This document shows positions 1 through 64,000 of a stretch of DNA of 64,000 nt, piece by piece (the first letter of the stretch is position 1; each line of letters begins with the position of its first letter). The stretch spans positions 13,752,026 to 13,816,025 of the forward strand of contig CM038924.1 in assembly GCA_021904315.1 (NCBI GenBank), written 5' to 3'. The translations under genes were made by a program, and so were the position numbers. This stretch comes from Sphagnum magellanicum (Eukaryota; Streptophyta; Sphagnopsida; Sphagnales; Sphagnaceae). The notes under the pieces are model-generated. The model worked only from the letters and a program-made list of their open reading frames with translations. It did no database searches and had not been told where the DNA came from.

Positions 1-186
1 AATTGGCTATGTACACCCCTTTCTTGTTGTCCTTATAAATTCCTTGCTATGAGTGTACCCTTATTTTTGCATAATAGTATGTTACCTACCTCCATCCTTG
101 GGATAATTTTTTTCCCAAAGCAAACATTCATCTCCTTCTAACATTCACAAAATCACCATAGCAGTTGAAATGCATCCTGTCTAATC
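1..186. repeat. Block A, left flank of the methyltransferase retroelement
   Basis: These bases match 36649-36834 nearly base for base, with scattered substitutions. In the second copy the match then continues without a break into what is found here at 9185. The stretch is therefore the left flank of the insertion at 191-9180. No gene is visible in it. Confidence 0.85.
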
Positions 187-190
187 GATT
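187..190. repeat. Target-site duplication GATT (partner 9181-9184)
   Basis: GATT precedes the element and GATT follows it at 9181-9184. The paralogous unoccupied site at 36835-36838 reads GATC followed by the same right flank. A 4-bp duplication is within the 4-6 bp normal for LTR retrotransposons. Confidence 0.75.
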
Positions 191-322
191 TATCGTGCCT
201 GTACATGGCCTCATACATGATGACTAGTTACGGGCATGCCCATGTGCGCTTTTAGGGTTAATGTACGATTTTAAGCGACTATACGTTATTAGGTACTTAG
301 GGTTTTAGTTGGTTGATGGTAG

Positions 323-330
323 TATAAAAG
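323..330 (+). promoter_or_regulatory. Probable TATA box of the retroelement promoter
   Basis: TATAAAAG lies 132 bp inside the left end and is followed by a CT-rich stretch suited to a start site about 30 bp downstream. Position and sequence suit the U3/R border of a plant LTR. No experiment supports it. Confidence 0.55.
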
Positions 331-769
331 GACAAGCCCTTTCTTTCTCCTTTTAGTTTTTCTAGAATTCCTTTGTCAAAAGAGTTTCTCCATAATAAGC
401 TAGGATTTATAGATGCTCACGGCGGCCATTGCATGGCCACTGTCTACATACATTTCATTTTCTTCTTTATTTGCAATTCAATTCTAGAAAAACTTCACTT
501 TATGTGCTTCATGTTGAAAGCCACATATTTCTTTTGCTTGTAAGTTCTTGAGTTATTATTATTGTTGCTATTGTTGTTACTGTTGGTGTTGGTGCTGTCG
601 AAGGGGGTTGGCGTTATTACAAGGAGTTGGTGTTATGCCAACTAATAGAGCCGGAAAACAGGTTTCGAATCTCTCTCCTTTCTCTCTTTCTCGCTCTCTT
701 TTTTTCTCTTGAAACTGTCTAGTAAAAAAAAAATTAACAAAAAACAAATATTTCGACAGCCGTCACCTG

Positions 770-1090
770 CCATTGTTGCAGAGCAACAAAGCGCTTCCTG
801 CCATCACTAACGCTGCTCGCCATCATTGCATAGTGCGCTGTTGTCTGCCGTTGCCGCGAGTTACAACGCCACAATGCTGCAGCATCGCAACGTTGCAAGT
901 TGTAGCGCCATAGCACCACAACACTGCAGCATCGCAAGCTGCAGTGTTGCAGCACCATCACTACAGTAACAACAGCGCCGTGGCGCCATCGCTGCAACAA
1001 TAGCAGCGCCGCAACACCATCGCTGCAACAACAACAACATTGCAAGCTACAACGCCATCGTTGTTGCAACATTACAAGCGACAATGCTGC
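770..1090. repeat. GC-rich triplet-like repeat tract (GCAACA/GCGCCA variants)
   Basis: Imperfect reiterations of GCAGCATCGCAAC, GCGCCATAGCACC and CATCGCTGCAACAA fill this stretch, in sharp contrast with the AT-rich surroundings. Open frames on either strand here are compositional by-products. Confidence 0.7.
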
Positions 1091-1109
1091 CATCACTGCG
1101 ACCTTGGTT

Positions 1110-1490
1110 TATTCGACGTCCATTTGACTTTCGTCGGACTCTTGTCGGATGATTCATTCAAGTCCGTCTGTCGAACTTTCGTCCATCCAGAGACTTTTGT
1201 CCGATGTTCGTTGGACTTTCGTCCTGCGCCCTATCGTCTTACGTCATGCGCCCTACCATCATACGTCCTACGCCGTGCCATCCTGCAGCTGCCATATACA
1301 TCATACGTCCTGTTGTTTTGCGTCTTGCGCCCTATTGTTTTGTGTCCTACGCCCTACCATCCTACGTTCTACCATCTCGCATACTGTTTTTTCATCCTGC
1401 ATTTTCATCTGACATCTGTTTGATTTCCATCCAACCTTCGTCCGACTTTCGTTAGACGTTCGTTTGACCTCCATGCGATGTTTGTGTGTC
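1110..1490. repeat. Degenerate CGTCC/GCCCTACCATC tandem tract
   Basis: Short units such as TTCGTCC, GCGCCCTACCATC and CATACGTCCTACGCC recur many times. With the preceding tract they make a repeat-built, CpG-rich leader just upstream of gag. The open frames over this tract are low-complexity artefacts. Confidence 0.65.
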
Positions 1491-1598
1491 ACGGGTCATT
1501 CCTAACAACGCATTGTATTCTTCAAACTATACGTTGTGTGAAAATTTTATAGTTAGTGTTGTGTACTATCACAAAATTTTGGGGCATGGGACAACACC

Positions 1599-3089
1599 AT
1601 GTCTTCGGATGATGATAACACTACCGCTCAACCAAAGCCCAGGTATCAACTACGAAGTAACACACAATCCTTTGAGCCGATTTCTTTAAGCTCACGATCT
1701 TCACAACGATACCATCAAGTGTCTAGAGCACCATTGTCATCTAGTACAACTCCTACCAAGAATTCAGGCTCAGGTTACATTACATCAACGGTACATCAAA
1801 GTCCATTTGGAGGGGCTCATCAGTGGGGTATGCCTGTTACCGCACATACTTTCATACCATCACCGTATATTCGATTACAAACTATGATCTCAACACCCAT
1901 ATACACCATGGAGGTCATCAGTTCTTCTGGGAGAATTGAGAAGTTCAGCGGAAGGCCAAGTACTATTTCTTTGAGGGAGTTCGAGTCAACTTTCTCAATT
2001 GTGGTTTGTCAATTGGAGCTCAAGTATGACGCTAATTACATCGAGGCGTTTGCATTCAAACAATTGGCTCGTTATGTGCACTATGAAGCATTGGATGTCT
2101 ACGAGCAACATTCCGCAAGGATTTTGGGCGTCACCCAAATTTCCAATCTAGCTTATGCCACAGCCATTACCACCACCTCTCAAGCTGCATTACAAGCTGT
2201 AATTGCACATCACGGGACTATGCCCAATAATCCAGACTTGGTACCTACCTCAGTAAACCTTTCTCCTCAACAACTCATTGTTGTTGCCGCAAACATTCCT
2301 CCCACCACTGATGCGCCAGCTTTTGCTGATCCAGTGGGAGAATTCTTTTGAGTTCTTGAGCTAGAATTTCCAATCAAAAGTTTTGAAAAAATTCTGCAGC
2401 TTGCCACCTTCTCTCGGCAAAAGGATGAAACCTTCAAGATGTTCTATAGGAGGCTTCTCAAACTCGAAGAGAATACCCAGAGCATCACAGACTTGGAAGC
2501 TGCCCACCGGTATCTTTGTTCGTTGGAAGGTACTCCAACACTCCACACATAGGTTTTGCAACGAGTCTTTGCAGAATTTGGAGACTCATACACTTTGCTG
2601 GATGTGTACAACATTTTCGAAAAGCTGGAACTGGCTCATGCACACTATGAGGCTAGTACTATGAGGCTTCCATCACGTTCAAGGCCTCAACCTACACCAG
2701 CTGCGCCAACTAGATCATCACATTCTTCTTCAAGGACTAAAGCGGTGCACTCAGCTACACCCATCCTACCTTCTTGCAACTACTGTGGCAATCCTGCCCA
2801 CAAAGCTAGTGAATGCAACATTCCTTCCGAGGATGTCTTTTGTGATTATTGTGGGAAAGAGGGACATCAGGAATCGGCTTGTTTTGCTAAATTCCCAGAG
2901 CGGAAGCAATTTCGATTACAACGGCAAAATCTGCCAGCATTTTTCGTTGTCCCTCAACCAAAAGCCAAGGCAACTCAGCCTTCCACTCAGGCTTTGCCCA
3001 CCAAGGGTAATTCCAACAAGAATGCTAAGAAGAAGGAGCACAATGTTGACAAGAGGGAGGTGCTTCAAGCCCATGCAATTCAAGTTTAA
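1599..3089 (+). pseudogene. gag polyprotein of the methyltransferase element, two CCHC zinc knuckles
   Basis: Gag makes the capsid/nucleocapsid of the cytoplasmic virus-like particle that packages the element RNA. From the ATG at 1599 one frame runs on, broken by TGA at 2349 and TAG at 2551, to TAA at 3087. The middle (about 1920-2560) has the hydrophobic/aromatic pattern of a Retrotrans_gag domain. Two CCHC knuckles follow, C-x2-C-x4-H-x4-C, at 2775-2816 and 2841-2882, with every ligand intact. A basic Lys/Asn tail follows. The same frame continues into the protease, as expected for a gag-pol fusion. The stops look like point decay, since sequence similarity of style continues past each one. 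Family assignment is by domain order rather than a search. Confidence 0.8.
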
Positions 3090-4420
3090 ACTTTACAAAA
3101 TGAACTCGAATCATTAAGGGCTTAACTTGCTAATCTAAAAGGCAAGTCCTCCCAACGAGCTAGTCATGCCGAACCTGTACAAGGTTCAGGATCACGAGAG
3201 GGACCTCCTAGGTCATTCTATGGCCTTCCACACGATGCCATGGTTGGGGAGTATGTTCTTTCCACTCCACACAATTCTAGTCTCACACCAGAATTTGCTA
3301 CTTCTTTTTACCCTTCCTATGTCGCGACACAAGAAGCTAGTGTGGCACCTAGAGTTTCTACCACTAGGCAGGTAATTCAGACTGATGGACTTGCATCTGG
3401 TTCAAGTCCTATTACCAGGGCTAGAGGAGCTTGAGTAGTCATGCCACAATCTTTTCGTCTTCTCAACATGGAAGAAGAACGCACCTTGTTGGCAAGGTGG
3501 GAAAAGACTACTACACCATAAGCTATTAAGGCATCAAATTCTTGTGTCCTAGGAATACATGTACATTAGGAAAACACACAATTTTTCACTGATCAGCTTA
3601 TGGAATGCCAACTTCAAATGCATGAAGTGGCGCAAAAGCTTGTGAGTACACCATTGTTTAGTTTTCAAGATTTGAAGCAAAGCACCAGGGACATAATTGC
3701 AATTTTAAAAGATACCTTGAACACTACATCAGGTCCTCTACCAATCTCTGATCCACATGCTACAGAGGTCCCATCCAACACCTTGAAGATACATTCAATT
3801 TGTTCACGTGTTGTAGATGGCGTTCATAATCTAGTTACTAGTTCTAGCATGGTTAAACTAGTGGGCTTTCCTACTTCTGATTCCACATTCACATATCAGA
3901 AGGGAGTTCAAAACACCTCACTTGTGGATTTGTTACTCAGCAAAGGTGTTGTGGATAGCCAATCTCTCCACAAAGTCTCTCACTCATTTCCGAAGGTGGT
4001 GCCTAATGAGAGAACTTCCATCGCCACCAGAGTTGCCATTGTTGACAATATTGGGTCAGCAATCCAAGTGGGAGGACATACACCCAGAGTGGTACTTCTT
4101 GACACAGGTGCCCAACCAGTGATTCTTGGAGTTTAATTCGCCAAGAAGATGGGCATGCTTGACTCCAAACTACGGAAATCTATGTGGCAAATTCGCACTA
4201 CTAGTGGGAGTGTAGAGGAGGTATTTGGGGAAAGTTTGGATTTGATTGCACTTAAGTTCAATGAAGGTACAGATCAGGAACTTTGCTTACATGTCAGATG
4301 TTTAGTCACCAATGCCACCAGTTATGATGTGCTCATTGGGCAAGAGGCCCTGTTTCCACCAGGTTTCACAATTGACAACTGGTTTGAAAATGCGTATTAC
4401 GGAGTGGATTGGGAGACTAA
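3090..4420 (+). pseudogene. Linker and aspartic protease region
   Basis: The gag frame continues here through several more stops (3087, about 3120, 3432, about 3519, about 3567, 4134). The first part is a Ser/Pro/Thr-rich linker with a short leucine/glutamate-rich stretch just after 3090. The protease signature LLDTGAQ is at about 4095-4115, with catalytic Asp codon 4101-4103. A flap-to-core stretch continues past the TAA at 4134, ending in a hydrophobic SYDVLIGQEAL motif near 4320 that matches the ILG/ILI helix of retropepsins. The enzyme would cleave the gag-pol precursor. Around 4420 the reading shifts from frame 3 to frame 2, which carries the methyltransferase. Confidence 0.7.
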
Positions 4421-4549
4421 TGGCCACCACCTGGGATACATACCCTTGATTTACATGGGAACCATAGTCCTATGGCTCACCATTGTATGCTCAAGGAAGC
4501 ACACACCATTTCCTACATCTAACAAGCTAGCCACGAATGGATAGAGGGA

Positions 4550-5660
4550 GATGAGGAGGAGATAGCTTACACTCAAGCTATTGAAAGCTTGAAGGTGATT
4601 CCTACTGACATTCAACATGGACCAGAGGTTTTATAGAAGTTCAAAGTAGCCCACAAGCCCTTGGTCAAAACTTTATCTAATTTTGAGAGCATGGAGAGCC
4701 ATGGTGAACCGATTAAACCATTACTTCGTCAGCTAATCACCTAAACACCACCTAAGGAAGGGATAACATTACTAAAGCTCCTTGGTGGTATTGGTACAGG
4801 TTTCGAAGCCCTATTACAGTCAGGGATGGTGGTTCGGAGGTATTTTTATGTAGACATTGGTCCTATTGCAAGGCAAATGGTGGCATCCAGAATGAAGGAG
4901 TTCACAACAAGATTTCCACAACAGTTTGCAACCACTGCATGGAAGGTTAGTTTCACATTTTTTCCCTTTAACCTCATCATTTTAGGTTGGGAATGTCAAG
5001 GATTTTCAACGACTAGATTTGGAGAAGGCTTGAGTGACACAAGATCTGGTCTTTTCACGGACATGATACGATTGATCACCTAGGCTCAGTCCATTTCTCC
5101 TACACTTGGTTATGTAATTGAGAACACCCCTTCTCAGTTTGATCAGAGGGAGAAAGTCCAGGAGCACTACACACTAGTCAAGCATTACCTTGGAGAGCCA
5201 CTCCTACTTTATGCGGCACAATGCGGTTCCTATGCGCACTGGCTGCGCAATTGGTGGACCAACTTGGCACCACTCTTAGTTCTACAGCTGGCTCTGAAAT
5301 ACACTATCAGAGACCCCAACCTTCAGGTTTCTCACATATTGGATGATCAAAGTTCTTGCCAACCAATTACAAGGCAAGAGAAACCTCGTTGGTTTCCTAC
5401 GAACACAATAGGAAAACCAAGAGATGCTTAGCCCACCTTTGTCTCCTTCCTAGGAGCACATGCCTTTCAAGGAGATGGACCAGGTCTGGTGTATTGTCAT
5501 GCTTCAGCCACTTGGGATGAACCAAGCCCAGAAGAAAGAGAAAGGGCTATGGGGTTCCAAACTGGCACTACTAATCACACTAAGGTGACTAAATTAAAGC
5601 GTAATGCTCTACTGGGGAGAGGCATGGACTTGAACTCCCTTACATGGTTGTTGGTAACTT
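4550..5660 (+). pseudogene. C5-cytosine DNA methyltransferase domain embedded in the retroelement polyprotein
   Basis: The domain transfers a methyl group from SAM to C5 of cytosine in DNA. Conserved motifs follow in canonical order in one frame. Motif I is LLGGIGTGFEALL (4778-4816). Motif IV is GWECQGFS with catalytic Cys at 4994-4996, where the usual PCQ reads ECQ, followed by the family-typical GLSDTRSGLF. Motif VI is VIENTPS near 5114-5134 (usual ENV). Motif VIII is QCGSYAHWLR at 5219-5248, with Trp where the second conserved Arg usually lies. Motif IX is PSPEERERAMGF (from 5525) and motif X is LLGRGMDLNSLTWLL, ending at 5653. Four in-frame stops (4634, 4742, 5081, 5429) kill this copy. 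The linear I-to-X order argues against descent from plant DRM enzymes, whose motifs are rearranged. No BAH, chromo or UBA domain is visible, so MET1 and CMT are unlikely as whole-gene sources. It sits between protease and RT, so it was part of the polyprotein. Confidence 0.88.
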
Positions 5661-6030
5661 GTGTACTCTTTCAAATGTACACAATACCAACATTGATTCA
5701 ATCAGCTTGCAGTTTTGGTGATGCGACCACATGGCACCCCGACCAAGTACACTTGCCTATCTTCAACACTTTACATTTCACTTTTAGTGTTGGGGGGGAG
5801 GAGGTACCATGTAATTTGACTCAAGTTGTGCTTAATACACCTGGAGGTACATCGACTTCTGGAAAAACAATTACAACCTTCTATGAATCTGTGGAGTTGG
5901 ATAGTGGAGAACCAAATACACCAGGTTCTTCAAACACACTTTCCAACTCCATTCCATGTGTTTTTGACTACCCTTTCGTTATGGGGAACCAACTCACCAA
6001 GAAGGAGAAAGGCCAAGTCATAAACTTGCT
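5661..6030 (+). other. Linker between methyltransferase and reverse transcriptase
   Basis: About 120 codons stay open in the methyltransferase frame (frame 2) and lead into a KKEKGQVINLL-like stretch near 6000, which resembles the segment just before the RT fingers in gypsy polyproteins. The Ser/Thr/Gly-rich middle around 5830-5960 has no recognisable fold. The frame changes near 6030. Confidence 0.6.
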
Positions 6031-6860
6031 AATAAGTATGAGAATGTGTTTGCATTCTCAATGAAAGACTTAGGTAGGTGTAAGACCATGCAGTTTTCTA
6101 TAGACCTTACAAATGAGACACTCGTCTATCGGAGGAGGCATAGGTTAAGCAAGGATGAGTGGGAACTAGTAGATGAAAGATGCAAAGAGCTCCATGAGGC
6201 TGGTCTCATTCAGCCATCAAATTCTAATTTCGCAACCGCTACAGTAATGCCAGCAAAGAAAGATACAATTGGATTAAGAAAAGGATGTGCGGGGATTATA
6301 GGCCTTTAAACCTAGTTACACCTCAGGATAGGTACCCCATGCCCATCCCTGAAGAATTGTTTGATAGCATTAGAGATTCAAACATCTTCACAATTGTGGA
6401 TCTGAGGCAAGGCTTCAACTAGATTGTGCTCGCTGCGAAGGATCGCAAGAAAACAGCATTCCATGGAAGCAACAAGTTATGGGAATGGCTTGTGATGCCT
6501 TTTGGACTGAGGAATGCACCTGTCTTCTTTCAACAAGTCATGGAACATGTTCTTAAAGGGGCAAATTTCCTGAAGTGCTACATAGATGACGTCCTAGTGC
6601 ATAGCAAGGGACTCGTGCAGCATTTGGCTCATCTTGAGGAGTTATTTAAGAGGCTCCACGAAGTCAATATGAAGATCCATCCTAAAAAGTGTGAGTTTGT
6701 TGTCACCCCAGTAATCTACCTTGGACATAGAATTTTGCCAAATGGTATTATGGCTCATTGGGCCAAAGTAGTAGCCATTTTGGAGATGCCCAATCCTATT
6801 GATGTTCACATGTTGAGGAGCTTCATTGGACTATGTAATTACTACAGAATTTAAGTCCAA
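6031..6860 (+). pseudogene. Reverse transcriptase of the methyltransferase element
   Basis: RT copies element RNA into cDNA inside the particle. The fingers motif ending in LIQPSNSNFATATVMPAKK lies at about 6195-6260 in frame 1. The reading then moves to frame 3 at about 6291, where a DYRPLN motif is followed by PMPIPEELFD. MPFGLRNAP lies at about 6495 and the catalytic box YIDD at 6579-6590 with both aspartates intact. The thumb region, with the YLGHRI motif, lies around 6718-6735. In-frame stops occur at about 6420 and 6852. The order and motifs are those of Ty3/gypsy RT. Confidence 0.85.
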
Positions 6861-7480
6861 GATTTTAGTACTATTGCTCATCCTCTCTATGCATTGTTAA
6901 AGAAGGATGTTACTTGGACATGGAGTGATGAGACTCAAGAAGCTTTCAACACACTCAAGGAAAAACTTTCAGAGTTCCCCATTCTGAAAAGACTTGATTT
7001 CAACAAGGTCTTCATTCTACACACTGACTGGAATGCTCTTGGTATTGGAGCTATTCTTGGCCAACTTGATGAGGAAGGCAAGGAATATGTTATTGCCTAT
7101 GCATCTTGAAGCAACAACAAGGCTAAAAGCAACTACTCTTCATACGAGGGGGAGTGCCTTGCTGTTGTATGGGCTGTCATACATTTCAGGCCCTATCTTT
7201 ATGGCACCAATTTCACTTTGTATACTGACCACTAGCCTATTAAGTGGTTGATGACCAACGATAAGCTTATTGGTAAGTTAGCTCGTTGGGCGCTTATACT
7301 TTAAGAGTATGAGTTCAAGGTTATTCACCAACCTGGTATTACACATCAGAATGTGGATACCATGTTGCGAAAACCCCTCACTACCTTTGAAGATTTTTCA
7401 AAAGCCAGGCAAGATTTTGACCAGATTCCAGTAATACATGTATTTGAAGCATATAGTTATCTTGCACTACTGTAATGTAA
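6861..7480 (+). pseudogene. RNase H domain
   Basis: Frame 3 continues with WTWSDETQEAFNTLKEKL, the usual connection between RT and RNase H. The first catalytic aspartate region reads ILHTDWNALGIGAIL near 7012-7056, where gypsy elements usually have TDAS. The catalytic glutamate lies in [14 protein letters not shown] near 7137, and a third aspartate in LYTD near 7220. TGA at 7107 and stops near 7232 and 7301 interrupt it. RNase H degrades the RNA strand during cDNA synthesis. Confidence 0.75.
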
Positions 7481-8616
7481 CTTGGTTGAGCATCCCATTC
7501 TGGATATATGGGAGGACTTGAACACTCTGAGGTTTCTTCAACATGGGGAATACCCTCCCCAAGTTACATCAAGTCAGTGGGATCGCATACAATAGCGGTC
7601 CAAACACTATTCATGGAGGGACAATCACTTCGTCGGATGCTTACCACAAGGCGACAGAGTGGTTCCACCACCACATGAACGGCCTAGTCTTATTCAAAAG
7701 GTACATTCAGAGCTTGGAACATTTTGCAGTTAAGCGTACTTATAGCCTTCTCGTTCCTCATTACCATTGGAGAGGTATGTATGTTCAAGTCCGAGACATC
7801 ATTGTTAGGTGTGAACAATGTGATAGAATGAGAACTTCTTTCTCCTTTCGATAGCTCACACTTTCTCCACTCCCTATTCAGGGCATGTTCTATCGTTGGT
7901 CATGTGATTTAGTTGGAGAATTACCACAAACCTCCAGGGGTAATGTTTACATCATGATTATGATTGAGCATTTTTCAAAGTGGGTTGAGCTTGTTGCGCT
8001 ACCAGGCAAGTCATCACACAGCACCAGCCAGGCTTTCTTACAACAAATTCTAAGTAGGTTTGGGGCTTGTGCTAAGTGCCTTACTGATCAAAGGTCAGAA
8101 TTCAGGGGAGAATTCCAAAACCTACTTGACCATGCTCTCATTGACCATCGTCGGACTTCAAGAGATCATCCCCAAGCTGATGGCCTTGCAGAAAGGATGG
8201 TTCAAATGTGCAAAAAGGGACTTCAGAAAATTTGCCTCACTAAGAACAAAGAGGATTGGGACCTAGCCCTCCCATACATCGCCTTGGGTTGCAAGATGTC
8301 CAAACATGCCTCTTTATCTCATTTCTCTCCTTACTTTTTACTTTTTGGGATACATCCCATTCCACCCTCTTCCATTACTACTCAAATGGACCAAGTTGTG
8401 GACTTGAACTCCCTAGCCACTTGGGCTAAGGTCATTGCAGAAAAGGCTGCTCTATTCAGGAGGGTTATGCCCATGGCCATGGAGAATCTATCCATTGCAC
8501 AACATCAAGACACCTTACAGTATACACACACACAAGGTGGTAGTTACAAACCTAAGGTGAGACAATTTGATGTTGGTGATTTTGATATCTCCAACGGCAA
8601 CCAAATGATACTTTAG
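7481..8616 (+). pseudogene. Integrase, HHCC zinc domain plus DD35E core
   Basis: Integrase joins the cDNA to chromosomal DNA. In frame 1 the second histidine (LEHFAVKR) and the cysteines (CEQC, near 7812) of the HHCC domain are visible; the first histidine lies in another frame upstream. The core has Asp at 7906-7908 (CDLVGELP), Asp at 8086-8088 (LTDQRSEF) and Glu at 8191-8193 (GLAERM). The last two are separated by 34 residues, the DD35E spacing. All three acidic residues are intact. A stop lies at 7852, and the frame changes again between about 8600 and 8640, just before the PHD segment. Confidence 0.85.
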
Positions 8617-8639
8617 ACACTTCTTCCGGTTGCACTATC

Positions 8640-8951
8640 TTGAGGATTAAGGCGATCAGGCCTTTAGGTGTGTTGGAGCTGCAAGGAGCTGACGGACGCA
8701 CAATTCAGGATCATTCCAAAAATTGTGCGCCTTGCCACCTGCCAAACTTGGATCCTACCATCATCACGTCGACTTGGATTCCTCCACTTGATTATCCATG
8801 TCAGGTATGTCAAAGGACGGACGATGCTGATCAAATGTTGCTTTGCGACAACTGTAATGGTGGATACCATCTCTTTTGCCTCAAGCCGGAGCTCATTCAA
8901 ATTCCCACCGGCAATTGGTACTGTTCATCATGTTCTCCCACAGCACCTTGA
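8640..8951 (+). pseudogene. Integrase C-terminal tail with PHD finger
   Basis: This 103-codon open stretch begins with an IRPLGVLELQGADG segment like the end of a gypsy integrase and then carries a complete C4HC3 PHD finger at 8799-8933. The ligands are CQVC, CDNC, YHLFC and WYCSSC, and all eight are intact. The conserved Trp lies two residues before the last CxxC. PHD fingers commonly read the methylation state of the histone H3 tail. Here it takes the place of the chromodomain that chromovirus-type elements use to direct integration, so targeting to particular chromatin is inferred. The stop is the TGA ending at 8951, close to the polypurine tract, so it is the polyprotein C-terminus. I label it a pseudogene because the parent polyprotein is broken; the finger itself looks undamaged. 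Confidence 0.85.
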
Positions 8952-9180
8952 TTCCTACTTAGACAATGCCGCGCTTTTCCCGGCTTAGGTCTAAGGGGGG
9001 GATACATGAGAATTTCATCTCAGCCTCCTCTTGTGCATTGTATATATATGTGTGTGCGTGCATCTCTTTTTGGTTGATTAATTTATACCTTTGACTAGCT
9101 TTAATCTTTTTGTTTAGTAGAATTTAATACAGATTTACACCCTTACGACACCGTACGTCATGACACTACACATCACGACA
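8952..9180 (+). other. 3' terminal region with polypurine tract (presumed truncated or divergent 3' LTR)
   Basis: A polypurine tract AAGGGGGGGA lies at 8993-9002, the usual primer for plus-strand synthesis directly before a 3' LTR. The remaining 178 bp end in CATCACGACA at the target duplication. It includes a TG-rich stretch near 9040. It has no TATA box and no visible long match to the 5' end, so the 3' LTR may be internally deleted. Confidence 0.55.
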
Positions 9181-9184
9181 GATT

Positions 9185-10823
9185 AGTCACCAAGAACACT
9201 CATCCCTAAGCCTAATTTCGCTAAGTTCATTAACCATGAACTATGTTTGCTAATCCCAAGAATGTTCAACCTTAAACCTAAATTCACTAGACCCTAATTC
9301 GTTGAATGTTGTTGTGTAGTAAAATTGAATTACAAACACCAAACTTCGTTCCTGCCTTGCTCTCCTCGTCGAACTAGCATTCTAGTTACTTCTCTAAAAA
9401 ATTTGGGCTTGTAAATCATCTTTAGGAAGTAGCAATTAGGATGCAAAATGTTGAATTTGCTTCCTCCTCATGTTCCTCAAAGCTCTTCAAAGCTCCTAGT
9501 CATTGGCTCCCCGATCTTGTTCTTGGTTGTGAAGCTCTTTTTTATCCTAGTCATTGGTTCCTCTTATTTTTGGTTTGCAATTCCTTTTGCTCCTAATTTG
9601 AACTCCTCTTATTCCTAGTTAGTAGTTCCTTTTATTCTTTGGCTACAAATCTTATTGCTCTTGGTCAAAGCTCCTTTTGCTCCTAGTTTGCAACTCCTCT
9701 TGTTGTTGGTCTCTAGTTCCTCTTGGTCCTAGTCAGAGCTCCTTTTGTTCTTGGTTGGTAGCTCTTCTTGCTCTTGGTTGGTAACTCCTTTTGTTCCTAG
9801 TTGGCAAATCCTCTTGCTATTGGGTTGTAGCTCCTCTTGCTCCTAGTTTCTAACTTTTCTTGGTCATGGTCGAATTCTTCTTACTCTTGGTCTATAATTC
9901 TTCTTCTTCCTGGTTGGTAGTTCCTCTTGTTCTTGGTGGTAGCTTTTCTTGTTCCTAGTTCATAGCTCCTTTTGCTCTTGTTCTACAACTCTTCTTGGTC
10001 TTGGTCAGAACTCCTCTTGGTCCTAGTTGGTAAATCCTCTTGCTTTTGGTTTCTAGCTCTTCTTGGTCTTGGTTTAATTCCTCTTACTCTTAGTTTGCAA
10101 CTTTTCTTGCTCCTAGTCAAAGCTACTCTTGCTCTTGGTCTATAGTTTTTCTTGCTCCTAGTTCAACTCCTCTTGCTCATGGTTCATAACTCCTTTTGTT
10201 CTTGGTTGTAGTTCCTATTGTTCTTAATCGTGGTAACTTTTCTTGCTCTTGGTCTATAGCTCTTCTTGCTCCTCGTCATTGGCTCCTTTAACTCTTGGTT
10301 TTATAACCCTTCTAAGTTATTGTTCCTTGGAGCTTTGGCTCCCCACTCCCTTTCCCCCATCCCTTGCCCCTTTTGATATATTTAAGCAATTGTAGCATTT
10401 GGCCATGCAACATTTGTAGATGCACGGGTCATTGCTACATTTCTTGGTTGATTTGGTGTTGCATTGGTTATTGCAACAATTGGTGATGAAGTCGGTGTTA
10501 CATTGGTTATTGCAACACTCATTACTCTTGCTTGTTATTGATTAATACTTGCGATCCCCAAATTAAGTGTTGTTTCACCTGTGTGCAGGCTTGTGGTGAT
10601 AGTTGCCTAGATGTTCTGATGTAGTCAACCTCCAGTTGATCTTATTATTACAGGGGACCATTATGCATGAAAGGTGGTTTTGGCTTACCTCATAACCTTT
10701 CACAAGGTTGCCCACCTTGCCAGGGTTATGGTGCTAGCCATAGGGGACCATTGTGCATCAAAGGTGGCTTTAACTTGCCTCTCAACATCTCATCAGGCTA
10801 CTTGTTTTTCTAGGGTTGGGGTA
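9185..10823. repeat. Block A continued: TCC-rich minisatellite and flank
   Basis: The stretch is paralogous to 36839-38684. About 9440-10335 is a degenerate minisatellite of roughly 25-30 bp built from variants of AGCTCCTCTTGCTCCTAG and TTGGTAGCTCC. The rest is ordinary sequence with a short direct repeat near 10665-10790 (GGGGACCATT.TGCATCAAAGGTGG). Compared with block B it lacks about 45 bp near 10520. No gene is supported, apart from the last codons of the pogo-like transposase on the minus strand at the right edge. Confidence 0.75.
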
Positions 10824-10826
10824 TTA

Positions 10827-13800
10827 CACTAGTAGAAATTAGCCAAAATGTAACCAATCAATTTACGACTACATGCGACTTATAGTCGTTTGCGACTAGA
10901 TTTGAAAATATTTGCAACTACAAGACCAACTTTCAACTATTTTGGTCATTCTCACAACTATGATGCAACTATTAGAAATTTCATCCTATTGGTTACATCA
11001 ATTTTACATTTATTTTCATCCATTAATAGGTTGATATGTCCCATTAGTCACAATAGTCACCAAATTAGTTGCATCCTAAAGGTATTCTACAATGACATAC
11101 GGGTATATTTTAATGTATGTATTAAAATTATATATATATATATATATATATGTATATTGTTCATATAATGAATCGCAAAATTAATATTTGAACTTTGAAT
11201 TTTTTTATTCAAATATGAATATTGTTATTTCAATTGTTTAAAACATTATTTGAATTTGAAAATTTTGATTGAATATGATATTTTCAATTCAAAAAGACTG
11301 ATTTGATCTAAAAATTGATTTTGAATTCTAAATTAATATTTTCGAATCCAAAAATTAGTATTTCAATTCAGAAAATTATAATTGATCATAAAAATGGATT
11401 AATTTGAATATTCCATTTAATTTTGAGTATTTTTATGTGAATATGAAATTCATATTTCAGCTATGAAAATTTTTCATTTATATTTTAAATAATCGTTTAA
11501 TTCGAACCTGAAATTTAGATTTTCAAAATTAATACTTCAAGTCTGAAAATTAGTAATTGAGTTTAAAAATGGACATTTCAATTTTGAATATTGTTATTTG
11601 AATATGAAAATTAACATTTCAATTCTGAAAATTTTTATTTAAATTCGAAAAACTTTTTTGATCTAAAAACTGATATTTGAACTCTAAATTATTATTTTTG
11701 AATCTAAAAATTATTATTTAAAATTTAAAAACTTTATTGACTCTAAAAATTGGCAACTTGATTTTAAATATTTTAATTTCAACTTGAAATTTGATATTTG
11801 AATTTTGAAGTTTAAAATTTTAATTTTAAGAAATTATTTGACTTGAAAGTTGAAATTGGAATTCCATATTATTATTTTGGATTCTCAGAATTAATATTTC
11901 AATTCAGAAAATTATTAATTAAGTCTTCAAATGCAAATTTTAATTTTGAATATTATTATTTGAATCTGAAAATTAACATTTCAATTCTGAAATTTCTTAT
12001 TTAACTTCTAAAAACTTCTAAAAACCGTTATTTGAATTCTGAATTACTATTTTGGAATCCTAAATTTATATTTTAATTCAAAAAATTATTGATTGAATTT
12101 CAAGGGTTTTTTTTACTAGTGCTATCCATAATAAATCACTTTTATAAATAATTATAAATGATTATGTTTATTAAATCTAAGTGATACTAAATAATTATTG
12201 TTATGACATAGATTTGTATATTATATAATTTATATTATTATATTAGAAGAAATTAATTAAATAAATTAATGTGACATTACTTTAAAATCATTGTAATTAC
12301 TTCATATAAGAATTAATTAGTATGTGCATAATTATTTTTTAATTGAACATAATTATTCACACTCCTTAATTTATAACTTCAAACCTGAATTAAAAATTTG
12401 GAAAAAATTATAGTGTAGTTGGAATAATTATTTTACTAATTTTAATTTCACGAATTATTATACAATAATATTATCTTAAAAAATTTTGTGATTAATCATC
12501 TATGATAAATATTTTATAGTAATTTTATAGTAATTATGAAAATTAATGTTATGTTTAACAAATTATTGTATTTATAATTAATAATTACCAAGAGAAAAAA
12601 ATTATTTGACCTGTAATAATTTTTACAAAAATAAATGTTATTATACAATAAATAATGTAATTAGTTGAATAATAATTCTTCAAAATTTTGTGTAAGAATT
12701 TACTTCCTAATTTAAAAAATTAATTCATTATATATAATTTTAAAATAAATATTTAAAATAGTTAATTTTAAATTATAACCATTAAATTTATTTCATATTA
12801 ATTGTATTATATATAGCTCGATCAGATTTTGAAAAGTAATTAAATATTTTTAAATATTTTATTATTTATGAATTATGTATTAATAACTTGTGAGTAACTA
12901 GATAGTTAGTTTGTCAAATATGAAGAAGGTATTACTTATTTAAGTAATTGATAATGAATATTGAATATTTGTAGTGTATAGTTTATAATTTAAATATATA
13001 TAAATTTCATCATTATGAACTAAATGATTATTTAATTATCTAATACTTGAATTGTTTAAAAATCTAAAAACCCTAGAAAATAAGGGATGAAGAAAGCTTT
13101 GGAATTACAACTTAGTTTATAAGGAAGTTGCAACTTCAAAACTTATCCCATATTGTTTGTTCTCCATTCCTATTTTGAACACTATATAAACAAAGGGGTG
13201 TGCCTATGCAATTTCACATTAAGAAGTTTATGCACATGGGATGAGCTAATCAAAAAGCTCAACCCAAAACAAAAAAACAAATAATGCACAATTCTTAAGT
13301 ACATACCTCCTCAACCTACTTATCTATTTAGCTAGGTAGGTACCTAGTTTGACCTACCCATCTAGGTCAGCCTATGTACTTACTTATTTAAGTACCTACT
13401 TATATGAGTAGGTATTTAGCTTAGGAAGGTAGAATCTACCTATTTACTACTTTACCTAGGTAGGTAGGTAAGGATTATAGGCACCTATTTATGTACCTAC
13501 CTAGGTACCTACCAACCTAATATTAATATTTTTATTAAATTAGTTTTTAATGCCACGTGGCATATTTACATTGGGCCACCTGCCATAATATAAGATCATC
13601 CAAGTCTTTGAATTGAACGTCTTAGATTATTTCAAAATAATAATAATAATAATATAAATAATCATATATTAAAACACGTGGCAGCACATGATTTGCCTTG
13701 AATTGTGACCAAAATAGTCGCATATTAGTCGCATGTGACAATACGTATACAATGGAGTCAAAGGATGAAATGTATTTGTTGACTTTATACTCTTTGTCAT

Positions 13801-13923
13801 TTGCGACTAGTTTTCACATGCGACTTGTCTTAGGCGACTAAAAGGATTTTAGTTGCAAAATGTCTCTTGCGACTAAAATTTAGTCGCAAAGAGCAGTCGA
13901 AAATACATATTTTTCTTCTAGTG
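10827..13923. mobile_element. CACTA-type (En/Spm-like) non-autonomous element, copy 1
   Basis: The element is 3,097 bp. The ends are CACTAGTAGAAA and its near-perfect inverse TTTCTTCTAGTG, flanked by the 3-bp duplication TTA (10824-10826 and 13924-13926). The paralogous unoccupied site in block B is TTA at 38685-38687. Sub-terminal zones at both ends are full of GCGACTA/TAGTCGC motifs, the kind of array CACTA transposases bind. The interior is over 80% A+T by eye, has (TA)n at about 11131-11152 and no transposase, so it would need help in trans. Copy 2 at 21705-24766 is highly similar. Confidence 0.92.
13280..13520. repeat. ACCT/AGGT palindromic microsatellite cluster inside CACTA copy 1
   Basis: Many overlapping TACCTACCTA and TAGGTAGGTA units on both strands give a strongly foldable stretch. 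It is present in copy 2 (about 24140-24365) and in inverted form near 17790-17880. Confidence 0.75.
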
Positions 13924-13926
13924 TTA

Positions 13927-15350
13927 GCTGCCTTTTTCAACCTACCATCCTTGTTTTGCTTCCTTATTGCAGCTCTAGCTTCATTAACAACTACCTTGTC
14001 CATGGCTTCTTTTTTCAAGATAACAAAATACTCTTTAGAAGTGACAACATGTGATTGAAAGTAGTCTACTAACAGTTTGTTACCTTTGGTTTATTTTGTA
14101 AATAAATGTGGCAATGATAGTAGATTGTGAATTTTCATTGATTCTTGTGTTAAGCTAAGGAGTTCCTGTTCCTCTTCATGTCCAAGTTCATGAAACTCAA
14201 CTTCCTCCCAGTTGACTGCCATGTCTTCCCCTTTGGTATTCGATATGTTTTCAATGTTTATTTCCTTTACCCTATCATCAACTTCCGCAAGGTTATGCGG
14301 CATGTCCACAAAGTCGCATTGTTCTGCTTCAGGTCTGCTGCTAACATTACATTCTTCAACCCTAATTTGTATTCTTGTCGTGTGTATATGAAGGTCTGTG
14401 CCAGCAAACTATTCAATTCTTGGTTTATCTCCTTCAAATTGTTCATTTGATTTTTCTTCTTCCCCTTCATGTTCATTTGCTACCATTGTGAAAATGTTGG
14501 AAGGTTCGATCTTGTTGTCCATTGCCTTAGGGTTTAAAAGGTATATGCCTGTAACCCTAAATCCAAACCTAATGTTTTATTCCGTGATTGATTTGTCCAA
14601 GGCCTAGTCAACCCACCCAATTAAGGTTATTTTATCAAGCTTCATGTAATTGCTCTTAGACATTGCAACATATTTTTCCTTCCTAAAAGGTTGTTTTAAA
14701 AGGCTTAAAACAAGAAACATCGAAAGGTTGTAGGGCATGAAAGGTGTGAGCGGGGAGAGTGACCATGTTTAATCCAAATTCATGTGCTTGTTATATGGCC
14801 TCCAAAGTAATATGACCACTGTGCCCATCCAGAATTAACAAGTGCCTATTGGTAAGTGAAATTTTTCCTAGGATGGACCTCTTGGAAAAAGACAAAAATT
14901 CCTTGAAAAGAAATGAGGTCATCGAAGCTTTTTTTTGCATTGCCATGTAGGTTCTAGGTTTGCAAAACTGAATGTAATCATCTCACAACCGTTCACTTTT
15001 GAAAATGTAAAACCTTAGTAGTATATCCCTTGTTGCATGCACTACACAATTTATGGTTAGCCATTCCCAAAACTTAGGAATGATGTTGTAAATTGTGTTT
15101 GTCCCTCTTTTAGCCAAAACCCTAGCTCCGAATTGTCAGCATGCTTGAACACATGTCTCATCTAAGTTCCATATATGGTTTGGGCTATATTTGTGTTGGT
15201 CATACAATGTTTGTAGGTTACTATAAAATGCATTGCATGCATTAATAATTAAGCGATGTGTTTTGTTGACATCAAGTCCTTTTGTAGTTCGTATGACAAC
15301 TTCAAGGTGTCGATAAAGCATATGGGATAAATGTTTTTGCTCCAAGTAGT
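13927..15350 (-). pseudogene. pogo/Tigger-like DDE transposase remnant (block A)
   Basis: Read on the minus strand, the region holds pieces of a DDE_1-type (CENP-B/pogo family) transposase. NLDET, with the first catalytic Asp, lies within 15136-15345. The equivalent of the second motif, DGHSSH, is near 14820-14840. The C-terminal Lys/Glu-rich tail runs to 13927. Stops and frameshifts are frequent. The paralogue at 38600-40105 preserves more of it. CACTA copy 1 sits in its C-terminal coding end. The N-terminal DNA-binding half is absent: at 15351 the sequence turns into AT-rich repeat DNA. Confidence 0.7.
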
Positions 15351-17495
15351 TTGCGACTAAACATGTTTAATTGTAAACTATTTCCAACTAAAAAGGTTTA
15401 TCCCATATTTTTATCTTCATTTTAAATTTTATAAATTACATAATTAAGTAAATAAGTGACTAACTAACTAGATAAATAGCTAAATAATTAGCTAACTACT
15501 TAATTAATAAATTAACTAATTAACCATAAAGAATATTAATTTATTAATGAACTTGTTAAATAATTAACTAATAACTACATAAAAACTAACTAATTCACTA
15601 ATAAGCTATCCAATTAAATAATTATTTATAATAATCATCATCATTACATTTTGATTACATAATAATATAGTTAACAAATTAATTATATTACTTTTTATTT
15701 TTAATTATATGTTAACTATAATGATTTTTCAACCAATTTAATTAACTAATAAGTATTTAATAGTGAAATAAATAGCTAATTACTAAAAATAATTAATTAA
15801 TATTTCATAACCAAATAAAGTAATATAATAACTCAAATATTCAGTAATTATTAATTATAAACTATCAATTATAAATATTAAGTAATAATTTTTTTAATTC
15901 TAATAATATGATTTAAACCTAGCCTAGGCTAATTATTTTACTATAAGTATTCCCATTATATTTTCAGTTTTATAGTTAATAATTAATATAAATATAAATA
16001 TTTAACAATAACAATGACATTAATTCAGTTATTATTGTAGTAGGTTGGTAGCCAAGGTTAGTTAATTTGTTTTTATTATTGATATTATTACTTCAGTCAT
16101 TATAGTTATTTATGAACTATTATAATAAATATTTTATATTTATTATAAATATACAAGTATAATAATTTATTAGATTTTTAAACTCTTTATTACATTGATT
16201 ATTATAATATAATAAAATAATAAAATTGAATATAAAAATTTTATTTCATTAATTGATTATAGTCATTGAGTAATTAATAATTATAAAATTACAAATAAAA
16301 TTATCCATTAATAGTTTTTAATTATTATAATGTAATGATGCTTCATAATTGATTACTTATAATCATAATAATATTGTAATTGTAGCTAGCTTAAGTTAGC
16401 TATTTTTTATGATTAGAAATATTATTATATTGTTATAACATTTGTTATAGCTATTATGATTTATTATAATTAATTTTATTAATTTTATTTATTTTTCAAG
16501 AAACAGAAATAATAATTTTTAATAAGTACATAACCCCTTTGAATTTATAATTTTATAATAATATTAAAAAATAAGTACATAAATCTTCAAATATAATAAA
16601 ATTCTAGTGACGTTGATTTCATCAAAGGTGGTTTAGGTGGGATGAGTTATAGTTGGAGGTCGTACAAAAATACACTTCCAAACTACAAATTTATTAAAGG
16701 TCAAATCCAAATTGGAATCTTCAAAAGAACATTTTACAAGTTCTAATGTTTCAATGTCCTTATGGATTTCAAGATAATCAAAAGATAAACAAATCTTTTT
16801 TTTTTGGAATGTCTTTTGAAATTTTTGTGTCCTTTAAAATTTTAGTGGAATCTTTGTGTTCTTTCCAATTTCATACACAAGTAAACATGTAATTTCATAC
16901 AAATGTAAATATGTGTTATTTCATTTGAATATGCTAAGGTTATGTCAAGAGATTAACAAAGGAGCAAATATGTCCATGCAAAAGGTGAGTATGTATTCAT
17001 GTTTTTTGCATTTAGTATGCCAAAACAATTATATTTCAATATCTTTGTTTTTGTTTTGTTGTTTTTTGGAAGTTTTTGTCATTCCAATTTCATACACATG
17101 TAAACATGTAGTTTAATCCCCACTTACTTAGCTGATTTAATGTTTATCCATCTTAATTGCTTCAAAGATTTCGATGAATTAAAAACAAGGGTGGCTAACT
17201 AAATCCTATATTTCAATTGGGTGGTATTTTGTACAATTTGAATCTTATATATATGTGAAAATAACAAAGTTTTCACAAGTTAATCCTTTTTTTTTTTGTC
17301 ATTTCATTGTCTTTGGTAGTTCGTAACAACGTGAACCCCAAGTTATTTTAGGTTAATTATTTTGTTATTTGTATTTTTATTAGTATGTCAATTTTCATAG
17401 CTTTTGCAGATTATAAATATCTAATAATAATAATAATAATAATAATATCATCATCATCATCATCATCATTATGTAGTAAAATAATCAAAGCTAAT
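15351..17495. repeat. AT-rich non-coding unit, shared with 40106-42266
   Basis: This is an extremely A+T-rich stretch starting with TTTGCGACTAAAC, a motif also typical of the CACTA sub-termini here. It aligns throughout with block B and holds many short TTAATTAACTAA runs. It is probably a decayed non-autonomous DNA transposon, but I cannot define its ends. No coding capacity is visible. Confidence 0.55.
17419..17470. repeat. Microsatellite (TAA)n followed by (ATC)n
   Basis: About eight TAA units run directly into about seven ATC units. The block B counterpart at about 42137-42240 has the same two repeats separated by about 55 bp of other sequence. Confidence 0.85.
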
Positions 17496-17497
17496 AT

Positions 17498-17628
17498 TGA
17501 ATTAAAGTCAACAAATACATTTCATCCTTTGACTCCATTGTATACATATTGTCACATGCGACTAATATACAACTATTTTGGTCACAATTGAAAAGCAAAT
17601 CATGTGTTGCCACGTGTTTTAATATATG

Positions 17629-17661
<33 letters not shown>

Positions 17662-18050
17662 TTGAAATAATCTGAAACGTTCAATTCAAAGACTTGGATG
17701 ATCTTATATTATGGCATGTGGCCCAATGTAAATATGCCACGTGGCATTTAAAAAATTAATTTAATAAAAATATTAATATTAGGTTGGTAGGTACCTTGGT
17801 AGGTACATAAATAGGTGCCTACAATCCTTACCTACCTACCTACCTACCTAAGTAAAAAAATAAATAGGTAGGTTCTACCTTCGTAGGCTAAATACTTGTT
17901 CATCTTTCATACAACATTCTTTGTCATTTGCGACTAGTTTTCACATGTGACTTGTCTTAGGCGACTAAAAGGAATTTAGTTGCAAAATGTTTGTTGCAAC
18001 TAAAATTTAGTCGCAAAGAGTAGTCGAAAATACATGTTTTTCTTTTAGTG
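17498..18050. mobile_element. Rearranged CACTA end, copy 3 (inverted piece plus right terminus)
   Basis: 17498-17890 is the reverse complement of the right part of CACTA copy 1 (about 13400-13785), including the ACCT cluster and the ATTATT run. From about 17900 the sequence turns to direct orientation and matches 13790-13923 through to a terminus TTTCTTTTAGTG at 18050. No left terminus is found. The element end abuts gypsy gag at 18051 and block A at about 17496, so this marks a rearrangement breakpoint. Confidence 0.75.
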
Positions 18051-18838
18051 ATCCAAGGATGCGAGATTTCAATCGGCCAAACTTGGGAACTTCGATGGTG
18101 CTTGCAACCAAAAGGTTGTGGATGCTTAGCTTGCCAAAATGGAAGATTACTTGCATGCCGCCAAGGTTGGATGGCATTCGGCCGTGGAATTTGCCCAATT
18201 TTACTTGAAAGGTTATGCCGCCACATGGTGGAGGATAGTGAGACAAGAGGAGGGGAAAAACCATGGCTACACTTGGGAATTCTTTAAGGAACGTGTCAAA
18301 GCTGAGTTTGTTCCAAGGAATTCCAATTACATCTCGAGGTGCAAACTCCGCGACCTTGTGAATGCCACAAATGATAACTTGCGGCAATATGTGAGGGCTT
18401 ACTCCGAGCTTATGCTTGAGATCCGGCACAGGCATGAGCTGGATCCAATGTGCCAATTTGTGATGGGACTTCCCACTTGGGTCAAGCAAAAGCTTGAGGA
18501 AAATTGGCCTTCCTCACTATCCGAAGCCATCATGAAAGTGGAAGGCTTCTTGAATGTGGGACGGGGTGAAAAATCTGGGTTCAAGAAGGACAACAAGTTC
18601 CTTCACAAGAAGCCACGCCATGAAGGAGAATGGAATCGAGGGTAAGGGAGCCCGAGGAAGGAAAAGCCTAAACAATTCCAAGGCTTGGGGTTCAAGCCTA
18701 AGGGAAACTTTGTGAAGAAAGGGGCTCCCTTCAAAGGGAGCTAACCCAAGGGAAATGTTGGTTGGAAGCTTAAAGGAACATGTTTCAATTACAACGAAGT
18801 GGGGCATTACTCCAAATATTGTCTTAAGTCCAAAGGGG
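18051..18838 (+). pseudogene. gag of the chromovirus element
   Basis: The capsid domain is recognisable by KVDAW-like to ATWW motifs (ATWWRIV near 18217) and by the LRQYVRAY and FVMGLP stretches. The zinc knuckle near 18782-18823 reads C-x2-Y-x4-H-x4-C, so the second cysteine has become Tyr, one G-to-A change from Cys. Stops lie at 18127, 18643 and 18742. The 5' end is lost at 18051. Frame 1 continues directly into the protease. Confidence 0.85.
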
Positions 18839-19380
18839 GGAATGGAGGCTTTAAGGTAATTGCCCTTAATGCCAACCTAGCCCAAGCTGAATGCAATCGA
18901 CTTATCTTCTTAAAAGGGAAGATTGCTAAGCGGGATGTGTTATGTCTTTTGGACACAAGGGCTTCTCATAACTTCATAACTCGAAAGAATGCCGAAAGGA
19001 TGGGGCTCCCCTTGGAGGAGCTCGAGGCACCCATCGAAGTGCACTTCGCGGATGGGGTTCCCCATCTTACTACATCACAAGCAAAGGGAATGCCTCTTCA
19101 ACTAGGTAATTGGAGAGGAAAGGTGGACTTGTTAGTTTCCGCCTTAGGGGGAATGGATTGCGTTTTGGGAATAGAGTTCATCACCCAAAACAATGTGCTC
19201 ATAGAAGGGCACAATAGACTAGTTAGGATTCCTTCCAAAAGTGGGATCATGAAGGTGAAGGCACACGAGATGCCTTGTGTGGGTGGGCCAACCATCCACT
19301 TTATGTTAGGAAAAACTTGGGAAAGAGAATGTGTGGGAGGTTATGGCATGTTGTGTATCATGCGGGTGTTGGATGAGTAT
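18839..19380 (+). pseudogene. Aspartic protease of the chromovirus element
   Basis: The active-site motif reads [11 protein letters not shown] with the catalytic Asp codon at 18952. The glycine of the usual DTGAS is replaced by Arg (a G-to-A change would do it), which should inactivate the enzyme. The second conserved helix motif (DCVLGIEFI) lies near 19156-19182. The protease is fused in frame to gag upstream and RT downstream. Confidence 0.8.
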
Positions 19381-20745
19381 GAGCCCAAAGAAGCTGTCAA
19401 CTTGGTGATTTCCCCAAAGTGCATTAAACAAGTCTTAGATGAGTTCCCGGATGTGATGCCCGAAGAGTTGCCCGCGGATTTGCCCCCGAGAAGACGAGTT
19501 GATCATGCAATCGAGGTGATGCCCGGAGTGGCACCTCCCACCAAGGCCCCATATCAAATGAGCCATGAGGAGTTGAAAGAACTTAAAGTTCAACTCGAAG
19601 AACTCCTCACAAAGGGATACATTAAACCTAGCAAGTCACCATATGAGGCACGCGTCCTTTTTGTTCACAAGAAGGATGGGACGTTGAAGATGTGCGTGGA
19701 TTATAAAGCCCTCAACAAGGTAACGGTGAAGAACTGATACCCCTTGCCTCGAATTGATGACCTCTTTGATCGACTCTCGGGAGCTAATGCGTTTAGTAGG
19801 ATTGACCTATGCTCGGGATATTACTAAATTCGGATTGCAGAAAGGGATGAAGAAAAGACCGTTTGCCACACAAGGTATGGCTCATATGAGTTCTTAATGA
19901 TGCCTTTTGGGTTCACCAACACACTCGCCACATTTTGCACTCTCATGAATGACATTTTCTGGGAATGGTTTGATGACTTTGTAGTTGTCTACATAGACAA
20001 CATTTTGATCTATAGTGGCTCTTTGGAGGAACATGCAGAGCACTTCCGGAAGGTGTTCTAAAGGCTGAGGGAAAACAAGTTGTATGCCAAGCTCGAGAAG
20101 TGCGAATTCGGGGTGACGGAAGTGGGCTTCCTTGGACATAGGATCACTCAAGAAGGTTTGAAAATGGATGATCACAAGGTGAAGGCAATTTTGGATTGGG
20201 AACCGCCTAAGTCGGTTCTGGCCTTAAAATCCTTCTTAGGGTTGGCCTCTTATTATCGCAAGTTCATTAAGAACTTTACGAAGATGGCCGCACCCTTGAC
20301 AAACCTTTTGAAAAAGTCCGCCGAAACTTATGAATGGGATGAAGCATGCGACGAAGCCTTTGAAACCTTGAAAGGCATTTTGGTGAAAGCACCAGTGTTG
20401 AAGTTACCCGACTTCAACAAGGATTTTGAGATCCACTCCAATGCCTCCGACTTTGCAATTGGAGGAATCTTAGTGCAAGAAGGAAAACCAATGGCATTTG
20501 AGAACAAGAAGTTGAGTGAGATAGAGCGAAGGTGGCCAACACATGAGAAAGAAATGTGAGCAGTCATACATTGTCTCGAGACTTGGGGCCATTACATAGG
20601 CTCCAAAGATGTGGTGGTGTGGACCGACAATGTGACCTTGAAGTACTTTGCCACTCAACCCAAGTTGTCCTCAAAGCAAGTGAGATGGCAAGACACATTG
20701 GCCTTGTTCAATGTAGATATTTGACACAAGCCCGGGAAAGATAAT
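19381..20745 (+). pseudogene. Reverse transcriptase and RNase H of the chromovirus element
   Basis: The RT fingers motif [16 protein letters not shown] is at about 19639-19680. YPLPRIDDLFD follows the TGA at 19735, and MMPFGFTN is at about 19900. The catalytic box at 19990-20001 reads YIDN instead of Y-x-DD, so a catalytic aspartate is lost. The LGHRI motif is near 20132. RNase H begins after FIKNFTKMAAPL; its first acidic motif reads HSNASDF where TDASD is usual, and the WTDN motif is near 20620. Stops lie at 19735, 19825, 20059, 20557 and 20722. No frameshift is needed anywhere. Confidence 0.9.
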
Positions 20746-21704
20746 GTGGTGCCCGATGCGCTAAGTCAAAAGCACCAACTTAAAGTGGTGTATGTGGGGG
20801 AGATAAAACTTCAAAAGGAAGTTCGACTAGTGAGCCGTCATGACCAATTTGCCAAGGAAGTGAGGCAAAACATTCAAAATGGAACCAAGTCCCACTTCCA
20901 AGTACGAAATGGACTATTATGGTATAAACAAAATCAGCTCTATGTTCCGAAAGGGAGGATGAGGGATGTGCTCTTGAAGGAATGTCATGATGGGCCACTT
21001 GCGAGCCATGGTGGTGCAAAATGCACCACAACATTCCTTAAGAAGTCCTATTATTGGCCAAACCTGAAAGATGATGCAAAGGAGTATGTGAAGACTTATT
21101 TGACATGCCAACAAAATTGGAGCCTTAACAAGAAGCAAACGGGTTTGTTACAACCTTTGCCAATTTTTGAAGGGCCGTGGGAGAGTGTGTCCATGGATTT
21201 CATGGTAAGCTTGCCCCCATCAAGGGGTTTTGATGCCATCATGGTGGTGGTGGATCGATTTAGCAAGATGGCACATTTCATTCCCACCAAAGATAGTGCC
21301 ACGGCCCAAGAGACGGGAAGGTTGTTATTCACACATGTTTTCAAGCATCATGGCCTCCCAAAGGACATAGTCTCAAATCGAAACCCAAAGTTCACAAACA
21401 AGTTTTGGTGAGCCCCATGGAAACGAATGGGGTCGAAGCTCAAGATGAGCACTTCCTTCCGCCCCCAAACCGATGGACAAACCGAGAGGGTGAACTTGGT
21501 CATCTAACAATTCCTTAGGAATTATGTGGCGGCAGATCAACAAGATTAGGTGGACCACTTGGAATTAGCCGAGTTTTGTTACAATAACTCGGAACACTCT
21601 GCAACTGGGTCCACCCCTTTTCAAATGGTGACGGGCAAGTCACCAATTGTGCCCATGACTTGGGCAGCACATGGACAACCCCCGAGTGATGCAAGTGAAG
21701 AAGT
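20746..21704 (+). pseudogene. Integrase of the chromovirus element (N-terminal and core parts)
   Basis: The zinc domain keeps both histidines (CHDGPLASHGG) and one cysteine (LTCQQN), while the other cysteine position reads Tyr. The core keeps Asp in SMDFMVSLP (near 21195), but the second catalytic position reads IVSNRNPKF with Asn in place of Asp. The Glu in TERVN (near 21481) is intact. Stops lie at 21409, 21505 and 21547. CACTA copy 2 splits the gene at 21704, and the coding frame resumes in phase at 24770. Confidence 0.9.
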
Positions 21705-24700
21705 CACTAGTAGAAATCAGCCAAAATGTAACCAGTCAATTTACGACTACATGCGATTTATAGTCGTTTGCGACTAGATTTGAGAATATTTGCAACTACA
21801 AGACCAACTTTCAACTATTTTGGTCATTTTCACAACTATGATGTAACTATTAGAAATTTCATCCTATTGGTTACATCAATTTTACATTTATTTTCATCCA
21901 TTAATAGGTTGATATGTCCCATTAGTCACAATAATCACCAAATTAGTTGCATCCTAAAGGTATTCTACAATGACATACAGGTATATTTTAATGTATGTAC
22001 TATATATATATATATATATGCATACATATGTATATTGTTCATATAATGAATCGCAAAATTAATATTTGAACTTTGAATTTTTTTATTCAAATATGAATAT
22101 TGATATTTCAATTATGAAAAAATGTTATTTTAACTTTTTAAAAATTTTATTAAAATTTGAAACTTGATATTTGAATTTGAAAATTTTGATTGAATATGAT
22201 ATTTTCAATTCAAAAAGACTGATTTGATCTAAAAATTGATTTTGAATTCTAAATTAATATTTTCAAATCCAAAAATTAGTATTTCAATTCAGAAAACTAT
22301 AATTGATCACAAAAATGGATTAATTTGAATATTCCATTTAATTTTGAGTATTTTTATGTGAATATGAAATTTATATTTCAGCTATGAAAATTTTTCATTT
22401 ATATTTTAAATAATCATTTAATTCGAACCTGAAATTTAGATTTTCAAAATTAATACTTCAAGTCTGAAAATTAGTAATTGAGTCTAAAAATGGACATTTC
22501 AATTTTGAATATTGTTATTTGAATATGAAAATTAACATTTCAATTCTGAAAATTTTTATTTAAATTCAAAAAACTTTTTTGAATTCAAAAAACGTTTTTG
22601 ATCTAAAAACTGATATTTGAATTCTAAATTATTTTTTTTGAATCTAAAAATTATTATTTAAATTTAAAAAACTTTATTGACTCTAAAAATTGGCAACTTC
22701 ATTTTAAATATTTTTATTTCAACTTGAAATTTGATATTTGAATTTTGAAGTTTAAAATTTTAATTTTAAGAAATTATTTGACTTGAAAGTTGAAATTGGA
22801 ATTCCATATTATTATTTTGGATTCTTAGAATTAATATTTCAATTCAGAAAATTAATAATTAAGTCTTCAAATGCAAATTTTAATTTTGAATATTATTATT
22901 TGAATCTGAAAATTAACATTTCAATTCTGAAATTTCTTATTTAACTTCTAAAAACTTCTAAAAACCAATATTTGAATTCTGAATTATTATTTTGGAATCT
23001 TACATTTATATTTTAATTCAAAAAATTATTGATTGAATTTCAAGGGTTTTTTTTACTAGTGCTATCCATAATAAATCACTTTTATAAATAATTATAAATG
23101 ATTATGTTTTTAAAATCTAAGTGATACTAAATAATTATTGTTATGACATAGATTTGTATATTATATAATTTATATTATTATATTAGAAGAAATTAATTAA
23201 ATAAATTAATGTGACATTACTTTAAAATCATTGTAATTACTTCATATAAGAATTAATTAGTATGTGCATAATTATTTTCTAATTGAACATAATTATTCAC
23301 ACTCTTTAATTTATAACTTCAAACCTAAATTAAAAATTTGGAAAACATTATAGTGTAGTTGGAATAATTATTTTACTGATTTTAATTTCACGAATTATTA
23401 TACAATAATATTATCTTAAAAAATTCTGTGATTAATCATCTATGATAAATATTTTATAGTAATTTTATAGTAATTATGAAAATAATGTTATGTTTAACAA
23501 ATTATTTGATTTATAGTTAATAATTACCAAGAGAAAAAAATTATTTGACCTATAATAATTTTTACAAGAATAAATGTTATTATACAATAAATAATGTAAT
23601 TAGTTGAATAATAATTCTTCAAAATTTTGTGTAAGAATTTACTTCCTGATAAAAATATTTAATTCATTATATATAATTTTAAAATAAATATTTAAAATAT
23701 TTAATTAAAAATTATAACCATTAAATTTATTTCATATTAATTATATTATGTATAGCTCGATGAAGAAGGTATTACTTATTTAAGTAATTGATAATGAATA
23801 TTGAATATTTGTAGTGTATAGTTTATAATTTAAATATATGTAAATTTCATCATTATGAACTAAATGATTATTTAATTATTTAATACTTGAATTGTTTAAA
23901 AATCTAAAAACCCAAAAAAATAAGGGATGAAGAAAGCTTTGGAATTACAACTTAGTTTGTAAGGAGGTTGCAACTTTAAAACTTATCCCATATTGTTTGT
24001 TCTCCATTACTATTTTGAACACTATATAAACAAAGGGGTGTGCCTATGCAATTTCACATTAAGAAGTTTGTGCACATGGGATGAGCTAATCAAAAGGCTC
24101 AACCCAAAACAAAAAAACAAATAATGCACAATTCTTAAGTACATACCTCCCCAACCTACTTATCTATCTAGCTAGGTAGGTACCTAGTTTGACCTACCCA
24201 TCTAGGTCAGCCTATGTACCTACCTATTTAAGTACCTACTTTTAAGAGTAGGTATTTAGCCTAGGAAGGTAGAACCTACCTATTTACTACTTTACCTAGG
24301 TAGGTAGGTAGGTAAGGATTGTAGGCACCTATTTATGTACCTACCTAGGTACCTACCAACCTAATATTAATATTTTTATTAAATTATTTTTAATGCCATG
24401 TGGCATATTTACATTGGGCCACGTGCCATAATATAAAATCATCCAAGTCTTTGAATTGAACGTCTTAGATTATTTCAAAATAATAATAATAATAATATAA
24501 ATAATCATATATTAAAACATGTGGCAACACATGATTTGCCTTGAATTGTGACCAAAATAGTCGCATATTAGTTGCATGTGACAATACGTATACAATGGAG
24601 TCAAAGGATGAAATGTATTTGTTGACTTTATACTCTTTGTCATTTGCGACTAGTTTTCACATGCGACTTGTCTTAGGCGACTAAAAGGATTTTAGTTGCA

Positions 24701-24766
24701 AAATCTCTCTTGTGACTAGAATTTAGTCGCAAAAAGCAGTTGAAAATACATGTTTTTCTTCTAGTG
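21705..24766. mobile_element. CACTA-type non-autonomous element, copy 2, nested in integrase
   Basis: The element is 3,062 bp with ends CACTAGTAGAAA and TTTCTTCTAGTG and the 3-bp duplication AGT (21702-21704 and 24767-24769). It is very similar to copy 1 over its whole length. It lacks about 109 bp present in copy 1 (after 12820, at a CGAT micro-homology) and has about 40 extra bp near 22110. It has no transposase. Close similarity of the two copies argues for fairly recent mobility. Confidence 0.93.
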
Positions 24767-24769
24767 AGT

Positions 24770-25343
24770 GTTATTGGTCACACAACTTGATGAAGAAAGG
24801 CAATGCCTTTGGGAGTTGGCAAAGGCCAACTTGGAAAAGGTGCATAAGAGGTACAAGGATTTTGCGGACAAGTTTCGACGAAAGGTGAAGTTTCAAGAAG
24901 GGGATGAAGTGTCGTTGAATGTCAAGAATTTTCGATTGCCAGAAGGTTTGAGTCACAAGTTCTTGGGCCCATATGCGGGCCCATTCAAGGTGTTGGAAAA
25001 GAAACTTTCCGACACTTACAAGTTAGAACTACCGAAAAATCTTAGGGTTCACCCCACATTTCATGTTTCTTTTTTGAAGCCAGTCGCTCGTGATGCCTTA
25101 AGGCCTAATCGGGAGCACAACTCAAGGCCCCCACTAAACTTGGTTCATAATGAACTAGAGTTTAAAGTGGAGGCCGTGCTCAAGTCAAGGCAACTAAGAG
25201 GACGAGAACGTCAATACTTAGTGAAGTGGAAAGGATACCATCCAATAGAGGCATCTTGGGTGAATGAATCCGATATGGAACATGCCCAAGAAGCCATAGA
25301 TGAATTCCACACTAAACTGACAAAGAAAAGACGTAGAACATGA
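24770..25343 (+). pseudogene. Integrase C-terminus with GPY motif and chromodomain
   Basis: The polyprotein resumes here and stays open for about 190 codons to TGA at 25341. FLGPYAGPFKVL (near 24960-24995) is the GPY/F module. VHPTFHVSFLKP follows. The chromodomain covers about 25158-25313: EFKVEAVL, the aromatic-rich YLVKWKGY, and the ASWV motif are all present. Chromodomains bind methylated histone H3 tails and steer chromovirus integration to heterochromatin. This module has no stops. Confidence 0.92.
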
Positions 25344-26134
25344 TGAGGACATCACCTTTCTTTCAGTGGGGCAAGGAGTCATATAAAATGTACCACATCA
25401 AGTTGCAAGTGAAATAAAAGCCAAGAACTTCCAAAAGATTATATCACGAGAATAATGTATAAATGCAAATAGGGTTGTTAAGTTGGCATTGAACAAATGG
25501 AACTTTTTGCGTAGGCCTAAATCAAAATCGGACTCCTACTTTGGGGTTAAAAGAAACCTTGACCCCAAAAGAGGAGGCAAGCAAGGTGAGCTTGCGGGGA
25601 CATGCACAAGCTTTAAGTGCATCCCAAAGGGTTGGTTGGCAATGGTGGCTAATGCAGGAAGTCATGACCCCGTTTGCGTACTTTAATCGTGTAGCTTGGG
25701 ATTTGGGTTTTTGCAAAACCCAAATGTCACTTCTTGCACCTTGATAAGCAAACCTTTTAGTTAAGGCTTGATTGTTGTGATCAAGGCACAAGTTGTGGAA
25801 AGGAGTCATGTTAAGTAGTTTAGGTCAAGATTAGACTTGGCTTGAGTTCTTCATGAAGGGAATGTTGAAAAAATGGCCTTCCCAAATGAAGGCTTTGTCA
25901 ATTAGGCTAGTTTAGGTCTTTGACGAAGCAAAGGTTAAGGGCTTGTTATGAGATACCCTTGGACTTGCCAAGAAAGTGTTGGAAACTTGGGGACGCTTAA
26001 GTTACCTTGAGGCAAGGTCTTGTCGCAAAAGTCGGCATTTGATGGCCAAGGATCCAAAAGAAAGCAATTGCAATTCTTGAAAGAAATTCCAAGTGTCAAT
26101 GAGGGCATTGACCTTTTTTTCTAGTGGGGGAAAA
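25344..26134 (+). other. 3' untranslated region and polypurine tract of the chromovirus element
   Basis: About 790 bp follow the polyprotein stop without a supported gene. The stretch ends in the purine-rich AGTGGGGGAAAA at 26123-26134, directly before TGTCGC of the LTR, as expected of the plus-strand primer. Confidence 0.75.
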
Positions 26135-26953
26135 TGTCGCAACCCTACCTTGGGAGAGTGGAGGATGAAACTCACACTCCCAAAGTTGGGACTTGGGAGT
26201 CCTCTGGGACTCCCAAAACTTCAAAGCTCAATTACATGGGTCAAAACACCTCACATTGGGGTGTTTTTTATATCATTGAAAAGCTATTGAAGTGTAGATG
26301 TTGAAAATGGCCTCGCATGGGCCATTTGAAGATCTATAGCACAAGTTATGGCAAAAAGAAGGGTCGGGAGTCAAATTGGCAAATTGACTCCCGATCACTA
26401 ATAGTCGAGAATCGACCCGACCCCGGTGCGTGCAGGTGGAGTGCGACACACCGTTGGAAAGCTCTCGATGAGAACTATAAATTTGCTTTGGACCTCATCC
26501 CAATCGAAGGTTTGAGCAAAGAGTTATGATCGTGCAAAGTCCCGGGAGTCCAAACCGGGACAATTTCGGGACACCTCCTTGGGAGTCCTGGGACAAAAAG
26601 CCATTTGGATGTGGGTGCCGCGGAGAAGCACAAAGTATACTATATGGGGGAAGGTGGTGGTTTCCCCCGAGTCCACGCCGTGGTGAGTCAAGTGAGTTTA
26701 AAGTTGCCCATGGTTTGTCCTAGCACCAAAGGTGTTCCAAAAAGTGAATTAACCAACTCGTTGGTTGGTTTTGATGCAGGTTTGAATAAATGAATAGCTT
26801 GTCACTCTTTCTAGTCCCATCCCCGAGCTTTAGCACACCCCTCTACCCTTTTTAGTGCTAAGAGCTATGAGCGTGCCCCAAGTCCCCCACAATTTCGCAA
26901 CTTGAGTAACTTAGCCCCAACTTGGGACTAATTAGGGACAAGGGAGTGCATCA
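26135..26953 (+). repeat. 3' LTR of the chromovirus element
   Basis: The 819-bp LTR begins TGTCGCAACCC and ends GTGCATCA, with canonical TG...CA ends. Its start lies right after the polypurine tract. Its end coincides with the start of the block C/D match (26954 and 53611). A TATAAAT lies at 26476-26482. No second copy of this LTR is visible in the window. Confidence 0.88.
26476..26482 (+). promoter_or_regulatory. Possible TATA box in the LTR
   Basis: TATAAAT lies about 340 bp into the LTR, a plausible U3/R position. There is no further support. Confidence 0.35.
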
Positions 26954-29620
26954 CTTCAACTTTTTTTTCATCTAACAACTCTACGTTTGCATTTGAAACT
27001 AAAGGTTGTATGATTACAACTTCTTTTGCTTATGGATTAAAATTTACTTGTATTGATAATTCAAGCCTTTCCTTCACATCGAGATGAGTACAAATTGAAT
27101 TAGATCTTAAACATGTCACATTATGAATAATCAACTTTAGGAATGCTTGTAACTCCTCTTCCATTGAAGCTGGTAGAGAGGACATAGTTAGAGCTGTAAT
27201 TTAAACCTCAAATGGGAGGGAATGTGTGATGTTGTTCATGTAATTTGTGCTTTGTTGATTTTTGGGTGGGAAATACAAAGTGGACAACTTTGGGGGAATT
27301 CCCTTTTGGCTAGTCATTTGGGGGCTAATAAATGATGCCAAGCTTCTTCAAAACCTGGGCCTTTGCTTGTTGCTTGATCATTTTAGGGTTGTTAATTTTT
27401 TTTATGCTATTGCTTTAAATATGCACCCCAAATGATAAACCAAACATGCCTTTGTGTCCAATTGAACTCTGAAACACCCATAAGCAAACGCTTATTGCTG
27501 CCAGTTGCACTAAGTGGCTTGTAATTTTAGACCTAATGAAACCCTAAAACTTAACCCTAAAAATCCCCCACCGTTCAATTTTTTTTTTCTTCTGCACATG
27601 ACTCCTACCCCTAGATGGGTCAAAAAAAGGCACTTGGCAAACTTCTCCTCTTATCTTATTACACCACTCAAAAAAAAGTTCGGGACCCAAATATTTCTTG
27701 GCGAACTTTCGATCATGGGTCTTCAAACGTCAGTCAAAAAATGTGCGCTGTGCACCCACTGGCCACACGGACACCGGCATGTGCACAGCTGGGGGCCTCT
27801 CTATCCTAACTAAACTTGGATGTGAGGAATATTTTTGCAGGGTCACGTACTCAGGAGCACGGGGATGCTCTGACTCCCATGTTACAAGTACCAAGAGGCA
27901 CAGTAACATTCCAGGTAGCATGTGCCAAGTGGCTTGTAGTCTGTTAGATAGCCTGCACCCAAAACATGGGTTCTGCCTGGCCAGTGCTCTTCTAGAAAAG
28001 GCTTGTGGTAGTTATTAGTTTCGTTAAGTCCTGGTGTCAACCACACTCCAACCTGACCTGGTTTGAAAGCAGATGGCAGTTTGCCGCGGCTGTTTGCCAG
28101 CAACAAGTACTTTATCCAAAGCTCACCAAGGCAAGGCTTTGGCATAAACTACTTGTAATTTCAGCATGTCCCACAATTTGAAAGAAGTTTCTCCAAATTA
28201 GCAATGCCATCAAATGCCAATTGTAAGTCTCAGTTGAAGGTGGGTTCTTTGATACAGGTCTCATTATTTGGACTAGAAATGTAAACTATGAATTAGGGGG
28301 GGAGCAATTTCAAACAATTTTTTTACACTGGGCTTCTCCCCTAACGTCATTATGGTATGGTATATATGATTGAAAGATATGTAATGGGTATCAACATAAA
28401 TGATATCAACATATGTCTTATGGACTTTCATACCATTAGTAGGTATATATATTAACTATGGCATCAATAATGCCCCCATTGATAATGTGCTTTTGACATA
28501 ATTCTAACTAATCAAATCTTTCACTTAAGTGTTGAAAATATTTAAGTATGTATACCAAAAGGAGGATTAAAGATTGATATCAAGGGAAAAAGGAAGAGGA
28601 ATGCTTGATATCGAATATTAGTTTCATATAAAAAATTTTAATATCAGACTGGTATGGTATTCACCAAAACATTTGGAGTTTGATACTTGGGGTATAATGG
28701 TATGGGGGGAGAGTATCTGGACATTTGATATCAGGCTGGTGTGGTATTTGATGCCATTGTTGATACCATTATTGATATCAGGGGGTTGACATATATATGA
28801 ACTAACAGTGTTGGCAGGTTCTTATTTTTCAAAGAGAACCTTTGGTCCCAGTTTCAAATTATGATTTAATTGAAAGAACCCCCAGTTTTCAGTTCAAGGA
28901 TCTTTTTTTTGAATTTGATAAAACCGCCGACCTGGTTTCCGGACTTGGTTCTTCACATTTCAAGACCCCTTAGTTAAGGTTTTTAAAAGAAATTCTTACG
29001 TGGGTCTCGTTCCTAACCGGATCCGGCTTTACCTACCTAGGCACAACCCAAAACTAATTTCTTTTTCTAGTTACTAGCACCATACAACCAATAAAGTGTG
29101 ACCATCTATGTCAACTAATGCCTAAATCCAAATTTTCTTTAAAGTTTTGCATATTTCAGACTTGATCCAAAAGTAATAACTACATGCCTAATGCCACCCA
29201 CGCCCCATGCCCAAATTATTATTCGAAAATGTCACTGTTATTATTCAAAACCCTAGTTTTTTTCCCCTCAAATTATGAACATGTATAATCCAAACAGGAA
29301 AAGCCAAAAAAAATTTGAATTTTTCTTTTAATTTTAAAATTTTAGAACCGAATTTTGGATAAAAACAGGTCTTGGGCATGTCCAATTCTAGCTGGAGGTC
29401 CTTTGTTCCTGTTTCCAATTTTAGCCAATCCCAGTTCCAGTTCTGAAATTGTTTTTTCAAATTTTAGAACTGGCAATCCGTATGAACCAACCAAAACTGG
29501 AACCGGCCAAAACTAGTTACTACAAGTGTAGAATGGTTATTTGATTTTGTTAATAACTCCCATTGTTGTTTTTAAAAGAAAATCCTTAATCAAAGGACCT
29601 CTGATTTGGATTGTTTTAAT
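26954..29620. repeat. Block C, segmental duplicate of 53611-56270
   Basis: The two copies match over their full length with point differences and small indels. No gene is supported. Short open frames near 27700-28150 differ between the copies in frame and stops. A tract rich in GATATCA and TGGTATGG motifs lies at about 28370-28790. Confidence 0.85.
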
Positions 29621-30058
29621 ACTAGTGTGAACCCTGTGCCTAATGCACAGGTGTGTGTGTATTTGACGGTACATATTAGAAAATTACAACTACAAACTAC
29701 ATTTCCAAAACCTCTCTATACATCACATTGCTAGGTTCTTTTTGGGGGAATTTATTTTCATTATTTCAACCTGAAATTTATTTTTTCTACACATTCTAAC
29801 ATTTTTTGTGAAAAGGAATGGTCCTAATCGCCAAATTTAGAAAAAATAATTTAAATTTGCCAAAAACATATAAAGCATAGATATTCTTAAATTTTTTATT
29901 CACTGTCATTAATATGGTCTATAGCCTAATTTGGCTAAATCCTCTTTGTGGGATAACTAATCACAAAAATTGAAAGAAAGCAAACCCTGTATAATAGGGA
30001 TTTTTTTTTTCAAATTCCTTAGGTAAGTGCAATGGCAAGGATCCCCAGCCTACTTTTT
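29621..30058. other. Block C-specific stretch replacing the CCCH gene of block D
   Basis: Block D has 3.0 kb with the CCCH gene at this position. Here there are only 438 bp of AT-rich sequence without a frame I can recognise. Confidence 0.6.
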
Positions 30059-31558
30059 GGCATAATTGTTGAGACAGTGATCAATTCCTTCTCTTCCACA
30101 TGTACGACACAGGTCAGTCAGATCACATACAGTACAGTGGCTACAACGTGTACACATATGCTTTCTTGTTTTCTTTTTTTCAGGAAGATGAAATTTCTCT
30201 TCTTGGATTTTCTTCTCCATTCACATCATTTGCCTGGGTTACAGTTGTAATTTCATCCCATGTCTAATGAACCTTACCCAATAATCAGGCTACACAGTTT
30301 TTTGAGTTCAATTTGATGTTCAGTCTTTGGTTTGGTTGATGCCATTGAAGTCCCATTCATCTAAAAAATTAAGATCTTTCTCTTTCTTTCAGATTCATGA
30401 TCCTCACACTTCACATAACAGCAACAATATCTTTTTTCTAGTTGTTTCCCTTGTGCATGGGTGTCCAATTCAGTACCTGTATTTCACTTTCTCTCATCAT
30501 TCAACTCAGCAACAAGGCTTTGAAACATAGCAAGGTGACTTCCTTCAGAAAGTGGATGAACCTGCTTTCCCTCAGGCCTTTGAAAAACAAAATAACCAAA
30601 TTTGTCAAAAGTCAGTTTATGCAGGGTGCAGCCTATTGTCGTGAAGGCATCTGCAAGAGCAAAGCTTGGCCAAACGTTGAAGCTTTGTTTGAAATAACAA
30701 GTCTGATTCCCAAACAAAACCTTCCTTGCACTAGAAGACCTGAAGCCAGAGGTGATGAATGTGGATGACTGATGGTATCTTGGCATCAACCAGTTGGGAA
30801 TTGAAGTTGAATTTATGGGTATTTTGGGATGCCAGTGTAGAAATCCTGGACCTAGTTGTGGCACTCATCTCCCCATGGGCCATGATTACCCAATCACTTT
30901 GGATCCCTTTCATCAAAGTTTTCTCATGCATCTCAATTGTGGCTTCTCATTATTCTAACAGTAGGGACACTTTTGGTATTATGAAACTCCAATTTCTAAT
31001 GTATTGAGTTGATACCAACCCTAGATGTATTCTTGCCTTGGCTGGTTGCATTTAGAATATATTGCATTTATCCTACACACAACTAACAATCTTCAACAAA
31101 AAAAACCCATAATCAACCACTTGTATGATTGCAATGGCTAAGTTTGTCGGGGTATTACTATTAGATTTCATCTTGTTGATTTTGATTATATGGGAATGGG
31201 GTGGACATTGCCAACACCACATTTGAAGTGCCCACATGTTCTTTACAAGTCATCCTTTTAAAGGATGACAAAACCCATTTATACATGTAATAGACATAAA
31301 ATAGTAAGGAGAAATAAAGCTAAATTTTAAGTATTTGTAGTGAATCAAATATTTTCTCATTTTTCCATGGCACTTGTGCACACATTTGATTATGTACCTC
31401 CTTGCAATTGATGAGAAGCAATTTTAACTTTTATTTGTCCTAGTATGAAAATAAAGAGAAACTCAACATGTATTCTTGCAAAATGTTAAGCCCAACACTG
31501 CCACATGTATTTCTACTGCTTACCAACTCAATGAGTTCATAGGAAATATTATTAATTA
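30059..31558. repeat. Block C continued, duplicate of 59290-62255
   Basis: The match to block D resumes at GGCATAATTG and runs to 31558. Relative to it, block D has two extra pieces (60093-60526 and about 60924-61962). Open frames on both strands around 30440-30860 are kept in both copies, but neither has a recognisable domain. They may be 3' parts of the gene upstream in block D. Confidence 0.8.
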
Positions 31559-31559
31559 C

Positions 31560-34500
31560 TAGTCTGGAAACTCATTTTGCAAGCAAAATGAACAAATAAG
31601 CAAAAGACTAAAGTGTTATGTATCAAAGTCCATTTTGTCCACTTCTACTCATCAATTATTTTTAAAAATCAAATGTGCCCCAACTGAATAAGTGGGGTGT
31701 TCTTTGCATGGGGCGTTAGCCCATGCCAAAAATGGTGATGAAGTCTTTTGGAAAGAGAAATTTCATGCAGCCAATGGGAAGGCCCAAACATGCACTCAAG
31801 GCGCCTTGTTTTTTTTCCTTTTATGTTTTAGGGTGTGGGGGGGGGGGGTGAGGAAAGATGTTTTTTCATTTTTCCCGACTTCCCAATGTGTTCGCACTAT
31901 GTTCCTTTCAAGTTCCCAATGGGTTCCCAATATTTTCCCCAACATTTTTTTCATACCTCTTCACTTTTATATGCCTTGGAAAATGGTGTCCTTTCACCTA
32001 TATGGGTGGCCAGAAGGGGAAGAATTGTACAGTTCAAAATAGAGTGTTTTGTTTTGGGGAGTCTCCATTATTTTATTTTTTTTGGAGTGATGGGCCAATC
32101 AAATTGACACGTTGCCCCAAAAAAAAAACTTAGGAAGCACCTCATTTAATTAATAAGAAAGGTGATTATTTTTTCAAATTTATTTCCCTGCCATTAGCCT
32201 AGGCCAAAAAGGTAATTAACAGTTTTGAAAATAGAAATTGCATGTAGCCAATGGGAAGGTGCAACATTCATTCAGGCACCCCAACTTTTTAATTTGGGTT
32301 TTGGGGGTAGGGGTGAAGGGGGAAAGGTTTTTTTTTTCATGAGTTGCTGATGTGTTCCTACCATGTTCCCAAGTTGTTCCCCAAGTTTTCAATGTGTTCT
32401 CCAAGGGTGTTCCCAATAGCACCTAATATCAAACCCATATGTTTTGTCCAAAATCCTCCCCTTCTCACCTATATAGCCAAGGTGTTTGTTGCAAAGGGTA
32501 ATAGCTCAGGCGAAAAATTATAATGGGGGTATTAGTCAAGGTTGAAAACGGTGCCAAAAAGTTTTGGGAATAGAAGTTTCATGCAACCAATGGGAAGGTT
32601 CAACCTATAGTCAAGGTGTCTTGTTTTTTTCTTTTAAGTTTTGGGGGGGGGAAAGGGGGTGGGGGGGGGAGAAAGACTCTAAAACCATAACAAATGTATT
32701 ACCAACAACCCTAAACAAACCCTAAACCTAAACAACCCTAAAAAAAAAAAAAAAAAGGGCAAAAATGGTGAAATTAGATCTTAACCAAATGTTGTTAGTT
32801 TACATTTTAAACACAAATATAAAGAGGCCCCCCCTTTCCCTTGAGGCCCCAACCAAAGTGAGCGGATGGTGGGATGGTCAACATAGTGGGAACCAAAGAA
32901 AATTGAAAAATATCCTCCTCTAAATCCCCCGCACCCCAAACTTAAAAGGAAAAAAAGTTTATCACCGTTTTGACCTGATCTTTATCCCTCACAAGTCCAA
33001 TTTTTTTTTATTGAATTTGATTGGCCCCAACAAAAAAAAATTGAAACTATGAAAGCTCACAAAAATTGAAGATTGTGTGGACAGATGGAATGCCTCCCCC
33101 TTTTGCTCACCAATATATGTGAGAAGGGGAGGACTTTGAGCAAAACGTATGGGATTAATTTGTGCTTCTGACGATTGTTTTGTTTTGTTCTTTGATCGTG
33201 CATGACATGGGTCACCTTGTATTGGGTGTTCAAGGATGGTCCGTGTCCAGACTGTAGTGGGCCGCGGCACATGATGTAAATCTGAGCCAAGGGTGAACTG
33301 GTCCATGGGATTCCTGCATTTAGGGTAGACCCATGAACAACTTGGAAGGTGGTTATGAAGAGAGGTTGAGAAAAAGGGTGCAACTGGTCCTTCTAGGATG
33401 GTGCATGCCGTGTGGCAGCAAAGACAATTGAGGCTGGTTAAAGTCTTCCGAAGTACCTACTCAGAACTTTACTCTGGAATATATTATTGCAAGTGGATAG
33501 TTTGCCGACTTTCTCTCTAGTTGTTGTCTGCATTCACGCTGTTCAAGATTGGAAGTCTTTAATAAAGTTATGCGTGCGTCCTGGACACGGAACTTCCTCC
33601 GATCATTGAAATATTTGGCGTTTAGAAAATGGAGGCTAGTGGTCCATCATTGATGGACTGGCGCCCACCATGTGTGTGTCAGCAGAGAAAATTCAGGCCA
33701 GTTAGAGTTTCCCAGAAGAACCCGGTGAAGAACTTCTGGTTTTTGAAGAAAGGATTGCTCTTGTTCGGGGGCTCTCAAGGGACCGACGGGGGGGGGGCAG
33801 CTCCAGCCAATCACAAATTACCGAATCAAGCACGTCTGTAAACCCATTTTGCAAGCAAAATGATCAAATAAGCAAAAGACTAAAGTGTTATGTATCAAAG
33901 TCCATTTTGTCCATTTTTACCCATCAATTATTTTTAAAATTCAAATGTGACCAACACTGAATAAGGGGGGTGTTCTTTGCATGGGGGCGGCCAAGGGGGG
34001 GCGGCCGAGGAGGATTCATTTTCCTTTCAGTCAATAGGAGGGCCCAAGGTGCCTTGCTTTTATTCCTTTCAAATTACAGGGGGATAGGGAAGAATTTTTT
34101 TTCAGTCTTCCTTGTTTCCTAATGTGTTCCCATGATGTTCCCTTTAAGTTTTTAATGGGTTTTCACAATGTTCCCCAAGTTCACAATGTGTTCCCTAACA
34201 TGTTCTCCATATAAGCACCTCACTTTTAGCCCATATGCTTTTGCACTTTCATCTATATAGGTGGGCCCAAAGGGAGGAACTATATAACCTTTTATTTTGA
34301 GGAGCCTCCATAGCTTCATTTTTTTGGTAGCAATGGGCCAATCAAATTGGTTTTGGCCCAGAATTTTGGCATAGTTTGTTGATGAGAGCGAACATTCCGG
34401 AGGTGTGACTCGGCTCCAAAGCTCTAGAACGTGAATTAAGAGTGGATCAACTATTGGACTCTATATAGCAACGGGTCTGTGAACTAATTTTAGTGTCTGA

Positions 34501-34909
34501 CTTTGAAGTTCACATGTATCCAGCAATTTCTCAGTGCATTTAGACCCCACATCATAGTTATCCATAAAGCCACCCTCTGTTTCACCCCCTCTCTCCTCTG
34601 CTTTCGCCCCTTTATCCCTGATATCTGCAAAGTAAGAAAATTTTATTAAATCTGGGTATGAAATTCTGAACCTCAGCATTTAATGCACAAGGTTTGAGAG
34701 TAATTATAGTGGTTGTACATATAGGAGCACTGAAAATATATGTAGCAGCAGTGAAAATAGGCGCTAATGAGAAAGGAAACAGAGGATGAAACTCAGTTTA
34801 CCACGAAAATCGGCGGTTCTTCTGGGCCCTCATAGGGGGGGGGGGGCCTCGAGCCGATCGCGAATTGTCGCATCAAGCACGTGGACACCCATTTCTTTAT
34901 AGTAGTAAA
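31560..34909. repeat. 3.35-kb insert in block C with two tandem units
   Basis: Block D reads straight from 62255 to 62257 where this insert lies. Two units are visible. One starts at about 31562 (TCTGGAAACTCATTTTGC) and ends near 33833 (CAAGCACG). The second starts at about 33834 (TCTGTAAACCCATTTTGC) and ends near 34882 (ATCAAGCACG). G-runs of 8-12 bases sit at 31840, 32640, 33788 and 34838. Units differ in length, 2.27 versus 1.05 kb. No transposase was recognised. An exon-like piece lies on the minus strand at 34464-34624. Confidence 0.6.
34464..34624 (-). CDS. Exon-like fragment, unknown product
   Basis: On the minus strand a good acceptor (pyrimidine-rich, then TTTGCAG) ends at 34625, followed by about 53 open codons that are hydrophilic (Glu/Gly/Lys-rich, then LLDTCELQSQTLK). 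I found no clear donor and no known domain. It may belong with the ZZ-finger exon 430 bp upstream on the same strand, but that is inference. Confidence 0.3.
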
Positions 34910-35056
34910 CATCACACACATAATACAATGACATTGATAGGGTTTTAGTACATTGATAGGTTGAAGTTGAAATGTGGGTCACGTTTCATCAATTCTTTCA
35001 GAGCGTGTTCACCTCCTCTGCAGGGTACAATTTCGAAAAATCCATCTGGTACTCAC

Positions 35057-35235
35057 ATAGCAGACATGGAATGGTCATGGTTGTGAAGATCATTAATATC
35101 TCTTTCATTGTGGCAAGCATCACAAAAATCAAAATTTAGACATACATCACAATGCCAACATTGTGTCATGATGGGGTCACAATCACAACTGTGACATCTG
35201 AATTTCATATACTGACCAGTTGTTGGGTTCATCAC
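35057..35235 (-). CDS. ZZ-type zinc-finger exon (BIG-like?)
   Basis: A 179-bp exon on the minus strand is bounded by an acceptor ATTTTCAG (before 35235) and a donor GTGAGT (after 35057). Its open frame carries the zinc pattern FRCHSC...CWHCDVC...FDFCDAC followed by HNHDH, the C-x2-C pairs and final histidines of a ZZ finger. ZZ fingers are protein-interaction modules, some of which read histone tails or N-degrons. The ending SMSAM after the histidines recalls the ZZ finger of the plant BIG/UBR4-type protein; that likeness is from memory and weak. No neighbouring exon can be joined with confidence, so this may be a relic. Confidence 0.5.
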
Positions 35236-35281
35236 CTGAAAATGACAAAGTTTTCTAGATGTTAGATCAATTGACATACAT

Positions 35282-36648
35282 TATCCTGAACTATAGACCA
35301 ATAAATTATATTTTACATGAACATGGATCATGACATTCCTCAAAATTTGCTTTGAATTCCATGGCCAACCAACCTCGAGGTCACAAATTCTGGTATAATG
35401 AAGTTCTTTAATAACTTAAAAGATTCCAACATTCCAAGTTGTTTTCAAGAGAGATCTAATGAACAAGAAATTAAAATATGTAGCCAAATCTGGCTAAATC
35501 ATCTTATGGATGTGATACTTCAGCTACATCACAAAATTGAAAAAAAGAAAAAGAAAACCCTTGCACCCCAGGCAACAAAAGTCGTCGTCCTGTGCAAGGA
35601 AATCCGTGTTCAGCTAGCTAAAAGTTACTAGTAGGCAGGTACTACAAAGTCTGGACAATCCTTGGGTTGTGAGTGGTGACTAGCCAGGTTGTAACTAGCT
35701 CTGTCGGTAACGTAACTATCTTGTAACAACGTCTGAGAAATTTACAGTAAATGCACCCCATAAAACCACTAACATTTACATATGCCCATAGTTGTGGCCA
35801 GGGTGAACCAGCACCCACATTGGTACCTTCATCTTTTTGAGCGAGGCCTCTTATTATGTCCATATTATGCAGCAAAATTGTTAGATTTGAACTCAGCGAC
35901 CCTGATTTAGTTCAAGCACGGGATTTTTTTAATATTTAAAATTAATTTACAGTGAGTTTTGGGATTTTTACCATGTTACCAACATGGGTGCTGGTCCACC
36001 CATGGCCATAGTTGGTATTGCAGTCAATACTAAAGTACTGCTGCAATTTTTTCCTCTCAGTCTGCCCTTTGCCCTTTCTTTTTTCACCTTGTCGTGTTTT
36101 GCCCCATAAGAGCATCCCCACCGGTGCTTGGTATGTGACCCTGCACATTAAAGTTCGACAAGGAGAAGTCAACATACGCCAGGACAAAGAGAAATCAACA
36201 TATGCCAGGACCAGACGAACTCAACATACGCCAGTTTGGCTCACGAAAATGGTTTTTCTCCTGTATATTTGCTCAGCAGCAAATCTCTGCACCTGCTAGA
36301 AAAGAGTGTAATAAATATGATTTGACTGCTGCTCCCCATTTTTGATTGGGCAATCGTAAATGATCGGTCCAAGTGGTTTGCTATTAGTAGTTCCCACCTA
36401 TTTGTGGTCCCTATTTCAGTCTTATGGGCGGGGTTGCAAAAAAGTATATAGGGTAGAGAGGCCGGTGTCCAGACACTTAGTGGCGTTCAAACCTTTGCTT
36501 TTTTATTGAATGATCGGTTGGCAATGCTTTTGAAAGACCAAATGTCAGTTGGCTATGGCCAATCCCATGAGGCTTTGAATCACCTAAAATGGTGAAGAAA
36601 CATGTAAGTTGTGGCCACTCAAAGTGAAAGGGGTCAAAATTTCATAGA
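35282..36648. other. Intergenic stretch, no gene recognised
   Basis: Only short frames without domains are seen. It contains the 26-bp tandem repeat at 36157-36234. Confidence 0.5.
36157..36234. repeat. Three tandem 26-bp units
   Basis: Three units of the pattern GACAAGGAGAAGTCAACATA plus CGCCAG follow each other at 36157, 36183 and 36209 with few mismatches. The length is not a multiple of three, so it is not a coding repeat. Confidence 0.85.
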
Positions 36649-38684
36649 AATTGGCTATGCACACCTCTTTCTTGCTACCCTTATAACTTCCTTGCTATGA
36701 GCATACCCTTGTTTTTGCATAATAGTATGTTACCTACCTCCATCCTTGGAATAATTTTTTTCCCACAACAAACATTCATCTCCTTCTAACATTCACAAAA
36801 TCACCATAGCAGTGGAAATGCATCCCATCCAATCGATCCGTCACCAAGAACACTCAACCCTAAACCTAAGTTCACTAAGTTCATTAACCTTGAACCAAGT
36901 TTGCTAATCCCAAGAATGTTCAACCCTAAACCTAGGTTCATTAAACCTTAATTCATCGAATGTTGTTGTGTAGTAGAATTGAATTGCGAGCCCCAAACTT
37001 CGTTCCTGCCTTCCTTACTCTCCTCATCAAACTAGCATTCTAGTTACTTCTTTCAAAAATTTGGGCTTGTACATCATCTTTGGGAGGTACCAATCAGGAT
37101 GCAAAATGTTAAATTTGTTTCCTCCTCGTGTTTCTCAAAGCTCCTTGAAGCTCCTGGTTGTTGGCTCCTCGATCTTGCTCCTGGTTGTGAAGCTCCTTTT
37201 GACCCTAGTCATTGGCTCTTCTTATTCTTGGTTTGCAATTCCTCTTGCTCCTAGTTTGAACTCCTCTTGTTCCTAGTTAGCAGTTCCTTTTGCTCTTGGT
37301 CAAAGTTCCTTTTGCTCGTAGTTTGCAACTCCTCTTGTTGTTGGTCTATAGCTCCTCTTGGTCCTAGTCAGAGCTCCTTTTGCTCCTAGTTGGTAGCTCT
37401 TTTTGTTCCTAGTTGGCAACTCTTCTTACTCTTGATTGGCAGCTTTTCTTTCTCCTAGTCTTTGGCTCTTCTTGGTCATGGTCTAACTCTTCTTGCTCTT
37501 GGTTTGCAGTTCTTTTTTATCATGGTCGAAGCTCCTTTTACTCCTAGTTCGCAACTCCTCTTATTGCTAGTCTATAGTTCCTTTTAATCTCGGTTAGAAC
37601 TCTTCTTGTCTTGGTCGACAGCTCCTCTTGCTCCTAGTTTCTAACTTTTCTTAATCATGGTTGAGCTTGTCTGACTTTTGGTTTATAATTTTTCTTATTC
37701 CTGGTTGGTACTTCTTCTTGTTCTTAGTGGTAGCTCTTCTTGTTCCTAGTTCGTAGCTCATTTTGCTCTTGTTCTACAACTCTTCTTGGTCCTGGTCAGA
37801 ACTCCTCTTGGTCCTAGTTGGTAGCTCTTCTTGTTTTTGGCTTCTAGCTTTTCTTGATCTTGGTTTAACTCTTCTTACTCTTAGTTTGGAGCTTTTATTG
37901 CTTGTAGTCAAAGCTCCTCTTACTTTTGGTTTATAGTTTTTCTTCCTCTTAGTTCAACTCCTTTTGTTCATGGTTCACAACTCTTTTTGTTCTTGGTTGA
38001 AATTCCTGTTGCTCTTAATCGTGTTAACTTTTCTTACTCCTGGTCTATAGCTCTTCTTGCTCCTAGTCGTAGCTCCTCTTGTTCTTGGTCATTGGCTCCT
38101 TTAGCTCTTAGTCGTGTAACCCTTCTGAGTTCTTATTCCTTGGAGCTTTGGGTCCCCACTCTCTTTCTCCCATCCCTTGCCCCTTTTGATATATTTAAAC
38201 AATTGTAGCACTTGGCCATGCAACATTCGTAGATGCATGGGTCATTGCTACATTTCTTGGTTGATTTGGTGTTGCATTGGCTATTGCAACAATTGGTGAT
38301 GGAGTCGGTGTTACATTGGCTACTACAACACTCATTACTCCACTTGGCATTGAATCATTTTGTTGCATTCTTGATCTTGTTATTGCTCTTGCTTATTGTT
38401 GACTAATACTTGTGATCCCCAAATTAAGTGTTGTTTCACCTGTGTGTAGGCTTGTGGTGATAGCTGTCTAGATGTTCTAATGCAATCAACCACAAGTTGA
38501 TCTTATTGCTATAGGGGACCATTATGCATCAAAGGTGGTTTTGGCTTGCTTCGTAAGCTTTCACAAGGTTGCCCACTCTGCTGAGGTTATGGTATAACTA
38601 TATAGGACCATTGTGCATCAAAGGTGGCTTTAGTTTTGCCTTTTAACATCTCATAGGGCTTTTTCTTCTTCCAAGGTTGGGGTA
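36649..38684. repeat. Block B: unoccupied target sites and TCC-rich minisatellite
   Basis: Paralogue of block A. GATC at 36835-36838 is the counterpart of the GATT duplication around the methyltransferase element, with flanks running straight on. About 37145-38135 is the same minisatellite as 9440-10335. TTA at 38685-38687 is the unoccupied counterpart of the CACTA copy 1 site. Confidence 0.9.
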
Positions 38685-40105
38685 TTAGCTGCTTTTTTCA
38701 ACGTACTATCCTTTTTTTACTTTTTGCCTCTTTAACTTCATTAACAGCTACCTTGTCCATGGTTTTTTTTTTCAAGATAGCACGATACTCCTTAGAAGTG
38801 ATGACATGTGATTGAAAGTAATCTACTAACGGTTCCTTACCTTTGGTTTACTTTGTAGGTAAATGTGGCAACGATAATAGATTGTGAATCTTCATTGACT
38901 CTCATGTTAAATTAAGCAGCTCTTGCTCCTCTTGATGTCCAAGTTCATGAAACTCAACTTCCTCCTAGTCGATTACCATGTCTTCCCCTTTGGTATTTGA
39001 TATGTTTTCAATGTTTATCTCCTTTACCTTATCATCAACTTCCACAAGGTTGCGTGGCATGTCCACGTAGTCACATTGTTCTACTTCAAGTTTTTTTGCT
39101 AGCATTACATTCTTCAACCGTAATTTGTACTCTTGTTGTGTGCATATGAAGGTTTGTGGCAATAGACTAATCAATTCTTGGTTCATTTCCTTCAAGTTGT
39201 TCATTTGATTCCTTTTCTTCCCCTTCATGTTCATTTGCTACCATTGTGAAAATGTTAGAAGGTTCAATCTTATTGTCCATTGCCCTAGGGTTTAGAAAGT
39301 ATATGCATGTAACCCTAAATCCAAACCTAATGTTTTGTTCCATGATTGATTTATCCAAGGCCTGGTCAACCCACCAAATTAAGGTTATTTTATCAAGCTC
39401 CATGTAATTGCTATTAGACATTGCAACATCTTTTTCCTTCCTAAAGGTTGTTTTAAAAGGCTTCAAATAAGAAACATCGAAAGGTTGTAGGGCATGAAAG
39501 GTGTGAGCGGGGAGAGTGACCATGTTTAATCCAAATTCATGTGCTTGTTTTATGGCTTCCAAAGTAACATGACTACTGTGCCCATCCACACAATTAACAA
39601 GTGCCTATTGGTAAGTGAAATTCTTCTTGAGATGGACCTTTTGGAAAAAGACAAAAACTCTTTGAAAAGAAATGAAGTCATCCAAGCTTTTTTTTGCATT
39701 GCCATGTAGGTTCTAGGTTTGCAAAGTTGAATGTAATCATCTCGCAATTGTTCACCTTTGAAAATGTAAAACCTTAGTAGTATATCCCCTATTGCATTCA
39801 CTACACAATTTTTGGTTAGCAATTCCCAAAATTTAGGATTAATGTTGTAACTTGTGTTTGTCCTTCTTTTAGTCAAAACCCTAGCTCCCAATTGTTAGCA
39901 TGCTTGAACACTTGTCTTATCTAAGTTCCATATATGGTCTGGGCTATATTTGTGTTGGTCATACAATGTCTACAGGTTGCTGTAAAATGCATTGCATGCA
40001 TAAGTAGTTTAGCCATGTCCTTTGTTGACATCGAGTCCTTTTGCAGTTCGTATGACAACCCCCTAATGTCGATAAAGCATTTGGGATAAATGTTTTTGCT
40101 CCAAG
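38600..40105 (-). pseudogene. pogo/Tigger-like DDE transposase remnant (block B)
   Basis: This is better preserved than in block A. On the minus strand, 39891-39550 reads a DDE_1 core with KGEQLRDDYIQLCKP and KKAWMTSFLFKEFL. The frame then changes into DGHSSHVTLEAI with the second catalytic Asp (about 39585). HALQPFDVSYLKPFK, with the third Asp, follows. An acidic/basic tail reaches about 38600. The first-Asp region lies near 39900-39960. Pogo-type enzymes cut and paste at TA sites. Frameshifts and the missing N-terminal DNA-binding half show it is dead. Confidence 0.78.
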
Positions 40106-42496
40106 TAGTTTATGACTAAACATTTTTAATTGCAAACTATTTACAATTCAAAAGGTTTATCCCATATTTTTATCCTCATTTTAACTTTTGTAACTAATAT
40201 AATTAAATAAATAAGTGACTAATTAACTAGATAAATAACTAACTATTTAATTAATAATTAACTACTTAACCATAAAGAATATTAATTTATTAATAAACTT
40301 GTTAAATAATTAATTAATAACTACATAAAAAACTAACTAATTCACTAATAAACTATCCGACAAAATAGTTATTTATAATAATCATCATCAATAAATTTTG
40401 ATTACATATGAATATAGTTAACAAATTAATTATATTACTAAATTTCATAGCTAAATAACCAATAATATTTTTTAATTTTAATTATATGAAAACTATCATG
40501 ATTTTTCAACCAATTTAAGTAACTAAGAAGTAGCTAATAGTGAAATAAATAGCTAATTACTAAAAATTAATTAATTAATGTTTCGTAACCAAATAAAGTA
40601 ATATAATAACTGAATATTCAGTAATTATTAACTATTAACTATCAATTATAAATTTTAAGTAATAATTTCTAAAAATATAATAATATAATTAAAACCTAGC
40701 CTAGGCTAATTATTTTAATATAATTATTCCCATTATATTTTCATTTTTATAGTTAATAATTAATATAAATATAAATATTTAACAATAACAATGACATTAA
40801 TTCAGTTATTATTGTAGTTAGTTGGTAGCCAAGGTTAGTTAATTTCTTTTTATTATGCATATTATTACTTCACTCATTATAGTTAATTATGAACTATTAT
40901 AATAACTATTTTAGATTTATAATATGTATACAATTATAATAATTTACTAGATTTTTTTAGTACAATTATTATTATAAAAGAATAAAATAATAAAATTGAA
41001 TATAAAATTTTTATTTGATTAATTGATTATAATCATTGAGTAATTAATAATTAATAATTTTGAAACAAAATTATCTATTAATATTTTTAATTATTATAAT
41101 GTAATGATGCTTCACACTTGATTACTTATAATCATAATAATAATGTCATTGTAGCTAGCTTAAGTTAGCTATTTTTTTATGATTACATATATTATAATAT
41201 CATTTGTTATAGGTATTATGATTTATTATAATTAATTTTTTAGTTTTCAGCAAATAAAAAAATATTAAATATTTTTAGTAGTTTTTTTTAGTAATTTTAG
41301 AAAATAAGTACATAAATATTAAAATATAATAAAATTCTAGTGACGATGATTTCATCAAAGTTGGTTTGGGTGGGTTAAGTTATAGTTGTAGGTCATACAA
41401 AAATACAATTTCAAACTACAAATTTATCAAAAGTCAAGTCCAAATTGGAATCTTCAAGAAGAACATTTTACAAATTTTCTTATGGATTTCAAGAGAATCA
41501 AAAGATAATTTTTTTTTTTTTTTTTAATGTCTTTTGCAATCTGTGTCTTTTCAAATTTTAGTGCAATCTTTGTGTTTTTCCAATTTCGTACACATGTAAG
41601 CATGTAATTTCATAAAAATGTAAATATGTGTTATTTCATTTGAATATGCTAAGGTTATCTCAAGAGATTAACAAAGGAGCAAACATATCCATGCAAAAGG
41701 TGAATATGTATTCATGTTTTTTGCATTTAGTATGCCAAAACAATTATATTTCAATATCTTTGTTGTTGTTTTGTTGTGTTTTGGAATGACAAAAAATTCC
41801 AATTTCATACACATGTAAACATGTAGTTTAATCCCCACTTATTTAATTGATTTAATGTTTATCCATCCTAATTGCTTCCAAGATTTCAATGAATTAAAAA
41901 CAAGGGCAGCTAACTAAATCCTATATTTCAATTGGGTGGTATTTTGTACAATTTGAATCTTATATATATGTGAAAATAACAAAGTTTTGACATATAAATC
42001 CTTATTTCTTTTTTGTCATTCATTGTCTTTGGTAGTTCGTAGCAACATGAACCCCAAGTTATTTTTGGTTAATTATTTTGTTATTCGTATTTTTATTAGT
42101 ATGTCAATTTTTATAACTTTTGTAGATTATAAATATCTAATAATAATAATAATAATAATATCAGTAATCATAATGGTTTTAATTTTAGTCATTATATTAT
42201 TGTTTTACCTATCATACTAATATCATCATCATCATCATTATGTAGTAAAATAATCAAAGCTAATATACATTTGTAAATTATAATATACCTAATTATATTT
42301 TTGGGAATACACAAAATACACCTTTGTATACTAAATTGGTCACATTTGCAACTAATGGGACATAAATTGTTCTTCTTGGATGAAAACCAACTAAATGTTG
42401 TTCACATGAAAGGATGAAAACCAAAATAATTGCAAATTAGTTGCAATGTAATTGCAAAAATGTTCAAAGGTAGTCGCATGTACAATTTCTACTATT
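40106..42496. repeat. AT-rich non-coding unit (block B copy), ending in a CACTA-like terminus
   Basis: Aligns with 15351-17495 up to about 42266. It then runs on through TAGTCGCATG to TTTCTACTATTG at about 42496, which resembles the CACTA right end TTTCTACTAGTG with one change. Block A lost this end at the 17496 breakpoint. A left terminus is not clear. Confidence 0.5.
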
Positions 42497-44039
42497 GACA
42501 TTATAACCCAAGAGCAAAACCCTTGATTTCCTACTCAGGATGATAGTCAAATTGAGGATGGGACAATAAAGTTATCCATATAAAGTAATACTAGGTTTCA
42601 GCCTCAATTTTTTCCTAACTATCCCTCTCACCCACCCTTTTTGAGATATCCATAAAATCATTAAAAGACTATACTAGCCTTGAAAACATAAGATAATTTT
42701 GCAAATTTAACCACCATGGTCACTTTCTAACCACATGCCAGTTTGCTTTCATGGCCATAGATTAATGCCCAGGTGAAATAGGGTAAGCCACCAACCTAGT
42801 TATCATCACTACAAAACTAATCTTCATTCACTAGGCCAATGAATTCACTTTGTCCCCACTAGGTTTCATTCATTATGACTAGTGAATTCATTCAACATTT
42901 AATGAAATCACTTGGCGTATAGGGACAACTTTTATTGTAGTGCATCTATGGGTTACCTACGTACCTTACCCACCTTGTTACCTATGGGCTACCTACCTAC
43001 CTACCTAAGAGTACTTATGGGCTACCTACCTACCTACCTACCTAAGAGTACTTATAGGCCACCTACCTATCTACTCAAAAGCTACTTATGGTCTATCTAC
43101 CTATCCATGGGTTATTTAGGGACTATCTAGGGAGATGTATAGGGACTACCTAGAGGGCATATAAGGTCTTCTTAAATTAGGGGATACCTAGGGATTACTT
43201 GTAGAATTATGTAGGGGTTATTTAAGAAACTATTTTGAAGGTTATGTTGAGTTATTTTGGGGCCATTTAAAAGGCTATTTAATGTCCATCTTAAGGATTG
43301 CTAGGGTAAATAGGTAGATACATCATATATCCCTAAATGGTTATATAATTTAAAAGGTTGTACTTTGTTGTACTTATAGGGTCACATAGGGGGCTACCTA
43401 AGGGATACTTAAAAATTAAGTAAAGATTTATTTCAAGTAGAACTCAGGGTTATCCATATAATACAATTTAGAAGGCTATTTAAAAGCTACTTAAGGGGGA
43501 TATTTAAGAATCACACAAGGGCTTACTTAAATTAAGGGATACTTAATTGTTACTTACAAGATTATTTAAGTGAAAGGTTACCTAAGGTGTTACATAAGGC
43601 TTATCTAAGCATATATAAAGGTGGATTATATAAATGGAAGCACATCCCACATTCTACTTCTTTTCATTTTACTTGTGAAAAGTATTTCCACTTGGAGATC
43701 ATGGCTTCATCTTTGAGTTATGGTTTTAGTTTTATGGGAGATGGTTTTAGCTCCTCTTCTTCAAATGATGATGAAATCTTGGAATAATTATCTGTGAACA
43801 TGGATAGGAAAAGGTAATGTGTTTTTCCATGTGTAGTTTTAGTGGCCAGCTCATTTCACATGTTCAATGCCAATGTATTGGAGGAAGGGGCAAGTTGATC
43901 AATGGACCCCGTGAGAGTTCAAAATGTGCTCATTACTATGTGGGCAACATTACAATTGTTTAAAATGCTAATTAATTTCAGATTGGTAGAGTTTGAAGAA
44001 CTAGCGGCACTAGTGGTGCCCATTGTAAACCATGCACAA
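42497..44039. other. Non-coding stretch with CTACCTACCTA and GGTTACCTAAGG repeats
   Basis: About 42945-43130 is built of CTACCTAC units. A looser array of GGGCTACCTAAGG-like words continues to about 43600. A short frame at 43701-43787 (Ser-rich, starting MASSLSYGF) is too short and unsupported to call a gene. Confidence 0.5.
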
Positions 44040-44890
44040 TCTACATGTGGGCACTACAATCTAGCTTCAAATTAAAATTTGATTTTAAATGTTTAAATTT
44101 GGGGTTTTGAATTATGCATTTCATTGTAGGGTTTGGATTAAGGAATTAAATTAGGGTATTGGATTATACGATTTGGACTAATGTTTCAATTTAGGGTCTT
44201 GATTATATGGCTAGGGATTTGGTTTTAGACTTTAGATTAGGGTTTTGGTTCAAATTTTAATTTCAGGGTTTTGGTTAAGGTTTTAATTTTAGAATTTGAA
44301 TTAAGGTTAGGGTTAAGGTTTTAGTTGTAGGCTTTGGATTAAGGTTTGGGTTTTAAGGTTAAGGTTTAAATTTTAGTTTAAATTTTAGATGTTGGATTAA
44401 GGTTTTATTTGTAGACATTGAATTAAGGTTTGGGTTAAGGGTCTTACTTTTAGACTTTGGATTAAGGTTTTAATTTTAAAGTTTGGGTTTAATAGGGATT
44501 TTGTTTAAGGTTTGGAATCTAAATTAAAGGGTTTGGGTTTAAGGTTTGGATTAAAGTTTCAACTTTAAACTTTGGATTAGGGTTTTAGTTTTAAACTTTG
44601 GATTAAAGTTTTAATTTTTAGACTTTGAATTAGAGGTTAAGGTCTAAGGTCTTAATATTAGGGTTGGAGTTAGAGTTTGGATTATGGTTTGGGTTTGGGT
44701 TTAGCTTTTAGGATTTAATTTTCAGCTTTGGGTTTAAGTTTAAGTTTTAAGTTTTGGGCTTCAATAATAGTTTTAGACTTTAAATTAAAGTTTGGGTTTT
44801 AAGTTTCAAACTTTTGATTAGGGTTTAATATTTGGAGTTTGGTTTAGGGTCTAAATTGATGTTTAAATTTCAGGTTTAAAGGTTAATGGA
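44040..44890. repeat. Degenerate TTTAGGG/GGATTAAGG tract
   Basis: About 850 bp of recurring words TTTAGGGTTT, TTTGGATTAAGG and GGTTTTAATTTTAG, spaced roughly 20-35 bp. The G-rich strand is the plus strand. It could be a decayed interstitial telomere-derived array or an unrelated minisatellite that converged on similar words. Confidence 0.6.
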
Positions 44891-45128
44891 CTATGTGTGT
44901 TTTGTAAATGATCACCACATTCAAAAAGGGCATTCTTCAAGACTATGCCTCGAGCAATGCCTTTTGGAATTCATTTTGTACATGAAACATGATAATGTTT
45001 ACATATATGATGTTTTTCTATGGAATTGATCAAAAGGTGCAATTTGTGATGACACCATTTTCATTGCATCTTGCATCAATGATGCAATTGGGGATGAGAT
45101 TCGATAACCCACTTCATAGGGGAAATTT

Positions 45129-45323
45129 GTGTTAGGCACCACCATGCCTGAATTTAGCATTGGGTTGATTGATGGCACATTCATCAAGATTCACAAACCT
45201 TGGAACAATGCTACATACAAAACTTGGTTCAATGGGTACAAGAAGATCTACTCAATGAACAACATTATATCCTCAAAGTTTGTTCATCTACCTAAATTTT
45301 GGATATTTAATATCTTATTATGA
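45129..45323 (+). pseudogene. PIF/Harbinger transposase fragment
   Basis: The open piece contains GLIDGTFIKIHKP followed by YSMNNII about 27 residues on. That is the DGT motif (first catalytic Asp) and the following strand of DDE_Tnp_4 (HARBI1-like) nucleases. The usual second and third acidic motifs are not found in frame. It is an isolated remnant in AT-rich sequence. Confidence 0.6.
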
Positions 45324-45949
45324 TGTCACCATATTGCACTAATTTTAATTACATTTGAATTGGTATAAGTTATTTGTGCATGGTGATTAATACTTTGAGT
45401 ATTTATTGGGGACCTCAACTATTTGGCAAGGAAATGTTCATCATGAAGAGGTTTAGAAGGTGTGAAGTGGCTCCTAATGTTGAGTAAAATTTTATCAAAG
45501 CCAATAACATAATGCATGTTAGGTACCAAGTGCAAATGGAATGTAAGACAAGTGGTTTGAAAAGGAAATGGAGATGATTGATGAAGAGATTTGATTATGT
45601 CAAGGACATAAAGAACAACAAGAACAAAGGCTAAAGGAAAGGTCTAAATTTAACTTTCAAACAAAGAACAAAACAAGATTACGTGATTCAAAAACAAGAA
45701 CACAAGATGTGCAAAATAAATGTGAAAATGGATTTTTATTATGTAAACATGAACATGAGAAGAACATGACAAGGCTATGGTGTAAGATCATGCCTAAGAC
45801 TAATGTAAAACAGACTAAAAAGAATGAAGGGTTTTACTTCTATTTATACCCTTTTGGGGACCTAGTTCAAGGAAGCTTACAAGGAGACTTCTATGTGTGC
45901 ATCAAGTAAAGAAGCTTCTGTAGAACCTTCCCAATTAAATGTCAACTAT
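45324..45949. other. No recognisable gene
   Basis: AT-rich sequence that may include decayed downstream parts of the Harbinger fragment (45410-45520). Frames are short and carry no domain. Confidence 0.4.
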
Positions 45950-46262
45950 GAGTTGACTAAAATTGAAATAAAAGTCAATTGAAATTTAACTAGGATTTAA
46001 CTAGGACTTAATTAAAAATTAACTAAAACTTATTTAAAAATTTATTAACATTTAATTAAGAGTTAATTATGAGTTAATTGGGAATTAATTGCCATTAAAC
46101 GAAAACTTAATTGACAATTAACTCAAACTTAACTAAGACTTAATTGGGAACTATATCAGATTTAACTAAAACTTACTAAGAGTTAACTTGGATTTAATAG
46201 GATTTAACTAGGAGTTAACTCAAACTTAATTTAGAGTTAACTAAAAGTTAACTAGGAGTTAC
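45950..46262. repeat. TTAACTAGGA/TTAACTAAAACTTAAT minisatellite
   Basis: Dozens of variants of GAGTTAACTAGGA and ACTTAATTAA follow one another with a period near 12-24 bp. Confidence 0.75.
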
Positions 46263-48164
46263 GGATGAAAATTATGGATGAATTTCCATCCATTAGAAGA
46301 TGGTGTTTAATTTTCGCATTTTTCACAGATTCCACAAAACCAAAGTACACACATTTGTTCAAAACTACAGTTCTCCTTATAAACTTTTTACATAAACACT
46401 TCATGGATTTCACATTTGGAGTCATAAGTAAATAAATGCTTGAACCTATTGATAATGGGTGGGATGGAGACTTTTAGGTCTACATGTTTTTAAATTTTGT
46501 TAGCCTTTGTTTTAAATTTTTCTTCACCTATAGTTTTTAAATCCCTAGCTATTTTCAAGTTATTTATTTTAACTTTGTTTACCTTACAAACATTAATTTG
46601 CATTTATGTTTGCAACAAAGCATGGCATTGTTCTTATAAGTCCACTTTCATAATGTATCCCATTTGTTCAATGCTTCATGATTAATTTTGCAAATAATCT
46701 AGGGTCAAAGCATGGTTGGGGTACCAAAAAAGATTGTCAAGCTTCTTATCCCTAATGGACCCCCTCACTTGAATATGTTGTTGTAACTTAATGGCACATT
46801 CATATTGAAAATTTGATTTGTGTAAACATTCTTTACGAGTCCTTGAACGATTTTTTTGCTCAAGAGACAAAGTCCTGGATCAAACTTTCAATGTATGAAT
46901 GTGACAAAATCCAAGTGCCTCATTGCAATGTAAAAAATTTCAAAAAAAGAAAATTTTCAAAAAAAATTGGGGCATTGATAGAACATGGCCCACATTGGAT
47001 AAATTTTATTGTTTTTACTTTCATAAGTGAAAAAAAATAAAAATTTTAGACGCCTATATAAAATTCGGAACAAATTTTTTTTTTTCACATGAGAAAAAAG
47101 GTGAAATTTAAGACACATCATAAGAAAAATGAAGAAAAAGGTGAATTTGAAAGTCTTCAGAATGAATCCTTATATTTCAATGGGGGTACCTCATCATGTT
47201 TAGACCTTCCACCTTCATCTTAGCCTTATAAAAAAAAATGGAAGTAAAGGCAACCTATAGGTATAATGTTACAAATTAGGCCCATGTGATCTAGAATCTC
47301 CAAATATGCATAAATAGAAAGAAGATTAGATATAGGTGTGGATGCAAGACTAAATGGGGTTGATGGATTGGTACCATTGATTAATTATGGTTTGTCAACA
47401 TTTTAAGACATTACACATGGCATGTTTGTCTATTTATTCTAGGTGTGTTAACACTTCTTCATTTTACAATACAATTTTCTTTGAAATTTTTTCATTTAAT
47501 GTCCCTCTTGTCAACTCCCTAGATGTTTCTTACATCCATTCTTTCAAGGTTTCCTCCTAGAACTCAAATTTTGGATAGTTGGTTTTGTATCTTTCATACA
47601 CAACCTTTTGCATTACAAAGGAATCAATTGTGTTACCTTGGTTTTTTCCTTGTTATAGCCAGCAAAATGATGAATGTAAACAACAAACGTGGTATTCAAT
47701 TGAACATACCCGACAATTTGCCAAGTTCCTTTCTCTCCCACTAGCTTTTACCACGAGTATGCAAGAATTTTTCATCACATTGAAAACATTCCACTCCAAC
47801 ATAATCAAACCCATCCCTTCTTGAATTTCACACACAAAAATCCACACAATTCCACTCTCAAACCTACCACATTATTTATCTATGTGCCTCTATGTCCTAA
47901 TCTCATCTTTGCCATAATTTCTCTCAAGCTATTAACTATCTTTGGGAAAATTTCCTTTTTATCCCTAGCATTTTTCCTCCCTGTGTTTGTTTATGCCATA
48001 TTCCAAACTCTATCCAAGCCTTTCCAAGCACCATGTGATTAAGTTTTATCATGAAAGTATTTGGGATTAGTTCAAAAACACCATTAAGGTTGAATAAAAT
48101 CTCATCAACAAAATTTACATCAATAGGTTCTGCATTTGTGGTTTAATTTTAAGTGCTAAAACAT
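46263..48164. other. No recognisable gene
   Basis: AT-rich intergenic DNA with homopolymer runs. The short open frames on either strand have no domain or splice context that I can support. Confidence 0.4.
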
Positions 48165-48720
48165 TAAAGTGGATAAAATGAATGGAGACTTTTAGACCAA
48201 CATGAAGACAATCATCTAAACTGATGAAGAAAAGTAGCAATAACCTTGTTTCAAATCTAAACAACAAAATCCCCACATGTGATTTAGGTTAAAGTGTTGA
48301 AATACAAGGGTTTAAATGGGATGAATAGGAACTAATATATCAACATGAAGATGATAACCAATTTGATTAATAGAAGCAATAGAAGCCTTGGATCAAATCT
48401 AATCGATAAAATCCACATTTCTTATATCAATTGCAAGACTTTAAATGGGATGAACATAAATTATTAAATGCACATGAGCTTTGAAGACAATCATAAAAGT
48501 TTAATTAGTTTAAACTAATCAAATGAAACAACTTTGAATAAGATCTTATTAGTAGAATTGACTTCCATGATCTAGGTTCAAATGTTGAAATGTTGGGGTT
48601 TACATGGGATGAATGGAATCTACAAGGTCAACATCCAAATGAACAAAACCAACAATAGGGTTGGATCAAATCTTATCATTGGAATCCACAATTGGCATCT
48701 AGGATAAGGTTTTGAGGTAT
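48165..48720. repeat. Diverged tandem repeat, period about 130-160 bp
   Basis: The word ATGGGATGAA or a variant recurs near 48171, 48315, 48444 and 48604. Between them come similar blocks (AACATGAAGA, GATCAAATCT, AAAATCCACA, GTTGAAAT). Units differ by many substitutions, so the array is old. Confidence 0.6.
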
Positions 48721-50377
48721 TAAAAATGAAAAAAACAATCAAAATTGATGAGACAAATGGTACCCTAGGATTAGATTTGATCCCCGCTATGCTATATGTG
48801 CAAAAGATAGGAGAAAAATTCAATGGTGTTACCAACCATTCAGGATTGGTAGTTTCAAGTTGTAGATGTGTGGTCCTCTCTAGTGGGGTGGTTGCCTTTT
48901 GTTCAAATATGGTTTTACCTTGCAATGGATTCTTTGTGTTTGTGTCAAAAAAAAATCATGTTCCCTAAAAGGTGCCTAGAACATAAAATAATTTTTTTTT
49001 CCTAGTTGGTATTCAAAAGGAATAATTTATTACTTTTGTGTTCAAATATAGGACTGACATATATCACAAAAGAAAGATATATGTAAGGAATGGTTAAGAA
49101 GTAAATGCTGAAAACTAAAAAAATGTGATCTATTTGGACCTTCAACAAAAAACACAAGTAATTTTTCTTTTCATGCAAGGAGGAGGTTGTAATGTTGAAA
49201 TAATTCTCAGAATTGTTAATGTGTTTTGCATCCTAAATAACATCTTTGTGGAGGTTACAATGTTGAAATAATTCTCAGAATTGTTAAGGGTTGTGCATCC
49301 TAAATAACATCTTTGGATAAAATGAGGGAGAATTAAGTTAAATGTGTTAAAAGTTCCAAATTTTGCTCAAAGCTCCTTAAAATGTGCATGCACAACATGT
49401 AAACAATAATACACCAAGGCAACTCTGAAAGGCAATTGATTTGAACAATTGGCCAAAAAAAACTTTCTTTGCACCTAGACACAAACCTATGAGGCTATTA
49501 CAACATTGAAATGCTAGTTTGCTCAAGAGACACTAAATACCCCCCCCATTGAGCTCTATCCAATGTTCATTTTATGGTGTTTTTTTCAACCTTTTTGCAC
49601 TTTGCATAGAATTGCATGTTGTAACAATGCAGTTTTTCATGTTCTAACATGCAAGAAAAAACCATTGCAATATGCTCTATGGGACCCACATGTTCTATTG
49701 TACTAAACCCATTTTGAACCTATGATCCCTCAATAGAAAGACAAGATCCCAACCAATAGCCTACTTTTGGGCACAAAAAATAGCCATATTATAAATTTAT
49801 CCTGTAATTAACGTTGCAATAATCAAATCTTGCAATAAAACTAGGCGGTTCCATGCTTTGGATAAAACAATGGAATCTTCCTATTCGAAAAACCTCATCA
49901 GTCATATAAGCTTTTTTTTCACTCCTAAACCCAATCCTATTCCAAAACTTTATACATTTGTGTATATTTTCTACAGTGATACTTTAACCCTTCTCCATAT
50001 ACAGACAGGGTTAAAAACGCAAGAAGCGAGCCTGAAAACCCACCTAAGAGAATCTAGAAAATATATAATTCAACATGTTGTACAAAGTCCAAGGATGACA
50101 TGAAAACCCTCAACTCCGGAGGGAACTTTTTTGACAATTTTGGTGCGGTCTCCTGAGCCGGATCATGAGGTTCCCTCCCCATCCGGCCACCAATTGATTT
50201 CTAAGCATGACTAGGACATGGTATGGCTCAGATCTATCCAAACCAATCCAAGGAAGCAAATCATAACGTTTGATCCTGAGGGATTGAGTGTATTCTTGAG
50301 AATAAAATCGCATCATATTACAGCCCATTACCTTTTCAAAAGAATCAAAAGAGAAATTGCTAAGGAAATTACAACAA
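48721..50377. other. No recognisable gene; contains a 68-bp duplication
   Basis: Mostly AT-rich non-coding sequence. 49183-49250 and 49251-49316 are tandem copies of GAGGTTGTAATGTTGAAATA plus about 48 bp, differing at a few positions. Confidence 0.5.
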
Positions 50378-50654
50378 ACGTAAAGTAAAGAGGAGCGGTG
50401 CTTTTTGCCTTTCTATTTTCAGGACGCTCCCTGGCCTGAATTTTGCAGTAATTGAATTGTACCTTCGGAAATGTGGAAGGTCCAGTACAGCCTGTCAGAC
50501 CGGCTGTGCGGGGCCTTCCACATTTCGGAAGGTACAGTTTTCAAACTCAGCAATCTCTCTTTACAATATTTGCAATGGATTTCACATTTTATCAGTTTTT
50601 GTCTGTATCTCTATACACGGAAGCGGAAAGAAAAATTACCGCTGCTCTTTACGT
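50378..50654 (+). other. Foldback locus with a strong inner hairpin (MIRNA-like candidate)
   Basis: Inner arms 50459-50480 and 50514-50535 are 22-nt inverted repeats with a single mismatch. The pairing extends three more bases with one G-U, and a further CAGCC/GGCTG stem closes the loop. Outer arms 50378-50399 and 50638-50654 (ACGTAAAG...GAGCGGT against ACCGCTGCTCTTTACGT) pair imperfectly, giving a foldback of about 277 nt. A plant microRNA precursor or a foldback/MITE element would both fit. No terminal duplication was found. Confidence 0.6.
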
Positions 50655-51296
50655 AGGGGAATGGTCTATTTTCAGACCCTTCTCCTAAACAGAATTTATA
50701 CATCATTTCTTTCCGCACCAGGCAAATCTTAAAATGATTTTAACTTGAATTAGACTTTTGACCTTATGAACCATAGTTCAAAATTGTATACTTTACTGTA
50801 TGGTTAGTTTCATCGTTGAATAATCCTTAAAACAGTGAGACATTTTCATGAAAATGTTGAAAAGAAGCTGAGGTGTGGAAAACCATCATAATTATGGCAG
50901 GCAACAATCTGAATAATTTCATCTCCTCATATAACAATATCATAGTACATCATGAAGAAAAGAAAATTTATATTTTTGAAAATATAAATGAAAAAATTGA
51001 AAAAAAAGATTGCAATTGAGGGCTAACTGAAGGTTAACTGCTGGTTTCAATCCAAGTTACCTTAAAACAGCCATCAGAACCTGAATTGGGAATTTTTTTG
51101 AAGAACCAAATCAGGAACTGGAACTGGTACCAGTTAAAACTGGAAGTAAAGAACTGCCCAACACTGTTTAAGAGGATTTGTGGCCAGTTAATCTGTGGTT
51201 CTGGTTGTTAATAACTAGAACCTAACGAAAACCATTCTTCCATAATTGAACTAGAATGAAGTGAAATATTTTGATTGAATGCGACTAAATCTGGAA

Positions 51297-51324
51297 CCCT
51301 AAACCCTAAACCCTAAACCCTAAA
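51297..51324. repeat. Interstitial telomere repeat (CCCTAAA)x4
   Basis: Four perfect CCCTAAA units, the Arabidopsis-type plant telomere sequence, are followed at once by a TGTGTACACA palindrome. Confidence 0.92.
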
Positions 51325-52599
51325 TGTGTACACATGTGTACATGTGATCCAAACCCTTCAACTGATAACCCAATCATGGGGAACTGCTTGCATAATGCAA
51401 GGAAGGCATCAAAAGACCTTGGTCAAGTCTACAACAACTATGCATTCCTGAGCAACAACTTTCATAATCCTAAGTACACATGAGTCTATTGTAACACCAT
51501 ATAAAAGATTGTCAAACCAAATGACAATAGAATAATTTGAATGTAGAAAACTTTGGGTTTCATGCAGACCTGATAGAGGCAATACAACCATGGAGAAATC
51601 CTTTTCCATAGAATTCAACCCTAAATAGCCATAGGTAGTAGTAGCCAGATTGAGAATCCTGACCTCAAGTTGCAAATTTACTTGGGCTATGAGCGTTTGG
51701 AACTGAAATTTGAAGCTATAACCCAGGACTACACACAAAACTTGGGCCATGTATCTCCTGGTCCCCACTTCAGAACCACAACAACACCTACTCCAAGCAG
51801 AAAATGAGGCATAGTTTTTCATGCAAAGCTTGAAAAGCTTACAGGTAAAGGTGTAGAGATTAGATTAGTAATTTGAACATACCATTTGAACCAAGGTCCT
51901 AAAATTCAGGTTGCAAAAAGTTAATGGACCTGACATTTGCATAATATAACAGATGTTGCAATGGTAGTCTTGCATGTGATGTCAACATGTCTAAAATGTA
52001 GTAAGAAAAAGCCACACAATTGATGAAGGACAAGGAGGGACCAAAATCTTTGTAGAAAGTGGTTAAATCTAACCACACTTTTTCCACATAATTAGAGTAT
52101 TTGTTTAAAATCATTTATGCACAAATGTAGGTTAAATCTAAGCCTGAAAAATATGCAACCCCACCAATTTGCATTTAAACCATGTTATTTAGAAGATTGA
52201 TTTACAAGGCCAACTTAATTATCCATTAGAAAGATTTGTGAACTTGTTGCCCTATTAAGCCCATTGGTCATTGCTGATATGGGATATTGATAGTGAGTAG
52301 ATGTTACATTGCTACTTCATTATCAAATCTTTTAGTATAGTGACAACTCTTCAAGGTGTAAATAGAAAAATGACACAATATTATACCAAGCACCATTTGC
52401 CAACAATGTCATCTTTAGGTAATCTAGTGATCTCCTTTTTCATGTTTGGAAGTATCCCAAAGAAACAACCTTTTGACCTTAAATGATTGAATAAAAATGC
52501 ATATTGAGAATATAAAACCTAGCAAGAACCATACTAACACAAACCAAATGCATTTTTTGGAACACAATCATTAAATAACAAAACTTTCTATATTCTTTG
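51325..52599. other. No recognisable gene
   Basis: The longest frame is 137 codons on the minus strand (51822-51409), with no motif that I know. It may be the tail of the retroelement remnant to its right. Confidence 0.35.
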
Positions 52600-53064
52600 C
52601 ATTTTTGAAAGTAAAGTTTGAGCTTCATCAAATGATTCTCTATGTCATTATAGACCATGAAGTCATCTCAAAATATCTTCATCAACTAGTCTAAATACTT
52701 TCTAAAGGTTTTGTTAATTACTCTCTAGAAAGTTGGTGGCCCATTTTTAACACTAAATGACATCACCATCCAAACAAAAGCTCCTTAATCTGTTACAAAA
52801 GTTATTTTGTATCTATCCTCAAGGGCTATAAAAATCTGATGGTATCCTGAATATCCATTTAAAAATGAACCCTACTACAATGTTCAATATTTCATCAGAA
52901 AATGGCAAAGGATAAGGATTCTTTTTGTTGGCCTTATTCTGCTTCATAAAATCCACACCAATTTTCAATTTTCCATTCTTCTTAAACACTACCACTATAG
53001 GTGATAACCATGTAGCCTCTTCTATTGGTTGAATGAATCATGTTGCTACTAATTTGTCAATATC
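52600..53064 (-). pseudogene. Old Ty3/gypsy reverse transcriptase fragment
   Basis: On the minus strand from about 53064 the translation reads the RT fingers region: IEEATWLSPIVVVFKKNGKL, then VDFMKQN, then NPYPLPF, with a stop at the third line of the domain. Later parts degrade into frameshifts. Further open pieces to 53425 may be the upstream linker. It is unrelated in sequence to the two larger gypsy elements of the window. Confidence 0.7.
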
Positions 53065-53610
53065 CTATTTGACAGCTAATGAATTTATTGTTAATGATTT
53101 AGATATTAATGAATTTATTATTAATGATTTAATTATTAGTGAATTTGATTGACTATTGGTGAAGTCAATTATCTATTAATGAATTTTGTGAATGTTATGG
53201 AACGTTATGTCGCCACCAACAGTAATACAAGTACTTTTTGTACCTCTTAGTGAAAATCTGATCTATTATATTTGTTCCTACATTAGGTCTTGGTGCTAGT
53301 ATTGGTGTAAATTCTTGGTGCAAAGAAATAGACTTTGGATTTGCCAACTCTATGTTTATTGCTGATTTAAAACCTAGACATGACCTTGTTTTTATTGTGG
53401 CCTCGATTTTGACATTAGAACCCAAAACCCTAATTTAAAACTCCCAAGCTTTGTTGTATTGTAACCTTCTACTTGAAATCCATGCTCATTTGCTAACTTT
53501 ACCTTAACATTTGAATCTAAAATTTTGATTTTTTTTCTACCTCTATTTGGACATCTAAACCGTTAAACCTATTGTAAAACCCTTAGCCTTTGATGTCCTA
53601 TAACCCCTTA

Positions 53611-56270
53611 CTTCGACTCTTTTTTCATCTAACAACTCTACGTGGACATTTGAAATTAAAGGTTGTATGATTACAACTTGTTTTGCTTATGGACTAGAAT
53701 TTACTTGTACCGATGATTCAAGCCTTTCCTTCACATCTAGATGAGTACAAATTGAATTAGATCTTAAACATGTCACATGATGAATAATCAACTCTAGGAA
53801 TGCTTGTAACTCCTCTTCCATTGAAGCTGGTAGATAAGACACAGTTAGAGCTGTAATCTAAAGCTCAAATGGGAGGGAATGTGTGATGTTGCTCTTGTAA
53901 TTTGTGTCTTGTTGATTTTTTGGTGGGAAATACAAAGTGGACAACTTGGGGGAGTTCCCTTTTGGCTAGTCATTTGGGGGCTAATAAATGATGCCAAGCT
54001 TCTTCAAAACCTGGCCCTTTGCTTGTTGCTTGATCATTTTAGGGTTGTTAATTTTTTTTATGCTATTGCTTTAAATGTGCACCCCAAATTATAAACCAAA
54101 CATGCCTTTGTGTCCAATTGAACTCTGAAACGCCCATAAGCAAACGCTTATTGCTGCCAGTTGCACTAAGTGGCTTGTAATTTTAGACCTAATGAAACCC
54201 TAAAACATAACCCTCAAAATCCCCACTGTTCAATTTTTTTTTTCTTTTGCACATGACTCCCACCCCTCGATGGGTCAAATAAAGGCATTTGGCAAACTTC
54301 TCCTCTTATCTTATTAGACCACCCAAAAAAAAGTTCCGGACCCAAATATTTCTTGGCAAACGTCCGATCATGGGTCTTCAAACGTCAGTCAAAAAATGCG
54401 CGCTGTGCACCCACTGGCCACACCGACACCGGCATGCGCACAGCTGGGGGCCTCTCTATCCTGACTAAACTTGGATGTGAGGATGATTTTTGCAGGGTCA
54501 CGTACTCAGGAGCACGGGGATGCTCTAACCTCCCATGTCACAAGTACCAAGAGGCACAGTAACATGCCAGGTGTCTTGTGGTCTGTTAGATACCCTGCAC
54601 CCAAAACATGGGTTCTGCCTGCCCAGTGCTCTTCTAGAAAAGGCTTGTGGTAGTTATTAGTTTCGTTAAGTCCTGGGTCAAGCACACTCCAACCTGACCT
54701 GGTGTGAAGGCAGATGGCAGTTTGTCGCGGCTGTTTGGCAGGAACGAGTAGTTTATCCAAAGCTCACCAAGGCAAGGCTTTGGCATAAACTACTTGTAAT
54801 TTCAGCATGTCCCACAATCTGAAAGAAGTTTCTCCAAATCAGCAATGCCGTCAAACGCCAATTCTAAGTCTCAGTTGAAGTTGGGTTCTTCGATACAGGT
54901 CTCATTACTTGGACTAGAAATGTTAAATATGAATTAGGCGGGGAGCAGTTTCAAACAATTTTTGTACACTGGGCTTCTCCCCTGAGGTCATTATGGTATG
55001 GTATATATGATTGAAACATATGTAATGGGTATCAACAATTAATGATATCAACATATGTCTTATGGACTTTCATACCATTAGTAGGTATATATAATAACTA
55101 TGGCATCAATAATGCCCCCATTGATAATGTGCTTTTGACATAATCATAACTAATCAAATCTTTTACTTAAGTGTTGAAAATATTTAAGTATGTATACCAA
55201 AAGGAGGATTAAAGATTCATATCAAGGGAAAAAGGAAGAGGAATGCCTGATATCGAATATTAGTTTGGTATACAAAAATTTAATATCAGACTGGTATGGT
55301 ATTCACCAAAACATTTGGAGTTTAATACTTGGGGTATAATGGTATGGGGGGGAGTATCTGGACATTTGATATCAGGCTGGTGTGTGGTACTTGATGCCAT
55401 TGTTGATACCATTATTGATATCAGGGGGTTGACATATATATAACTCAACACTGGTTGCTAACAGTGTTGGCAGGTTCTTATTTTTCACAGAGAACCTTTG
55501 GTCCCAGTTTTAAATTATTTTTTAATGTGAAAGAACCCCCAGATCCAGTTCAAGGATTTTTTTTTTGAATTTGATAAAACCTCCGACTTGGTTTCCGGAC
55601 TTGGTTCTTCACATTTCAGGACTCCATAGTTCAGGTTTTTAAGAGAAATTCTTAGATGGGTCTTGGTTAGGGATCCGGTTTTACCTACCTAGGCACAACC
55701 CAAAACTAATTTCTTTTTCTAGTTATTAGCAGCGTACCACCACTAAAATGTGACCATCTATGTCAACTAATGCCTAAACCCAAGTTTTCTTCAAATTTTG
55801 CATATTTGAGACTTGATCCATAAGTAATAACTACATGCCTAATGCCACCCCTGCCCCACCCCCAAATTATTATTCTAAAATGTCATTGTTATTATTCAAA
55901 TACCTAGTTTTTTTTCCTCAAATTACAAACATATTTAATCCCAACCGGAAAAGCCAAAAACATATTTGAATTTTTCTTTTAATTTCAAAATTTTAGAACC
56001 CAAACTTGGATAAAGACAGGTCTTGGGCATGTCCAATTCTAGCTGGAGGTCCTTCGTTTCTGGTTCCAATTTTGGCCAATTCCCAGTTCCAGTTCTGAAA
56101 TTGTTTTTTCAAATTTTAGAACTGGCAATCCCTGTGGACCAACCAAAGCTGGAACCGGCCAAACTAGTTACTACAATTGTAGAATGGTTATTTGATTTTG
56201 TTAATAACCACGATCCTTGTTTAAAAAAAAAATCCTTAATCAAAGGACCTCTGATTTGGATTGTTTTAAT
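53611..56270. repeat. Block D, segmental duplicate of 26954-29620
   Basis: The match begins exactly where the chromovirus LTR ends in block C, so block D shows this target without the LTR element. No gene is supported within it. Confidence 0.85.
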
Positions 56271-56682
56271 ATTTTTAGAGTTGCAAAGTTGCAAAGTTTA
56301 GGGTTTTAGGGTTTAGACAACAAAATGTCAAAATTGGTTTTATGGTTAAGAACACCAACTATTTTCAAATGTTAAAACCTAACTCTCAGTTTAGTGTAAA
56401 TTTAGGGTTCTATTTATTGGATTGCCAAAAAATACTAGACCTATGTAACACAAGGATACCTATGTCTACGCTTAGTGTTAGTTTTTGCCTAACATTGCTA
56501 CCAACAACAAGCAAGAAAAATTGCAACTTCTTTTTGTTTACATTGACTATTAGAATGTCAACAACTTAATTCCTTGTTATCTCCTAGCCTTACAGGAAGT
56601 TCACATCATTTTTTTTTCATAGCTTGCATGTTGTCATGCCCCTTAAGAATTGAGTTGTGTTGTCTGTAGCTAGTGAACTATA
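56271..56682. other. No recognisable gene upstream of the CCCH pseudogene
   Basis: AT-rich, with a GTTTAGGGTTTTAGGGTTTAG run at about 56296. Probably intron or 5' flank of the next feature. Confidence 0.4.
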
Positions 56683-59300
56683 GTGTTGTTGTCACAACAT
56701 TATGAAACCAAAGGGATTTTCAAGCCTCTGCCCAAGGATTCAAAACTTGCAGCTGAGGAAGAGTCCGCGAGTCGGTGGCAAAGTACTCTGTATGTAAGGA
56801 ATCTGCCCCTCACAGCAGAGGCATACAATGCTCATGGCTTGCGAGAGGTTTTTGACAGAATGTTGTGCTGCACACTTGAAGAGAAGCCGGTTGTGAGGTG
56901 GGTGAAGGCTGTGACATGGCCTCCAGGAAGGCACTATGCCCATGTGGAATTCAACTCAGAATCAGCAGCAAATGCCAGTATTGATGCCTACATTGAGCAG
57001 ACAGCTGAGTTTTGCCTAAATGATGCAGCCTTTTGCATGTTCTGGCATCAAAAATAGGTGCGCCCAGGGGCCGTTTACAAGACCAATCATGGTGTATTGA
57101 ATTTGAACTTGACAGTAGAGGTAAACCAAGAGAAGAAGAGTATCAAGAATTTGAGCCTGGAATCCCAGAGCAGTGAACAATGTCTTGATGCTTTAGACCT
57201 AGACGGAGAGGAAGGAGATGAGAGCCTTGATGAAAGTGTGCAAGCTGGGCACATGGAAATGAAGCCAGATGAAATGGCTGCAGCAGTGCATGCAGTTCCT
57301 GCACTCATCAAAGCTGTCAATGAGGTTACAGAACAAGGCCATGTGGGTGGGTGGAGCACCCATCTTTATAAGACTAGATTATGTAATAAGTTCAACAATG
57401 GAGGTTGTCCTTATGGTGCACGGTGTAGGTATGCACAGGGAGTAGAAGAACTTTTGCGGCCTGCTCCTCCACAGATGCCTCATGCTCAGGGGAGAAGATC
57501 AGCTGTGACTCCACCATTGGGATCCAGTAGTAGTACAGGTCTGACAACAGATTTCACAGGCAGGCAAGATATTAGTGATACAGGTGACGAGTATGTGGAT
57601 CGAAAGAGTGTTATCTGTGTGTGGGGAGTCGCAGATGGTCTCACTTCCTTTTCACTCAAGGGAGCCATCAATGAACTTTTTGAGAGGACACTCAAGACCA
57701 CCGGTGTACTAGAATTTGGCAAGCATGTTGTGCGCTACTCACAATTTAAGGATAACTCCAAGCAGGCCCTTGTCACCCTTCTCAATGTGGAGGCTGCCAC
57801 TGCAATCCTCTCAGTTGTGGAGCCCTTGAAGATTGCAGGCCAGCCTCTTGTGATACTACCATGGTCGAATATGCAACAGCAGAAACTGCAACCACTTCCC
57901 AAAGCGAATGCTGGTCAGCCTGGGTTCCAGCCTACTTTTAACTTAGGAGATACTCATGACGTACTGAGTTCATCTCCTGGTAATAGCAGAGCACCTCATG
58001 GTTGGCTACCCCGTTCATGGTCAGGCCCAGAGCAGCCGTGGTCTGTACATCCTCCAGGGCTGTCATCTGTTGAGTGTCCGCCGCATGTTGGTCAATTTGG
58101 TCCTCCTCTCCAGACTGGTATGGTTCCACTGCCATTCTTACCTACCCAAGATCAGCCAGACTCTAACAGACCTCCCCTGCCAAGTGGCCCCTCATGCCAT
58201 CTAAGCTTTGGTCCTCACAATGGAATCAGGCCACCACCACCTTGGACACAAAGTCCTCCAATTCCATTTGTACACCATCTTCAGTCTCCCAGTGGAGATG
58301 GGTGGCCAGTGCCACCCTCTGCCTGGGTTGAGCCCCATCATGGCCTGCATCCTGGAAACTTCGGCTGGAGACACAATGAAGGTGTGTTGCATCCCGATAT
58401 AATTTCTCCACCGCTTCAGCAGCACAGAGATGGTGTCCATAGAATGCACTTTTCACATGAGGATACCAAATTCAGGGCAGAATTACTGTGTCAAAGCAGC
58501 AACAAAGTTGACAAGAACACAGGTGGGTGGTTGGAAGATGATGCTGATGAGGAGGCAGATATGCCTGCATCCGAGCCTGCTACTGGTGATGGAGACAGAA
58601 GAGGAGTGGATCCGGAGGGGGGACGGATAATCTCTGAGGAGGCCAGTGCATCTAATGTTGATCCCTTTCAACATAAGCAGGTGCAAAGGCTGAGCTTGTA
58701 ACTAGCGTATCCGACCATGTTCATCCAGCGACATCGGTGTCTGATGTGTCAAGACCCGGGAAACAAACCCCTGACATTGGAAATGTTTCCTTTGCAGACC
58801 AAAATCCTATCTCCAGCCAAGAACCCATGTCCAGTAGGGAGAGCCATTGGGTAGAGGATGGTGAGCTTAGGCGAGAAGGGAATAAACGGAAGTGAGAGAC
58901 TGATAGGAGCGGCATTGAGGCTAAGGGACACTCTAGTCATGATAATCGCATGACAAAGCACAAGTTACACAAGGAGGCAGACTGGGATTTGGGGGATCGA
59001 GGCCATGAAGCAAAGGACCAAAGCAGGAAGTCCAGTAGAGATCGAGAAGTAGGCCACTCCTCCATCAGGCAGAAACCGCATCATGATCGAAGGGATCCAC
59101 CTCAAGAGTCAGATGGAAGAGATGCCAGCCGGCATAGACCAAGTCGAAGCTCAGGAAGGAGATGGGATGTAGAACCCCATGAAAAATCTGACCGGGAATC
59201 ACGACGGAAGTCAGATTCAAGTAACCACAAAACCGACTCTACAAGCAAACTTGACAGGGGGACCATAGATGATAGATCAAGGTCCCGACGGCATAATTGA
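56683..59300 (+). pseudogene. CCCH zinc-finger / RRM-like RNA-binding protein, decayed
   Basis: The protein would be a nuclear RNA-binding factor. An RRM-like domain (STLYVRNLP... HYAHVEF) covers about 56770-57050. A single CCCH finger is at 57382-57438 with C-x7-C-x5-C intact, but the final histidine reads Gln (CAG at 57436). A second RRM-like segment (ICVWGVADG...) is at about 57610-57870. Then come a Pro-rich region and an Arg/Ser/Asp-rich tail typical of splicing factors. TAG at 57055 breaks the frame, a frameshift near 58690 follows, TGA occurs near 58892, and the last part runs to 59298. The 5' end lacks a convincing ATG. No intron interrupts 2.6 kb, so a processed copy is possible, but no poly(A) tail or duplication is visible. 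Block C lacks this gene. Confidence 0.75.
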
Positions 59301-60923
59301 TCAGACAGTGATCAGTTCCTTCTCTTCCAAACGTATGACACAGGTCAGTCAGATCACATACAGTACAGTGGCTACAACGTGTACACATATGCTTTCTTGT
59401 TTTCTTTTTTTCAGGAAGATGAAATTTCTCTTCTTGGATTTTCTTCTCCATTCACATCATTTGCCTGGGTTACAGTTGTAATTTCATCCCATGTCTAATG
59501 AACCTTACCCAATAATCAGGCTACACAGTTTTTTGAGTTCAATTTGATGTTCAGTCTGTGGTTCGGTTGATGCCATTGAACTCCCATTCATCTCAAAAAT
59601 TAAGATCTTTCTCTTTCTTTCAGATTCATGATCCTCGCACTTCACATAACACCAACGAAATCTTTTTTCTAGCTGTTTTCCTTGTGCATGGGTGTCCAAT
59701 TCAGTACCTGTATTTCACTTTCTCTCATCATTGAACTCAGCAACAAGGCTTTGAAACATTTGAAACATAGCAAGGTGACTTCCTTCAGAAAGTGGACGAA
59801 CCTGCTTTCCTTCAGGCCTTTGAAAAACAAAATAACCAAATTTGTCAAAAGTCAGTTTATGCAGGGTGCAGCCTATTGTCGTGACAGCATCTGCAAGAGC
59901 AAAGCTTGGCCAAACGTTGAAGCTCTGTTTGAAATAACAAGTCTGATTCCCAAACAAAACCTTCCTTGCACTAGAAGACCTGAAGCCAGAGGTGATGAAT
60001 GTGGATGATTGATGGTATCTTGGCATCAACCAGTTGGGAGTTGAACTTGAATTTATGGGTATTTTGGGATGCCAGGGTAGAAATCCTGGACCATATGTAT
60101 TGATAAGCCATTTGCACACTTCTGACACATAACTGGCACACAAAGGAATAACTTGTAATCAAACACAAATCTTGCATAATACAACAAGAAACATGCACGT
60201 ACATGTTTTACAATTAGAGTTGCAAAGATCAAGGATGGCAAGACCTATAGGGTTCTACTCAAATGCAGGATAGTTTGGAGGTTTTGAAGGACAATTGCAT
60301 TCTCACAAGCCTAAATCTAGAATCTTGTAATGTAAAATAAAAGCCTTTTAAATTTTACCTATTTATCTTGCATCAACATAAACTTTCTTTATAGAATGAG
60401 CTAGCTAAAACCATTAATCATCTGGTTAACTTGACAATACGTGTTTCACTTTTGTAATGTGGGAAGCTGCAATTGAACCTAGGTCATTACCATCATTTGG
60501 GATGCTCCTTAGGCCATCTCTTTACCTAGTTGTGGCCCTCATCTCCCCATGGGCCATGACTACCCAATCACTTGGATCCCCTTCATCAAAGTTTTCTCAT
60601 GCCTCTCAATTGTGGCTTCTCATTATTCTAAAAGTAGGGACACTTTTGGTATTATGAAACTCCAATCCCTAATGTATTGATACCAGCCCTAGATGTAAGA
60701 GCCTTGGCTGGTTGCATTTAGAATCCATTGCATTTATCCTACACACGACTAACAATCTTCAACCAAAAAAACCCATAATCAACCACATGCATGATTGCAA
60801 TGGCTAAGTTTGTTGGGGTATTACTATTGGATTTCATCTTGTTGATTTTGATTATATGGGAATGGGTGGACATTGCCACAACCACATTTGAAGTGTCCGC
60901 ATGTTCTTTACAAGTCATCCTTT
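59290..60923. repeat. Block D continued, duplicate of 30059-31259
   Basis: The match resumes at the 3' end of the CCCH reading frame and holds to 60923, apart from the extra piece at 60093-60526. A possible intron acceptor (pyrimidine tract then TTTTTTCAG) ends at 59414 and is kept in both blocks. Confidence 0.8.
60093..60526. repeat. 434-bp insertion in block D
   Basis: Absent from block C, where GGACC runs straight into TAGTTGTGG. ACC is present at both borders (60090-60092 and 60524-60526), a possible 3-bp duplication. Its middle is a diverged relative of 61080-61260. No terminal inverted repeat was seen. Confidence 0.55.
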
Positions 60924-61962
60924 GCTAAATGATTTATGTCAATAATGATGCAAATCCATGAAAGAAATGGGCAAGCTAGGAGTCTTTGAGACTCAAGTAA
61001 AATACAATCATCCATGCCACCAAAACACACATAAGACCTCATTTTCACCTATGAATGAAAAATGATTAATAATAGCCAAGCTTACTATGTTACATAATAT
61101 AACAAGAAAAAAACACATAACGCATATATGCTCCACAAGTATGTTTTGAAATATTAATGATGGCAAGAACTATGGGCTTAACTCAAATATAGGAAAAATT
61201 GGAGGTTCAAAAAACATTTTCATTATCACAAGCCTGAATCTATAAATTAATAAAGAGAAGTCCTCAAATATCAACTATTTTTCCTACAACCAAGATCAAC
61301 TTCTCTAACCTCTTGACACCCATGATTGAATGCGATTAAAAAATCATAGTTTTTTTGCTTGTCAAAGCATTAGCAAGTGCAAAAAACCAAAGCAACAACT
61401 TGTCAATGCTCCAATTGGTTCTATAAATTCTTACAAGTCTTTATTGTTGCAAGCACAACACAAAGAGGAAAGACAACCACAACAATAGGCAAGAGTTGCA
61501 CTACCTCAATATCTAATATTTAGGATCACCTTTAGGATCTTATTTAGACGTGGGAGGAAACATTTAGTTCCATTTAATTTTCATTTGCTTGGAAGTTGGC
61601 AGAAACCTTAGGAGGTTATTGACATGTTGTACCAATACTCTTGTACATATACAACATGTTATTATTTTTTTGGTAGTGCATTGCAACAACTCTTGTTCTT
61701 ATTCACTTAAGTGACTACTTTCGAAGCTACGAATCAAGTATGTTTTTTCTTAAGTTTTTGCATTTATCTTCATGATCTACAATCAAGAACATAAACATTT
61801 CATAACAACAAAAGGTCCACCAACCAACCAAATATATTGGACAAGAAATCACATAGTAAGCATGCCGCTTAACTACCAAATTAGAGGTTCCATTCCAAGT
61901 GACTAGCAACACAAGTCGTACCCAAACCATACTTGTTTACAAGCTTTATAAGGTGACAATGG
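60924..61962. repeat. About 1.04-kb insertion in block D
   Basis: Absent from block C near 31259. Contains a diverged copy of the family in the 434-bp insertion: ACAAGAAA, GATGGCAAGA.CTAT, CTCAAAT..AGGA and TCACAAGCCT occur in the same order. No coding capacity is recognised. Confidence 0.5.
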
Positions 61963-62304
61963 AAGGATAACAAAACCCATTTATACATGTAATAGACAGA
62001 GAATAGTAATGAGAAATAAATCTAAATTGTAACTATTTGTAGTGAATTAAATATTTTCTCACTTGTCCATGGCACTTGTGCACACACGTTTGATTATGTA
62101 CCTACTTGCAATTGATGAGAAGCAATTATAACTTTTACTTGTCCTAGTATGAAAATAAAGAGAAACCCAACAGGTATTTTACCAAAATGCTAAGCCCAAC
62201 ATTGCCACATGTATTTCTACTGCTTACCTTCTCAACTAGTTCATAGGAAATATTGTTAATTACATCACACACATAATACAATGACATTGATAGGGTTTTA
62301 GTAC
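61963..62304. repeat. Block D end, duplicate of 31260-31558 and 34910-34955
   Basis: The match to block C ends within a base or two of the donor side of the minus-strand exon at 62305. This copy has no trace of the 3.35-kb insert of block C. Confidence 0.7.
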
Positions 62305-62476
62305 TCCTATAACTAGTCTTTCCTTTCCTCAAGTCCTGACACACTTTGGGGCCAAGTCCCACTACAAGTGCTCGCATGCTATTCCTCACACATCTCTCCT
62401 CTTTCATGTTCCCTCTTGTTTGACTTGAAATTGATATCACACCTTTATCTAGCACATTGATGATAGTCTCTGCCTC
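62305..62476 (-). CDS. Exon-like fragment with conserved-looking coding
   Basis: On the minus strand an acceptor (TTTTGTAG) precedes 62476, and 57 open codons follow (starting EAETIINVLDKG, containing MRALVVGLGPKVCQDLRKGK). A possible donor GTACTA lies just beyond 62305. The even codon use and the splice border suggest a real exon. I do not recognise the family. Its position relative to the duplicated flank mirrors that of the ZZ exon in block C, so both could derive from one long gene, unproven. Confidence 0.4.
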
Positions 62477-62580
62477 CTACAAAAGTGGTAGCTCCACCCC
62501 CTTACCCTCCTAGACAATTCTTCCACTGATTTACTATATCCAACCTTCAAGGGCTAGATTAGTATTTCTTCTTTTACTCT

Positions 62581-63817
62581 ATGAACTACTCGCAAGTACT
62601 TTTCATTCCTTATTCCTTGATTACTTTGGAGAGAGTGAACTTATCAGGTTGCACCATGTTGCAAAATGTACCAAATCTAAACCACAATGGAGCTTTGGGA
62701 GCATGTTACTTGAGTGGTAGTTACATTTCTATGCCAATTGACAGTGATTGGTTGAAGGTAAGATTCAAACTTGAGATTGAATTATATTGCTTTTGCAAAT
62801 ATGCATACTTTGGAACATAATGAGAAGCATGACTTGTCAAATCTTTATACTAGTCTTCAATTTAAATTTAATTCTTGGAAGTACCTTTGCTGACCTCTTA
62901 TTGTTTTTTGAATTCAATACGAGTAGGTTCTTATTCTACATTATCTATCTAATAATTCAACACATATGAGCAGTTATAATCAAGTGTCTAGTTGTTCAAA
63001 ACTCAAATGAATAATGTTCATGCACATGGTTCATAATTCTATTCTTGCAACAATTTAAGCATTTGTCAAAGTCATGACATTCAGTAAGCTGTGCAATATG
63101 CATGTAGAGATGTATTATTCGTTGTATTTTAATAGAAAAATAGACATATGTATATTCTATAAAGAGACAAATCTTTTGAAGTTCTACTCTTGATCAACAT
63201 GGGTTACTCAAATATGGTCACTTCCACTTGATCATTTACATTGTTAAAGACTCTACACTAATATGTTGCAGGAAGAACCAGCCTTGCAATTGGTTAGCTA
63301 TTATGATGACAACTTGAGGTTTGTGAATAATGGCATGGGAAGAAAAGTGATTGGAAAACAGGACGCAAATGAAATTTGCATGGAAGCCACTGTTACAAAG
63401 CTAGAAGAATGCATTGCAATCATCTTCTCTTTTGTGGCACATGATCAAGGGTGGTCTGATTATGATTGGAACCATGGTCGGTACGAACATGGTTGGTGCT
63501 CCATGGAAGCTCGCATTATTAGAAACAATGAAGAAGTTTTCATTAGTCATTTGTTCAAATTGTAGGAAGCTGATGATAAAGACCAAGTGTATTTTTGCAC
63601 ATTGCGAAGGCAACATCCATTTGTGCATGCTTTGAAACATGGTGACAAGATATGTGTGCATGCAAGATCAAGGTACCAGAAATGGGCTATTACCGTGAAT
63701 CAAGGGGCAATATGTGTGGTGTATTCAGTGCTTGGGGAGATACATGTGGTGGCAAATGGGACAATTGAAGGTGACTCCAATGCGGATGTGCAGCACAAGG
63801 AGCAAAAGAAAAATTGA
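62581..63817 (+). CDS. Candidate two-exon gene, conserved GWS/Y-type protein of unknown function
   Basis: Exon 1 (about 62581-62757) ends at GAAG/GTAAGA. Exon 2 (from 63272) follows an acceptor TATGTTGCAG, and the 514-bp intron joins in phase 0. Exon 1 encodes LERVNLSGCTMLQNVPNL, leucine-rich-repeat-like. Exon 2 contains AHDQGWSDYDWNHGRYEHGW and later HALKHGDKICVHARSRYQKW. I recall this aromatic pattern from uncharacterised fungal and plant proteins, without a named function. A TAG at 63563 interrupts exon 2, yet the same frame stays open and similar in character to 63815. So this is either a recent pseudogene or carries a sequence error. The true start is unknown. Confidence 0.45.
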
Positions 63818-64000
63818 CTTCATCATTGTTAGTTGACAATCCAGAATCTATCCTAAGGAATGCATGGAAGTGGGTTCCGGTGCGTACAACTACAATCCTA
63901 AATAATGTTTTACAAATTTTCAATTTTCCTTTCTCTAGTTGAAACACATTTACATAACACTAGCAAAAGGAGTAAGACCCACATCTAATATTTGAGATGC
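63818..64000. other. 3' flank, nothing recognised
   Basis: AT-rich sequence to the window edge. The candidate gene could have another exon here, but I see no supported border. Confidence 0.4.

What the first reader, a model, noticed from the sequence alone, without database searches (positions are those of the whole stretch)
4550..5660. A retrotransposon that carries its own C5 DNA methyltransferase
Between protease and RT lies a domain with motifs I, IV (catalytic Cys at 4994-4996), VI, VIII, IX and X of C5 cytosine methyltransferases, in canonical order and in one frame with its surroundings. Retroelements with captured methyltransferases are, as far as I recall, reported from dinoflagellates and the charophyte alga Klebsormidium; one in a land-plant-like genome, fused inside the polyprotein, would be notable. 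An element that methylates DNA could silence competitors, hide its own cDNA, or control its own copy number; these roles are inference.
Basis: partly seen in the sequence, partly recalled or inferred. Interest (0 to 1): 0.95.

Follow-up and report, generated by a model that had tools for sequence, protein, structure and literature searches.

The report
Moss retrotransposon carrying a DNA methyltransferase
A family of jumping genes in peat moss carries, inside its own replication protein, a domain of the kind that puts methyl marks on DNA and another of the kind that reads histones, and the shape of its copies suggests that it enters the genome from circular DNA.

Summary
Confirmed. The window holds a decayed copy (191-9180) of a Ty3/Gypsy retrotransposon in peat moss (Sphagnum magellanicum, by contig-length match). 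Between protease and reverse transcriptase lies a DNMT3-type cytosine methyltransferase, here broken by three stops and a 48-nt deletion. A search of the genome scored 119 of 1,075 candidate places; 10 of the 119 hold the whole domain without a stop, and in one copy a single 2,379-codon frame carries protease, DNMT, RT, RNase H, integrase and a C-terminal PHD finger. DNMT and RT of the ten look constrained (dN/dS 0.25 and 0.30; neutral simulation 0.69-0.89). A second family, with the usual PCQ active site, lives in the same moss; relatives occur in Marchantia and Calypogeia. The window's family has Glu where motif IV normally has Pro. Copies end TGTC...GACA with 4-bp target duplications and come as A-int-B or A-int-B-GC-A-B, as if 1-LTR or 2-LTR circles had been opened at an integrase junction inside the LTR. 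Closest published relative: KnitGypsy-Dnmt3 of the alga Klebsormidium. New here, as far as searched: land plants, PHD finger, ECQ site, junction anatomy. Enzyme activity, circles and methylation of own cDNA are unproven.

The parts
187..190 (+). left target-site duplication GATT
   Evidence: GATT at 187-190 and 9181-9184; uninterrupted paralogue of the host repeat at 36649-38687
191..482 (+). repeat A, starting TATCGTG (TGTCATG in related copies); carries a TATA box and, by inference, R/U5
   Evidence: blastn to the A repeats of L045, L047 and L050; termini; right border at CAAT|TCTAG
323..331 (+). TATA box TATAAAAGG; transcript start inferred near 355
355..369 (+). inferred 5' fold-back primer AGTTTTTCTAGAATT, perfect 15-nt complement of 480-494
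   Evidence: inverted repeat I3
480..494 (+). primer-binding site at the A/interior border (self-priming, inferred)
1599..3431 (+). gag with two CCHC zinc knuckles, broken by stops
   Evidence: frame-0 pieces; zf-CCHC E 0.0025, 18.2 bits, below the 20.8 cut-off
4080..4440 (+). aspartic protease (DTGAQPVILG; SYDVLIGQEAL)
   Evidence: by eye; the window pieces hit no Pfam family; the same region in L048 hits PF13975 at 28.2 bits, equal to its cut-off
4745..5693 (+). DNMT3-type C5 cytosine methyltransferase domain, ECQ of motif IV at 4991-4999, pseudogenised here
   Evidence: class from relatives
6000..7460 (+). reverse transcriptase and RNase H (frameshifted)
   Evidence: PF00078 E 2e-22 on 6423-6851, PF17919 E 3.1e-17 on 6855-7106; the piece 5968-6306 gave no family
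7531..8613 (+). integrase: H2C2 zinc domain and rve core
   Evidence: PF17921 E 2.2e-9, PF00665 E 1.6e-12
8586..8948 (+). C-terminal piece with PHD finger, CQVCQRTDDADQMLLCDNCNGGYHLFCL...WYCSSC
   Evidence: PF00628 E 2.3e-13; a first try in the wrong frame gave none; PDB best WSTF 4.3e-16
8993..9001 (+). polypurine tract AAGGGGGGG directly before repeat B
   Evidence: B starts at 9002 by the repeat boundary
9002..9180 (+). repeat B, ending CACGACA
9181..9184 (+). right target-site duplication GATT

Best explanation
The locus is an old insertion of a Ty3/Gypsy-type element whose Pol carries a DNMT3-class methyltransferase (between protease and RT) and a histone-reader-type PHD finger (after integrase). 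Inferred cycle: transcription from repeat A; the transcript's 5' end folds back onto the A/interior border and primes itself; the polypurine tract before B sets the other end, so the complete cDNA is [B-GC-A]-interior-[B-GC-A]. The cDNA is closed into 1-LTR or 2-LTR circles. The DDE integrase recognises the abutted ends GACA-GC-TGTC in the middle of the LTR, opens the circle there and inserts with a 4-bp duplication, giving A-int-B (1-LTR circle) or A-int-B-GC-A-B (2-LTR circle, able to be copied again). The DNMT most likely methylates this cDNA before or during integration, and the PHD finger most likely steers the complex to chromatin by the histone H3 tail. Shown by sequence: domains, repeats, ends, target duplications, constraint, copy number. 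Inferred: self-priming, circles, methylation of own cDNA, PHD ligand.
Against: No activity, expression or circle was observed. The window's family has Glu for the Pro before the catalytic Cys (30 of 30 best copies), which might weaken or abolish catalysis. The Klebsormidium enzyme gave no methylation in yeast, which its authors call inconclusive (PMC5890265, passage). CpG observed/expected of five recent copies (0.34-0.40) and the window copy (0.36) shows no clear depletion against an open frame in the window (0.23) or another retroelement (0.52). A-int-B could also arise by B1 x B2 recombination. Of the 8 further A-int-B candidates 1 had unequal flanks (CAGC/CAAT) and 2 could not be placed. 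65 of 99 A|B joints have no listed B-GC-A junction 200-450 bp upstream (that pattern allowed 1 mismatch only and its printed list was cut). The automatic fold-back test found nothing in L046 and L050, where it took a TATA outside A; the printed stretches show the pairing in L046 and a changed site in L050. The ten copies for dN/dS were picked for protein score and open frame, which lowers dN; nine copies with two or more stops still give 0.311, four of the ten have stops in RT, and the protease stretch gave 0.392 with an odd codon-position pattern.
Confidence: 0.53

Rival explanations
1. The DNMT domain of the window's family no longer methylates (ECQ site). It is kept as a nucleic-acid-binding or structural part of Pol, while the PCQ families are the active enzymes.
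For: Glu replaces Pro in 30 of 30 best copies and in Calypogeia P0036, so it is fixed, not decay. Klebsormidium DNMT without detected activity in yeast (PMC5890265, passage).
Against: Cys is kept in 30 of 30; motif I, EN of motif VI, AH of motif VIII are kept in the 16-row alignment; dN/dS 0.25; E-type motif IV also occurs on other branches, P0157, P0197 and P0203, which suggests tolerance rather than loss.
Confidence: 0.3
2. Both insertion forms come from one linear cDNA of the DIRS/PAT type (A-int-B-A-B), and A-int-B copies are secondary losses by recombination between the two B repeats; no circle is needed.
For: A-int-B-A-B copies carry target duplications (4 of 4; L091). A solo A-B copy with nearly equal flanks GTAT/ATAT exists (L064, 1 of 12 loci), so repeat recombination does happen.
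Against: 19 of 34 copies with exact A borders show no B-A-B tail in the lists, and the copy with one 2,379-codon frame is A-int-B with its duplication; a linear end at A-start would not be the end that the polypurine tract at B-start sets.
Confidence: 0.35
3. The DNMT acts on the host: it methylates rival elements or host loci rather than its own cDNA.
For: Many copies in one genome; SymbioDIRS enzymes methylate yeast chromosomal DNA (PMC5890265, passage).
Against: Fusion inside Pol beside RT and integrase places the enzyme with the cDNA (inference); the Klebsormidium methylome is like that of land plants (PMC5890265 section 9).
Confidence: 0.15
4. A host DNMT gene or retrocopy lies by chance inside a retrotransposon in this window only.
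For: None found.
Against: 119 scored places in this genome; polyproteins with DNMT in Calypogeia and Marchantia.
Confidence: 0.01

Closest known systems
KnitGypsy-Dnmt3 of Klebsormidium nitens (de Mendoza et al. 2018, PMC5890265; parts 1-2 of 7, section 9 and passages read)
   Same: Gypsy domain set with a non-rearranged DNMT3-class domain inside Pol; DIRS-like repeat order stated in the Fig. 4 legend; constraint on the DNMT.
   Different: Host is an alga; 'phd' does not occur in the main text; ends, target duplications, two insertion forms and self-priming are not described in the parts read. Its sequence was not in hand, so direct kinship is untested. The paper reports an acquisition in the K. 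nitens lineage.
SymbioDIRS-Dnmt3 and SymbioLINE-Dnmt of dinoflagellates (same paper)
   Same: Retroelements with a C5 methyltransferase; the DIRS type shares the A-B-A-B repeats; both tested DIRS copies methylated CG in yeast.
   Different: Tyrosine recombinase or LINE endonuclease instead of a DDE integrase; independent captures by the paper's account.
Chromodomain and Tudor Gypsy elements of Ectocarpus, and chromoviruses (PMC12477816, passages read)
   Same: Histone-reader domain fused behind integrase.
Tf1/sushi self-primed retrotransposons (recalled, no paper read)
   Same: 5' end of the transcript complementary to the primer-binding site at the U5 border.
   Different: As recalled, Tf1 integrates at its LTR ends and has neither DNMT nor PHD.

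Membership tests
KnitGypsy-Dnmt3-type elements | Gypsy Pol (PR, RT, RNase H, DDE integrase) with DNMT in the same polyprotein | tested here: met
KnitGypsy-Dnmt3-type elements | DNMT3 class, not rearranged | tested here: met
   motif order I to X; profile and fold nearest DNMT3A/B among solved chains
KnitGypsy-Dnmt3-type elements | DIRS-like repeats A-coding-B-A-B | tested here: met
   L045, L047, L049, L050 and L091; other copies, the window's too, are A-int-B
KnitGypsy-Dnmt3-type elements | Ka/Ks of DNMT below 0.2 | tested here: inconclusive
   0.254 over 45 pairs; neutral simulation 0.69-0.89
KnitGypsy-Dnmt3-type elements | sequence kinship with the K. nitens element | not tested
   no row named for K. 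nitens among the listed hits
DIRS elements | tyrosine recombinase | tested here: not met
   rve integrase present; no Phage_integrase in the Pfam scan of the 2,379-aa frame
DIRS elements | no target-site duplication (recalled) | tested here: not met
   4-bp duplications
Ty3/Gypsy LTR retrotransposons | domain order PR, RT, RNase H, INT | tested here: met
Ty3/Gypsy LTR retrotransposons | the same complete LTR at both outer ends | tested here: not met
   outer ends are A (left) and B (right)
C5 cytosine methyltransferases | catalytic Cys preceded by Pro (recalled) | tested here: inconclusive
   Cys 30 of 30 and Glu 30 of 30 in the window's family; Pro in the PCQ families
C5 cytosine methyltransferases | methyl transfer to cytosine | not testable with these tools
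   needs a bench assay
Tf1-like self-priming | 5' RNA end complementary to the primer-binding site | tested here: inconclusive
   complement present: 15 nt in the window copy and L047, 13 nt in L048, L001 and L091; the RNA start is inferred from a TATA box, and not at all in L001 and L091

The most novel reading that the evidence does not exclude
A lineage of Gypsy elements in bryophytes with a DDE integrase that integrates from closed cDNA circles by opening a palindromic junction (GACA-GC-TGTC) inside the LTR, and whose Pol both writes DNA methylation (DNMT3 type) and reads histone H3 (PHD). The CG sites in the terminal repeats (CACGACA / TGTCGTG) would let methylation mark or license the very ends that integrase uses.
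Probability: 0.35. Interest if true: 0.88.

Novelty: new variant of a known kind. Interest (0 to 1): 0.74.

Why it matters
[quoted passage not shown] Here they are found in a moss genome in many copies, and 15 of the 120 listed rows are Marchantia proteins and 3 are from Calypogeia. Moss tissue is easy to grow and to sequence for methylation, so the question of why a retrotransposon would carry the enzyme that hosts use to silence it becomes testable in a land plant. The two insertion forms give a sharp, checkable prediction about circular cDNA and integrase.

Tried and rejected
Ordinary LTR pair in the window copy: none found; explained later by the A/B ends. Kinship with bacterial or viral enzymes: genome contigs gave 5 loci, of which 4 are Streptomyces with short matches of 32-46%; viral contigs gave 0 with P0001 and 1 at 32% with A1. 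The two Streptomyces rows in the tree fall outside the 28 others (100/100); the viral one was not put in. 'Bacterial' rows: the contig L001 from a Synechococcales MAG carries gag, protease, DNMT, RT, integrase and PHD and is best read as contamination; P0088 (Obscuribacterales MAG) groups with it (81/66) and is read likewise, by inference. CpG depletion as a trace of self-methylation: inconclusive. Tree: 53 rows met a length rule among 205 proteins and some loci, 30 were kept after an 82% identity cut; the deep order of families is open (fork of 28). Placement by tree against host MET1, CMT, DRM or DNMT5 was not done, only by profile and fold against PDB. Copies lacking DNMT were not searched for. 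The broken window domain alone gave DNMT3A at only 0.001. Foldseek's viral library was not used. No DNMT1, CMT or DNMT5 row is among the 50 printed, which excludes nothing. No paper in the library was found that reports C5-DNMT retrotransposons in bryophytes or a PHD finger in a Gypsy Pol; mostly listings, with passages of PMC12477816, PMC9033089, PMC6338049 and PMC12344493. Split direct repeats with a DDE integrase: listing only.

Full report
Observation. The window region 4745-5693 encodes, in one frame, motifs I, IV, VI, VIII, IX and X of a C5 cytosine methyltransferase, with the catalytic Cys codon at 4994-4996 (motif names recalled). Pfam PF00145 passes its cut-off on the 112-aa open piece; two further pieces give no family alone. 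The copy is dead: in-frame stops at 4742, 5081 and 5429 in the domain, two more just upstream, and 16 codons missing before motif IV when set beside related proteins (by eye). Protease and most RT pieces lie in other frames now.

Host. The genome that holds the window has 438,994,042 bases in 31 contigs. Its contig C15 has 18,169,471 bases, exactly the length given for the contig of P0050, named Sphagnum magellanicum CY35_15G039600. The window is therefore from peat moss, a land plant.

The element. A paralogue of the surrounding repeat at 36649-38687 lacks the insertion and shows its borders: 191-9180, flanked by GATT. Inside are gag with CCHC knuckles, protease, DNMT, RT, RNase H, H2C2 and rve integrase, and a PHD finger at the C-terminus, PF00628 E 2.3e-13. 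The PHD finger's best solved relatives include WSTF, KMT2D, CHD4 and KDM5 fingers; that several of these bind H3 with unmodified K4 is recalled, not tested.

The family in the genome. A DNMT-domain query scored 119 of 1,075 candidate places. Ten of the 119 hold the whole domain without a stop, in open frames of 487 to 2,379 codons. One frame of 2,379 codons holds protease, DNMT, RT, RNase H, integrase and PHD in order. Among 45 pairs of the ten stop-free copies dN/dS is 0.254 for DNMT and 0.303 for RT (four of the ten have stops in RT); neutral simulations with transition bias give 0.69 to 0.89; a protease stretch gave 0.392 with an odd codon-position pattern. Nine copies with two or more stops give 0.311. 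The copies were chosen for score and open frame, which biases dN down; RT, not chosen for, gives a like value. All 30 best copies keep the Cys, and all 30 have Glu before it.

Relatives. Protein searches found 250, 715 (8,000 candidates scored) and 13 (8,000 scored) hits; at most 120 were listed. Named sources are Sphagnum compactum, magellanicum, balticum and troendelagicum, the liverworts Calypogeia fissa and Marchantia polymorpha, one Obscuribacterales MAG, and one EukProt protein in which DNMT lies between RNase H and integrase, with a PHD finger. A tree of 30 rows puts the ECQ sequences of Sphagnum and Calypogeia together (100/100) and a PCQ group with Sphagnum, Calypogeia and Marchantia together (100/100, 7 rows); the deep order is open. 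The PCQ family is present in the same moss genome: a PCQ query scored 119 of 1,172 candidates; about 40 of these places are not among those (by eye), and three of them, 66-68% identical, are full length and stop-free.

Ends and repeats. Copies have a 5' repeat A (about 290-315 bp) and a 3' repeat B (about 180 bp) that starts right after the polypurine tract. Two forms occur. A-int-B-GC-A-B has 4-bp target duplications in 4 of 4 copies (TAGG, CAGC, AACT, GTTC). A-int-B has them in the window copy (GATT), L046 and L048 (TGAC, CTCT) and in 5 of 8 more, chosen from the 19 without a tail; of the other three, one had unequal flanks and two could not be placed. Of 34 places with the exact A|interior border, 15 have a B-GC-A junction or A|B joint 8-11 kb downstream (the junction list typed in had 93 entries, as only the first places are printed, so 15 is a lower bound). 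Conversely only 34 of 99 A|B joints have a listed junction 200-450 bp upstream. Genome-wide counts are 106 strand hits for the junction with up to 1 mismatch (palindromic ones twice; control 0), 99 for the A|B joint (control 0) and 188 for the A|interior border (control 6). Of 12 loci cut at an exact A|B joint (of 21 exact ones), 11 are preceded by B and a 2-bp spacer (GC in 9; AC and GT once each; L065 judged by eye) and one, L064, is a solo A-B. A repeats are 98.7 and 99.0% alike in L050 and L047, so those insertions look recent. The same junction, a G-rich tract, the PHD finger and the target duplication TTTC occur in a PCQ copy, whose frame is cut by stops (L091), and the junction, tract and PHD in L001, a contig with a 127-bp exact terminal overlap, i.e. 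a circular assembly, which repeats can also cause. Junctions in Marchantia and Calypogeia were not examined.

Reading. If the polypurine tract and the fold-back primer site (15-nt complement) set the cDNA ends as in other LTR elements (general knowledge), the LTR in the reverse-transcription sense is B-GC-A. Integration ends TGTC/GACA then lie inside the LTR. A 1-LTR circle opened there gives A-int-B; a 2-LTR circle gives A-int-B-GC-A-B. This explains both forms with one rule, and the exact A|B joint as the LTR-LTR joint. Recombination between repeats is the main rival for A-int-B.

Function. A DNMT fused to the replication and integration machinery most simply acts on the element's own cDNA. 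The authors of the Klebsormidium and dinoflagellate study propose cDNA methylation and showed CG activity for two DIRS-type enzymes, with the Klebsormidium enzyme inconclusive (PMC5890265, passages). For the window's family the E-C-Q site leaves activity open. Whether the mark shields circles, licenses integration or limits copies is not decided by these data.

Literature. No paper found in the library reports such elements in bryophytes or a PHD finger in a Gypsy Pol (searches; listings and some passages); most subscription papers and all bioRxiv preprints are not held. PMC12344493 (passages) cites the earlier report for streptophytes and dinoflagellates.

Noticed in passing
L001 (contig CADCWO010000201.1): A 9.3-kb eukaryotic DNMT retroelement with a 127-bp terminal overlap sits in a 'Synechococcales' MAG used as a species representative; P0088 in an Obscuribacterales MAG looks like the same kind of contamination.
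   Followed up: partly
G000:C4:3308682 and 3309170: Two B-GC-A junctions 488 bp apart in one copy, as if from a circle with three LTRs.
   Followed up: no
P0204 (EukProt): Related polyprotein with DNMT between RNase H and integrase instead of between protease and RT, with a PHD finger; its RT is 34-38% and its DNMT 37-42% identical to the six others compared, while the others' RTs are 43-70% alike.
   Followed up: partly
window 18000-25340: A second Gypsy-like element with open pieces for gag, protease, RT and integrase and a piece that looks like a chromodomain by eye, split by AT-rich repeats.
   Followed up: no
window 57058-58701: 547-codon open frame with a CCCH zinc finger by eye, probably an exon of a host gene.
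   Followed up: no
G000:C20: Copies also lie on a 4.7-Mb contig, possibly the sex chromosome (recalled).
   Followed up: no
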